This document shows positions 1 to 64,000 of a DNA stretch of 64,000 bases, piece by piece. A model generated the notes under the pieces. It was given only the letters and a program-made list of their open reading frames with translations. It searched no databases and was not told the DNA's origin. A program made the translations under genes and the position numbers. Positions within the stretch are counted from its first letter, which is position 1, and the number at the start of each line of letters is the position of its first letter. This DNA comes from Aquilaria yunnanensis (taxonomy: Eukaryota; Streptophyta; Magnoliopsida; Malvales; Thymelaeaceae): positions 40,036,492 to 40,100,491 of the forward strand of contig CM077600.1 in the NCBI GenBank assembly GCA_039654915.1, written 5' to 3'.

Positions 1-198
1 AAGTGTCATCACAAAGGTCTAGAAATGCTCGACCTTCTGTTAAATTAAAGGGGAGATGATACATTTTATCCACAGAAATACCATATTCAGGGGAGCAAAG
101 TAGTCTCTACGAAGCGTAAGAGGAGTACTGCCAACAAAAAAGTTCAATAGACAAGGGGGCAAGTCTTATGAATCAAAACATGAGTTCAAGGAAGAGCA

Positions 199-546
199 AT
201 CATTCAGATTATAACATGGGGATAAGTAAGTGTCGGCACGGTCACAAGAAAATGGGCAAAGCAGACATTGAAAGTAAAGCCTTTGATGATATCAAATCCA
301 TGACAATGGATGAGTACCCGAAAGAGATATAAATTATGAGGCGGGCCAACTTTAAAGAAATTGAGGCCAAAATTCAAGAACAAGTCAAAGAAAGGGGATT
401 TTGAAAAGAGTTGGGCTTTTGAGACAGTGAACAAAAGCTGGAAAGCATAAAGAGATTCAATGATAGTCCAAGAAGGCAATTATAAAGAGGATCCAGTAAA
501 GCAAAGATATGAAGAACTAGATCAATCCAAAAAATAAAAATAAAAA

Positions 547-578
<32 letters not shown>

Positions 579-1140
579 AGAACCATCAATTACACATGCT
601 TTGCATTCATGCATTTCACATCATGCATGCATGACTTTTACATGATAGGAATCAAATGGGAAACACATCCACCGCACCGTTACAGCAGTATAAGCTGAGA
701 TCTCAATAACATCAGCTCTTACCAATCTATCACTGGATACACAACTAATATGCGGGACCAACCCGCATCAGGAATTCAAGGATAAGGTAGACAATATGTC
801 AAAAGCCTGGAAATCGATTCAATAATCGAGACTACACTTGGAAGGACAGGATTGACGTCAGTTAGTAGTATCCAAGATAAGAGATAGCTATAGCCATGGA
901 TAAGGCAGATATCAAAAAATATAAAGTAGAGAATATTGTCAAAAGCCTGGCAATTGATTCAATATCGAGGCTACACCTGGAAGGACAGGATTGATGCCAG
1001 CTTAGCAGCATCCAAGATAAGAGATAGTCAAAGATAAGGCAGACATCAAGAAATATTGTCGTTGAAAATTTGTCAAAAGCGGACAATGGATTTAATAATC
1101 GAGGACTGGATCGACGTCAGCTCGATGGAATATAAAAAAT
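199..1140 (+). repeat. Tandem repeats upstream of gene A in element O
   Basis: About 145-base units recur near 801, 940 and 1073. Each has a block around CAAAAGCCTGG, a GAAGGACAGGATTGA block and an AAGATAAGAGATAG block. The first unit contains the palindrome TGACGTCA at 853-860, a bZIP-type binding sequence. Element I has two units (about 10071-10280) and M has two (about 58500-58740), just upstream of gene A in each case, so this is a plausible upstream promoter region. From 1 to about 780 lies degenerate element interior without an intact gene, including a small reading frame from 169 that ends after about 54 codons. Confidence 0.6.
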
Positions 1141-1282
1141 ATCTATCACATCAAAATGAAGTAGGATCCACTTTTCCGGTTAAGCGGCGAATACGGTACT
1201 CCGTGACTCTCAAGTCGATTTTCTCAGTTACCCATAATAACTGATTCTTTCCTCTCTTCTTTCTTTTACTTCCCTCTAGAAA

Positions 1283-1831
1283 ATGGATCCTACTCTTTCT
1301 GTCTTACGAAAATATTTTCCTTCTCTCCCAATGAACATTCTCAAAAAGATCTACCAAGTTCGCTGTGAACGATTAAGAGTTCTGATGCACAAAGGAATCC
1401 CTGAAGATGTGCGGTGGTTAATCGAAGCCAAGGTTCGTCTGGCAGGTGAAATCACAGAGGCATTTGTGTCTCACATGCCTGGTATAGGCAAAAGCTTTTA
1501 TGCCAAAAAGCGAAGAGCGAAAAGGTTACAAGTCTGCCATAAATATGGACGGTGGACTTGTAATACTAAATGTCGTTCTTTAGGGATGATCTCTGATAAT
1601 CGAGAAGATAAAATACGATTCATTAAGAATGGCCTGAGTAAGGACTCGTTGGATGATATCCAATTGACTCTTGAGACGCATTCTTGTGGATCTGTGCAAC
1701 GTGAACTTCTTGGTTTATGGAGCATTTTTCATGAAGAACGAAACCGTTACAGTCCCGGGAATCTGACTGTAAATGACCCTGTTTGCCAGCTTGTAACAAA
1801 ACTGGATGGGAAGCAAATCCTCGACTCATAG
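1283..1831 (+). CDS. Gene A, element O: 182-aa carlavirus-NABP-like cysteine-rich protein, finger damaged
   Basis: An intronless 182-codon frame whose start matches the two other A copies. The N-terminal half is helical-looking (LRKYFPSLP, then LKKIYQVRCERLRVL). Around residues 66-84 comes GIGKSFYAKKRRAKRL, and after it a cysteine finger. The C-terminal half has a conserved THSCG and a PVCQLV segment. Small protein, basic arginine stretch and Cys finger together resemble the nucleic-acid-binding proteins at the 3' end of carlavirus genomes (Pfam Carla_C4 / Viral_NABP), which bind RNA and are reported silencing suppressors. That assignment is from pattern, not a search. Oddity: the second finger cysteine is tyrosine here (CHKY, TAT for TGT), unlike the copies at 10429 and 57791, so metal binding is probably lost. 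The 5' leader is related to that of gene B, showing tandem duplication with regulatory DNA. Confidence 0.7.
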   Translation: MDPTLSVLRKYFPSLPMNILKKIYQVRCERLRVLMHKGIPEDVRWLIEAKVRLAGEITEAFVSHMPGIGKSFYAKKRRAKRLQVCHKYGRWTCNTKCRSLGMISDNREDKIRFIKNGLSKDSLDDIQLTLETHSCGSVQRELLGLWSIFHEERNRYSPGNLTVNDPVCQLVTKLDGKQILDS

Positions 1832-1993
1832 AAGCCGTTAATGCCGTTACTGGACGTAAAACCAGTGGAAGATGTGAGCCACAGTCACAATTACTGTACA
1901 TACAGCTTGTTATATTTGGAAAAGTTTACATTTTCTTTTGACAGATGTACATGCTCCCCTAAGTGTAATCGACACGTTATCCCTTTTCATCAC

Positions 1994-2000
1994 TATAAAT
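1994..2000 (+). promoter_or_regulatory. TATA box of gene B, element O
   Basis: CACTATAAATGCG lies about 120 bases before the B start codon. It follows the shared upstream block with GAGCCACAGTCACAATTACTGTACA, which recurs before B, C and LOG in all elements. In element I the same site reads CATAAAT (around 11140), and in M it reads CTATAAATG on the minus strand. Confidence 0.55.
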
Positions 2001-2119
2001 GCGTGTTCTTCCTTCTGATTAAGCAGCGGATAAGATACCCCTTGACTTCTAAAGTCGGTTATTCCAGTCTCCTACAATAACTGATTCATTCCCTCTCCTC
2101 TCAAATTTTTCCCTCATCA

Positions 2120-2668
2120 ATGGATTCTACTCTTTCTGCACTGTGAAAATACTTTCCTTCCCTTCCAATAAAAGTCCTTAAAAAGATCTACCTTGCTAGA
2201 TGTGAAAGAATCAGAGTTTTTACACGCAAAGGCATTCCCGATAATGTGCAGTGGATAATTGAAGCTAAGGTCCGTCTGGCAGGTGAAGTTTCAGATGCAT
2301 TTATGCCCCGCATGCCCGGTTTAGGTAAAAGCCGTTATGCCAAAAGGCGAAGAGCAAAGAGACTAGGCATGTGTTATAAATGTGGGCGATGGAATTGTAA
2401 TACTAAATGTCGCTCTTTAGGATACATCTCCATAAATCATGAAGATAAAAGAAAATTCATTAAGAATGGCTTGCGTAAGGAATCTCTGGAAGATATCCGA
2501 GAGACTCTTGAAACGCATTCTTGTGGAAAAGTGCAAGGTGAAATTATCGGTTTATGGAGGACTTACCATAAAGAACGAAACCGTTACAGTCTTGGGAATG
2601 TGACTTTAAACGACCCTGTTTGTCAATTTGTAAGAAAACTGGATGGGAAGCAAATCCCCGACTTATAG
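2120..2668 (+). pseudogene. Gene B, element O: NABP-like, early stop
   Basis: Same 549-base length as intact B copies at 11266 and 56994, with ATG at 2120. Codon 9 is TGA (2144-2146) where the intact copies have CGA, the change expected from deamination of a methylated cytosine. The rest stays open to 2668, including YAKRRRAKRLGMC and the finger CYKCGRWNCNTKC with all four cysteines. An internal ATG at 2246 could only give an N-truncated 140-residue product. Leader and spacer match those of B in element I closely. Confidence 0.8.
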
Positions 2669-2818
2669 AAGGCATTGAAGCCATTACTAGACATAAATCA
2701 GTGGAAGATGAGAGCCACAGTCATGATTGCTGTACATATAAGCTGTCATTTGTCTTTTCTTTTGACAATAATATACTTGCTTCTATAAGTGTAATTAACA
2801 CATTATCCCTTTCATCAC

Positions 2819-2826
2819 TATAAATA
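2819..2826 (+). promoter_or_regulatory. TATA box of gene C, element O
   Basis: CACTATAAATATG lies 66 bases before the position of the C start codon. The identical site precedes C in element I (about 11965-11972). It was cut off from most of its gene when element I inserted at 2911. Confidence 0.55.
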
Positions 2827-2905
2827 TGTGTTAGTTATTTTCGTTTCCTACAATCACTAATTTCTTTCTTTGTCTCCTTCATCAATAGAGTCTTCTCTTT
2901 CCGCC

Positions 2906-2910
2906 CTAAG
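2906..2910 (+). repeat. Target site duplication of element I, left copy
   Basis: CTAAG directly precedes the 5' LTR and CTACG (21629-21633) directly follows the 3' LTR. Intact C genes read CTACG here, so the left copy has one later change. Confidence 0.85.
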
Positions 2911-3201
2911 TGTTGACACCCAATTTCGTCCGACCTTCATTAATTTTTTTTAAATTAAAAAAAAATTTATTAATTAAAAATTAATTAAAAAAAATTAATT
3001 AAATTAAAACTAAATCAAAAATAAAATAATATTATTATATATTTATTGATAAAAATTAGTGTAGGAGGGGACATTTTTATTTTATAAGTTTAGTCAAAAA
3101 ATAATAATATATTTGTTTGTGTGTGTTAATTAAAATTAAAAAAAAAATAGTTAATTAAATAATTAAAAAAATTAATAATAAAATAAAATAAAAATCTCCC
3201 C

Positions 3202-3228
3202 CTCCAGAGACTTCCAGGCTCTCTGGAG
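3202..3228. repeat. Inverted repeat in U3 of element I LTR
   Basis: CTCCAGAGA and TCTCTGGAG are perfect inverted arms of 9 bases separated by 9 bases. They lie just before the CT-rich promoter-like stretch and are repeated in the 3' LTR near 18751-18777. Confidence 0.6.
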
Positions 3229-4093
3229 CCTTCTGGCTTCTCTTTTTCTTTTCTATTTAGCAGCCGACACTCTCGCCCTCAATCAGGTTCGCTCTCTCTC
3301 TCCCACACGGCTCTCTCTTCTCGCCCTCTCCAGATCCTTCTTTTCCCCCTTTTTAACGACTTCTCTCCCTCCACCAGAGATAAAAACCATCTTCTCCCTA
3401 CCCACAACACCAACTACTGTCCATTTTTCTCCCTCTACATACCAACTCTCCGGTCTCTCTCTCTCTCAAAAAAAAAAAAAAACTCTCTTCTCTCTCCCTG
3501 AACCAACTCTCTCTCTCTACAGAGCTCGCCTGCTCTCGATTCTTTCTCTTCTCTCAAACCCGACGTTTCTGGCCGTCCACCTCGCCGCCCAAGTCACGTC
3601 TTCCCTGCCAATCACACATTCCCAGCCCTCGCGTCTCCTCTGCTGTCCGTTCGCGCCCGATCGCATCACTCCAGGCCATCCTCCATCGCGCGTCTCGGCC
3701 ATCGCCTGGCTCCCGCTGTGTCGCCCAGCCCGTCACGTCGCCCAACTCCTTCTTTCTCACCGGAATTTTTACTCTCTCCCTGCTCGCCGTCATACCGTGA
3801 GGCCATCATCGTCGTGCTCCCATCAGAGCTCATCTCCAACCGCCGCACGTTCTCCTTGACACCGTCCTCCGTCCCTTGCCCCGCTGCCGTTCACGCCCCC
3901 TCCCGTCGCCGTCCGACACCACTCTAGCCTCCTTTCCCGTCGTAGTCGTTGTCTGACGCATCATCGTTCGTCTCCGTCGCAACGCCGCCGTCGCCTCCAG
4001 CCACCTCCCCCTGTGCTCCTTTGCTGCTGTGCAACAGAGGAAGAAGAAGACACGTTTTTTCGATTTGACCAAGTCAAAATTTAAAAATTTGGA

Positions 4094-4165
4094 GTAAAAT
4101 TCTCATTTAATCCTTAGTAATCTTTATTTATCCATCCAAGTCACTAACTTTCTTTTATTTTGCAG
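4094..4165 (+). other. Possible leader intron inside LTR of element I
   Basis: GTAAAATTC at 4094 and a pyrimidine-rich TTATTTTGCAG ending at 4165 could be splice sites. Sites giving introns of 75-76 bases occur at the same relative place in diverged LTRs: O 25389-25464, R 28808-28883 (minus), M 51228-51302 (minus). Confidence 0.4.
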
Positions 4166-5016
4166 ATCAGTCACCGACAACAAGCTTTTTGTTTCTTTAT
4201 TTGTTTGTTTTGCTATGCCTCAAACTTAGCTATTAAATTTATTTGTTTAAGACGGTTTGATATACGAACTGATCAGAGTTGTTTTCTGTTGTTGATGAGC
4301 CGAGACACAGGGGGTGGATACGTATGGCTAATATGCATCTTACTTGGTAGTGCTTCATGAGTTGAATTTTGATATAGAAATTTGATACCCGGATGCAATT
4401 ATATCAGTTTATTGTACCCTTTAAAATCAGTAGATCAGTTTCAGAATTACGGGTGTTTATTCAAAAAAAAAAATGAATGATAAAATTCTGAGATTTCGAG
4501 GATGTCTATATCCATGACCGGGTGATCTGGTAAGATCCATGGCTTGGATAATTATTTAAAAATATTTTAAAACAATAAAAAATATATAAAAGGGGATTTA
4601 TGAAAATCCTTAGAAGATAATCACCGCACCACTCGACAAGCCCAGCACTGATCGCTGATCAATCGCCCACTGCCGAACGATATCAAAACAGGACAAAAAT
4701 CTGTTCTGGAATCCATAGCTCTGTTAAAAGTCGACTCAAATCTCGGTACAATTCCTCTTATATTCTTCAACTTTTCTATTTCACATCAGTTACTAACTTT
4801 ACTAACAATTAACTGTTATTATTATTATTATCATTATTGGTTGTATCTTCTATTTTTTAAGTGGATAGTCAAAAAGCACCACTTTATTTTTATTTTTTAT
4901 TTTTTATTTTTTATTTTTTTATTTTTTTATTGTCCTTTAATTTTCTCTTATTTACTTTATGTGCTTTTTATTTGTTTATTTATTTACATATGTTATTTAA
5001 TTTGTGCAAAATTTTT

Positions 5017-5042
5017 AAGTGGATGGCCAAAAAGCCCCACTT
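5017..5042. repeat. Conserved LTR stem-loop
   Basis: AAGTGGATGGCC and GCCCCACTT can pair around a short A-rich loop. The motif is kept in every LTR of the window: 20552-20577, 25709-25734, 28485-28510 (reverse), 50649-50674 (reverse) and 63836-63861 (reverse), even where flanking sequence has diverged. A diverged copy lies at about 4859-4885. Confidence 0.6.
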
Positions 5043-5689
5043 TATTCTTTATTTATTGACCTTTATTTACTTGTATGTAATTGTTTGTTTTACATAGCTG
5101 ATTAAACTTATTTTCACTTTTAGCTATAAAAAATAAAATAACAACAAAGCAATAAGAAGAATTTTTTTTTTTGTGAATAATTAACTTTATTTTAGGACTA
5201 ATCAAGAATCCATTTTTATTACCGAGCCCCAATCCTTTGTTTTCTTTCATATTTTTAAACATTAATTGGAATATTAAAACGTATCCTTTTTATTTCCTCA
5301 AAAAAAAAAATAAAAAAAAATAAAAAAAATAATAACAAAAATTCAACCTTTTGTTTTTCCTTTTTATAAAAAAATCATAACCAAACAATTCCACAAAAAT
5401 CAATTATTTTTAAGTATATTTTTAGACCCAAAGATTAGATAATTTTTTTAAAAATCTTTCAAAAAGAAAGAATGGAAAATAAAATTTTAGACAACATTTT
5501 TTCCAAAATTCCATAAAAATTTATGACAAAAAGAATAATAATTAATTAAATAATGAATAATAAATTAAAGATTTTTAATAAATTTTTATTATCAAATTTT
5601 AAATGAATAAAATTAAGATAAAAATCCATATTATGATAATCCTCCGGGATTCATGATATGGAAATTAAAGTATTTAATTAAAATTTCGT

Positions 5690-5830
5690 CAAATTCCGTG
5701 TCCGGGTGACCCGGCAGAGTCCATGGTTCGGAATTAAAAATTCCGTGTCCGGGTGACTCGGTAGAGTCCATGGTTCGGAAATAAAGCTTTCGTGTCCGGG
5801 TGACTCGGCAGAGTCCATGGTTCGGAAATA
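5690..5830 (+). repeat. Tandem hairpin-prone units in element I LTR
   Basis: Three units of about 50 bases contain CCGTGTCCGGGTGACTCGG and GAGTCCATGGTTCGG. Within each, ACTC-GGCA-GAGT and flanking CCG...CGG can pair. Related single units lie at about 4519, 26134, 26922, 27045-27130, 28040 (reverse) and 49885-49975 (reverse). Confidence 0.6.
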
Positions 5831-6101
5831 TCAAATTTTATCCAAATTAACTTAAAAATCCACATTTCGACATAATTCAGTTAAAATTTCTATTTTTGAA
5901 AATTAACTGAAAATTATTTAAATGCAAAGCAAAACAAAATTAAAATCAACTAAGGTGCCAATTTTGGGCGCTATAACAAAGTTGTTTTAGCGTAACCGTA
6001 CTCCCGATCCCCGAACTCTCGCAGACCAATTTTAAGGTGACCAATCGACCTAGGTGAAACAGATTGGTGGCGACTCCCGAAAACCCGACGTTGCCACAGC
6101 T

Positions 6102-6119
6102 TGGCGACTCCACTGGGGA
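6102..6119 (+). other. Primer binding site of element I (tRNA-Arg type)
   Basis: TGGCGACTCCACTGGGGA starts three bases after the LTR. Its complement, ending GGAGTCGCCA, fits the 3' end of a plant tRNA-Arg with one mismatch, the primer type known for Tat/Ogre elements. Confidence 0.75.
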
Positions 6120-6459
6120 ACTCTGGTTAGTGAGTTGAGCCTAAAACTTGATTTGTTTTGTTTTGCTTTGCTTCTTTTTATGTGGATTTATATATTATAT
6201 TTACTTAAGTAATCATGCATATTGCATTCACAAAATGAAGCTGTATACCCGAGCTTCCTTAAATCAAACACGATTCTTTCTAAGCGGAATTGGTGTTGCT
6301 GTCCTTGTGAGGCCACGGTCTCCAAGCCTTCACCGGTTTCAAAGTAGCAAAGTAGTGTATTGCCTTCTGAGACGGTTAGTCTCTGCATGGGCCCACGAAA
6401 AGCTACGACTCGAATTAATCCATTCCTTACATAAACCCTAGAGGGTAAGGAATCGGGCT

Positions 6460-6478
6460 GTCACTATGATTTAGTGAC
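6460..6478. promoter_or_regulatory. Conserved leader hairpin, element I
   Basis: GTCACTA and TAGTGAC form a perfect 7-base stem with a 5-base loop, about 340 bases after the primer site. It is conserved in element M (62426-62444). A packaging or dimerisation role is an inference from its position. Confidence 0.5.
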
Positions 6479-7030
6479 GGGATTCGGGAACTATCCCTTG
6501 CCTTTTTGATAAGCCACCTTATGCATATAGAACTCCCCACTTAACCATAGAACTGACCATAGAATTTCTACCATTTTACCAACGCCATAAGCATATCCTT
6601 GTTATGCTGTGTTGTTACTCTACACTTTTCTTCGTATGGTTTTAACTTGTTTATCCATAATACTTCATGAGTTGTTAATTACTATTTAACTTGTTAATAA
6701 CCTTATTTTTCTTTTGTTATACTTCCGTTCTGTGCAATTATTCTTCATGCATCAAAACCACGCATCAAATTATGCTAACTTTTTGGTCTTTTTAATAATA
6801 ACTAGAAGTCTTGAAGTTTCACAATAGTTGATAATCAAGCTCACTCATTGCATACATCCATTACATCAATCACATGCATATAAAATTTGATAAAAATAAT
6901 CTCATTGCATGCATTCCATTACATCAATCACGTGCATATAAATTTTGATAAAAACATAATCTCATTATGTATTGCATGCATCCATTGCATCAATCATATA
7001 CATGTAAAATTTAATAAAATGAATCTCACT

Positions 7031-7525
7031 TTAAAAAAAGTAAAATTGGATCTCAACACCAATATCCAACTCGGCTCCAAACAAGACTAATGGCAGAACA
7101 AACTGAAGGACGTCCATAGATATAGAGTCCAAGATAGAAAATATGGCCGGAGCAATTCCCTCCTCATTACACCAAAAAATGAAATTCATTTTTGAAGGAA
7201 AGTTAATCACAGTCTTTGTTGAAGAAGGCATTCTGCTATCATCTATATCAATAGTAGCAAAGACCAAGTGACCTTCTCTTCCAAGTTGGTGTGACTCAAA
7301 TCCCAAATATAACTGAAAATTCTGTCATATTGAAACTCAAGGTCCAACAGTTGGTCGAGTCCAAGTTCCTAGGCCTGATGTGACTGGTAATTGAAAGTGA
7401 AGATTTTGAACTGGAATTACATTGATTTTGGAAGGGCTCCAAGTCAGATCTGACCTAACAGTCCGCACACACTTTTGAAGGACAGGAAATCCTTTGAATA
7501 AACTTGTATCTTTGAAAGCTTGCAA
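7031..7525 (-). pseudogene. Degenerate antisense coding remnant, unrecognised
   Basis: On the minus strand one frame runs from MQAFKDTSLFKG to about 7031 with only two stops (near 7337 and 7325). It continues as YLGFESHQLGREGHLVFATI and IDDSRMPSSTKTVINFPSKM. The same peptide segments occur in element M at 61386-61863 (plus strand), split between two frames by an indel. Similarity of peptide content across copies suggests a former gene antisense to the element. Tat-lineage elements are known to carry antisense frames, but I do not recognise the protein. Confidence 0.3.
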
Positions 7526-9078
7526 AAGTAATTTAATAGTAAAAATCTCCTAGATTTAGTCCAGAATATATGGTGTAGTCTTTGTTAAATGGACACCTGC
7601 TATTCTTTTTCTGGTACAACAAAAAGATGTAATGCGTGCATTCTACTACTTTCCATTTTTACACTCTTTGCCATTATACTATCCATTATTGCCATCACAC
7701 TTTACTTTTTGACAACCGGTAATTCTTTTTGTTCTCCAACAAAAAGATGTTATGTGTGCATTCTACTACTTTTTAATTCAATTATTACACCTACACATTT
7801 TACCACTTTTTACCAAAAATTTCATTTTTACCTCTATCGCTCAATCTTTGCCATTGCACTAACTATTATTGTCATCATACTTTGCTTTCTAAATGATACT
7901 ACTCGTGGGTGAAAATAAAAAGTTAAGGGAGATTTGATAGTGGTGATCTGGAAAGTACTACTAAATCTAGCAAGAATGATTTCATATGTTGCACCCCAAC
8001 TCTTAAAAAAAAAAAATTCACAGTGGTTATCAACATCCTTGCAAGAAGTCCGGGATTAACTTCCAAAGAAGTTAGCTCTCATATTAAATGACTTCAGTGG
8101 CCTCCCAATTCTCACAAATGCTCAATACAAAAAAAAAAATTCTCAGTTTTCCACAACACAAATTCCAACAAAGGAAAGAAGTTCCTCCCTTCCATCAAAA
8201 GCCATTAAAGGGAAAATCCAAAACAAAAAAAAGAGACTGAGAGCAAACACAAGCAACTAAGGCCACTTGAATCATTTCACTTCAAGAGGGCTATGATCTC
8301 AGTTCTTTGCAACACAAACTCCGAAAAGAGAAATTCATCCCTTCCATCAAAAGACAATAAGGGAAAATTCAAAACAAAAAAGGACTAAGAACAAGCACGA
8401 GCAAGCAAGGCCACTTGAGTCATCTCACTTCAAGAGAGTTATCAAGTATGTCATCACCATAGCTCACAAAAAAAAAAAAAAAAAAAGGGAAACAAAGAAA
8501 AAAAAAACAAAAAAAAAAAAAAGAAGAAAAGAAAAAAGGGCTCAAGTTAGAGCAAAAGAAAGAAAACAAAAAAAGTGAGCTATGGATTCTAGACTGAAAA
8601 CCTGCAAAGACGGTTTAGAAGACAAAAGCAACCCTCAACCCAAGTGTACATAAAGATTACGATAGTTGGGGGGCAACAGATGAGATCAAACTTTCTGGAA
8701 AATGTGGCAAGTTTGAAGTCATCACTATTGAGTTTTTCACCATAATCAAATCTGCTCACGAGTAGTATTAAAAGACCCTTCTTTCACACCATTAAAACTT
8801 AACTTCCTTCAGACTTAATATTCTCATTCAGCTAAAAGACTATCATTGTGAATTATGTTTCTACCTTATTTAATACTGCTCACGAGTAGTATTAAAAGAC
8901 CCTTCTTTCACACCACTCAAACTTAACTTTACTCAGACCTAATATTTACCTCTTAATATTATTCTCATTCAGCTAAAAGACTACCACAAAAACAAAAAAA
9001 AAACATTTAAACTTAATTTTCCTCACGCCTAACAGTTACCTCTCGATATCATCCTCATTCAGCTAAAAGGCTATCCTT

Positions 9079-9270
9079 GTGAATCATGTTTATACCTTAT
9101 TGCCTTGCACAGTTTATGTCTTCGAGTTGGAAAGGGAAGAATGGCAGGATATTTTAATTGAAAACAAAGACCGTAAATTACTTTGTCAAGCTTTGCAAAT
9201 TGATGAAAGTTATTCTTTAAGGCCAAACCATTATTCATTAATGTATGTAGACTTAAAAGTGAGGAGATAG
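9079..9270 (+). CDS. Small sense ORF, 63 aa, conserved between elements I and M, unknown
   Basis: The frame begins MNHVYTLLPCTVYVF and continues with LEREEWQDILIENKDRKLL and SLRPNHYSLMYVDLK. Element M has the same 63-residue frame at 59500-59691 on its own sense strand, with only a few substitutions and no indel. It starts within the last of the upstream 125-base repeats. Conserved length and mostly conservative changes suggest it was coding, perhaps a captured exon or a fragment of a larger protein. No family is recognised and no TATA box is obvious. Confidence 0.35.
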   Translation: MNHVYTLLPCTVYVFELEREEWQDILIENKDRKLLCQALQIDESYSLRPNHYSLMYVDLKVRR

Positions 9271-10428
9271 CTTGAGTCTTTCTTTAATAAGATGTGGTTC
9301 TTGTAAGAGAAATTTACGATCAAGTACCATCACAAAGGTCTAGAAATGCTCGACCTTCTATTAAAGGCGAGTTGATACCTTTTATCCACATAAATACCAT
9401 ATTCAAGGGGGCAAAGTAGTCTCTACGAAGTGTAAGAGGAGTACTGCCAACAAAGAAACTCAACAGACAAGGGGGCAAGTCTTATGGATCAAAACTTGAG
9501 CTCAAGGAAGAGCAATCATTCAGACTATAACATGGAGATAAATAAGTGTCGACAAGGCCACAAGAAAAGGGACAATGAAACATTGAAAGTTAAGCCTTCG
9601 ATAGTATGAAATCCATGACAATGGATGAGTACCCGAAAGAGATATAAATTATGAGGCGGGCCAACTTTAAAGAAATTGAGGCCAAAATTCAAGAACAAGT
9701 CAAAGAAAGGGGATTTTGAAAAGAGTTGGGCTTTTGAGGCAATAAACAAAAGCTGGAAAGCATAAAGAGATTCAATGATAGTCCAAGAACGCCATCACAA
9801 AGAGGATCCAGTAAAGCAAAGACATGAAGAACTAGATCCATCAAAAAAAAAAAACATCAATTCCACATGCTCTGCATTCATGCATTTCACATCATGCATG
9901 CATGGCTTTTGCATAATAGGAACCAAACGGGAATCACATTCACAGCACAGTTACAGCAATATAAGCTGAGATCTCAATGTCATCAGCTCTTACCAATCTA
10001 TCACTGGATACACAGCTAATATGCGGTACCAACCCGCATCAGGAATTCAAGGATAAGGTAGACAATATGTCAAAAGCCTGGCAATCGATTCAATGATCGA
10101 GACTACACCTGGAAGGACAGGATTGATGCCAGCTTAGCAGCATCCAAGATAAGAGATAGTTGTGGTCAAAGATAAGGCAGACATCAAGAAATATTGTCGT
10201 TGAAAATTTGTCAAAAGCGGACAATGGATTCAATAATCGAGGACTGGATCGACGTCAGCTCGATGGAATATCAAAGATAAAAAAATATCTATCACATCAA
10301 AATGAAGTAGGATCCACTTTTCCGGTTAAACGGCGAATACGGTACTCCGTGACTCTCAAGTCGGTTCTCTCAGTTGTCCATAATAACTGATTCTTTCCTC
10401 TCTTCTTTCTTTTACTTCCCTCTAGAAA
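9271..10428 (+). other. Interior upstream of gene A, element I
   Basis: Matches 1-1282 of element O and 59499-58340 (reverse) of M. It contains a degenerate small frame from 9484 (like 59286-59050), a poly-A tract near 9845, the two repeat units upstream of A (about 10071-10280), and the A leader with GGCGAATACGGTACTCCGTG. No complete gene is seen besides A. Confidence 0.55.
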
Positions 10429-10977
10429 ATGGATCCTACTCTTTCTGTCTTACGAAAATATTTTCCTTCTCTTCCAATGAACATCCTTAAAAAGATCTAC
10501 CGAGTTCGCTGTGAACGATTAAGAGCTTTGATGCACAAAGGAATACCTGAAGATGTACGGTGGTTAATCGAAGCCAAGGTTCATCTGGCAGGTGAAATCC
10601 CAGAGACATTTGTGTCTTACATGCCTGGTGTTGGCAAAAGTTCTTATGCTAGAAAAAGAAGAGCGAAAAGATTACAAGTCTGCCATAAATGTGGTAGGTG
10701 GACTTGTAAGACTAGGTGTCATTCTTTAGGAATGATCTCCAATAATCGAGAAGATAAAATACGGTTCATCAAGAATGGCTTGAGTAAGGACTCATTGGAT
10801 GATATCCAATTGACTCTTGAGACACATTCTTGTGGATCTGTGCAACGTGAAATTCTTGGTTTATGGAGTATTTTTCATGAAGAACGAAACCGTTACAGTC
10901 CCGGGAATCTGACTGTAAATGACCCTGTTTGCCAGCTTGTAACAAAACTGGATGGGAAGCAAATCCTCGACTCATAG
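10429..10977 (+). CDS. Gene A, element I: 182-aa carlavirus-NABP-like protein, intact
   Basis: An unbroken 182-codon frame with the same start context (AGAAAATGGATCC) as the other A copies. The basic stretch here reads SYARKRRAKRLQVC, and the finger CHKCGRWTCKTRC keeps all four cysteines (C-x2-C-x4-C-x3-C), followed by a hydrophobic and charged region with FIKNGLSKDSLDDIQLTLET. The family's likely role is nucleic-acid binding, by resemblance to carlavirus cysteine-rich proteins. It has no introns and no signal or membrane segments. The A leader resembles B and C leaders, but the TATA position reads ATCAAAAT, so A may depend on the upstream TGACGTCA-like repeats or read-through from the LTR. 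A different origin, such as a plant zinc-finger family, is possible. Confidence 0.75.
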   Translation: MDPTLSVLRKYFPSLPMNILKKIYRVRCERLRALMHKGIPEDVRWLIEAKVHLAGEIPETFVSYMPGVGKSSYARKRRAKRLQVCHKCGRWTCKTRCHSLGMISNNREDKIRFIKNGLSKDSLDDIQLTLETHSCGSVQREILGLWSIFHEERNRYSPGNLTVNDPVCQLVTKLDGKQILDS

Positions 10978-11265
10978 AAGCCGTTAATGCCGTTACTGGA
11001 CGTAAAACCAGTGGAAGATGTGAGCCACAGTCACAATTACTGTACATACAGTTTGTTATATTTGGAAAAGTTTACATTTTCTTTTGACAGATGTACATGC
11101 TCCCCTAAGTGTAATCGACACGTTATCCCTTTTCATCACCATAAATGCGTGTTCTTCCTTCTAATTAAGCAGCGGATAAGATACCCCGTGACTTCTAAAG
11201 TCGGTTATTCCAGTCTCCTACAATAACTGATTCATTCCCTCTCCTCTCAAATTCTTCTCTCATAA

Positions 11266-11814
11266 ATGGATTCTACTCTTTCTGCACTGCGAAAATACTT
11301 TCCTTCCCTTCCAATAAAAGTCCTTAAAAAGATCTACCTTGCTAGATGTGAAAGAATCAGAGTTTTTACACGCAAAGGCATTCCCGATAATGTGCAGTGG
11401 ATAATTGAAGCTAAGGTCCGTCTGGCAGGTGAAGTTCCAGATGCATTTATGCCCCGCATGCCCGGTTTAGGTAAAAGCCGTTATGCCAAAAGGCGAAGAG
11501 CAAAGAGACTAGGCGTGTGTTATAAATGTGGGCGATGGAATTGTAATATTAAATGTCGCTCTTTAGGATACATCTCCATAAATCGTGAAGATAAAAGAAA
11601 ATTCATTAAGAATGGCCTGCGTAAGGAATCTCTGGAAGATATCCGAGAGACTCTTGAAACGCATTCTTGTGGAAAAGTGCAAGGTGAAATTATCGGTTTA
11701 TGGAGGACTTACCATAAAGAACGAAACCGTTACAGTCTTGGGAATGTGACTTTAAACGACCCTGTTTCTCAGTTTGTAAGAAAACTGGATGGGAAGCAAA
11801 TCCCCGACTTATAG
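11266..11814 (+). CDS. Gene B, element I: 182-aa NABP-like protein, intact
   Basis: Open for 182 codons from MDSTLSALRKYFPSLP to KQIPDL. Contains SRYAKRRRAKRLGVC and finger CYKCGRWNCNIKC, all four cysteines present. It is a tandem paralogue of A and C in the same element: equal length, same domain order, and a spacer of about 290 bases carrying the shared CACAGTCACAATTACTGTACA block. The TATA element is degraded to CATAAAT at about 11140, so expression may be weak. Codon 9 is CGA, the codon that became a stop in the element O copy. Confidence 0.75.
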   Translation: MDSTLSALRKYFPSLPIKVLKKIYLARCERIRVFTRKGIPDNVQWIIEAKVRLAGEVPDAFMPRMPGLGKSRYAKRRRAKRLGVCYKCGRWNCNIKCRSLGYISINREDKRKFIKNGLRKESLEDIRETLETHSCGKVQGEIIGLWRTYHKERNRYSLGNVTLNDPVSQFVRKLDGKQIPDL

Positions 11815-11964
11815 AAAGCATTGAAGCCATTATTGGACATAAATCAGTGGAAGATGAGAGCCACGGTCATGATTCCTGTACATATAAGCTGTCATTTGGC
11901 TTTTCTTTTGACAATAATGTACTTGCTTCTGTAAGTGTAATTAACGCATTATCCCTTTTATCAC

Positions 11965-11972
11965 TATAAATA
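11965..11972 (+). promoter_or_regulatory. TATA box of gene C, element I
   Basis: CACTATAAATATG is 66 bases before the C start, the same spacing as in element O. Confidence 0.55.
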
Positions 11973-12030
11973 TGTGTTAGTTATTATCGTTTCCTACAAT
12001 CACTAATTTCTTTCTTTGCCTCCTTCATCA

Positions 12031-12324
12031 ATGGAGTCTTCTCTTTCCGCCCTACGAAAGTATTTTCCTTCCTTCCCAATAAATGTTCTTAAAAAGATTT
12101 ATCAAGCTAGATGTGAACGATTCAGAGTATTTATGCACAAAGGCATTCCTGATAATGTGCGGTGGCTAATTGAAGCTAAGGTTCGTTCAGCTGGTGAAGT
12201 TCCAGAAGCGTTCTTTCCCCGTATGCCCGGCTTTGGTAAAAGCGCTTATGCCAAAAAAAGAAGAGCAAAGAGGCTAGGCGTTTGTCATAATTGTGGATGG
12301 TGGATTTGCGCTTTTAAATGCTGA
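12031..12324 (+). pseudogene. Gene C, element I: truncated by deletion into LOG
   Basis: Starts MESSLSALRKYFPSFP like intact C. It runs through YAKKRRAKRLGVCHNC and stops just after GWWIC, where the sequence jumps to the middle of the LOG gene at about 12310. Compared with element O, about 1.16 kb (roughly 21884-23043) is missing, including the C 3' half, the LOG promoter and the LOG 5' half. The junction shares only a couple of bases between partners, as in end-joining. The resulting short chimera keeps the basic stretch and three finger cysteines, with a fourth supplied by chance from LOG DNA. Confidence 0.85.
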
Positions 12325-12640
12325 TGCTTTTATCGCTCTACCAGGTGATTTTGGCACATTGGGAGAAGTCTTTCAAATTGCTTCCATGGCCCAACTTAAT
12401 TTGCATAAGAAACCCATTGGGCTTTTAAATGTTAACAATTTCTTTACAGGTCTGATAGCTTTTATGGATTATGCTATGCAGAAGAATTTCATATCAAGAG
12501 TGGCACGGCAAATTATAATATCCGCAACAACTGCTGAAGAATTGCTAGATAAAATACAAGCTTTTGTTCCTGAACCAGATCCAGCAATGATTCAGATAGA
12601 CTGGACACGACAGTCTTTCCCGACCAGTTCACTCCCATAA
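12311..12640 (+). pseudogene. LOG-like gene, element I: 3' fragment
   Basis: Only the C-terminal half remains, beginning LLNADAFIALPG and ending at the same codons as the full copies (SFPTSSLP). The nucleotide-binding motif is additionally altered: PGDFGTLGE where the other copies have PGGFGTLGE. An accidental in-frame ATG at 12293 lies in gene C sequence. The 3' flank to about 13008 matches that of the other LOG copies. Confidence 0.85.
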
Positions 12641-13008
12641 TGGTCCTCTACTCACCCTGTTGAAGTATTGTGGAAGAAATAAGCGATCTGATCCGTTTTT
12701 CTTGTCCTTTAGTTTTATTATCAGCATTTTCTTTCGCGTTTCAGTTTTTCTTTTCAGGGAATTTCTTTTTTTATAAGATAGTGTCATCCATGCTGATATT
12801 AAAACCATAGGACAATGCCTTTAGGTTGGAATGGCTGAGTAAAGAGTAATTTTTATTACTCTTGAGACGCATCCTATTAGGTCTACTAGGCATAACATTT
12901 TGGGGTAGTTAAGCTTTAACCTTATTCGGATGACATATCTCACAAGGGAATCTATATTTACTGAAGAAAATATTAGATGAACCTTGAATATTGATTCCAA
13001 ACATCCGT
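12641..13008 (+). other. LOG 3' flank, element I
   Basis: Conserved with 23374-23740 and reverse 54660-55011. Contains CT-rich and T-rich sequence but no gene. It ends in the TCCGT duplicated by the solo LTR (13004-13008). Confidence 0.5.
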
Positions 13009-15745
13009 TGTAATGCCCGGAAAATCCAAACTGATTAGGTCCCGGGGTAAGTGGATTGGGAGCCAAAGAATTTTCCTAATTTGGGAATTTAGCTGAATTA
13101 ATGTGAGGGGACATTAAATTAAGTGTTAAGGATTCATGAAATTAAGCTTGGCTTAGGCCAAGAAATATAATGGTGAAAATGGTGGATTTCAAAGATGAAG
13201 GACTCAATTGAACAAAGGAATTGTTGTAAGTTGGGCTCAATTGCCCAAATTCAAAAGATTGGAGGACTACGTGGGGAATTGACCCATTTTCATGGCCTTG
13301 GATGCCATGGCTAGCCATGTCCATTCAAAATAATATATTTTATGCCACCTCCACCTCCACCCACACCTCCACTCACCTTTGTCCCCCACCTTCACCACTT
13401 CATCATTTAACTTCACCAACTCTTCCAATTTGTCCCCCCACTTTGTCTCCCACTTCCCATTTGAATTATTACTCCACTAAGGCATTATTCCCACCCATTT
13501 TAGACACCCATAACCATACATACACTCCCCCATTCAACAAAATACATTTCTTCACTCATCTCACCTCATTCAAGCCATTTCACTCTCTTTCTTCAATCTC
13601 TCTCTACAAACTCTCTCTCCCTTCTCTCTAGTTTTGGCCAACACTTGTTCTTCTCTCCAAGAACATTTCTAACTCTTCTCCTTCCTCCAAAAATTCTGCC
13701 ATCACTAGAAATCACCCTTCCATAAATTAAAACCAAGTGTTCTTGGTGGAATTCATGCTCTAAACACCCAAAGAGCAAGAATCAAGTAAAAGATTCAAAG
13801 AAAACCAAGGAGAGAAATTCGGCCATCTTCATTTCTTAGAAGTTTTGAACTCTTCTCAAGGAGTTCTTTATGTATATGAGCTTCTAAGCTCATTGGGAGG
13901 AAGAATCAAGAAGAAAATTTGAAGAACATCAAGCACACAAAATTCGTTATCACCTCCTAGTCGAGGTTTCGTAAGTGTGAACCAAGTATTCTTGGTATTT
14001 TGATTTCTTTAAGATAATTACCAAGTGTTCTTGGTATTTTATGGATTACTAATTTATTTGGCCATTTTGGTTCTTGTGCTAGAAAATCATTTCTAGAAAC
14101 CAACAAGCGAGGAAATCGAAAGAAAACAAGCTTCTAAGAAGCTTTCGGTATTGGTAAGGATTCCTATACTCTTTGAGTATTCAGGCCCCTAGGTGATGGT
14201 CAAAGAACCATATGATCCTAGGTGTGCTAAGAGGGCATAAGTTAAATTATTGCTTCGGCAATTCTGTATCGCTCATGAGCTAAGTTAAGTAAGTAAGCAT
14301 TATGGGCTAGGATTTAAGTAGGCCACCTTAAATTCCTATGCTAAGTGAGATCTCCGAAAATGAAAAGTATGTGAAATTAATGAAATAAAACTTGAGGGAT
14401 GCTTGCTGCCCTTCTGTAAATCAAGGTGTTAAGTGGCGTGTGTTTGTGTGCTTCTATGAATTTGTTGTGCATGCTAACCCCCGATTTCGATTATTATTGT
14501 ATATACATGTATCTTTGTGTTTTCTTTGTCTTTATGTTTTCTTTGCAGGATTTTTGGAATATTTATTGCCATTACATTCTTGGCATATGTTAGGCCATAA
14601 AGGCCATATGTTAGGCTTTGGAAGCCATACGGAATCCTTATTGAGATTTAAATCTCACCCGCCCTACTCTACCTTTGTAGGAAAAAGTGTGCTCGAAAGA
14701 TTGAGCTAAGAGTCCTAAGTACTCTTTCTGTGGTGTTGAGGTTGAGTATGTAAATACTATTTGCTCAATTTATTCTAAGTATTTACCTTTAGTTGCTTGA
14801 AAATCAAGCTAATAAAATGTGGACTTTGTGTGCAGGACTACGAGTCTAGAAACTGTGGGAACAACGTCTTAAGGTGGATTTGTGTTCTTTGGATTATGGC
14901 TTGCTTTTAAGCATGTAATAGTTGGTCTTAGTTAAATGACCAAATTTATGGACTTAGCCAAAATTTGGCCAAACTTAGTATTTTGGGCTTGTAATATGGA
15001 CTATGGACACTTTGGGTGTTTTTATTGCTTGGTGGACTTACCAAGGCCCATGCATGTTTTATGGAAGTATGATTTTTTATGAAAATCGGAAGCATGTATA
15101 AATTGGGCTTAAATGCATGTTTTGGGCTTAAATAAGAAATTAGAAAATTTGAATATGTTCTTGGTTAATTTTGGGCCATATGCATGTTAAGTATGGAAAA
15201 GGCCCATAAGCCCATGTTTATGTTGAAAGCATGCTATGTTTGGCTTTGTATGCGCACTCAAAGAAAAACATGCAAATAAACTTGGAGAAGCATGAAATTG
15301 GATGCATGTGTAAAGATTGGCTAATAAGAAGAATAGGTGCACATATGTGAATTAATGTATGCCTAAGCATTAGTTTGCTTTTAAAAGCATTAAGAGATTA
15401 CGTGCACTAGTGAACACCAAAATACATAAGCATGTGAAGCATATGCATGAAATTAAGTTTTCAAACTTAAGTTGGTGTTTTGGTTGCCATGCATAATCTT
15501 GGCTAAAGCTTGGTAAATACCATGAAAATGAACACATGAAATCCACATAAGTGCTAGTTTGTTTCCAAGAGCATTTAAGCTAAAACCTTTAATAAGAACA
15601 TAACAAGCTAGTACCAGTAAGTATCCTGGGGTTCGTGCCCATAAGTCTTAGTGAGTAATAAAAGCCCTTTCGGTTTAATTAAACTTCCGCTGCATGTCTT
15701 ATATAATTGGGCCCGAATGGGCCAGGGGCAGTTTAGGGCATGACA
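13009..15745 (+). mobile_element. Solo LTR (S) of an unrelated retrotransposon
   Basis: 2737 bases starting TGTAATGCCC and ending GGGCATGACA, imperfect inverted termini with TG...CA ends. TCCGT flanks both sides (13004-13008 and 15746-15750), and the uninterrupted sequence is seen at 23740 in element O and 54645 in M. No primer site or polypurine tract adjoins it, so it is a solo LTR. A TATA-like TAATATATTTTA near 13330 precedes a pyrimidine-rich leader (13340-13630). The small frames within it are not credible genes. Confidence 0.8.
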
Positions 15746-15930
15746 TCCGTTCCCTTTACATAATTTGTCAGTGTTATTGTCATCATCAAGATTCACTCGT
15801 TTTATCGAAGCCTAATTCTTTGCGCTCGCCTATTATGAAAATTCACACTTTCGAAGAAAATTATTCCAATTTCAATTGCTTTCATATAAATTTCGCTCGA
15901 GGTCCTAAGGAAAGCTCCTTAGCCTCATAA
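15746..15930 (+). other. Interior between solo LTR and minisatellite, element I
   Basis: Matches 23740-23925 of O and the reverse of 54475-54655 in M. It begins with the right copy of the TCCGT duplication and ends with the founder-like hairpin GGTCCTAAGGAAAGCTCCTTAG. No gene. Confidence 0.6.
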
Positions 15931-18360
15931 TCAATTTTCATCATCGGGGTTTTAAGGATGGAACATTTGCCTCGAAAACAATCAATTTTCATCATCGGGG
16001 TTTTAAGGATAGAACCTTTGCCTCGAAAATAATCAATTTTCATCATCGGGGTTTTAAGGATGGAACCTTTGCCTCAAAAATAATCAATTTTCATCATCGG
16101 GGTTTTAAGGATGGAACCTTTACCTCGAAAACAATCAATTTTCATCAATCCGAGGTTTTAAGGATGGAACCTTTGCCTCAAGATCAATCAATCAATTCGA
16201 GGTTTTAAGGATGGAACCTTTGCCTCGAAAACAATCAATTTTCATCATCGGGGTTTTAAGGATAGAACCTTTGCCTCGAAAATAATCAATTTTCATCATC
16301 GGGGTTTTAAGGATGGAACCTTTGCCTCGAAAATAATCAATTTTCATCATCGGGGTTTTAAGGATGGAACCTTTACCTCGAAAACAATCAATTTTCATCA
16401 TCGGGGTTTTAAGGATGGAACCTTTGCCTCGAAATCAATTAATCAATCCGAGGTTTTAAAGATGGAATCTTTGCCTCGAGATCAATCAATCAATTCGAGG
16501 TTTTAAGGATGGAACATTTACCTCGACATCGATCAATCAATCAATTCGAGGTTTTAAGGATGAAACCTTTACCTCGACATCAATCAATCAATCCGAGATT
16601 TTAAGGATGGAACCTTTGTCTCGAAAATAATCAATTTTCATCGTCGGGATTTTAAGGATGGAACCTTTGTCTCGAAAACAATCAACGGTAGGACTGCTCC
16701 TATCGTCGGGATTTTAAGGATGGAACCTTTGTCTCGAAAACAATCAACAGTAGGACTGCTCCTATCGTCGGGGTTTTAAGGATGGAACCTTTGCCTCGAA
16801 AACAATCAATTTTCATCATCGGGGTTTTAAGGATGGAACCTTTGCCTCGAAAACAATCAATTTTCATCTTTGGGGTTTTAAGGATGGAACCTTTGCCTCG
16901 AAAACAATCAATCTTCCTTCAAACGATAGGAGAGTTCCTATCGTCGAGGTTCTAAGGTAGGACCCTTAACCTAAAAAAAAAATCAATTTTCCTTCAAACG
17001 ATAAGAGAGTTCCTATCGTCGAGGTTCTAAGGTAGGGCCCTTAACCTCAAAATCAATCAATCAGTCCATCTTACAACGATAGAACCTTTCCTATCGTTAG
17101 AGGTTCTAAGGACCTTTCCTTAAACCTCAAACATACAATCAATCATTCAGTCCATCTTACAACGATAGAACCTTTCCTATCGTTAGAGGTTCTAAGGACC
17201 TTTCCTTAACCTCAAACAAACAAACAATCAATCATTCAGTCCATCTTACAACGATAGAACCTTCCCTATCGTTAGAGGTTCTAAGGACCTTTCCTTAAAC
17301 CTCAAACAAACAATCAATCATTCAGTCCATCTTACAACGATAGAACATTTCCTATCGTTAGAGGTTCTAAGGACCTTTCCTTAAACCTCAAACAAACAAT
17401 CAATCATTCAGTCCATCTTACAACGATAGAACCTTTCCTATCGTTAGAGGTTCTAAGGACCTTTCCTTAAACCTCAAACAAACAATCAATCATTCAGTCC
17501 ATTTTACAACGATAGAACCTTTCCTATCGTTAGAGGTTCTAAGGACCTTTCCTTAACCTCAAACAAACAATCAATCATCAATTTTTCTTAAACGATAAGA
17601 GAGTTCTTATCGCAGAGGTTCTAAGGTAAGGCCCTTAACCTCAAACTTTCAACGATAGGAGGGTTCCTATCGTCGAGGTTCTAAGGAGAGTTCCTTAAAC
17701 CTCAAACAATCAATCATCAATTTTTCTTAAACGATAAGAGAGTTCTTATCGCAGAGGTTCTAAGGTAGGACCCTTAACCTCAAACTTTCAACGATAGAAG
17801 AGTTCCTATCGTCGAGGTTCTAAGGTAGGGCCCTTAACCTCAAAATCATCAATTTTCCTTCAAACGATAGGAGAGTTCCTATCGTCGAGGTTCTAAGGTA
17901 GGACCCTTAACCTCAAAATCATCAATTTTCCTTCAAACGATAGGAGAGTTCTTATCGTCGAGGTTCTAAGGTAGGACCCTTAACCTCAAAACAATTAATT
18001 TTCCTTCAAATAATAGGAGAGTTCCTATCGTTGAGGTTGTAAGGTAGGACCCTTAACCTCAAAATCATCAATTTTCCTTCAAACGATAGGAGAGTTCCTA
18101 TCGTCGAGGTTGTAAGGTAGGACCCTTAACCTCAAAATCATCAATTTTTCTTCAAACGATAAGAGAGTTCCTATCGTCGAGGTTCTAAGATAGGACCCTT
18201 AACCTCAAAATCATCAATTTTCCTTCAAACGATAGGGGAGTTCCTATCGTCGAGATTCTAAGGTAGGACCCTTAACCTCAAAATTATCAAATTTTCCCTT
18301 CAATGATAGGAGAGTTCCTATCGCAGAGGCTCTAAGGAAGATTCCTTAACCTCTGAGTTT
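15930..18360 (+). repeat. Hairpin-forming minisatellite, element I
   Basis: Two main blocks. To about 16920, units near 48-57 bases carry GAGGTTTTAAGGATGGAACC and CCTTTGCCTCG. From 16920, units of about 70-85 bases carry CGATAGGAGAGTTCCTATCG or AACGATAG...CTATCGTT plus GAGGTTCTAAGG...CCTTAACCTC. Each long unit can form two hairpins. The 48-base units are multiples of three, producing spurious repetitive frames. The array sits between the cargo genes and the polypurine tract, where Tat-lineage elements are known to hold variable tandem repeats. Confidence 0.9.
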
Positions 18361-18446
18361 AGGCGACGAGAAAATTCTCGATGCCTACCTAAAGTCAGAC
18401 GAAATTTGGTAACGACTTTGCATGCGTCATGTCCCATGAGGCATGC

Positions 18447-18459
18447 AAAGGGGGGCAGC
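18447..18459 (+). other. Polypurine tract of element I
   Basis: AAAGGGGGGCAGC immediately precedes the 3' LTR. Equivalent tracts lie at 24616-24628 (O) and 52190-52202 (M, minus). Confidence 0.8.
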
Positions 18460-21400
18460 TGTTGACACCCAATTTCGTCCGACCTTCATTAATTTTTTTT
18501 AAATTAAAAAAAAATTATTAATTAAAAATTAATTTAAAAATAAATTAATTAAATTAAAACTAAATCAAAAATAAAATAATATTATTATATATTTATTGAT
18601 AAAAATTAGTGTAGGAGGGGACATTTTTATTTTATAAGTTTAGTCAAAAAATAATAATATATTTGTTTGTGTGTGTTAATTAAAATTAAAAAAAAATTAG
18701 TTAATTAAATAATTAAAAAAATTAATAATAAAATAAAATAAAAATCTCCCCTTCCAGAGACTTCCAGGCTCTCTGGAGCCTTCTGGCTTCTCCTTTTCTT
18801 TTCTATTTAGCAGCCGACACTCTCGCCCTCAATCAGGTTCGCTCTCTCTCTCCCACACGGCTCTCTCTTCTCGCCCTCTCCAGATCCTTCTTTTCCCCCT
18901 TTTTAACGACTTCTCTCCCTCCACCAGAGATAAAAACCATCTTCTCCCTACCCACAACACCAACTACTGTCCATTTTTCTCCCTCTACATACCAACTCTC
19001 CGGTCTCTCTCTCTCTCCAGAAAAAAAAAACTCTCTTCTCTCTCCCTGAACCAACTCTCTCTCTCTACAGAGCTCGCCTGCTCTCGATTCTTTCTCTTCT
19101 CTCAAACCCGACGTTTCTGGCCGTCCACCTCGCCGCCCAAGTCACGTCTTCCCTGCCAGTCACGCCTTCCCAGCCCTCGCGTCTCCTCTGCTGTCCGTTC
19201 GCGCCCGATCGCATCACTCCAGGCCATCCTCCATCGCGCGTCTCGGCCATCGCCTGGCTCCCGCTGTGTCGCCCAGCCCGTCGCGTCGCCCAACTCCTTC
19301 TTTCTCACGGGAATTTTTACTCTCTCCCTGCTCGCCGTCATACCGTGAGGCCATCATCGTCGTGCTCCCATCAGAGCTCATCTCCAGCCGCCGCACGTTC
19401 TCCTTGACACCGTCCTCCGTCCCTTGCCCCGCTGCCGTTCACGCCCCCTCCCGTCGCCGTCCGACACCACTCTAGCCTTCTTTCCCGTTGTAGTCGTTGT
19501 CTGACGCATCATCGTTCGTCTCCGTCGCAACGCCGCCGTCGCCTCCAGCCACCTCCCCCTGTGCTCCTTTGCTGCTGTGCAACAGAGGAAGAAGAAGACA
19601 CATTTTTTCGATTTGACCAAGTCAAAATTTAAAAATTTGGAGTAAAATTCTCATTTAATCCTTAGTAATCTTTATTTATCCATCCAAGTCACTAACTTTC
19701 TTTTATTTTGCAGATCAGTCACCGACAACAAGCTTTTTGTTTCTTTATTTATTTGTTTTGCTATGCCTCAAACTTAGCTATTAAATTTATTTGTTTAAGA
19801 CGGTTTGATATACGAACTGATCAGAGTTGTTTTCTGTTGTTGATGAGCCGAGACACAGGGGGTGGATACGTATGGCTAATATGCATCTTACTTGGTAGTG
19901 CTTCATGAGTTGAATTTTGATATAGAAATTTGATACCCGGATGCAATTATATCAGTTTATTGTACCCTTTAAAATCAGTAGATCAGTTTCAGAATTACGG
20001 GTGTTTATTCAAAAAAAAAAAATGAATGATAAAATTCTGAGATTTCGGGGATGTCTATATCCATGACCGGGTGATCTGGTAAGATCCATGACTTGGATAA
20101 TTATTTAAAAATATTTTAAAACAATAAAAAATATATAAAAGGGGATTTATGAAAATCCTTAGAAGATAATCACCGCACCACTCGACAAGCCCAGCACTGA
20201 TCGCTGATCAATCGCCCACTGCCGAACGATATCAAAACAGGACAAAAATCTGTTCTGGAATCCATAGCTCTGTTAAAAGTCGACTCAAATCTCGGTACAA
20301 TTCCTCTTATATTCTTCAACTTTTCTATTTCACATCAGTTACTAACTTTACTAACAATTAACTGTTATTATTATTATTATCATTATTGGTTGTATCTTCT
20401 ATTTTTTAAGTGGATAGTCAAAAAGCACCACTTTATTTTTATTTTTTATTTTTTTATTTATTTATTGTCCTTTAATTTTCTCTTATTTACTTTATGTGCT
20501 TTTTATTTGTTTATTTATTTACATATGTTATTTAATTTGTGCAAAATTTTTAAGTGGATGGCCAAAAAGCCCCACTTTATTCTTTATTTATTGACCTTTA
20601 TTTACTTGTATGTAATTGTTTGTTTTACATAGCTGATTAAACTTATTTTCACTTTTAGCTATAAAAAATAAAATAACAACAAAGCAATAAGAAGAATTTT
20701 TTTTTTGTGAATAATTAACTTTATTTTAGGACTAATCAAGAATCCATTTTTATTACCAAGCCCCAATCCTTTGTTTTCTTTCATATTTTTAAACATTAAT
20801 TGGAATATTAAAACGTATCCTTTTTATTTCCTCAAAAAAAAAAAATAAAAATAAAAAAAATAATAACAAAAATTCAACCTTTTGTTTTTCCTTTTTATAA
20901 AAAATCATAACCAAACAATTCCACAAAAATCAATTATTTTTAAGTATATTTTTAGACCCAAAGATTAGATAATTTTTTTAAAAATCTTTCAAAAAGAAAG
21001 AATGGAAAATAAAATTTTAGACAACATTTTTTCCAAAATTCCATAAAAATTTATGACAAAAAGAATAATAATTAATTAAATAATGAATAATAAATTAAAG
21101 ATTTTTAATAAATTTTTATTATCAAATTTTAAATGAATAAAATTAAGATAAAAATCCATATTATGATAATCCTCCGGGATTCATGATATGGAAATTAAAG
21201 TATTTAATTAAAATTTCGTCAAATTCCGTGTCCGGGTGACTCGGCAGAGTCCATGGTTCGGAATTAAAAATTCCGTGTCTGGGTGACTCGGTAGAGTCCA
21301 TGGTTCGGAAATAAAGCTTTCGTGTCCGGGTGACTCGGCAGAGTCCATGGTTCGGAAATATCAAATTTTATCCAAATTAACTTAAAAATCCACATTTCGA

Positions 21401-21628
21401 CATAATTCAGTTAAAATTTCTATTTTTGAAAATTAACTGAAAATTATTTAAATGCAAAGGAAAACAAAATTAAAATCAACTAAGGTGCCAATTTTGGGCG
21501 CTATAACAAAGTTGTTTTAGCGTAACCGTACTCCCGATCCCCGAACTCTCGCAGACCAATTTTAAGGTGACCAATCGACCTAGGTGAAACAGATTAGTGG
21601 CGACTCCCGAAAACCCGACGTTGCCACA
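18460..21628 (+). repeat. 3' LTR of element I
   Basis: 3169 bases, nearly identical to 2911-6098, with differences mainly in A/T runs and the T-rich stretch near 20440. Ends TTGCCACA, followed by the CTACG duplication. Confidence 0.9.
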
Positions 21629-21633
21629 CTACG
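21629..21633 (+). repeat. Target site duplication of element I, right copy
   Basis: CTACG, the original gene C sequence. Its partner is CTAAG at 2906-2910. Confidence 0.85.
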
Positions 21634-22179
21634 AAAGTATTTTCCTTCCTTCCCAATAAATGTTCTTAAAAAGATTTATCAAGCTAGATGTGAACGATTC
21701 AGAGTATTTATGCACAAAGGCATTCCTGATAATGTGCGATGGCTAATTGAAGCTAAGGTTCGTTCAGCTGGTGAAGTTCCAGAAGTGTTCTTTCCCCGTA
21801 TGCTCGGCTTTGGTAAAAGCGCTTATGCCAAAAAAAGAAGAGCAAAGAGGCTAGGCGTTTGTCATAATTGTGGATGGTGGATTTGCGGCAATAAATGTCG
21901 TTCTCCAGGAGTGATCACCAGAAATCGTAATGATAGAATAAGATTCATTAAGAATGGCTTGCGTAAGGAATCTCTGGAAGATATCCGAGAGGTTCTTGAA
22001 GCGCATTCTTGCGGAATAGTGCAATTTGAGGTTGTTGGATTATGGATAATTTTCCAAAAAGAATGAGATCGTTATAGTCTTGGGAATCTGACATTAAACG
22101 ACCCTGTTTGCCAGTTTGTGAGAAAGCTAGATGAGATGCAAATCACCGATTCATAGAAAGCATTGAAGCCATTACTGGA

Positions 22180-22655
22180 CGCAAAGCCAGTGGAAGACGA
22201 GGATCAAAGTCACGATTACTATACGTGCTAGTTGTCGCTTTTGAAATTTTCCTCCCCTTTTGGTAATAATGTATTCACTCCTGACGTGAACCAAAGTCAC
22301 GATTACTGTACGTGCTAGCTGTCGCTTTTGAAATTTTCCTCCCCTTTAGGCGATAATATATCTACTCCTGACATGAGCCATAGTCACGATACTGTACATG
22401 CTAGCTGTCGCTTTTGAAATTTTCCTTCTCCTTTGGCAATAATGTACCCACTCCTGACACGGACTACTGTATATAGCTGCCACTTTTGAAATTTTCCTTC
22501 TCTTCCAACAATCACGTACCTACTCCTGACGTAAGCTACAGTAGTGACTACTGTACATGCTAGCAGCTATTTTGAAAATTTTCCTCCTCTTTTAACGATA
22601 GTGTACCCATACCTGACCAGAGTCGTACTCGTAACTATTGTGTATAGCTAGCAAT
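22180..22655 (+). promoter_or_regulatory. Repeated promoter region upstream of LOG, element O
   Basis: Six related units of about 85 bases, with centres near 22209, 22297, 22384, 22458, 22543 and 22630. Typical content is AGTCACGATTACTGTACGTG, GCTTTTGAAATTTTCCTCC and CTCCTGACGTGAAC. One unit reads CTGACGTAAGC, resembling an as-1 half site. Element M has the same array on the minus strand (about 55740-56190). The GTCACGATTACTGTACA core also occurs upstream of B and C, so the cargo genes may share a regulator. Confidence 0.6.
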
Positions 22656-22703
22656 AATGTATCCATTCTTGAAAATAAAATTATTGCCTTATCTCTTCAT
22701 CTC

Positions 22704-22710
22704 TATAAAT
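22704..22710 (+). promoter_or_regulatory. TATA box of LOG-like gene, element O
   Basis: CTCTATAAATATATCC lies 40 bases before the ATG at 22744 and downstream of the earlier in-frame ATG at 22657. This supports 22744 as the start. Conserved in M. Confidence 0.6.
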
Positions 22711-22743
22711 ATATCCTCTTTTCTCACAAGGGTAAGGATAGGA

Positions 22744-23373
22744 ATGGAGAAAACCCCAACTCGTAAATCCCGAAGTATTTGTGTATTTTCTGGGGCATTT
22801 CCTGGAAAAGATGAAGAGTATTTAAAGGCAGCCAACCCTTTGGGTAGAGTATTAGCTGAGCGAAAAATACATTTAGTTTATGGAGGAGGTAGTGTCGGAT
22901 TAATGGGAGGTGTAACATTAGCAGCATCTTTAGGAGGAAGTCAAGTTTTGGGCATCATCCCTGGACCTTTGAAATTTGTTTCTGGGGGCACGATTGGAGA
23001 AGAATTAGTGGTTAAAAATTTGCAAGAGCGTGTGTTACAAATGCTTTTAAATGCTGATGCTTTTATCGCTCTACCAGGTGGTTTTGGCACATTGGGAGAA
23101 GTCTTTCAAATTGCTTCCATGGCCCAACTTAATTTGCATAAGAAACCCATTAGGCTTTTGAATGTTAACAATTTCTTTACAGGTCTGATAGCTTTTGTGG
23201 ATTATGCTATGCAGAAAAATTTCATATCAAGAGTGTCACGACGAATTATAATATCCGCAACAACTGCTGAAGAATTGCTAGATAAAATACAAGCTTTTGT
23301 TCCTGAACCAGATCCAGCAATAATTCAGATAGACTGGACACGACAGTCTTTCCCGACCAGTTCACTCCCATAA
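22744..23373 (+). CDS. LOG-like cytokinin riboside 5'-monophosphate phosphoribohydrolase, element O
   Basis: 209 codons, intronless. LOG-family (lysine decarboxylase-like) enzymes release active cytokinin bases from cytokinin nucleotides. Visible family features: ICVFSGAFPGK near the N terminus (canonical plant LOGs have CGSS here), VYGGGSVGLMGG (about residues 47-58), GTIGE, an arginine in NLQERVLQML where LOGs have MHxRKA, and the PGGFGTLGE nucleotide motif with its glutamate; later HKKPIRLLNV and IIISATTAEELL. Usual LOG length is about 210-220. The MHxRK lysine and CGSS are changed, so activity is uncertain. Plant LOG genes normally have several introns, so this looks like a retrocopy captured through mRNA. 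The start was chosen after the TATA box. All gene C lesions lie upstream and do not affect it. Confidence 0.85.
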   Translation: MEKTPTRKSRSICVFSGAFPGKDEEYLKAANPLGRVLAERKIHLVYGGGSVGLMGGVTLAASLGGSQVLGIIPGPLKFVSGGTIGEELVVKNLQERVLQMLLNADAFIALPGGFGTLGEVFQIASMAQLNLHKKPIRLLNVNNFFTGLIAFVDYAMQKNFISRVSRRIIISATTAEELLDKIQAFVPEPDPAIIQIDWTRQSFPTSSLP

Positions 23374-23925
23374 TGGTCCTCTACTCACCCTGTTGAAGTA
23401 TTGTGGAAGAAAGAAGCGATCTGATCCGTTTTTCTTGTCATTTAGTTTTATTATCAGCATTTTCTTTCGCGTTTCAGTTTTTCTTTTCAGGGAATTTCTT
23501 TTTTTTATAATATAGTTTCGTCCATGCTGATATTAAAACCATAGGACAACGCCTTTAGGATGGAATGGCTGAGTAAAGGGTAATTTTTATTACTCTTGAG
23601 ACGCATCCTATTAGGTCTACTAGGCATAACATTTTGGGGTAGTTAAGCTTTAACCTTATTTGGATGACATATCTCACAAGGGAATCTATATTTACTGAAG
23701 AAAATATTAGATGAACCTTGAATATTGATTCCAAACATCCGTTCCCCTTACATAATTTGTCAGGGTTATTGTCATCATTAAGATTCACTCGTTTTATCGA
23801 AGCCTAATTCTTTGCGCTCGCCTATTATGAAAATTCACACTTTCGAAGAAAATTATTCCAATTTCAATTGCTTTCATATAAATTTCGCTCGAGGTCCTAA
23901 GGAAAGCTCCTTAGCCTCAAAATCA
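23374..23925 (+). other. LOG 3' flank, element O
   Basis: Conserved with the other elements. It lacks the solo LTR found in element I. No gene; contains the hairpin GGTCCTAAGG/CCTTAG near 23893-23915. Confidence 0.55.
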
Positions 23926-24525
23926 ATTTTCATCATCGGGGTTTTAAGGATGGAACCTTTGCCTCGAAAATAATCAATTTTCATCATCGGGGTTTTAAGG
24001 ATGGAACCTTTGCCTCGAAAATAATCAATTTTCATCATCGGGGTTTTAAGGATGGAACTTTTGCCTCGAAAATAATCAATTTTCATCATCGGGATTTTAA
24101 GGATGGAACCTTTGTCTCGAAAACAATCAACAGTAGGACTGCTCCTATCGTCGGGGTTTTAAGGATGGAACCTTTGCCTCGAAAACAATCAATTTTCATC
24201 ATCGGGGTTTTAAGGATGGAACCTTTGCCTCGAAATCAATCAATCAATCCGAGGTTTTAAGGATGGAACCTTTGCCGCGAGATCAATCAATCAATTCGAG
24301 GTTTTAAGGATGGAACCTTTACCTCGACATCAATCAATCAATTCGAGGTTTTAAGGATGGAACCTTTGCCTCGAAATCAATCAATCAATTCGAGGTTTTA
24401 AGGATGAGACCTTTGCTTCGAAATCAATCAATCAATCCGAGGTTTTAAGAATGGAACCTTTGCCTCAGAAACAATCAATTTTCCTTCAACGATAGGAGAG
24501 CTCCTATCGCCGGGGTTCTATGGAG
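23925..24525 (+). repeat. Minisatellite, element O (short version)
   Basis: About twelve units with GGTTTTAAGGATGGAACC, plus one palindromic unit with CGATAGGAGAGCTCCTATCG near 24490. Much shorter than in I (2.4 kb) or M (2.2 kb), showing rapid array-length change. Confidence 0.85.
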
Positions 24526-24615
24526 ATTTAGGTGGCGAAAAGGTTTTCAATGCCTAGCTAAGCCGGACGAAATTTGGTAACTAATTTTGCATACATCATG
24601 TCCCATGAAGCATGC

Positions 24616-24628
24616 AAAGGGGGGCAGT
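24616..24628 (+). other. Polypurine tract of element O
   Basis: AAAGGGGGGCAGT adjoins the LTR start TGTTGACACC at 24629. Confidence 0.8.
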
Positions 24629-27407
24629 TGTTGACACCCAATTTCGTCCGACCATAAAAAATTTTTTTAAAAGAAATTAAATAAAAGAAATTAAAAAATT
24701 ATTATTTTTATTATTATTATTATTACTAAAAATTTTAATTAGTTTAAAATACATTTTTGTTTTGTGAAGATTTGATTTAAAATGATATATGTGTGTATTT
24801 GAAAGAAAAAAAGAAAACTCCAAAAAAAATGGCAAAATTTAAAAGTTTGAGGTAAAAATGACAAAATTAAGAAGTTTCAGGCAAAATTGACAAATTCTGA
24901 AAGTTCCAGGAGCATTTAGTAGTTTGTCACATAAAATTTTGAGCCTGCCGACGTTTCTGGCCCAAATTGACAGAAAACGACAAAATTGTCAAAATCAGAA
25001 GCTTCAGGAACTTATCCAGAGGCTGAGAGACGTAAAGGACTAAAATTGTCATTTTACCAATTTAAGAGATAAGTTTGAAATTTTTTATTAATTTATCCAT
25101 CAACAGTTCATCTAAACTTCCTCTATAAATAGCCCCCCAAATTTTGTGCTGAACACAGAAAAAAATAGAGGAAAAGCTTAGAGCTCCGTTTTAGGAAAAG
25201 AAAAAATTACAGCTAAAAGTCCCTGGCTCTCCTTCCTTTTCCCAGAAAATCCTAAAACTTCCATCTGTTTACATAAACACCATCTTCTTCCTCTTTCTGC
25301 CAATTTTTTTCCCATACCCCGTCGCCGTTTCCAGTTTTTTTTTTTTCGCGTTTTTCGTCCCAGGAAATTCAAAAATTTTAACTTTCAGGTAAAACTCATC
25401 TTTAGTCCTTTATCTTTTCAATTTCTTTCTCTTTGGTTACTAACCTTTTATTTTGTTCTTGCAGAAAGAAAAAAACTAATTACTAACTCTTTTAATCTTT
25501 ATTTGTTTATTTATTATTTATTGTTGTTATTATTGCTAACTTTTTATTCTTGTTATTATTGTTACTAACCTTACTAACCTTTTATTATTGTTATAATTGT
25601 TACTAACTTACTAACTTACTAACCTTTTATTTTTACTATTGTTATTAACAACTAACTTTACTAACTTTGCTAATTTTTATTATTGTTGCTATTATTATTG
25701 TGTTATTAAAGTGGATGGCCAAAAAACCCCACTTTATTATTATTAATTGTCTATCTTTTTTTTGTGATTAAATTTATTTCACTTTTAATTTTTTATAAAA
25801 TAATAATAATAATAAAAAGAAAGAAGAATTTTATGTATAATTATTAAGGCTAATAAAAATCATTTTTAGAAAAAGCTAATTATCTTTTATTATTTTGGAA
25901 TACAAGTTTTTTATTATTTAACTTTTTATTCCTTTTATTAAAATTAAATAAACATAAGTAAATAATCACAAAACAAAAAATAAAAAAATACAAATCATTT
26001 CTTTTTAAATATATCTTTACAAGTAGCAATAATTAAAATTTAATAAAAACAATAATAAAAATCCAATAAAATTATGATTAAGTTTAATAATTAATTAAAT
26101 AATTAAAAATTAGAATTTAATAAAAATTAAACTCCATGTCCAAATGATCTACCAGGATCTAATGGTTTGGAGAATTAAAATTTTTTTAAAAAAAATATAA
26201 AATATAAAATTAATTTTAATAGTTATTTTTTTTATTCAGTAAAAATAATAAAAATTAAAACAAAATCTTTCTTTAATAAAAGAAGCATATGAAAAATGAA
26301 AACTTTTCTTTTATGTTTAAAATATACATATAAATTTTTGGTTTTCTTTATTAAATAAATAAAATCTTAATTAAATAATTACTTTTGGTTAATCTTTTAT
26401 TCAAAATAAATTATATAAATATCAAGACTTTTTCTTTTATTTTTAATATACATATAAATCCTTAGTTTTTTTTAATAAAATCTTGATTAAATAATTACTT
26501 TTTGATTATTCTTTTATCAAATAAATAGAATAAACATAAAATAAATGTCAACTCTTTAATTTCTTTAAAGATTTTTTATATTAAATCTTTAAAAATTACT
26601 TTTTGATTCTTTTATAAATTGAGTAATTATTTAAATAATAAATATCTTTCATTAAACAAATAATCTTTCAAAACAAAACTAAAAGAAAAAAAAAAGTAAA
26701 AGAAAAGAAAAGAAAAGAAAAGAAAGAAAAGAAAGAAAAGTAAAAGAAAGAAAAGAAGAACAAGCAAAAGAATAAACAAAAATTGAAAAATAAGAAAAAC
26801 AAAAGAAAAATATAAAATATAAAAAAAAAAAGGGAAATGAATAAATTTTTTTTAGTCAACATTAAAAGATCCTTAACAATTAATTTTATAATTAAATAAT
26901 TAACAAATAAATTAAATTAATTTCCATATCCGGATGATCCGGCAGGATCTACGGTTTGGAAAATATCAAACTTTCAAAATAAATAAATTAAATAAAAAGA
27001 TAAAAATCCAAATTTTTACGATATGGATTAAAATTTTGTCAAATTCCGTGTCCGGGTGACTCGGCAAAGTCCATGGTTCGGAGTTAAATCTTCCGTGTCC
27101 AGGTGACTCGGCAGAGTCCATGGTTCGGAAGTATCAAATTTTATCCGAACTAATTACCAAAAATCCACATCCAATTAAATAATTTCAGTTGAAATTTATG
27201 TGTTGAAAATTAACTGAATTTTTTTTAAAAGCAAAGCAAAAACAAAAAATTAAAATCAACTAAGGTGCCAATTTTGGGCGCTATAACAAAGTTGTTTTAG
27301 CGTAACCGTACTGCCGATCCCCTAACTCTCGCAGACCAATTTTAAGGTGACCAATCGACCTAAGAAAATTGATTGGTGGCGACTCCAAAAACCCGCACGT
27401 TGCCACA
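24629..27407 (+). repeat. 3' LTR of element O
   Basis: 2779 bases. Ends match the family, but the middle differs strongly from element I LTRs and resembles R and M. A TATA box (CTCTATAAATAGCC, TATAAATA 25124-25131) predicts transcription start near 25155. A possible intron lies at 25389-25464. The rest is AT-rich with no gene, including an AAAG-repeat tract at 26680-26830 and hairpin units at 27045-27130. Confidence 0.85.
25124..25131 (+). promoter_or_regulatory. LTR TATA box, element O
   Basis: TATAAATA, with matching sites in R (29364-29371, minus) and M (51670-51677, minus), all followed by a C-rich run. Confidence 0.65.
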
Positions 27408-29869
27408 TAAACTAAAAATAAATTTTATGTATATTTTTAAACATAAAACAAAAGTTTTGTTATTTATTTGTTTTATTTTTTATAAAAAATTTAACCAAAA
27501 GTGATTATTTAATGAAGAGACTAAAAATTTACATGTATATAAAAAATCTTGATATTTACATTTTATTCTTATATTCTTTTTGTTTGATGAAATATTTTTT
27601 TTTTAAATAATTTTAATTTATATCTCTGAAAATATATCTAATTAATAAGTCTAAAATATTTAAGAGAAATTCAATTCTTTTATTTATTTATTTTTATTAT
27701 TTTTGAAATCATTTGACTAAGATTTTTATAAAGGAAACAAAAAGTTATATTATTTTAAAAGAAATAAGTAAAATATTACTGAATAAAATATTAGCCCAAA
27801 AATTTTACTTTTTTTTTATTCTTTTTATTAATAAAGAAAACTAAAAAAAGTTATATTTTATTATTTTAAAAGAAATAAGTAAAATATTACTGAATAAAAT
27901 ATTAACCCAAAAATTTTACTCTTTTTATTAATAAAGAAAACTAAAAAGTTATATTTTATTATTTTAATAAATAATTAATCCAAAGTTTTTATTTTTAATA
28001 AAGAAAAATTTATTTAGATACTTTATTTAAAAATATTTCCAAGCCATGGATCCTGGCGGATCATTTGGTCATGGAGTTTTAATTTTTATTAAATTTTAAT
28101 TATTTAATTAATTATTAATTTTAATCATAATTTTATTAGATTTTATTATTGTTTTATTAAACTTCAATTATTTCTATTTTTAAAGTTATATTTAAAAAGA
28201 AACAATTTTTACTTTTTTGTAATTATTTAAATATGTCTGTTTAATAATTTTAATAAAGGAATAAAAGATTATCTTTTTGTTGTTTTTTTTTAATGAAATA
28301 AAAACATGTGTTTTAGAAATAACAAAAGATGATTGGATTTTTAGAAAAGATAAATTTTTTATTAGTCTTAAAAATGATTTTAATTATTCACATAAAATTA
28401 TTTTTTTTTATTTTCATTATTTGTTATTATTTTTTACATTATAAAGAAATAAATTTAACCACTTAAAGAAAACAATTAATGATAAAGTGGGGCTTTTTGG
28501 CCATCCACTTTAATAACACAATAATGATAACAGCAATAATAAAAGTTAGCAAAGTCAGATTTTAATAACAATAAAAATAAAAGTTAGTAAAGTTAGATGA
28601 ATTAGTTGTTAATAACAATAAATATAAAAGTTAGTAAAGTTAGATGTTAATAACGATAAATATAAAAGTTAGTAAAGTTAGATTAGATGTTAATAACAAT
28701 AAATATAAAAGTTAGTAAAGTTAGATTAGTTGTTAATAACAAAAAAAGGTTAGTAACAATAAACAAATAAATAAACAAGTAAGAATTAAAAGAGTTAGTA
28801 ATTAATTCTGCAAGAACAAAATAAAAGGTTAGTGACTAAAGTGAAAGAAATTGAAAAGATGAAGGATTAAATGAGAGTTGTACCCTTCAAATTAAAATTT
28901 GAATTTCTGGAAACAGGAAAACGACGCGCGCGAGGGGCAGGGGGTTGGGCTGGCGACGCTGGCGCGGCGGCACGAGCGCGGGGCGGTGAGGCGGAGGGGG
29001 TACGGCGGCAGCGTGACGGCGGAGGCGGTGGACGGCGCGAGGCGAGGAGAAAGGAGGAGGAAAAAAGAAAAAGGACGGCCACGGCGGGGCGTGGGCTGGC
29101 GGTGGCGGGACGGCGACGGAGGAAGGAAGCAGAAGAGAGAGGGAAGGGTGCGCGGGAGGAGAGAGAGAGAGAACGCACGAGAGGAGAGAGAGAGAGAGCA
29201 AACGGGAACAGGGGCTAAAACGAAGAGAAAGAGAAGTTCTTAGGCTTCTGGGAAGAGAGAAAGAGGTCAGGGACTGTGGCTGTAATTTTTTCCCTTTTTT
29301 AAAACGGAGCTCTAAGCTTGATTTCTATTTTTTTCTGTGCCTTTTTCACAGATTTTGGACCCCTATTTATAGGGGAAGGGGTGCTGGACTGTTCAAAATT
29401 AAAAATTAATTAAATTCAAACTTATCTCTTAATTTGGTAAAATGACAGTTTCAGTCCTTTACGTCTCTCAGACTCTGGATAAGCTTCAGAAGCTTCTGAT
29501 TTTGACAATTTTGTCGTTTTCTGTTAATTTGGGCCAGAAACGTTAGTCTGGCCCAAAATTGACGCGAAAAATTACCAAATGCTCCTCGAACTTTCAGAAT
29601 TTATCAATTTTTCTCAAAACTTCTCAATTTTGTCATTTTTACCCCAAATTTTTTAATTTTGTCATTTTTATGGAGTTTTCCTTTTTATTTCATACATACA
29701 TTTATACATATATCATTTTTAATTAAATCCTCACAAAACAAAAAAATGTATTTTAAACTAATTAAAAATTTAGTAATAATAATAATAATAATAATAATTT
29801 TTTTAATTAATTTTTTATTTAATTTTTTTTAAAAATTTTTTAATGGCCGGACGAAATTGGGTGTCAACA
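27408..29869 (-). mobile_element. R: truncated reverse-oriented LTR of the same family
   Basis: The right end GGTGTCAACA at 29860-29869 is the reverse of the family LTR start. Inside are the stem-loop 28485-28510, possible intron 28808-28883, GC-rich leader 28919-29218 and TATA 29364-29371, all in minus order. The left end lacks the LTR terminus and begins exactly where element O ends, so O probably inserted into this LTR and its other part lies beyond the window. No polypurine tract follows 29869, so this is a 5' or solo LTR bordering host DNA. Arginine/proline-rich frames at 28867-29243 are products of GC-rich leader sequence. Confidence 0.75.
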
Positions 29870-31279
29870 TTAAGTGTTCACAATAAGTCACGTCTTCTGC
29901 AAATATGTTCAAAGAGACGTTTTTCATCAAGGAGGCTATCATTCGGTTCTTCAGTGATAACCAAGTATACCTTAATTTTTGCATTAATTTTATATCATGG
30001 AAATTAAAGTGCTCATTAGTTGTGCACTAAATTTCCTTCATTTTCTGCACATGACTTTGCTGCATCTCCTAATAAAAATATTAATAATAATGATAATAAT
30101 GACCTTTTTGTCTCAAATTTTTTATACTATTTCAGTTTTTAATTTAAGTTTGACCTAAATATATTTATATTAATATTTATTTAATTTTTGTTTAAAATAT
30201 ATATATTTAGAAAATAATAAACTTATAGTTATTAAATATAATTTTTTTAATTTTTTTTAATAAATATTAATATAAATAAATTTAATTTAAATTTAAGTGA
30301 AAAAAAATAAAATATTATAAAGAACTTAGGACGGAGTAATGGCAACAATATTCTTCTTTCCCTTGTAAGAAAAAGAAAATGAGAGAACAAGGAAAAAGGA
30401 TGTACGTGTTAGTTAGCGGGCTTTCCTGAAAATCATAATGAGTATGATCCTTTTATATATTAAAATTATACCATACAGTATACATCAATTGCGGACAATG
30501 GTGATTGTTCATGAACAGTGTGCAGCGCCGTCTTCCTTTTTTCTTTTTTGGCTTTTTCCAGAGTAATGGTCTAAATCTCTTTTAGATCTTGTAAATTTAT
30601 TTTATTTTCATTTTGGTCCCCAAACTTTGTCAAAAGGGGATACTGTTCATACAACACAAGTAAACTATAAATACAACAGTGAACTTGGTCCAAGTTTGGG
30701 CATGCACTATTCATCTATAGTTATAAACAGTAAGCATCGCTTTTTTCCCCCCCTATTTTCTTTTGAGACGCAATTGCTTCTTTGGGAGGATCTATCATCT
30801 TTTCAAAAGATAATAATATTCTTGATGGCCTATGTTGCTGTTTATCCATTTTCATTTTGTTGATTTCATGTGTTTTTTTTTTTTTTCTAAAACACATTTT
30901 GAATCATCTGCAGTGATAAACAGTGTATATCGCTTTTTTCCCCCCTATTTTCTTTTGAGATGCAATTGCTTCTTTTGGAAGATCAATATCTTTTTGAAAG
31001 ATAATAGTATTCTGGAGGGCCTATATTGCTATTTCTCCATTTTCATTTTGTTTTATGTTTCTTTTTTGGTAAAACACTTTTTGAATCGCTGAATTGCTTT
31101 TACTTCCCATTTTAGTCCCTATGTTTGATTTGTGTGATGTTTTGGTCCCAAACTTAATAATTACTTATTTTCTATTTGTATTTTTTGGTCCCCAAGCTTT
31201 TTTATTCTTTATTTTTTTTATGTATTATCTTTTAAAGTAAAACTTAGTCAACATGATTTGTTTGTTTTTTAGCAAACCA

Positions 31280-31310
<31 letters not shown>

Positions 31311-34300
31311 TTCTTTCCCTCCCTTTTTTTTTTTTTCTCTCCCTCTTGCTCTCCCCCTGTCTCACTCTCTCTTATTAAGTCAATTGTTAAACTCTTAGTA
31401 TCTAAATTTTTTTTCCTCTATTGGTCCCTAAACTATTTTTGCTCCTTTCCTTCATTATTGTTTTCTCCAACAAAACTTTAGTCACTAAAATTTTTCCACT
31501 TTTGTGTATGGTTCCACATATTTGGCTGTGGTCAATTTATTATTATTTTTTGTTTCTTTTTGTATTTATTAAGTTAATGGTTAAACTGTTAATTTATTAA
31601 TATATATTAAATACAATTTTATGTTTAGGTTATGTCATTTCTTTATTGATGATTAAGTTTCGTAGCTTGAATTTTCTTTGAAAGTTCTATGGTTTAATAA
31701 ATCAATTTGGTCAATACTTGCCTAAAATTGAAGGTGAATTATTCTAAATATATTTCTCCTCAATATTAAGAATTAGAGTGTGAATTGACAAGAGATGAAA
31801 TTTTTTAGTTAATTATTTTTAATAAAAAATCCATGATTTTGAAACATGTATTGTGTAATGTACTTTCACCTTTTGTCGCAAGCTAATGTGAAGACTGTTT
31901 GTTGGCGGTGGTAGGATAGATAGACAATTAAGCTTGATTACAACTAGCAAAAACTCATAATACAGGGACTGAAATTATATTTGTCCAATTTCTGGTAAGT
32001 TTGCCCACGCTGATGTCATTTCAATTTTTTTTTGCTACCCTGGGAAATGGTCAAATCCCTCTTTTGGTCCTTGAGTATAACAATTCTACTATAATGATCC
32101 CCAACTTTCTCAATCTGTAGCAAATTTTTAGAGAAAAATGAAAAGTTTGAATGGTTTGTTTTAGAAATAAAATTAAAATTTCAATGGTTTGATTAAAAAA
32201 CACTTTATGCCCTTACCCACCTGCCTTTTGTTATATTGAGCTTAAATGGAAATAAGAGACATGTCTTTATTAACTATATTAAATATCAAAACTTTTTTCT
32301 TTTACACGGTTTTATTTAGAGTTTTAATTGAATAGGTTAGATTTGGAGTTTTGATTAATTGAAATGGATGTACAATTTTCATAATGCATGATTGCTCTAC
32401 ATGAGTTTAATTCAGAGTTTTGATTAGTTAAACCAATGCATAACTTGCATTTCATATGGGTGCTTGATTCTTAAAATATTTCATTTTATCACCGATTCAT
32501 TAGTAAGTAACAATTTGAAAAAACTTATACATATATATTGTGCAATGTTATCCTATATTATCAATAACAGAAACTTTTCTTTCTCTTGATGGTTTCATTT
32601 GAATTGGTTAATAAATTTTCTTTGATAATTTTTCACCTGTTATCATTAATGTTTTTTGACAATATATAAACACATATTCAGTTAACTATTATATGTGTTT
32701 ACAATTATCTATACTTAGATTTTATTTCACATTGAGGTATGTCTTATCCTTTTACATTATTCTATTATTGACTTACATTGATTACAATATAGTTAACATT
32801 GCTACAAAATGTACCTAGCGTAACACATAGCTCTATATATTACCTTGCTTACTTCTAAAAGAGAGCATCTTTTTTACCATTCATCTGCAATGAAATTCAT
32901 TATAGATGAACAATGCCTTTTTTTAATTTTATTTTCTTGGATGCAATTGACTTTTTTTTTAAGTTCTATCCCCTTTTCACAAGGCACACGCTTTTTGAGA
33001 GCATGTGTTATAGTTTTCAGTTTTAGTCTGTTTCATATTTTTTTTTGTTAAAATGTGATTTCAAATCGTAAATTTCTACTCTTTCCCAATATAGTCCCAA
33101 TGTTTCATCATCCATGTTCCATTTTGATCCCAAATTTTATAACTATTAGATTCTTTTTATTCGCTCTCTTAGTCCCCAAACTTATTTTTGTTTTTTTATA
33201 TATTATATTCTGAAGTAAAACTTTGGTCACCATAATTTATTTATTTTTTAGTTAAATCATTTTTTACCTTTATTAATTTAATTGTTAAGCCCTTAATACC
33301 TAAAGTTCTACCATTTTTTGTCTTGATCCAAAAATTTTTTGTCATATTTATTTATTATTTTTTTAAAAATGAAACTCTAATTATTATAATTTACCTATTT
33401 TTTACTATGGTTATGGTTGATTCAGTTTTAATCATTTTTTTCTTTTTATCTTTTTTAAGTTAATTGTTAAAATATTAATTGATTAATATAAACCAAACAC
33501 AATTTTGTGTTTCAATAATTTTTTTACTATTGTTGATTGATTTTTGTAACATAAATTATTTACTTCAAAATCTATTGTGTAATAAAATAATTTGGTCCAT
33601 AATTGCTTAATTGAAAGTAAATTTTTCTAGATAAATTTTTTATTGATATTTAAAATTTGAGTTTGAGTTAATAAGACATGAAAATTTTTAGTAAAATTTT
33701 TTTTATTAACAAAAGAAATATGTATCATTTGAAGAACATACAATGTTTAGTTTAACAATGTTATGTTTTGATCATAATTAATTATTTTAATAATAAGAAT
33801 ATAACATAAAGAGAGTGCAACTCTAAATTGAGATGCATCAGAATGTTAATTGTTTAACATGAATTTATGGGTGAGAATTTTTTAATTACTTATTATTAAA
33901 ATTTATTTTAATGCTAAATTTATTGAAGATAATACTGGCTACAAAGTGCGGGTCATAAAACCCCTCATCTTCTAAAAATGACACAAGTACATTATAGATG
34001 ACACAAATACATTGTAGATGAATAGAGATTAGGTAGAGTGTGGGTGCTGTCACATTTTATTTTATTTTTTTATTTTGGCTGGACTTGGTCGACTCTTTTT
34101 GAAGTTTCGTATCCTTTTCACAAGCTGGTCACATATTGACGGCCTTTGTTAAGTTCATTGTAGATGAATAGTGTAAAAGTAGAGTGTGGGCACGCTGGTC
34201 ATGAGCAGTACTTTTTTTTTTTGTTTTTTGCTAGACTTGGTTGACACTTTTTGAAGTTTGGTATCCTTTTTGTAATCTGATCACGTCTTGAGGTCCTTTA

Positions 34301-36786
34301 TTGCAATTTTCCATCTGTTGTGGTTAAAATGCATTTTCAGTCCCTGTATTTCTACCATTTCCCATTTTAGTCACTAATGTTGAATCCTGTTGCTTTTTGG
34401 TCCCCAAACCAAACTTAATGACTATTTAACTAGTTTCTTTCTATTTGCTCTCTTGGTCCCCACACTTTTTTTTTGTTATTTTTTATGCACTATCTTCTAA
34501 AGTAAAACATTGTTACAATTAATTGTTAAACTTTTAATACCTAAAATTTTTTCCATTTCCTCTTATTCTCTAAATTTTTTGGCCAAGTTTTTTCTCTTCT
34601 TTTATTCTTTATTAAGTTAATAGCTATATCACTGATTGATTAAAATAAATTAATTTTTTTTTTGTTTCTGTGTTTTCTTTTTGTTATTGATAATTGAGTT
34701 CTATAGTATGAGTTATTTCATTCATAAACTCTATCGCTTAATAAAACAATTTAGTCCATAATTGCTAAAATTCAAAGTTAATTTTTCTAAACAAATTTTT
34801 TATCGATATTAAAAATTGGAAGTGATAAGAGATGAAATTTTTTAATGAATTATTTTTTAATGATAAAAAATTTAATAACTACTTAACTAGATTTTATCTA
34901 TTTACTCTCATGGTTCCCAAGTTTGTTTTTGTTTTTTATGTACTATCATCTTCCACAAAAAAAAAAAAAACATTGGTCATCTTCAATTGTGCTTTTCCAT
35001 TTTCTCTTTTTGTCCCTAAACTTTTTGGCTAAGTTTTGTCTTTTCTTTTCTTTTAATCTTTACTAAGTTAATGGTTATATTGCTAATTGATTAAAGTAAA
35101 CTAAACGCAATTTTTGTGTTTCAATTATATCTTTTCATTATTGATAATGGAGTTTTATAGCATGAGTTACTTAATTCAAAATATTTATGCTTTAATAAAA
35201 TAATTTGGTTCATAATTGTTAAAATTAAAAGTGTACTTTTCTAAATAAATTTCTCATTTATATTAAAATTTGAATTTAAGTGATAAGAGATGAAATTTTT
35301 TATTGAATAAACTTTTTAATGCATTATTGGTAATTAAGTTTTGTAGCATTAGTTATTTAATTAAAAAAATTTATGGTTTAATAAAGTATTTTGATCCATA
35401 ATTGTTAAAATTGAAAGTAATTTTTTTAAATAAATTTCTCATTAAAATTAAAAATTGACATTTGAGTTAATATTGGATAAAATTCTTTACTGAATTTTTC
35501 TTTAATGAAAAAAAATATCCATAATTTTGAAGCATGTACAATACTATGTTTCACAGTGTTATGTTTCGATCATAATTAATTAATGCAATAATAAGAATAT
35601 AACATAAAAAAATTCAACTGAAAATTAAATTAAAGTAAAATTTTAATTGTTTGTCATTGAGAATTGCTTTAATGGTAAATTTATTGAAGCAATACTTGCT
35701 ACAAATTGCAGGTGAAAAATAACCTTGTATATACTAAAACATAGAAGAAAAAACACTGTTTATTTACAGTATCATTTTTTTTAAAAAAAGAATCTTTTTC
35801 ATAGGTAATGACATAACCTCTCTTCCAGCCCATCTAAATTTCTTTGCTTTCATTTTAGTTTCTTTGCCCCTCTCTCTCTCTCTCTCGTGCAAATTCAATA
35901 TTGAACTCTTACTAGTTGTAGTCTTTTTATTTGCTCTATTAATTCCAAAATTTTACCTTAACTTTTGTGCCAGTACTTAAACATCATTTTGAAACATAAT
36001 TGGATTTTCATTTAAACCCTTAATTCATTTTATTTTATTACTCTTTTTTTGTGTCAATAGTAAAACACCAGTTTTAGTTTCTAAAATCCTGTTTTTTAGC
36101 CTACTAATGTAAAAAAAATTGCTGTATAATGATTAAACCTAATTTTAGGTCAACTCTAAATCTCAATTTTTTATTTTTGTGAAAAAGTTTATTTTATCAA
36201 TAGTTAAACTCACTATTAATTACTAGAACTCTAAATTTTCCTCTCTTTAACCCCAAAATTCATTATTTAATAATTATTATACTATATTATATTAAATGCT
36301 ATCAAATATTGAACTACCATAATTCCAAAATTTTGTACTTTATGTTTTCGGTCCTTAAAATTTTCTTTTAGATAATTAATCATTTAATTTGTAGTATTTA
36401 AGTTTTTAAAATATTATCATCTATCTCTTTAAATCACAAATTTTAATTATTTATAATCAAGTAACCGAATAATAAATTGTCACCGTAACTCGCAGCCACA
36501 ATTCACCTAGTGTAAGAAAAAGAAAAGGAGAGGTTAGGGGGCTTTACTGAAAATCATAATGAGCTCACATACATTAATTATTTGGCCATTCACACCCTCT
36601 CAGAATTGGACTGCGATCGAGCGAGTCTACCATCGTAATCAACCGCCATACTTATGCTGATGCGCATGTCCTGTGGCTGAAGCCTGAAGCTGAGTGCCGA
36701 TGAATTGGTCCCTTATTGCTGTCGCAGGCTCCGCTTAACGTATATACCGATTATTTTTGGTCTACCCCAAATTCCCTCGATTAAAT
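29870..36786. other. Gene-free AT-rich DNA upstream of the J-domain gene
   Basis: No credible gene. Holds direct repeats at 30363-30442 and 36511-36563, a repeated segment around CGCTTTTTTCCCCCCTATTT (about 30735 and 30930), a CT microsatellite 31280-31370, five degenerate copies of a segment with a GAAATTTTTTA-type core (about 31650, 33530, 34690, 35145, 35325), and a pair of about 170-base repeats at 33990-34310. A TATA-like TATATAC at 36741-36747 may serve the downstream gene. Confidence 0.6.
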
Positions 36787-39700
36787 ATGGGAAGTAAATC
36801 CAAGAGGAAGTACTCGGACGACACTGCTAGTTCATCCCCTTCACCGACCCCCGAGGACGACTCCGACTCATCGCCGAAGAGCAGGCGCCGACGCGGAAAA
36901 GAGCGGCGGAGGAGCGATGGGTCTTCGAGAAGGGAGAAAGAGAGGAGGAGGGAGAAAAGGAGACGAAGGGAAAAAGAAAGGGCGAGAGAGAGAAGGAAAT
37001 CGAGGAGAGGTGATAGGAAGAGCAAGAGAAAGCATTATGCGTCTGAATCAGGGTCAGAGTCGGACTCTGGTTCTGCGACCGATTCAGGTACGGAGAGAGT
37101 GCGGATAGCGCCGGAAACGGTAGTGAGAGACCTATTGAACAAGTTTCCCAGCGTTGGCAGTGATTTGCGACAGGTAACTGTTCCTTTTGAACTTGGTTTT
37201 ATTCTATTTGATTGTCATGTTGGTTCTCCGCAAAAGGATTCTCAGTAGGTTGCTATTAATGAAACTGAGTTTTCCCTGCTTACTGCTCAGTCAGGAATTT
37301 AAGCTACATCAAGCACTGACTTTCAGAGGCTGTGATAGCATGGATGAATTTAGATTTTGGGTCAAACAATTGATTCGAACTCTTGTTTCACATACTGATT
37401 CTGGTTGTAGGCTTATAAATGCAATAATATCAAGAGAACAGAAACTTGAAAGAGTAAAAGAAGTGGCTACTTTTGTCGAAGTAGATTGTACAAGCCTTGT
37501 TAGTTAATAATGGTTAGATGCTAGGCGCAAGTATTATTAGGTTTCTTTTAGGTTCTGTTAACGACACTGAGAGATTCTGATGCATCTCTTTGCATGAAAC
37601 AATTTGGTTTAGGCACACGCCTGCAGTTCTCTTTGGAATACAGGTAGTTGAGTTATGGACATGGAATGCCATGCCCACTTATTTATCTATCTATATACTT
37701 CTTATTTGTTGGAAGGTTAGATGCATTAAGTACAACATACATTAGCATTTTGATGTTTTTATGTCACGGGAGAGATCTTAGATTATATAAGCTATCCCAA
37801 CCATGCTTAAAAAGCTTAGATTTTGGAAGACAGAACATGCTCTTGAATCATGTATTTTTCTCCGCTAGGTTGAATAGAGGACTGGATTTTATCTGACGGC
37901 ACCATATTTACTGTTTTCCCCCATTAAACCCGTGTCATGGGTGGAATATGGGTTGATTTCACTGAAAAAAAGTAGCAACCAAACTGGAATAAGATCTGAA
38001 AAGGTTACTCAAATTATTTTGCCTAATTTTTTTTAGTTATTCTTGAACTGAGGTTCTATGGTTGATGTACTTGCATTTTGTAATAATGTCTTTATGAGCT
38101 TGTTCCTCAACTATGAATAGTTTTGCGCACACACTCCCCACCCCCAAAAGAAGAAGAAGAAGAAGAAGAAAAAGCTTACAGTTGTGTTTTCTTGTGGTTT
38201 TTTTAGCTTCTACAAATGATTGATGATGGGCAAGCTGTTGACATAAATGGCATATCTGAAAGGGCCTTGATTAAGCATTTGAAGAAGCTGTTTTTATCCT
38301 TGAAGCTAAAGGAAACTGGAGATAAAGTGTTTTTACTGCCTTCAAAGAGAAGCCCCACATTAGATGTGGTGGGCCACTTGATTCAAGCTCCTGCTGAATG
38401 TAATGAGGACAAACCTCCTAGTTCAATCGCGCAGGATGAGGAATGCAGCTACCAGGCAGATGAGAATAATTCACCCTCTCCTCACCCTAGGGATGGCTCT
38501 TCAGCTCCTAGAAGGTAGTTTTTTACTTCAAATATTGTGTGTCAGCAAACCAAAACTCTTAAAACTCTTACCTTGAATTTCAATTTAGAACGACTTTTTT
38601 TTGGTGGGTCGGCCATAGAACAAGGTTGGGATGAGGTCATGTGTGCAAATGGTAAATAAAGAAGAAAGCCTTTGAAGAATAACATTTATTATGTGTGTTA
38701 AGTTTTTTTCTTCGCATGCGTTTTGAGACAGAGAGATGGTAGAGACCTACCATGGCCCTGTCAACTCTGAAAGAGTGCATTGCACTGATTGAATATATTA
38801 GGATGATAGTATGTAGTCAAAGTTCCCGTACTAAAATGCCATATATTTTATAAATGTTTCTTACTTTTCTGTGATCATATATTTCAACTTTGGTAATCGA
38901 TAACCAAGGGACCATTGTTGTCTAGAAGTGGCGTGCTAATAGCAGGAGGTGTTGGGACTGATAATGCTAGTCCCAAGTCACATGTTCAGGTGTTGATTAA
39001 AAAGTTATTGTAAATTAGTTTTCTTAAAACCACAAGATGCTGAGTCCTTGTTGTATATCAATGCAGGGTGATTGGCCCTGAAATGCCATCAGCTGAGTTA
39101 CTTGCTGCTGCTGCCAAACTAACAGAAGCCCAAGCTGAGCTTAGGTAACTTACGGGAGAGAAGCTTTCTATGTAACATGCTTCCTTGCATACTGTGAATT
39201 ATTGTATTTTTTTGTTCACACATCTATCTTTTCAAAGCCTAATTAATCCAATTACTGTGAATTAGTGCTAGGTGTCGTTAAATGCATCTGCATTTATGAA
39301 ACTTAGTTCTTGATATTATGATAATTCAATTTAGGGATGCTGAGTTGGAAGAGGATACTGAATTATTTATCGGACCACCACCTCCTGCTCTGGTTGCAGA
39401 AGCTGAATCAGCAAATGAGGCAGAGCGGTTTGAAGAGGTCAGTGATTTCACGTCTTATTTATCTTTGTTGTCTACTTGTTTTTTGGTCATTGACACAGTT
39501 TCTTTATGTTTCCCATTCAGGTCACAAGAATAATGGCATCTGAGACTGATTCTCCTTATGATGTCCTAGGAGTGAATCATAATACATTGGCAGACAACAT
39601 AAAGAAAAAGTATGACCTTGTTTTGGGTGCAAACAGTTTATTTATTTTGGTCATGAGTGTGCAGTTAGTGTGATGCAAATTGGATGCTAATTAAATAACA

Positions 39701-42700
39701 TTCTCCCAAGAGAATGTCTTATCAATTTTTAGACTCAAAAGGAATTCATGGCAATTGCAGCGAGCAACTATGAATTCCCTTTTCTTTTTCTATTTGATGA
39801 TTCAAATTTAACCAGACAAATTTCTTAAGTTTATGAGTATGATTAATTTGAGAATTTTTCTACCTTGATCATGTTGATTGAAATACCCCATGTATTGCTG
39901 ATTCAGTAATACTTAATATAACAAAACTCAGAAGATGCCATACTGAAGTTCATGTATTGTCCATTCGTGAATTCAACGGCCCCCTCCCCTCAGAAAGAGG
40001 GGGAAAAAAAAAGAAACACATAGCCATAACACACACACGCACACACACACAGAATGCATATATAATTTGCTTTCTATTAGATGTATGATTTGCTACTTAG
40101 CTTTTACATGAATTTAGTGTCAACATTACTTTTTATAGTTGACATGGTGAACTTCATGCCACTGACCGTTACATAGTTGGAATTAGGGTATGATCTATGA
40201 TGGTGACAATAATTGTATTCAAGTCACAAACAAAATGAGTTCAGCAAAGTTTAGAATGTATTATGTTGGATGAGTGGATGTACATTGAAGGGTAGGATTA
40301 GAAAGGAGAATGTGAGGGACAAGATATAAGCAGCTTTTGTTGGCCTGATATTAGATAAGGTCACCTTAGATGGTTTGGCATATTCAACCTAGTCCAATAG
40401 ACTTATTTCCAATAAATTCATTCTTACTAAAAGAAGGAAGAAGAAAAAAGATCCAATAGCTGTGTGAGTATGCAAGAGTTGTAGGCTAGGCATATGAGTG
40501 GCTAAATGAGGTAAGGGTAGATCTAAACTTACTTTGGTGGGAATTATGAAAAGGGATATAGTATTAGAGTTTCAACCAAGTAGAATGGAGATACAATATT
40601 CTTGTAGCTGCACAAACCAGTTGGGATTAAGGTGTAGTTGAGTGATTGGTTCTATTTAAGTTGCAAAATGGGGTTCACAACCAAGGGGTATTTTAGGGCA
40701 TTAAGATAGGATTGGCTGTAACAGGATAAAACCAACGTACTGGATGGGGATAGAGTGAAAGTTTGGAAAATGTTCAGTAGAGAAATAAGGAATTTCTCAT
40801 TTTCAATTGCATTTATTTATTATTGTTATTGAGGTAAGAAAAGAAATCGACTGTCACTTAGCCGGACTCTTTCAGGTTAAATTGAATTTTTTTTCTTTTT
40901 CAATTCTACAGCATTTTCTAACATAAAGCACTTTAGTGGGCTTACAGCAGGCCTCATTCTTCCCATATCTTGCTAGCGTTCCGTACTCAAATTGACTAGG
41001 ATATCAAGTGACTATCCCATGTTCTGGTCAGGTATTGGAAACTATCACTTTTGGTTCACCCGGACAAATGTTCTCACCCTCAGGCCCATCAAGCCTTTAT
41101 CATACTTAATAAAGCATTCAAGGAATTGCAGGATCCCGATAAGGTGAGTTTTTATACACTATAACTCATATTGGAATGAATGCAAAGGAAAATTATATGC
41201 CTTTCGCTGAATTTGTATTTGATCAATCTGTTTTTTTCTTTCATCTTGGCTTATATGTGGTTGTAATCCCTGAATCTATGAGGTTTTGGTTTTGAGATAT
41301 TCAAGCTTGGCAAATTTAAAGTAGAATTGAGGGAGTCCACTGAATGAAAATGTTGTGCATTAAACATACACGATTTTGTGGATATTGATATTGGAGGTGG
41401 ATTCAGATTGGTTTTAGATATAACCTAGAATCTGCTGTCACCTTAAAGTTTTTATATCTTCTGTGACTATTACGTAGCAGGGACCATGTTTTTCTTTGAG
41501 TAGCATTTAGAGTGTTGTGTTAATCGTCTCTTAAGAACCCCATACTGTTTGTGGACTTATCTAGCAAAATTAGTTATGTGTTTGTGCAAATGTAATTTTT
41601 ATATGTTTATCCTTTTACCATGATACTTTTTTTTTTTGTGGAAAATTGGTCAATGATAAATGTTTGAGGATAATATTTTACTGCACAAAGAAATTTGACA
41701 TGTCATACGTCGCACAACATTCTTAATTCCCAAGAAATAGGCCCTTTCAGCCATATGGCTTTTGCTTGTTTGTCCCACCCCCCACTCTCTACCTATTAAA
41801 AAAAGATGTTTCTTCAGTCTTACATTTTTAGTTATTGCAGTAGGATCAAACAAGATACAGTAATAACTGTTACTTGGTTCATGGATTTTGATGAATGATG
41901 TGTTTTTAATCTGACGTCTTCCAATTGTAGAAGAAGCAACTTGATGAGAAAATCAAAGCAGAAGAGGAGAAAGAAGCATTCAAGGTGTGTACTTTTATCC
42001 TGGAATTGATATGACATCTCAGAAACTTGTTTGACAGCTATGATAAATTCCATTTCCCCCTTTACAGGCTGAATTACAGGCAATGCGTGAGGCTGCACAG
42101 TGGAGAAGATTGCAAGGTTGGCAAATTTCTGGATTTATGAACATTTGAGCCCCACCAAATAATAGTAGTAGTAGCAGCAGCAGTAGCAGGAATAAATAAA
42201 ATAATCTCCTACTCATGTCCTCTCTTCTCTCCCTCGCTCCCTCCCTCCTTGCCTTTCTCTCTTTCTCTCTCTCGATTACCACCACTTTCAAGTAGCATCA
42301 TAGTCAAAAGTTGCTTGTGGCTAGGATCTCTTTTGGCCATTTGCACAGACCTATGATTTCATAACATTATAAGCAGTTGCATTAAGTTCTTGCCCTTTCT
42401 GTCAAGTTCTTTTCGACATCATCTTTTGGTGTTTTCCTCATTGCCCCTCGGTCTACCTTCTCTTTTATCATTGGTCTCGAAGTAAGAAATCTGTTTCATT
42501 GTCAGGTATATCCATGGAAGGTGATGATGAGCTCCTGGCAGAGATTGAAGTTAAAGCACCTCGAACAAGAGATGAATGGATGACAACACTGCCTCCTGAG
42601 AGGAAAGTAAGTTTAAGGGTTCATTTGTTGGAAATTAATTAAGTGGTTATTTGACCGCTTATTTTCAATTTTGCCTTTTTCTTAATCTGGAATTAGTGGC

Positions 42701-44022
42701 ATTTTAAAGTTAATCTTCTATCTACTTAATAATCACTTGAATCATATTTTTTCCCCCAAAAAATATTATGAACATTTTTCCTTACCTAGTTTAGAAAAAG
42801 AAAAAATTAATCAAAACTATTTTTCTTTCATATAAAATGTTTTAAAAGTGGTTTTCAGGCTTCTTGACATGTAGAGCTTTGATTGGCGTACAAGTTGAGC
42901 GGATAATCATTATATATAAAAATAATTACTAATTATCACTTACGATTAATCTCCCTCAAATGCAACCAAAATGTTATTCCCCCTCATTAGTTGTGGGTAA
43001 CTCGACTGATCATCACCCTGTTCAATAGCAATGATTCCATGGTCTAACTTGGTTGGGTCTCCTAAAATTCAATTCTCCAAATCTGATTGCTTTTTCATTT
43101 CAGAGTCGTGTTATCCAACAGTTCTGTACGAATTTCAAATAAAAGTTTCTTAGTATCCTGAACATAGTAGAAAGGGCACTCAGAGGCTAGGCATAAGAAA
43201 TCAGAAGCCGCATGTTGAAATGAAAAGGTAATTTTGAAGGAAATAAATTCATTTGGTAAAGACCCGTGTTATACATTACAGCTCGTTGCTGACCATAATC
43301 TCCAGCTTAGACTAGAAAGACTAGTACAGTTAATTTCATGTTCTCATTGTTTGAATAGATTTAGGTTTTTGAAAGTAATAACTTATTTTGGCTGAGGGTT
43401 TCTACTTTCTGTTGTTTGGAAAGAAATGGGCGAAGTATCTACGTCTAATTCCCAACCACATTTCATACTTTACAGCCCGGTGTGACCCAGCATTCAACAA
43501 AAAGATTCAGCAAAGGCACTAAAGAAGGAAGAGGTGATACTAGTGTCTGGACTGACACCCCATCTGAGAGAGCTCAAAAAGCAAAGATGAGGTTAGGTTG
43601 TTTTTTACAATGCCTTTGTTGTTTCCTCCTCCATTCTTATTTGGGTTTATTCATGGCTGTCTCTTAATTACAGCTACCTGGAGGCATATAATGAAGCTAC
43701 AGCACTTGCTTCTACTGAAGAGGACAAACAGAGAAGCTCGGATGCAGATTTGGTGGATAAGTATAACGAGGAGAAAAGATCCAAGTCACTGGTGCAGAAA
43801 CACCGAGAAGAAGCTGCAGCTTCGATCCGTTCAAAGAAGAAAAGCAAGGCAAAGCAAGAAGAAGAGAAAGAAGAGTGGCTGGGAAAACATCCCTGGAGGC
43901 CTTGGGATCGTGAGAAGGACTTGGCTGGTGGGAGGCAGAGTGTGAAATTTGACTCCGATTCAATGGCCGAGGGTTTGGCTTCTAGGTTTTCATCAGGAAA
44001 TTACCAAAGAAACTTCCTCTAA
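36787..44022 (+). CDS. J-domain / GPALPP-motif / DUF3752-type nuclear protein, 11 exons, 581 aa
   Basis: Exons by GT-AG sites and frame: 36787-37173, 38207-38514, 39067-39144, 39335-39437, 39521-39609, 41032-41143, 41931-41984, 42068-42116, 42506-42606, 43476-43591, 43674-44022. They join to 1746 bases with no stop. The product has an Arg/Ser/Lys-rich N terminus (about 1-100), IGPEMP and FIGPPPPALV motifs (about 234 and 269-278), a J-domain (about 303-360) with YDVLGV and HPD at 331-333, a charged coiled region, and a C terminus with GKHPWRPWDREKDL (536-549) typical of GPALPP/DUF3752 proteins. HPD implies Hsp70 stimulation; the RS-like N terminus suggests a nuclear, splicing-related role, which is inferred. 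An upstream in-frame ATG at 36757 would add ten residues; 36787 is preferred because the charged N terminus begins there. No clear AATAAA was found. Confidence 0.88.
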
Positions 44023-46058
44023 CAAACGTAAGCTTCTTTACGCTTTGTTTAAGTTAGAGATATTTATGAACATTGCTTAGGCAGTTTTGAAATTTTGCTT
44101 AATCATGTAGAAATATGTAGAAAGGGGAAGAAAGGCTAAATGAAAATGAAGAGCTTTTACGGCATTTGTTGATGCCGTAAAGATAGCTGGATCCAAGGTT
44201 TCGTGGGCCTTGATTAAGTCGGATCAGAGTGATAGAGCTACAGGTCAATTAATGTTTGCTTCGGTCATTTGTTGATCTGATCCATGGAGATGGTTTTATG
44301 TGTCCCAAAGAGCTGACGCAGGTTTGTTTGAGACCATGTCCGATCCCATTCAGGTAAGTGGTGTGCTAGTTTTAGCTCCCACATTGAGTTTAATTTTTCC
44401 TTTGCTTTCAGAAATTATCTAGAGTAATTTTTGTTTTGTTTTTGTTTTGTTTTGTTTTTTTTTTGTTTTGGTTTTGTTTTCTGTTTCGGGTCAAATCAAT
44501 TTGTTATTGAATGTTTAATCTGAATGTAGCTGATGGTAAGTTAAAATAACTTTTGGTTGGATGTTCTTGCAAAACTGAGTCAACATTTTTATTTGTCAAT
44601 ATTTTCTTTTGTTGGAACTAATTTTATTTGAAAGTTAATATTATATGTAATAATTCATTGGAAACAACTTTTCATAATGTTATTAAATTTTTATGATTTT
44701 TTTAGGCATTAAAAAAGAAAAAATAATAAAAATTTCATGACATCTATGAAAATTTTATCTTTAATGAATTATCATATCTATATAATATTGGCTTTAAAAA
44801 TAAGATTAATTTTGGACAAAAAAGATGTAAAAGTAAAAATAAATTATTTTAAATCGAGTTGATTTAAGTTAAAATAAACTAAGTGTAAAGTTAAGTTATA
44901 GGTGAACATATGCTCATATCGACTCACTTATCATGCCGTGGAACACATGTATTTGGGTTCGATTGTTCATAGGAATGAGGATGTTGAATGAGCTATAACT
45001 AGATGGGCAAAAGTGAAAAGTCTTTCAAGCCCTGATTCTTCGTTGAATTTAAGTTCAACAGTTAAGTTGATTAAAATATTTTTGGCAGATTTCGAATTTC
45101 TTTTTCCAGACCCTTATTTCGTTGTTTGCTCAGCTTGGCTGAAGCAAGTCTGTAAATTGAACTCCGTTCGATCGCAACATTGTTTCGGTGATGAATTGGT
45201 ATGCAATTTGCTCCCATTAAACTCGGGCAACTAGAAAATATATAGCTAGGGACGAAGAGTTGATAAATAACAACGGTAAATTTCCTCATTATTCGGAGGT
45301 TATGAGAGGGACATGCGTTTGTAGTTGATCAGTTCATAACTAGGGAGCGAGCACAAATCTTACGTAGGAACACGACTTCACGTGTTCGTGGAAAAAGATG
45401 GGCTTATCATCTGGGAAACAAGGTGTGGGTGGACTGACTGAGCTTCTTGTTAGCTTGGTGGTGTTGGAAGTTTTGTTTTCGTTCGAAGAGCTGTAAGTTA
45501 TGTCATTTAATTAAAGAAACCCTATCTAACTTGTATTTAAAAACAATCCATGTGCAGGGAGGGAGAAAATATTAAAAGGAGAGCAGAAAAGAAGACTATA
45601 GGTCTAGGCAATCATAAACCCGGTTATACATATATGTAAATATAAATAAAAAGGGGGAACAAACTTTGGAGGTGTGGGGAGAGGAGTCATGATCGAGCTT
45701 AGTTAAGCTTTCCTCAGGCCTCTAGAAGTTGTTTTGTGTTGAAGTCTCTTTCAAGCTTTGTTAGCTAGCCTGATCGATCGATGTTTCTCTCCGTAGCGGC
45801 CCTACAAAGGTTTGTTGGAAAAGCACATGTATAAAATTGGTGGTATTATAGTTTGATCGAGAATTGTGGGCGGAATGGATTTCCTATATATATATATATT
45901 GTTATCTGTATATATGTGGGACGCAAGGAAAAGCAGGTGGGCCGCAGTACCACAAACCGCCCCACAGAGACGCCTACTTGCTTGCTTTGCACTATTTCTT
46001 GTTTGCTATCCTAAAGCAACCCCCGCCCCCTCCTATCCCTCTTCCTAACAATTGATGT

Positions 46059-46100
<42 letters not shown>
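46059..46100. repeat. Palindromic AT microsatellite
   Basis: GCGC, then 17 AT units (46063-46096), then GCGC. The whole is a self-complementary tract able to extrude as a cruciform. Confidence 0.8.
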
Positions 46101-48242
46101 TATATCTGAGTAATCTTTTTAAAATTTCCTCTTAAAATTTAGATATCTCTTTTATCCATTGCATGTACATTATCAAGGACTTGGGTGGATTAAATATTGT
46201 GAGTTAGCCAAGGAAAAAAAAATGTAGAAAGTGGCGGTTTTTCTATTTTCTAAGTATATTTTCGGGCATTATTCCAAAATGTGTATATTTTTTAAGATAG
46301 AGAGGATGTCCTAGTGTTTAAACTATTATGTTTTCCCCCAAAAGGCTTCTCATAATCCCATTTGAAGCAAATATCAATAGGAATGAAGTTGGAAATAAAG
46401 ATTCCGGTTATTTGAAAGTCACAAGGTTCGAGCAATTATATTGCTTAAGTTACCCAGCCCCTTTCAGGTGTTTATATGGAAGCAGAATTAATGATGACGT
46501 ACGATAATTGAAACAAACTTCATTAAGGTTGTACTATTTCGCAGTGGGGCGGAGACTGTTGGATCAAATAAAGGATTCATCTAAATCAAATGAAAGTACG
46601 CGTGGAAATTAAACTGAACAATATTTTGAGAGTAGTTTTCGGTTCAGCACTTAAGCTTCTCATTTCACAAAGCTTAATTAGTAACTGATGATATATATAT
46701 CTCCTATTCTAGGTTGGTATTAGAAATTTAGAATCGAGGCTACCTAAAAAATTAGAAGTTCAAGAGGTAACTATAAATTGGGGTTCCAGCTTATAAAATA
46801 TGTGCAGGTCTAGACTCTAGATATATATTCTTTAATCAATTTTTTCGACCTTGTTATATAGAGATATCATAACATTTTAGTTTTGTATTTGGCTCAACTA
46901 ATTATTCCCTTTCTTACAATTTCTTCAAAATAATCGAGTTTAGTGCAGATATTAAGAAAGAGGAAAAGTTCATGTTTCCATCTTTACCATTCACTTTTGA
47001 CATATAAATCAAGAAAGATGAAAAAATGAATATTCATATAGGTTGCTAGCCCTAGTAATAATGCGATAAAGTAATTTATTAAATATGAAAATGTTGTAAG
47101 GAACCAAGCCAACCCAAACTAGTAAATGTTTCAAAGAATATGATATAGATGGAGTATTACATAAGTATTTTATTACCACTTTATTTTCAATTTTGCTTCA
47201 TTTTTTTGAATTAATATTATCTAAAATTTAATCCTTAAATTATTTTTTATAAAAAAATATTTTTATGATTTTTTTTCCTTATCCGGCTTACGAAAAGGGA
47301 CACTTATTTTTTAGTTTTTAAGACTTCAAACAACATACAAGTAAACACACACACACACATACTAATAATCACATATTAATAATTTCTCATTTTTTATGTG
47401 GCATCCCGGACCAAGAAACAGTAATTGTGAGTGATATATTTTTCAAAGCACTCACCGGCCGGCCATAACATGTCAAGGCCATGCAATAACCGGCCACGAC
47501 AGGGACAAGCTATCTTAATTGATTAATCTTTGCGATTTATCATAAACTCGTCGTCTATAACTTGTATTCAAATGTTTAATTAATTACCTAATAAAACCAA
47601 TCAGTTAATGTTCCAAAAATCATTAAATTTGTACAATTATTTGTTCTTATAAATAAAAGCTGTGGTGTTCAAACTCATCCCCATAAGTGGTCACTGAAAA
47701 AAAAAAAAGTTACCACACAAAAGAATAAGTTTGTAGATATAATTACATATACATTTTCTTTTTTTTTTTTTTTAAAAAAAAGCTATTCTTTTAAAGAAAG
47801 TTAATTTAGTAAGATAGCTCCTTTTGTAATGTGATAGATAGCGATATTGTAGTTTATGAACCCAAAAAAGAAAAAGAAAACCGTACTGGAATTTCATGAA
47901 ATGAACCTAATAAACTGTAAGTGTAAGATAATTTATGGAATTTTATGAGCGAAGGGAGAAAAAAGTAAAGACAATTCTATTCATGCTAATTCGACGTCAA
48001 AATCAAATAAGGTAATGTGGATAGAGTGGTCACTAATTTATGCACTAGGCGACAATTTTTATGAAAGACAGAGAGAGAGGCACAAACAAAATGTAGTATT
48101 AATTGAATAGAGTAAAAATTCTTCGTTGTATTGATGTTGTCGCGTCGACCACAGGCAATCATTAAGATTAATAGTACCAGTTCTAGCTAGTTGCATATAC
48201 AGCACGGTCCCTTTGTCTTTCATAAACCTCCTTGTGTAATTT

Positions 48243-48731
48243 AGAGTAAATATTGGTTGGTTCAGTTTATAATTAATTTGAATATGATGATTTAATTAAT
48301 TTTTTATTTTTATAAAATATATTTAAATTATCTAAATTATATGTTAGATTCAATGAAAATTATTACATTTTGATTTATTAGTTTAGTTTATTCAACTCAT
48401 CTTTCTAAGACATAGATACATAGTAAATGAAAGATAAATATTAAAAATTTTACCAATTATACCCACAATTAAAGAATGGTAAATAATATATAGTCCTAAA
48501 TTAGTAGAAAACAACTTTACATATATATAGTTAACATAGATAATAGTAGAATATTTATTACTATTCGGTATTTAATTTCAAGTATATGATCTAATATCTA
48601 ATCCGACAATTGAATATGAAATTCAATTTTAATCCAAATCAACTAAACTAGAAAAATAACCGAACTACTTTATTCAAACATAATTGATCTATTTGATTTT
48701 TTTGGTTTTGTCCGAATAATATTTACCCTTA
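48243..48731. mobile_element. Possible MITE
   Basis: Left end AGAGTAAATATTGGTTGG and the reverse of the right end, AGGGTAAATATTATTCGG, are imperfect terminal inverted repeats about 490 bases apart with no coding content. A related end occurs inverted at about 49553-49600, next to element M. Confidence 0.4.
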
Positions 48732-49619
48732 GTCTAACCTACACTCTTGTTAGCCAAAACGGATTTGTTTTCCATTTAAAGAGAAAAATTGATGATTTAA
48801 AATTGTTAGTAACCATAATAAATATTTTAAATTTATTAAAGCTAATTATTAAATAGCTTAAATTAAGAATTTAAAATCATTTCAATCCATTGCTTTAAAT
48901 TAATGAGTTTCTTTCACTGGGGGACTAATATATACAAAAGGTTTTAAAAGGGTTTAAGATCAGAAGACAACAATTGATAAGATTATGATCAAGACAAACT
49001 ACCAATTAAAGGGTAGCGGAGGCCCATAAATTTACCCTTATATTCCAACTATCACAATAATGATGAAACGTATATTTTTTTTGTTATTTCAAAAAAATTA
49101 AAATATTTTATTTTTTAGAAATTTTTTAAAATTCAATTTACTTTATTACAGTGAGAGATGATGAGAATGCCAATTTTGCTTCCAGGGCAGATCTTAACGA
49201 CGGGGCTGTAGCGTGTAGTCCAGTAGGAGGCCGGTGAAGTAGGTGTGGATCTCTGGGTCGAGGAGAGGAGCTAAGGAGCCTTCTCACGACGGGGTAGGCT
49301 AGTTAGGGGGAATCGTGGCCGATGTGGTTTTTTTTTTTTTTTTATTTGAGCAGGAAAATGCATGTGTACAAGTCTTTGGCCATTCAAAAAACAAAATGCA
49401 TGCATATACTAGATAATGGTTAGCCAATTTTTGATGTGGGCTAGTTCGTTAATTGTTAAAGTTCAGGGGTTAAAACCTCCACTTTAAAAAAGTGCAGTTC
49501 AAAGTCTGGGTTTAGCATCTGCTTTGGCTAACAAGAGTGTAGGTTAGACTAAAGGTGAGTATTGTTCGGACAAAATCAAAAAAATTAATCTTTATCCAAA
49601 GAAAAAAGAGTTTGATATG

Positions 49620-52189
49620 TGTGGCAACGTCGGGTTTTCGGGAGTCGCCACCAATCTGTTTCACCTAGGTTGATTGGACACCTTAAAATTGGTCTGCGAG
49701 AGTTCGGGGATCGGGAGTATGGTTACGCTAAAACAACTTTGTTATAGCGCCCAAAATTGGCACCTTAGTTGATTTTAATTTTGTTTTGCTTTGCTTTTAG
49801 AAAATATTCAGTTAATTTTCAAACTAGAAATTTTAACTGAATTAATCGGATGCAGATTTTTAAATTAATTTATATAAAATTTGATACTTCCGAACCATGG
49901 ACTCTGCCGAGTCATTTGGACACGGAAGATTTTGATTCCGAACCATGGACTCTGCCGAGTCATTTGGACACGGAATTTTGGTGAAATTTTAAACAATTTT
50001 ATCCATATTGTAAAAAATATGGATTTTTATCTTTTTATTTAATTTATTTATTTTAAAAAGTTTGATATTTTCCAAACCGTAGATCCTGCTGGATCATCCG
50101 GATATGGAAATTACTTTAATTAATTGTTAGTTATATAATTATTATTTTTATGGAATTTATTATTACTAATTTGTAAGTCTTTTGTTTTTAGATTTATTAA
50201 TAATCTAAAAAATTTATTTTTTATTCTTTACACTTTCTTTTCTTTTCTTTCTTTTCTTTCTTTTTGATTTTATCTTTCTTTTAGTTTTATTTTTCCTTTC
50301 TTTTTTTTCTTTTCTTTTTCTTTTCTTTCTTTTCTTTCTTTCTTTTCTTTTTTTATCTTTTCTTTTTCTTTTCTTTCTTTTCTTTTTTTATCTTTTCTTT
50401 TTTTATCTTTTTCTTATCTTTCTTATCTTTTTCTTATATTTCTTTTAGTTTTTTTTTTAGTGAAAGTTATTTATTATTTAAATAATTATTCAATTTATAA
50501 AAGAAAAATAAAAATAATTGGCTTTTAAAAAAATTATTTTTATTAGGCTTAAAAAATAATCTTCTTTTAATTTTCATTTATTTATTTAAGTAAGGGTAAA
50601 GGTGAATTAAATTAAAAAAAATTATATAAAGGAAAATTAATAATAATAAAGTGGGGCTTTTTGGCCATCCACTTTAAAAATAAATAATAATAAAGGTTAG
50701 CAAAGTTAATTAAATTAATTAACAACAATAATAAAAATTAGCCAAGTTTAATTAAATTAATTGATTAACAACAATAATAAAAAGTTAGTCAAGTTAATTA
50801 AATTAATTGATTAACAACAATAATAAAAAGTTAGTCAAGTTAATTAAATTAATTAATTAACAACAATAATAAAAAGTTAGTCAAGTTAATTAAATTAATT
50901 AATTAACAACAATAATAAAAAGTTAGTCAAGTTAATTAAATTAATTAATTAACAACAATAAAAGTTAGCCAAGTTAATTAAATTAATTAACAACAATAAT
51001 AAAAAGTTAGCCAAGTTAATTAAATTAATTAATTAACAACAATAATAAAAAGTTAATTAATTGTTAACAACAATTATAAAAGTTAGTAATAATGCAAAAA
51101 TTAAAAGGTTAGTAACAATAATAATATTAAAAGTTAGTTGTTAGTAAGTTAATAACAAAAAAAAAAGGGTTAGTAATAATAAGAAATAAGTAAAACAAGT
51201 AAAAATTAAAATAGTTAGGAATTAATTCTGCAAGAACAAAATAAAAGGTTAGTGACCAAAGTGAAAGAAATAAAAAAATAGAGGACAAAACAAGGGTTGT
51301 ACCCTTTAGTTTTAATTTTGAATTTTGCTGGGAACGTGAGAAACAGACGCGCGCGCAGGGGGGGAAGGAGGGGCAGCTGGCGGCGGGGCGGCAGCGCGGC
51401 CAGGGGCAGGTGGGGACGGCGCGACGGCAGCGTGGGGGAGTGATGAGCGGCGGCGGGACGGCGTGGAGCGACGGGCAGCGAAGGAGAAGGAAGAAACAGA
51501 AAAAAAACGGAGGAAGAAGATAGTCTATACGTCAGAATAGAAACTTTTGGGACTTTCTGGGAAAAGGAAAGAGGGCCAGGGACTAAGTCTGTAATTTTTA
51601 TTTTTTCTAAAACGGAGCTTTAAGCTTTCTGTCTATTTTTTTGTGTGTTCAGCACAAAATTTGGGGGGCTATTTATAGAGGAAGTTTAGCTGAACTGTTG
51701 ATGGATAAATTAATAAAAAATTTCAAACTTATCTCTTAAATTGGTAAAATGACAATTTTAGTCCTTTACGTCTCTCAGCCTCTGGATAAGTTCCTGAAGC
51801 TTTTGATTTTGACAATTTTGTCGTTTTCTGTCAATTTGAGCCAAAAACGTCGGCAGGCTCAAAATTTTATGTGACAAACTACCAAATGCTCCTGGAACTT
51901 TCAGAATTTGTCAATTTTGCCTGAAACTTCTCAATTTTGTTATTTTTATCTCAAACTTTTTAATTTTGTCATTTTTATGGAGTTTTCTTTTTTTCTTTCA
52001 AACATACACATATACACACATATATCAAATCTTCACAAAACAAAACAAAAAAATATATTTTAAACTAATTAAAAAAAATTTTAGTAATAATAATAACAAT
52101 AATAATAATAATACATTTTTTTATTTAATTTTTTTTTATTTAATTTTTTTAAAATTATTTTAATGGCCGGACGAAATTGGGTGTCAACA
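49620..52189 (-). repeat. 3' LTR of element M
   Basis: 2570 bases, ends TGTGGCAACG and GGTGTCAACA on the plus strand. Includes hairpin units 49885-49975, a TTTC-type microsatellite 50225-50450, stem-loop 50649-50674, tandem TTAATTAAATTAATT-type repeats 50690-51070, possible intron 51228-51302, a GC-rich leader 51345-51480, and TATA 51670-51677. Confidence 0.9.
51670..51677 (-). promoter_or_regulatory. LTR TATA box, element M
   Basis: TATAAATA on the minus strand in the context CTCTATAAATAGCCCCCC, the same as in O. Confidence 0.65.
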
Positions 52190-52202
52190 GCTGCCCCCCT
52201 TT
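52190..52202 (-). other. Polypurine tract of element M
   Basis: AAAGGGGGGCAGC on the minus strand, directly before the 3' LTR. Confidence 0.8.
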
Positions 52203-52289
52203 GCATGCTTCATGGGACATGATGTATGCAAAGTTAGTTACCAAATTTCGTCCAGCTTAGCTAGGCATTGAAAACCTTCTCGCCGCCTA

Positions 52290-54480
52290 AACTCTGAGGT
52301 TTAAGGAAAGGTCCTTAGAACCTCTAACGATAGGAAAGGTTCTATCGTTGTAAGATGGACTGAATAATTGTTTGTTTGTTTGAGGTTAAGGAAAGGTCCT
52401 TAGAACCTCTAACGATAGGAAAGGTTCTATCGTTGTAAGATGGACTGAATGATTGATTGTTTGTTTGAGGTTTAAGGAAAGGTCCTTAGAACCTCTAACG
52501 ATAGGAAAGGTTCTATCGTTGTAAGATGGACTGAATGATTGATTGTTTGTTTGAGGTTAAGGAAAGGTCCTTAGAACCTCTAACGATAGGAAAGGTTCTA
52601 TCGTTGTAAGATGGACTGAATGATTGATTGTTTGTTTGAGGTTTAAGGAAAGGTCCTTAGAACCTCTAACGATAGGAAAGGTTCTATCGTTGTAAGATGG
52701 ACTGAATGATTGATTGTTTGTTTGAGGTTTAAGGAAAGGTCCTTAGAACCTCTAACGATAGGAAAGGTTCTATCGTTGTAAGATGGACTGAATGATTGAT
52801 TGTTTGTTTGAGGTTTAAGGAAAGGTCCTTAGAACCTCTAACGATAGGAAAGGTTCTATCGTTGTAAGATGGACTGAATGATTGATTGTTTGTTTGAGGT
52901 TTAAGGAAAGGTCCTTAGAACCTCTAACGATAGGAAAGGTTCTATCGTTGTAAGATGGACTGAATGATTGATTGTTTGTTTGAGGTTTAAGGAAAGGTCC
53001 TTAGAACCTCTAACGATAGGAAAGGTTCTATCGTTGTAAGATGGACTGAATGATTGATTGTTTGTTTGAGGTTAAGGAAAGCTCCTTAGAACCTCTAACG
53101 ATAGGAAAGGTTCTATCGTTGTAAGATGGACTGAATGATTGATTGATATCGAGGCAAAGGCTCCATCCTTAAAACCTCGAATTGATTGATTGATCTCGAG
53201 GCAAAGGCTCCATCCTTAAAACCTCGGATTGATTGATTGATATCGAGGTAAAGGTTCCATCCTTAAAACCTCGGATTGATTGATTGATCTCGAGGCAAAG
53301 GTTCCATCCTTAAAACCTCGGATTGATTGATTGATCTCGAGGCAAAGGTTCCATCCTTAAAACCTCGAATTGATTGATTGATCTCGAGGCAAAGTTTCCA
53401 TCCTTAAAACCTCGGATTGATTGATTGATCTCGAGGCAAAGGTTCCATCCTTAAAACCTCGAATTGATTGATTGATCTCGAGGCAAAGGTTCTATCCTTA
53501 AAACCTCGGATTGATTGATTGATTTCGAGGCAAAGGTTCCATCCTTAAAACCTCGGATTGATTGATTGATGTCGAGGTAAAGGTTCCATCCTTAAAACCT
53601 CGAATTGATTGATTGATCTCGAGGCAAAGGTTCCATCCTTAAAACCTCGGATTGATTGATTGATTTCGAGGCAAAGGTTCCATCCTTAAAACCTCGGATT
53701 GATTGATTGATGTCGAGGTAAAGGTTCCATCCTTAAAACCCCGGATTGATTGATTGATGTCGAGGCAAAGGTTCCATCCTTAAAACCCCGGATTGATTGA
53801 TTGATCTCGAGGCAAAGGTTCTATCCTTAAAACCCCGGATTGATTAATTGATGTCGAGGCAAAGGTTCCATCCTTAAAACCTCGACGATTGATTGAGTTC
53901 GAGGCAAAGGTTCCATCCTTAAAACCTCGGATTGATAATTAATTGTTTTCGAGGCAAAGGTTTCATCCTTAAAACCTTGGATTGATAATTGATCTCGAGG
54001 CAAAGGTTCCATCCTTAAAACCTCGAATTGATTGATTGATCTCGAGGCAAAGGTTCTATCCTTAAAACCCTGGATTGATTAATTGATGTCGAGGCAAAGG
54101 TTCCATCCTTAAAACCTCGACGATTGATTGAGTTCGAGGCAAAGGTTCCATCCTTAAAACCTCGGATTGATAATTGATTGTTTTCGAGGCAAAGGTTCCA
54201 TCCTTAAAACCTCGGATTGATAATTGATCTCGAGGCAAAGGTTCCATCCTTAAAACCCCGAATTGATTGATTGATCTCGAGGCAAAGGTTCTATCCTTAA
54301 AACCTCGGATTGATTAATTGATGTCGAGGCAAAGGTTTCATCCTTAAAACCTCGACGATTGATTGAGTTCGAGGCAAAGGTTCCATCCTTAAAACCTCGG
54401 ATTGATAATTGATTGTTTTCGAGGCAAAGGTTCCATCCTTAAAACCTCGATGATGAAAATTGATTTTGAGGCTAAGGAGC
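52290..54480 (-). repeat. Hairpin-forming minisatellite, element M
   Basis: Plus-strand 52300-53140 holds about ten units of 82-86 bases with AACGATAG...CTATCGTT and GAGGTTTAAGGA...TCCTTAGAACCTC. From 53150 to 54480 come units of about 57 bases with GAGGCAAAGGTTCCATCC and TTAAAACCTCG. Within 53827-54440 a larger repeat of about 235 bases is present (compare 53827-54012 with 54062-54247). Small frames here are periodic artefacts. Confidence 0.9.
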
Positions 54481-55011
54481 TTTCCTTAGGACCTCGAGCG
54501 AAATTTATATGAAAGCAATTGAAATTGGAATAATTTTCTTCGAAAGTGTGAATTTTCATAATAGGCGAGTGCAAAGAATTAGGCTTCGATAAAACGAGTG
54601 AATCTTGATGATGACAATAACACTGACAAATTATGTAAAGGGAACGGATGTTTGGAATCAATATTCAAGGTTCATCTAATATTTTCTTCAGTAAATATAG
54701 ATTCCCTTGTGAGATATGTCATCCGAATAAGGTTAAAGCTTAACTACCCCAAAATGTTATGCCTAGTAGACCTAATAGGATGCGTCTCAAGAGTAACAAA
54801 AATTACTCTTTACTCAGCCATTCCAACCTAAAGGCATTGCCCTATGGTTTTAATATCAGCATGGACGAAACTATCTTATAAAAAAAGAAATTCCTTGAAA
54901 AGAAAAACTGAAACGAGAAAGAAAATGCTGATAATAAAACTAAAGGACAAGAAAAACGGATCAGATCGCTTCTTTCTTCCACAATACTTCAACAGGGTGA
55001 GTAGAGGACCA
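54481..55011 (-). other. LOG 3' flank, element M
   Basis: Matches the O and I flanks. No gene. Preserves the empty target of the solo LTR near 54645. Confidence 0.6.
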
Positions 55012-55641
55012 TTATGGGAGTGAACTGGTCGGGAAAGACTGTCGTGTCCAGTCTATCTGAATCATTGCTGGATCTGGTTCAGGAACAAAAGCTTGTATTT
55101 TATCTAGCAATTCTTCAGCAGTTGTTGCGGATATTATGATTCGCCGTGCCACTCTTGATATGAAATTCTTCTGCATAGCATAATCCATAAAAGCTATCAG
55201 ACCTGTAAAGAAATTGTTAACATTTAAAAGCCCAATGGGTTTCTTATGCAAATTAAGTTGGGCCATGGAAGCAATTTGAAAGACTTCTCCCAATGTGCCA
55301 AAACCACCTGGTAGAGCGATAAAAGCATCAGCATTTAAAAGCATTTGTAACACACGCTCTTGCAAATTTTTAACCACTAATTCTTCTCCAATCGTGCCCC
55401 CAGAAACAAATTTCAAAGGTCCAGGGATGATGCCCAAAACTTGACTTCCTCCTAAAGATGCTGCTGATGCTACACCTCCCATTAATTCGACACTACCTCC
55501 TCCATAAACTAAATGTATTTTTCGCTCAGCTAATACTCTACCCAAATGGTTGGCTGCCTTTAAATACTCTTCATCTTTTCCAGGAAAAGCCCCAGAAAAT
55601 ACACAAATACTTCGGGATTTACGAGTTGGGGTTTTCTCCAT
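55012..55641 (-). CDS. LOG-like cytokinin riboside 5'-monophosphate phosphoribohydrolase, element M
   Basis: 209 codons from MEKTPTRKSRS to SFPTSSLP, intronless, and nearly identical to 22744-23373. Retains PGGFGTLGE and the arginine in NLQERV. In the glycine-rich motif it reads VYGGGSVELMGG where O has VYGGGSVGLMGG. LOG enzymes keep the second glycine strictly, so this copy may be impaired. O instead has PIRLLNV where M and plant LOGs have PIGLLNV. The start follows a TATA box (CTCTATAAATATATCC at about 55668-55683). Predicted cytosolic. It may be a retrocopy of a host LOG. Confidence 0.85.
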   Translation of the reverse strand: MEKTPTRKSRSICVFSGAFPGKDEEYLKAANHLGRVLAERKIHLVYGGGSVELMGGVASAASLGGSQVLGIIPGPLKFVSGGTIGEELVVKNLQERVLQMLLNADAFIALPGGFGTLGEVFQIASMAQLNLHKKPIGLLNVNNFFTGLIAFMDYAMQKNFISRVARRIIISATTAEELLDKIQAFVPEPDPAMIQIDWTRQSFPTSSLP

Positions 55642-55739
55642 TCCTATTCTTACCCTTGTGAGAAAAGAGGATATATTTATAGAGATGAAGAGATAAGGCA
55701 ATAATTTTATTTTCAAGAATGAATACATTATTGCCAGCT

Positions 55740-56190
55740 ATTCACAGTAGTCACGAGTATGACTCTGGTCAGGTATGGGTACACTATCGTTAAAAGAGGA
55801 GGAAAATTTTCAAAATAGCTGCTAGCATTTACAGTAGTCACTACTGTAGTTTACGTCAGGAGTAGGTACGTGATTGTTGGAAGAGAAGGAAAATTTCAAA
55901 AGTGGCAGCTATATACAGTAGTCCGTGTCAGGAGTGGGTACATTATTGCCAAAGGGGAGGAAAATTTCAAAAGCGACAGCTAGCACGTACAGTAATCGTG
56001 ACTATGGCTCATGTCAGGAGTGGATATATTATCGCTGAAAGGGGAGGAAAATTTCAAAAGCGACAGCTAGCACGTACAGTAATCGTGACTTTGGTTCACG
56101 TCAGGAGTGGATACATTATTACCAAAAGGGGAGGAAAATTTCAAAAGCGACAGCTAGCACGTACAGTAATCGTGACTTTGATCCTTGTCT
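55740..56190 (-). promoter_or_regulatory. Repeated promoter region upstream of LOG, element M
   Basis: About six units mirroring 22180-22655, with AAATTTCAAAAGCGACAGCT and CACGTACAGTAATCGTGACT on the plus strand. An apparent plus-strand frame at 55902-56213 arises only from this repetition. Confidence 0.6.
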
Positions 56191-56228
56191 TTCACTGGCT
56201 TTGCGTCCAGTAATGGCTTCAATGCTTT

Positions 56229-56777
56229 CTATGAATCGGTGATTTGCATCTCATCTAGCTTTCTCACAAACTGGCAAACAGGGTCGTTTAGGGTCAGATT
56301 CCCAAGACTGTAACGTTCTCGTTCTTTTTGGAAAATTATCCATAATCCAACAACCTCAAATTGCACTATTCCGCAAGAATGCGCTTCAAGAACCTCTCGA
56401 ATATCTTCTAGAGATTCCTTACGCAAGCCATTCTTAATGAATTTTATTCTATCATTACGATTTCTGGTGATCACTCCTGGAGCACGACATTTATTGCTGC
56501 AAATCCACCATCCACAATTATGACAAACGCCTAGCCTCTTTGCTCTTCTTTTTTTGGCATAAACGCTTTTACCAAAGCCGGGCATACGGGGAAAGAACGC
56601 TTCGGGAACTTCACCAGCTGAACGAACCTTAACTTCAATTAGCCACCGCACATTATCAGGAATGCCTTTGTGCATAAATACTCTGAATCGTTCACATCTA
56701 GCTTGATAAATCTTTTTAAGAACATTTATTGGGAAGGAAGGAAAATACTTTCGTAGGGCGGAAAGAGAAGACTCCAT
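56229..56777 (-). CDS. Gene C, element M: 182-aa NABP-like protein, intact
   Basis: 182 codons from MESSLSALRKYFPSFP to DEMQITDS. It is the only uninterrupted C copy in the window. Features: SVYAKKRRAKRLGVC, finger CHNCGWWICSNKC with four cysteines, FIKNGLRKESLEDIREVLEA and a PVCQFV segment near the end. An ATG five codons upstream (56792) exists, but alignment with A and B, which start MDPTLS and MDSTLS, supports 56777. A TATA box with TATTTATAG on the plus strand lies near 56836-56844. Family assignment is as for gene A: resemblance to carlavirus cysteine-rich nucleic-acid-binding proteins. Confidence 0.75.
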   Translation of the reverse strand: MESSLSALRKYFPSFPINVLKKIYQARCERFRVFMHKGIPDNVRWLIEVKVRSAGEVPEAFFPRMPGFGKSVYAKKRRAKRLGVCHNCGWWICSNKCRAPGVITRNRNDRIKFIKNGLRKESLEDIREVLEAHSCGIVQFEVVGLWIIFQKERERYSLGNLTLNDPVCQFVRKLDEMQITDS

Positions 56778-56993
56778 TGATAAAGGAGGCAAAGAAAGAA
56801 ATTAGTGATTGTAGGAAACGAAAATAACTAACACGTATTTATAGTGATGAAAGGGATAATGTGTTAATTACACTTACAAAAGCAAGTACATTATTGTCAA
56901 AAGAAAAGACAAATGACAGCTTATATGTACAGCAATCATGACTGTGGCTCTCATCTTCCACTAGTTTATGTCTAGTAACGGCTTCAATGCCTT

Positions 56994-57542
56994 CTATAAG
57001 TCGGGGATTTGCTTCCCATCCAGTTTTCTCACAAACTGGCAAACAGGGTCATTAAAAGTTAGATTTCCAAGACTGTAACGATCCTGTTCTTTACGGAAAG
57101 TCCACCATAAATCCATAATTTCCCATTGCACTATTTCACAAGAATGTGTTTCAAAAGTTAATAGGATATCATCCAAAGATTCCTTACGCAGGCCATTCTT
57201 GATGAATTTTCTTTTATCTTCATGATTTCTGGAGATGTATCCTAAAAAGCGACATTTAGTATTACAATTCCATCGTCCACATTTATGACAGACACCTAGC
57301 CTCTTTGCTCTTCGCTTTTTGGCATAAGCGCTTTTACCAAAGCCGGGCATACGGGGAAAGAACGCTTCTGGAACTTCAACAGCTGAACGAACCTTAGCTT
57401 CAATTAGCCACCGCACATTATCAGGAATGCCTTTGTGCATAAAAACTCTGATTCTTTCACATCTAGCAAGGTAGATCTTTTTAAGGACTTTTATTGGAAG
57501 AGAAGGAAAGTATTTTCGCAGGGTAGAAAGAGTAGAATCCAT
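56994..57542 (-). CDS. Gene B, element M: 182-aa NABP-like protein, mosaic with C
   Basis: Open for 182 codons, starting MDSTLSTLRKYFPSLP and ending KQIPDL like other B copies. The middle (about residues 33-88, plus-strand 57285-57450) matches gene C rather than B: VFMHKGIPDNVRWLIEAKV and FFPRMPGFGKSAYAKKRR replace VFTRKGIPDNVQWIIEAKV and FMPRMPGLGKSRYAKRRR of element I. The finger CHKCGRWNCNTKC is complete. This points to gene conversion from C. The 3' half has further private changes such as TFETHSCEIVQWEIMDLW. Confidence 0.75.
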   Translation of the reverse strand: MDSTLSTLRKYFPSLPIKVLKKIYLARCERIRVFMHKGIPDNVRWLIEAKVRSAVEVPEAFFPRMPGFGKSAYAKKRRAKRLGVCHKCGRWNCNTKCRFLGYISRNHEDKRKFIKNGLRKESLDDILLTFETHSCEIVQWEIMDLWWTFRKEQDRYSLGNLTFNDPVCQFVRKLDGKQIPDL

Positions 57543-57790
57543 TGATGAGAGAAGAATTTGAGAGATGATGGAAAGGAATTAGTTATTGAAGGAAACTTAG
57601 ATAACCGACTGGAAAAACATGCATTTATAGCGATGAAATGGATAACGTGTCGATTACACTTAGGAGAGCATGTACATCTGTCAAAAGAAAATGCAAACTT
57701 TTCCAAATATAACAAACTGTATGTACAGTAATTGTGACTGTGGCTCACATCTTCCACTGGTTTTACGTCCAATAACGGCATTAACGGCTT

Positions 57791-58339
57791 CTATGAGTCG
57801 AGGATTTGCTTCCCATCCAGTTTTCTTACAAGCTGGCAAACAGGGTCATTTACAGTCAGATTCCCGGGACTGTAACGGTTTTGTTCTTCATGAAAAATGC
57901 TCCATAAACCAAGAAGTTCACGTTGCACAGATCCACAAGAATGCGTCTCAAGAGTCAATTGGATATCATCCAACGAGTCCTTACTCAGGCCATTCTTAAT
58001 GAATCGTATTTTATCTTCTCGATTATCAGAGATCATCCCTAAAGAACGACATTTAGTATTACAAGTCCACCGTCCACATTTATGGCAGACTTGTAACCTT
58101 TTCGCTCTTCGCTTTTTGGCATAAGAGCTTTTGCCTATACCAGGCATGTGAGACACAAATGCCTCTGGGATTTCACCTGCCAGACGAACCTTGGCTTCGA
58201 TTAACCACCGCACATCTTCAGGGATTCCTTTGTGAATCAGAACTCTTAATCGTTCACAGCAAACTTGGTAGATCTTTTTGAGAATGTTCATTGGGAGAGA
58301 AGGAAAATATTTTCGTAAGACAGAAAGAGTAGGATCCAT
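57791..58339 (-). CDS. Gene A, element M: 182-aa NABP-like protein, intact
   Basis: 182 codons, MDPTLSVLRKYFPSLP to KQILDS. The finger CHKCGRWTCNTKC is complete and the basic stretch is SYAKKRRAKRLQVC. It differs from the element O copy at only a handful of residues (for example VCCERLRVLIHK against VRCERLRVLMHK). It is the first gene of the cassette, preceded by the A leader and the tandem repeats at about 58500-58740. Plus-strand frames at 57670-57999 and 57897-58124 are shadows of this gene. Confidence 0.75.
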   Translation of the reverse strand: MDPTLSVLRKYFPSLPMNILKKIYQVCCERLRVLIHKGIPEDVRWLIEAKVRLAGEIPEAFVSHMPGIGKSSYAKKRRAKRLQVCHKCGRWTCNTKCRSLGMISDNREDKIRFIKNGLSKDSLDDIQLTLETHSCGSVQRELLGLWSIFHEEQNRYSPGNLTVNDPVCQLVRKLDGKQILDS

Positions 58340-59499
58340 TTTCTAGAGGGAAGTAAAAGAAAGAAGAGAGGAAAGAATCAGTTATTATGGGCAACTGAGA
58401 GAACCGACTTGAGAGTCACGGAGTACCGTATCCGCCGTTTAACTGGAAAAGTAGATCCTATTTCATTTTGATGTGATAGATATTTTTTATCTTGGATATT
58501 CCATTGAGCTGACGTTGATCCAGTCCTCGATTATTGAATCCATTGTCCGCTTTTGACAAAGTTTCAACGACAATATTTCTTGATGTCTGCCTTATCTTTG
58601 ACCACAGCTATCTCTTATCTTGGATGCTGGTAAGCTGGCATCAATCCTGTCATTCCAGGTGTAGTCTCGATTATTGAATCAATTGCCAGGCTTTTGACAA
58701 TATTGTCTACTATATTCTTGAATTCCTGATGCGAGTTGGTCCCGCGTATTAACTGTGTATCCAGTGATAGATTGGTAAGAGCTGATGACATTGAGATCTC
58801 AGCTTATACTGCTGTAACTATGCTGTGAATGTGATTCCCGTTTGATCCTTGTTATGTAAAGGCTATGTATGCATGATATGAAATGCATGAATGCAGGGCA
58901 TGTGTAACTAATGGCTTTTTTTTTTGTATGGATCTAGTTCTTTATGTCTTTGTTTTACTGGATCCTCTTTGTGATGGCCTTCTTGGACTATCATTGAATC
59001 TCTTTATGCTTTTCAGCTTTTGTTCGCTGCCTCAAAAGCCCAACTCTTTTCAAAATCCTCTTTCTTTGACTTGTTCTTGAATTTTGGCCTCAATTTCTTT
59101 AATGTTGGCCCGCCTCATAATTTGTATCTCTTTCGGGTACTCATCCATTGTCATGGATTTGATACCATCAAAGGCTTTACTTTTAATGTCTGCTTTGCCC
59201 CTTTTCTTGTGACCGTGCCGACACTTACTTATCCCCATGTTATAATCTGAATGATTGCTCTTCCTTGAACTCATGTTTTGATCCATAAGACTTGCCCCCT
59301 TGTCTATTGAACTTCTTTGTTGGCAGTACTCCTCTTACGCTTCGTAGAGACTACTTTGCCCCCCTGAATATGGTGTTTATGTGGATAAAAGGTATCATCT
59401 CATCTTTAACAGAAAGTCGAGCATTTCTAGACCTTTGTGATGGCACTTGATCGTAAATTTCTCTTACAAGAACCACATCTTATTAAAGAAAGACTCAAG
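58340..59499 (-). other. Interior upstream of gene A, element M
   Basis: Equivalent to 9271-10428. Includes a 78-codon frame on the minus strand, 59286-59050 (MDQNMSSRKSNHSDYNMG and a Lys/Arg/Glu-rich C terminus IQIMRRANIKEIEAKIQEQV), which is broken by a stop in O (about 330) and degenerate in I. It is basic and helical-looking, but no family is recognised. Confidence 0.45.
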
Positions 59500-59691
59500 C
59501 TATCTCCTCACTTTTAAGTCTACATACATTAATGAATAATGGTTTGGCCTTAAAGAAAAACTTTCATCAATTTGCAAAGCTTGACAAAGTAGTTTACGGT
59601 CTTTGTTTTTAATTAAAATATCCTGCCATTCTTCCCTTTCCAACTTGAAGACATAAACTGTGCAAGGCAATAAGGTAGAAACATGATTCAC
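59500..59691 (-). CDS. Small sense ORF, 63 aa, conserved with element I, unknown
   Basis: Same length and nearly the same sequence as 9079-9270 (MNHVSTLLPCTVYVFKLERE, then SFSLRPNHYSLMYVDLKVRR). Identical boundaries in two separate elements favour a real or recently real coding segment. Function unknown. Confidence 0.35.
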   Translation of the reverse strand: MNHVSTLLPCTVYVFKLEREEWQDILIKNKDRKLLCQALQIDESFSLRPNHYSLMYVDLKVRR

Positions 59692-62600
59692 AATAATAGT
59701 CTTTTAACTGAATGAGGATGATATCGAGAGGTAAATGTTAGGTGTGAGGAAAGTTAAGTTTGAATGTTTTTTTTTTGTGGCAGTCTTTTAGCTGAATGAG
59801 AATAATATTAAGAGGTAAATATTAGGTCTGAGTAAAGTTAAGTTTGAGTGGTGTGAAAGAAGGGTCTTTTAATACTACTCGTGAGCAATATTAAATAAGG
59901 TAGAAGCATGATTCACAATGATAATCTTTTAACTGAATGAGGATGTTCAGTCTGAGGAAAGTTAAGTTTAAGTGGTGTGGGAGAAGGGTCTTTTAATACT
60001 ACTCGTGAGCAGTATTAAACAAGGTAGAAACATGATTCACAATGATAGTCTTTTAACTGAATGAGGATGTTCGGTTTGAGAAAAGTTAAATTTAAGTGGT
60101 GTGGAAGAATGGTCTTTTAATACTACTCGTGAGCAAATTTGATTATGGTGAAAAACTCAATAGTGATGACCTCAACTTGCCACTCTTTCCAGAAAGTTAG
60201 ACCTCATCTGTTGCCCCCCAACTATTGTGATCTTTATGCCTGCTTGGTTTGAGGGTTGCTTTTGTGTTCTAAACCGCCTTTGCAGGTTTTCAGTTTAGAA
60301 TCCATAGCTCACTTGTTTTCTTTTTTTTCTTTTGCTCTAGTTAGAGCCCTTATTTTTTTGTTTTTTTTGTTTTTTTTTGTTTCCTCTTTTTTTTTTTTTT
60401 GTGAGCTATGGTGATGACATACTTGATAACTCTCTTGAAGTGAGATGACTCAAGTGGCCTTGCTTGCTCGTGCTTGTTCTCAGTTCTTTTTGGTTTTGAA
60501 TTTTCCCTTGTTGTCTTTTGATGGAAGGGATGAATTTCTTTTTTCGGAGTTTGTGTTGCAAAGAACTGAGATCATAGCCCTCTTGAAGTGAAATGATTCA
60601 AGTGGCCTTAGTTGCTTGTGTTTGCTCTCAGTTTCTTTTTTTTTGTTTTGGATTTTCCCTTTAATGGCTTTTGATGGAAGGGATGAACTTCTTTCCTTTG
60701 TTGGAATTTGTGTTGCAGAAAACTGAGAATTTTTTTTTTTGTATTGAGCATTTGTGAGAATTGGGAGGCCACTGAAGTCATTTAATATGAGAGCTAACTT
60801 CTTTGGAAGCTAATCCCGGACTTCTTGCAAGGATGTTGATAACCACTATGAATTCTTTTTTTGAGAGTTGGGGTGCAACATATGAAATCCTTCTTACTAG
60901 ATTTGACAGCACTTTCAAGATCGCCACTATTAAATCTCCCTTAACTTTTTATTTTCACCCACGAGTAGTATCGTTTTCAAAGTAAAGTGTGATAGCAATA
61001 ATGGATAGTATAATGGAAATGAGTGAGAGATGGATATAAAAATGGAATTTTTGGTAAGAAGTGGTAGAATGTGTAGGTGTAATAATTGAATTTTTGGTAA
61101 AAATTGGTAGAATGTGTAGATGTAATAATGGAATTAAAAAGTGGTAGAATGCACACATAACATCTTTTTGTTGGAGAACAAAAAGAATTACCGGTTGTCA
61201 AAAAGTAAAGTGTGATGGCAATAATGGATAGTATAATGGCAAAGAGTGTAAAAAATGGAAAGTAGTAGAATGCACGCATTACATCTTTTTGTTGTACCAG
61301 AAAAAGAATACCAGGTGTCCATCTAACAAAGACTACACCCTAGATTCTGGACTAAATCTAGGAGATTTTTACTATTAAATTACTTTTGCAAGCTTTCAAA
61401 GATACAAGTTTATTCAAAGGATCCCCTGTCATTCAAAAGTGTGTGCGGACTGTTAGGTCAGATCTGACTTGGAGCCCTTCCAAAATTAATGTAATTCCAG
61501 CTCAAAATCTTCACTTTCAATTATCAATCACATCATGGCCTAGCAACTTAGACTCGACCAACTGTTGGACCTTGAGTTTCAGCACCACAGACTTTTCAGT
61601 TACATTTGGGATTTGGGTTACACCAACTTGGAAGAGAAGGTCACTTGGCCTTTGCTACTATTGATATAGATGATAGCAGAATGCCTTCTTCAGCAAAGAC
61701 TGTGATTAACTTTCCTTCAAAAATGAATTTCATTTTTTTTTTGTGTAATGAGGAGGGAATTGCTTCGGCCATATTTTCTATCTTGGACTCTATATCTATG
61801 AGACGTCCTTCGGTTTGTTCTGCCATTAGTCTTGTTTGGAGCCGAGTTGGATATCGGTGTTAAGGTCCAATTTTACCTTTTTAAAGGAATATTTATTTTA
61901 TTAAACTCTACATGTATGTGATTGATGCAATGAATGCATGCATGCAATGTGAGATTATGTTTTTATCAGACTTTGTATTCACGTGATTGATGTAATGGAT
62001 GCATGCAATATAAAATGAGATTATGTTTTTATCAGACTTTATATGCACGTGATTAATGTAATGCATGCATGCAATGAGTGAGTTTGCTTATCCATTATCG
62101 TGGAACTTCAAAACTTTTAGTTGTCATTATAAAGACCAAAAAGTTAGCATAATTTGATGCGTGGTTTTGATGCATGAAGAATAATTGCACAAGAAAGATA
62201 AGGTTATTAATAAGTTAAATAGCAATTAACAACTCATGAAGTATTATGGATAAACAAGTTAAAACCATACGAAGAAAAGTGTAGAGTAACAACACAGCAT
62301 AACAAGGATATGCTTATGGCGTTGGTAAAATGGTAGAAATTCTATGGTCAGTTCTATGGTTAAGTGGGGAGTTCTATATGCATAAGGTGGCTTATCAAAA
62401 AGGCCAGGGATAGTTCCCGAATCCCGTCACTAAATCATAGTGACGGCCCAATTCCTTACCCTCTAGGGTTAATGTAAGGAATGGATTAATTCGAGTCGTA
62501 GCTTTTCGTGGGCCCATGCAGAGACTAACCGTCTCAGGAGGCAATACACTACTTTGCTACTTTGAAACCGGTGAAGGCTTGGAGACCATGGCCTCACAAG

Positions 62601-62784
62601 GACAACAACACCAATTCCGCTTAGAAAGAATCGTGTTCGATTTGAGGAAGCTCGGGTATAGAGCTTCATATTGTGAATGCATTATGCATGTTTATGTAAG
62701 TAAATATAACATATAAAAATCTACATAAAAAGAAGCAAAGCAAAACAAAACAAATCAAGTTTTAGGCTCGACTCACTAACCGTG
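59692..62784 (-). other. Leader and non-coding interior, element M
   Basis: Repeats of 100-125 bases with ACTACTCGTGAGCA at 59690-60140 (more copies than in I), T-rich tracts 60320-60400, tandem units near 61060-61300 around ACATCTTTTTGTTG, the antisense coding remnant 61386-61863, direct repeats with GATTGATGTAATG at 61920-62080, hairpin 62426-62444, and a two-strand-open segment 62469-62716. No retrotransposon protein genes. Confidence 0.6.
62426..62444. promoter_or_regulatory. Conserved leader hairpin, element M
   Basis: GTCACTA...TAGTGAC, the same stem and loop length as 6460-6478. Confidence 0.5.
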
Positions 62785-62802
62785 TCCCCAGTGGAGTCGC
62801 TA
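62785..62802 (-). other. Primer binding site of element M
   Basis: Minus strand TAGCGACTCCACTGGGGA, three bases from the LTR. Differs from element I by one base (TAGC for TGGC). Confidence 0.7.
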
Positions 62803-62805
62803 AGC

Positions 62806-64000
62806 TGTGGCAACGTCGGGTTTTCGGGAGTCGCCACCAATCTGTTTCACCTAGGTCGATTGGACACCTTAAAATTGGTCTGCGAGAGTTCGGGGATCGG
62901 GAGTACGGTTACGCTAAAACAACTTTGTTATAGCGCCCAAAATTGGCACCTTAGTTGATTTTAATTTTGTTTTGCTTTGCTTTTAGAAAATATTCAGTTA
63001 ATTTTCAAACTAGAAATTTTAACTGAATTAATCGGATGCAGATTTTTAAATTAATTTATATAAAATTTGATACTTCCGAACCATGGACTCTGCCGAGTCA
63101 TTTGGACACGGAAGATTTTGATTCCGAACCATGGACTCTGCCGAGTCATTTGGACACGGAATTTTGGTGAAATTTTAAACAATTTTATCCATATTGTAAA
63201 AAATATGGATTTTTATCTTTTTATTTAATTTATTTATTTTAAAAAGTTTGATATTTTCCAAACCGTAGATCCTGCTGGATCATCCGGATATGGAAATTAC
63301 TTTAATTAATTGTTAGTTATATAATTATTATTTTTATGGAATTTATTATTACTAATTTGTAAGTCTTTTGTTTTTAGATTTATTAATAATCTAAAAAATT
63401 TATTTTTTATTCTTTACACTTTCTTTTCTTTTCTTTCTTTTTGATTTTATCTTTCTTTTAGTTTTATTTTTCCTTTCTTTTCTTTCTTTTCTTTTCTTTT
63501 CTTTTTCTTTTCTTTCTTTTCTTTCTTTCTTTTCTTTTTTTATCTTTTCTTTTTCTTTTCTTTCTTTTCTTTCTTTCTTTTCTTTTTTTTATCTTTTTCT
63601 TATCTTTCTTATCTTTTTCTTATCTTTCTTTTAGTTTTTTTTTTAGTGAAAGTTATTTATTATTTAAATAATTATTCAATTTATAAAAGAAAAATAAAAA
63701 TAATTGGCTTTTAAAAAAATTATTTTTATTAGGCTTAAAAAATAATCTTCTTTTAATTTTCATTTATTTATTTAAGTAAGGGTAAAGGTGAATTAAATTA
63801 AAAAAAAATTATATAAAGGAAAATTAATAATAATAAAGTGGGGCTTTTTGGCCATCCACTTTAAAAATAAATAATAATAAAGGTTAGCAAAGTTAATTAA
63901 ATTAATTAACAACAATAATAAAAATTAGCCAAGTTTAATTAAATTAATTGATTAACAACAATAATAAAAAGTTAGTCAAGTTAATTAAATTAATTGATTA
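62806..64000 (-). repeat. 5' LTR of element M, partial
   Basis: Matches 49620-50812 nearly base for base apart from TTTC-repeat length. Runs off the window; about 1.4 kb is expected to be missing. Confidence 0.9.

Follow-up and report, generated by a model that had tools for sequence, protein, structure and literature searches.

Three elements of one LTR family

The window, by which we mean the whole stretch of 64,000 nucleotides analysed here (C8:40036492-40100491, within the 842-Mb genome of Aquilaria yunnanensis), contains one family of LTR elements three times. Two of the elements, O and I, lie on the forward strand and the third, M, on the reverse strand. The 5' part of O is beyond the window edge. 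Element I sits inside the C gene of O, where it is flanked by a near-identical 5-bp target duplication (CTAAG/CTACG, one mismatch). The ends of the family's LTRs read TGTTGACACCC...CGTTGCCACA.

2911..6098, forward: 5' LTR of I (TGTTGACACCC...GTTGCCACA)
6099..6119, forward: primer-site region of I, directly after the 5' LTR
18447..18455, forward: polypurine tract of I
18460..21628, forward: 3' LTR of I, with the flanking duplication CTAAG/CTACG in C of O
24629..27407, forward: 3' LTR of O (polypurine tract at 24616)
49620..52189, reverse: 3' LTR of M (polypurine tract at 52202)
62806..64000, reverse: 5' LTR of M, continuing past the window end

The first-pass annotation had reported family LTRs and a polypurine tract in all three elements and a primer site in I and M, and all of these are present. 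The tract, AAAGGGGGG, precedes the 3' LTR in O, I and M, and the primer-site sequence follows the 5' LTR in I and, with one base changed, in M. This sequence is a candidate primer site of the tRNA-Arg type, as in Ogre-like members of the Tat clade. Paired LTRs (both visible for I, partly for M), primer site, polypurine tract and target duplication are thus all found, as expected of LTR retrotransposons. The LTRs of I are about 3.2 kb long and differ at 25 of 3166 sites. This K2P distance of only 0.0079 means that element I is young. The 5' and 3' LTRs of M show 8 differences in 1184 sites.

The elements had also been described as lacking gag and pol, and this description holds. We scanned 40 of 64 stop-free segments (at least 45 aa on the sense strand of the internal region of M, at least 55 aa on both strands of the I insert) and found no gag or pol domain; the remaining 24 segments all lie within minisatellite arrays. 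The sole domain match was one weak DUF1104. Inspecting the list of ORFs of at least 100 aa by eye, rather than by domain scan, we saw no other long pol-like ORF in O and the remainder of I. Rfam gave no match within the window.

The A-B-C-LOG cassette

Each of the three elements carries four genes, A, B, C and LOG, in this order and in sense orientation. The same cassette had been claimed for all three before; its order and sense are confirmed, but it is intact in M only.

1283..1831, forward: A ORF of O, intact
2303..2668, forward: B of O, 5' part, closed by an early stop
10429..10977, forward: A ORF of I, NABP-like, 182 aa, intact (Viral_NABP 4e-06, Carla_C4 4.2e-06, both above cut-off)
11266..11814, forward: B ORF of I, NABP-like, 182 aa, intact (Viral_NABP 1e-07, Carla_C4 2.2e-05)
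12031..12324, forward: C of I, cut to 97 aa (deletion junction 12309/12310 by comparison with M)
12310..12640, forward: LOG 3' fragment of I, in a frame different from C (DNA 97-99% identical to O and M; open frame 12278-12637)
21629..22066, forward: C of O, 3' part, separated by the insertion of I, ends early
22657..23373, forward: LOG ORF of O, 238 aa, no intron (Lysine_decarbox 1.5e-28)
55012..55728, reverse: LOG ORF of M, 238 aa, no intron
56229..56777, reverse: C ORF of M, intact, with a TATA-like box 66 bp upstream of the ATG
56994..57542, reverse: B ORF of M, intact
57791..58339, reverse: A ORF of M, intact

In I, the deletion fuses C to the terminal piece of LOG (12310-12637), which is in another reading frame. 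The TATA-like box found 66 bp before C in M is also present at this distance in I, and another lies 87 bp before B in M; before A, LOG and B of I there is none at a comparable distance. Judging from these boxes, it is possible that cassette genes have separate transcripts.

A, B and C are related to viral nucleic-acid-binding proteins

The first-pass annotation had proposed a kinship of A, B and C with the NABPs of carlaviruses, and profile searches bear this out. All six intact 182-aa ORFs of the window exceed the curated Pfam gathering cut-offs of both Viral_NABP (E between 1e-07 and 2.5e-05) and Carla_C4 (1.3e-06 to 3e-04). The weakest Carla_C4 match, A of O, passes by 0.2 bits. In a family alignment of 80 members, 73 match Viral_NABP and 70 match Carla_C4 at E <= 1e-3. 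The Viral_NABP alignments fall within residues 30-122 and span the basic stretch KKRRAKR as well as the Cys finger.

An arginine-rich stretch next to a Cys finger, as in carlavirus NABPs, was one basis of the original proposal, and here the outcome is mixed. The KKRRAKR stretch does directly precede the first Cys pair, which is the arrangement expected of a carlavirus NABP. The spacing of the finger is different: 105 of 120 relatives among the matches listed have CX2CX4CX3C, and none of the 120 has the viral spacing CX2CX9CX4C. The aligned relatives also share conserved extra N- and C-terminal parts.

Two trivial explanations of the kinship can be set aside. A chance match caused by basic composition is ruled out, since one reversed and four shuffled versions of A gave no NABP match. 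Nor are the genes members of an ordinary plant zinc-finger family: no Pfam family besides the two NABP models reached its cut-off (2EXR on A of M scored 13.6 bits, below the cut-off of 24.8). A search of the PDB with A of I at E <= 10 returned RSC8 alone, with an E value of 1.3; NCBIfam gave no match for A of M, and no relative of the 182-aa protein was confirmed among the viral contigs of IMG/VR.

The AF2 model of the 182-aa protein is poor (pLDDT 64.8, pTM 0.34). When it was searched against BFVD, silencing suppressors and NABPs of betaflexiviruses took the top ranks (best E 0.009). Twenty-two of the first 26 rows are named, and we take these 22 to be betaflexivirus proteins. Since none of the 63 matches reaches an E value of 0.001 and TM-scores are about 0.2, this ranking reflects residues and not the fold. 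Judged by sequence, the three proteins are therefore kin of the viral NABPs and putative members of that group by function. In a tree of NABPs with 110 rows, A, B and C of this genome form one supported clade together with P0001 and P0005. Hence, the triplication belongs to this lineage and started from one older gene.

The LOG protein

The fourth gene had been identified as a LOG gene, and we agree. The element LOG is an intronless gene for a LOG-family protein (TIGR00730) of 238 aa: LOG of M scores 146.5 bits against a cut-off of 96.35, and matches PDB entry 2a33 with an E value of 1.7e-50. It remains below the cut-off of the narrow NCBIfam equivalog NF058542 (98.3 versus 300 bits). In an alignment of 20 rows, E148 is invariant and R125 is found in 90% or more; presumably these are the catalytic residues of LOG. 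The element protein has GTLGE where cellular LOG has GTLEE, and two residues after IPG are missing compared to cellular LOG; its activity is therefore not assured. LOGL4-like ORFs have been noted in two Athila-like elements before, reportedly by Steinbauerova in 2011.

Copies across the genome and selection

Searching the 842-Mb genome for A yielded 8,225 first-look candidates, of which 150 places were scored. All 150 show 97-100% protein identity and 147 have no internal stop. For LOG, 148 of 150 scored places lack an internal stop. Since only the best-scoring places are listed, both counts lean towards intact copies. Element copies fill all 150 scored places of the LOG search, so there is no cellular LOG among them. 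That A and LOG recur nearly identical and stop-free at 150 scored places each excludes chance ORFs.

We fetched 20 loci from among the best genomic matches to A. In 18 of them the four genes follow one another in the cassette order on a single strand, and three of these 18 have an extra NABP copy (L014, L016, L018). L019 is without one NABP, and L028 consists of A and part of B only. At least one match contains a stop in 7 of the 20 loci, and the LOG of L021 is split into two pieces.

The differences between copies are largely synonymous. LOG of M differs from that of L014 by 7 nonsynonymous and 31 synonymous changes, and from that of L018 by 8 and 30. Pooled pN/pS ratios are 0.22 for A, 0.35 for B, 0.30 for C and 0.14 for LOG, counted from full-length, ungapped, stop-free copies only; by best score, two copies were assigned to a letter not their own (the second NABP of L024 to A, that of L019 to C). 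Synonymous counts may be raised by gene conversion. Between copies with gag-pol, described below, and window-type copies, dN/dS is 0.15-0.20 for A and 0.12-0.18 for C. These values suggest purifying selection on the 182-aa protein and on LOG, which would have kept the genes intact. For close pairs (dS < 0.03) the ratio is 0.32-0.60, that is, the constraint is weak. Such weak constraint in near-identical pairs would follow if insertions mostly decay and constraint acts on the lineages that go on to spread.

Relatives that carry gag and pol

We also searched the genome with the end of the 5' LTR of M together with the primer site and the leader. This gave 40 scored places with 95-100% identity, of 3,255 candidates, and for six of them 4.5 kb of downstream sequence was taken. 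Four of the six, relatives with LTR end and leader in common at 96%, contain a reverse transcriptase and a G-patch domain (L031, L033, L035, L036). Three of these four also contain Retrotrans_gag, the scan having covered all but one 253-aa ORF of L031. L034 is an element of the window type. L032 is a deletion intermediate: it has a piece of gag that is 82% identical to that of L033, followed by a window-type leader and A.

Two of the four were followed further. Both have the cassette after RNase H, RVT_3 and integrase, and both contain the same minisatellites. In both, the cassette lies between the integrase and the 3' LTR; it is A-B-B-C-LOG in L037 and A-B-C-LOG in L038. One of the gag-pol elements could be traced to the same polypurine tract and 3' LTR start, with an internal region of about 18.5 kb from coordinates. 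Some of their ORFs are broken: a stop interrupts the second B and the LOG of L037, B of L038 is in two frames, and pol of L038 is in two ORFs. The cassette had been regarded as a property of a non-autonomous family. This does not hold as stated: the cassette is also found in both gag-pol elements that were followed that far, and the LTR end of these elements is that of the window copies.

Before the integrase, RT_RNaseH is followed by RVT_3 in L037 and, over two ORFs, in L038. We take RVT_3 to stand for the aRH domain. An additional RNase H domain defines the Tat clade (PMC6317226), and this places the element in the Tat clade of Ty3/gypsy. Between the gag-side ORF and the RT ORF there is a gap of about 200 nt, which in L033 and L036 ends with a T-rich stretch and TGCAG; from sequence alone it is a candidate intron. 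Ogre elements have an intron between protease and RT. Altogether, the window copies seem to derive from a Ty3/gypsy element of the Tat clade by deletion of gag-pol.

Relatives in other plants

A protein search with the 182-aa NABP had 306 candidates, of which 256 matched at E <= 0.01. Among the 120 matches listed, 77 are 178-186 aa long, 34 are shorter and 9 are longer, and the named sources are Populus and Xanthoceras. A further NABP search, with 589 matches, added Parasponia and, for one partial protein, Striga. In both searches the best 120 matches are plant proteins throughout. One cluster at 90% identity (P0016) comprises 566 sequences, whose members may come from many samples. For LOG there are 7,447 matches. 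Among the 120 listed, one shows 90% identity and most others 55-63%; many are distinct loci of Reevesia pubescens, and several come from Paulownia fortunei, Xanthoceras and Populus. This suggests mobile LOG copies in these four plants as well.

NABP and LOG matches also tend to occur on contigs of equal size. Comparing 115 NABP and 62 LOG matches on contigs under 100 kb, we found 8 such pairs; 80 offset controls averaged 2.9 and never exceeded 7. Above 2,000 nt there are 3 pairs versus 0.16 in the controls, and the pairs that stand out measure 8,723 and 4,511 nt. The source label is the same in 6 of the 8 pairs. The LOG matches P0279 and P0280 stood outside this test, with sizes far from the 41 NABP sizes compared, the longest included. 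The excess of equal-sized contigs points to a possible linkage of NABP and LOG in other species.

Discussion

In the lineage described here, autonomous-type members have gag, a G-patch, RT, a pair of RNase H domains and integrase. Downstream of integrase follow three to four NABP-like genes in tandem and a single LOG gene, and the 3' LTR comes last; all of these genes have the sense orientation. The reading that we favor, and regard as probable though by no means certain, is that the cassette genes are accessory to a large Ty3/gypsy lineage of the Tat clade, combining silencing-suppressor-like nucleic-acid-binding proteins with cytokinin activation, and that they are kept because they help the element.

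Under the accessory-gene reading, the window elements would have lost gag-pol and kept LTRs, priming sites and cassette. They are presumably mobilised by proteins of autonomous members. The 182-aa proteins may enter the nucleus by means of the KKRRAKR stretch and may bind nucleic acids through the Cys finger. There they could make silencing of the element less effective or influence host transcription, as their betaflexivirus relatives do. LOG would produce active cytokinin and thereby favor dividing, meristem-like cells, from which new copies could pass into the germ line. Silencing suppression, hormone action and a viral origin are all matters of inference.

In favor of such a role, viral relatives suppress local silencing (PMC12172455, PMC3689765), and p12 of CVB is described as a transcription factor that induces hyperplasia (PMC12172455, PMC3689765). 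For CVB p12 itself the reports conflict, as work cited by PMC3689765 saw no local silencing suppression; hence, not every viral relative is clearly a suppressor. The proteins are alike in the basic motif adjoining the Cys finger, in their Pfam families and in the top ranks of the BFVD search. They differ in length, with 97-139 aa for the complete named proteins in the top 17 BFVD rows versus 182 aa here; in the finger, which is CX2CX9CX4C in the carlavirus PVH (PMC3689765) and CX2CX4CX3C here; and in the carrier, an RNA virus versus an LTR element.

One could also argue that the NABP-like proteins serve replication or packaging, as a second nucleocapsid, as an RNA chaperone or, in the manner of the antisense Tat-clade proteins, as a regulator, without suppressing silencing, and that LOG is a separate passenger. 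A basic stretch and a Cys finger suit RNA binding, and both the retention in gag-less derivatives and the number of three to four copies would suit a cis-acting or dosage role. The antisense ORFs of Retand elements, moreover, are predicted to bind DNA (PMC11963269). We nevertheless consider this explanation unlikely. The kinship is specifically with betaflexivirus NABPs, several of which tested as suppressors, and the nucleocapsid normally comes from gag-pol.

Alternatively, host or viral transcripts may have been captured once by an ancestor and then amplified without benefit. Many copies are broken: in O this concerns B and C, in I it concerns C and LOG, and 7 of 20 loci contain at least one match with a stop. 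This fits such hitch-hiking, and so does LOG without an intron, as would be expected from a captured mRNA. Three observations make it less plausible still. First, comparisons of subfamilies, and of autonomous with deleted elements, suggest purifying selection. Second, 77 of 120 listed relatives have kept a length of 178-186 aa and conserved ends. Third, NABP and LOG occur on equal-sized contigs more often (8 pairs) than in any control (mean 2.9, maximum 7). Finally, an ordinary endogenous viral element, that is, a betaflexivirus NABP that integrated into the host, was later swept into the elements and is unrelated to their biology, would account for the Pfam and BFVD matches to betaflexiviruses and has a precedent in the betaflexivirus replicase-like sequence reported in cucumber (PMC3136472), but it is very improbable given that no other viral gene was seen beside NABP, that the aligned relatives have extra N- and C-terminal parts in common and that relatives occur in several plant orders.

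The favored accessory-gene reading fits into what is known of plant LTR retrotransposons. Tat-clade (OTA) elements with extra ORFs (PMC6317226, PMC11963269) are similar in their gag-pol with additional RNase H, their long internal region and the position of the ORFs between pol and 3' LTR. About half of the Retand elements have tandem repeats between pol and the 3' LTR (PMC11963269). The extra ORFs of Retand are antisense and mostly encode TRP28 proteins (PMC11963269), whereas here they are in sense and encode three or four NABP-like proteins and LOG. An ORF of the LOG/YgdH family inside gypsy elements has been described for Citrus and Populus (PMC9289625, citing Steinbauerova 2011). These elements were found by an RT marker, and gag-pol-less copies therefore fall outside that survey. 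NABP is not one of the domains that a section of PMC9289625 names, the complete set of 15 being given in a figure. Our searches of the open-licence PMC literature, which leaves out subscription papers, turned up no paper that places NABP genes in an LTR element. LTR retrotransposons with extra ORFs and LOG in gypsy elements are thus known, and the gene set of NABP and LOG appears to be new.

The escape of plant LTR retrotransposons from silencing is a largely open question; for some DNA transposons, proteins that counter silencing have been identified. VANDAL, the carrier of VANC, is such a DNA transposon. VANC of Arabidopsis transposons (PMC5735166) is a transposon-encoded anti-silencing protein, as we propose for the element NABP. 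It is, however, an unrelated protein and its action has been shown experimentally (PMC5735166), whereas that of the element NABP is predicted. What our results add is a many-copy family, with one copy that is young, whose autonomous-type members have retained, under apparent selection, a hormone enzyme and homologues of known viral silencing suppressors. With small plant genes, it is now possible to test directly whether retrotransposons encode suppressors.

A bolder scenario, which we offer tentatively and rather doubt, is that of a widespread Tat-clade lineage of eudicots that disarms silencing with a multi-copy homologue of betaflexivirus suppressors and pushes cell division with a cytokinin-activating enzyme. 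Genes may then even have flowed from retrotransposon to virus, making such elements the source of the carlavirus-type NABP suppressors. If so, the origin of a virus gene family would be tied to retroelements.

The C-terminus of the LOG relatives

Among the 120 listed relatives (P0241-P0360) of LOG, the cytokinin-activation gene of the elements, 98 carry LxLxL within the last nine residues, directly preceded by at least two Lys/Arg, as in KRKLDLTLRL. This end has the shape of an EAR repression motif. The LOG of the A. yunnanensis genome has no such motif, its last residues being SFPTSSLP.

Among the matches listed, a local cluster in this genome (C4:82295953-82757564) holds at least seven LOG places in 0.46 Mb, all on the minus strand, and one place of the NABP-like gene A on the plus strand.

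Internal structure of the elements

Features of the window
13009-15743, in element I (+): 2.7-kb insert between LOG fragment and minisatellites
15743-18368 and 52295-54497: minisatellite arrays between LOG and 3' LTR
36787-37248 and 38216-38518: ORFs between the elements
2911-5737 (I, +) versus 49979-52189 (M, -): LTR comparison, matches of at least 180 nt

The insert of element I, which element M does not have, begins with TGTAATGCCCGG and ends with CATGACA, and TCCGT adjoins it on either side, as judged by eye. In this it is like a solo LTR from another element.

The minisatellite arrays, with units of 47, 51, 73 and 86 nt, are common to window-type and autonomous elements. In four loci of the autonomous type (L031, L033, L035 and L036) a G-patch domain is placed between gag and RT; some gypsy elements are likewise reported to have one (PMC9289625).

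The two ORFs between the elements possibly represent a host gene whose start is RS/KR-rich.

Divergence of the LTRs

LTR-end places also cluster locally, at least four of those listed lying in 0.14 Mb, all on the plus strand (C8:60257177-60393163).

Within the window, when matches of at least 180 nt are counted, element I shares with O and M no more of its LTR sequence than the 3'-terminal 360 bp or so and a short segment at the beginning. To judge from this alignment, it is as if U3 had been exchanged.
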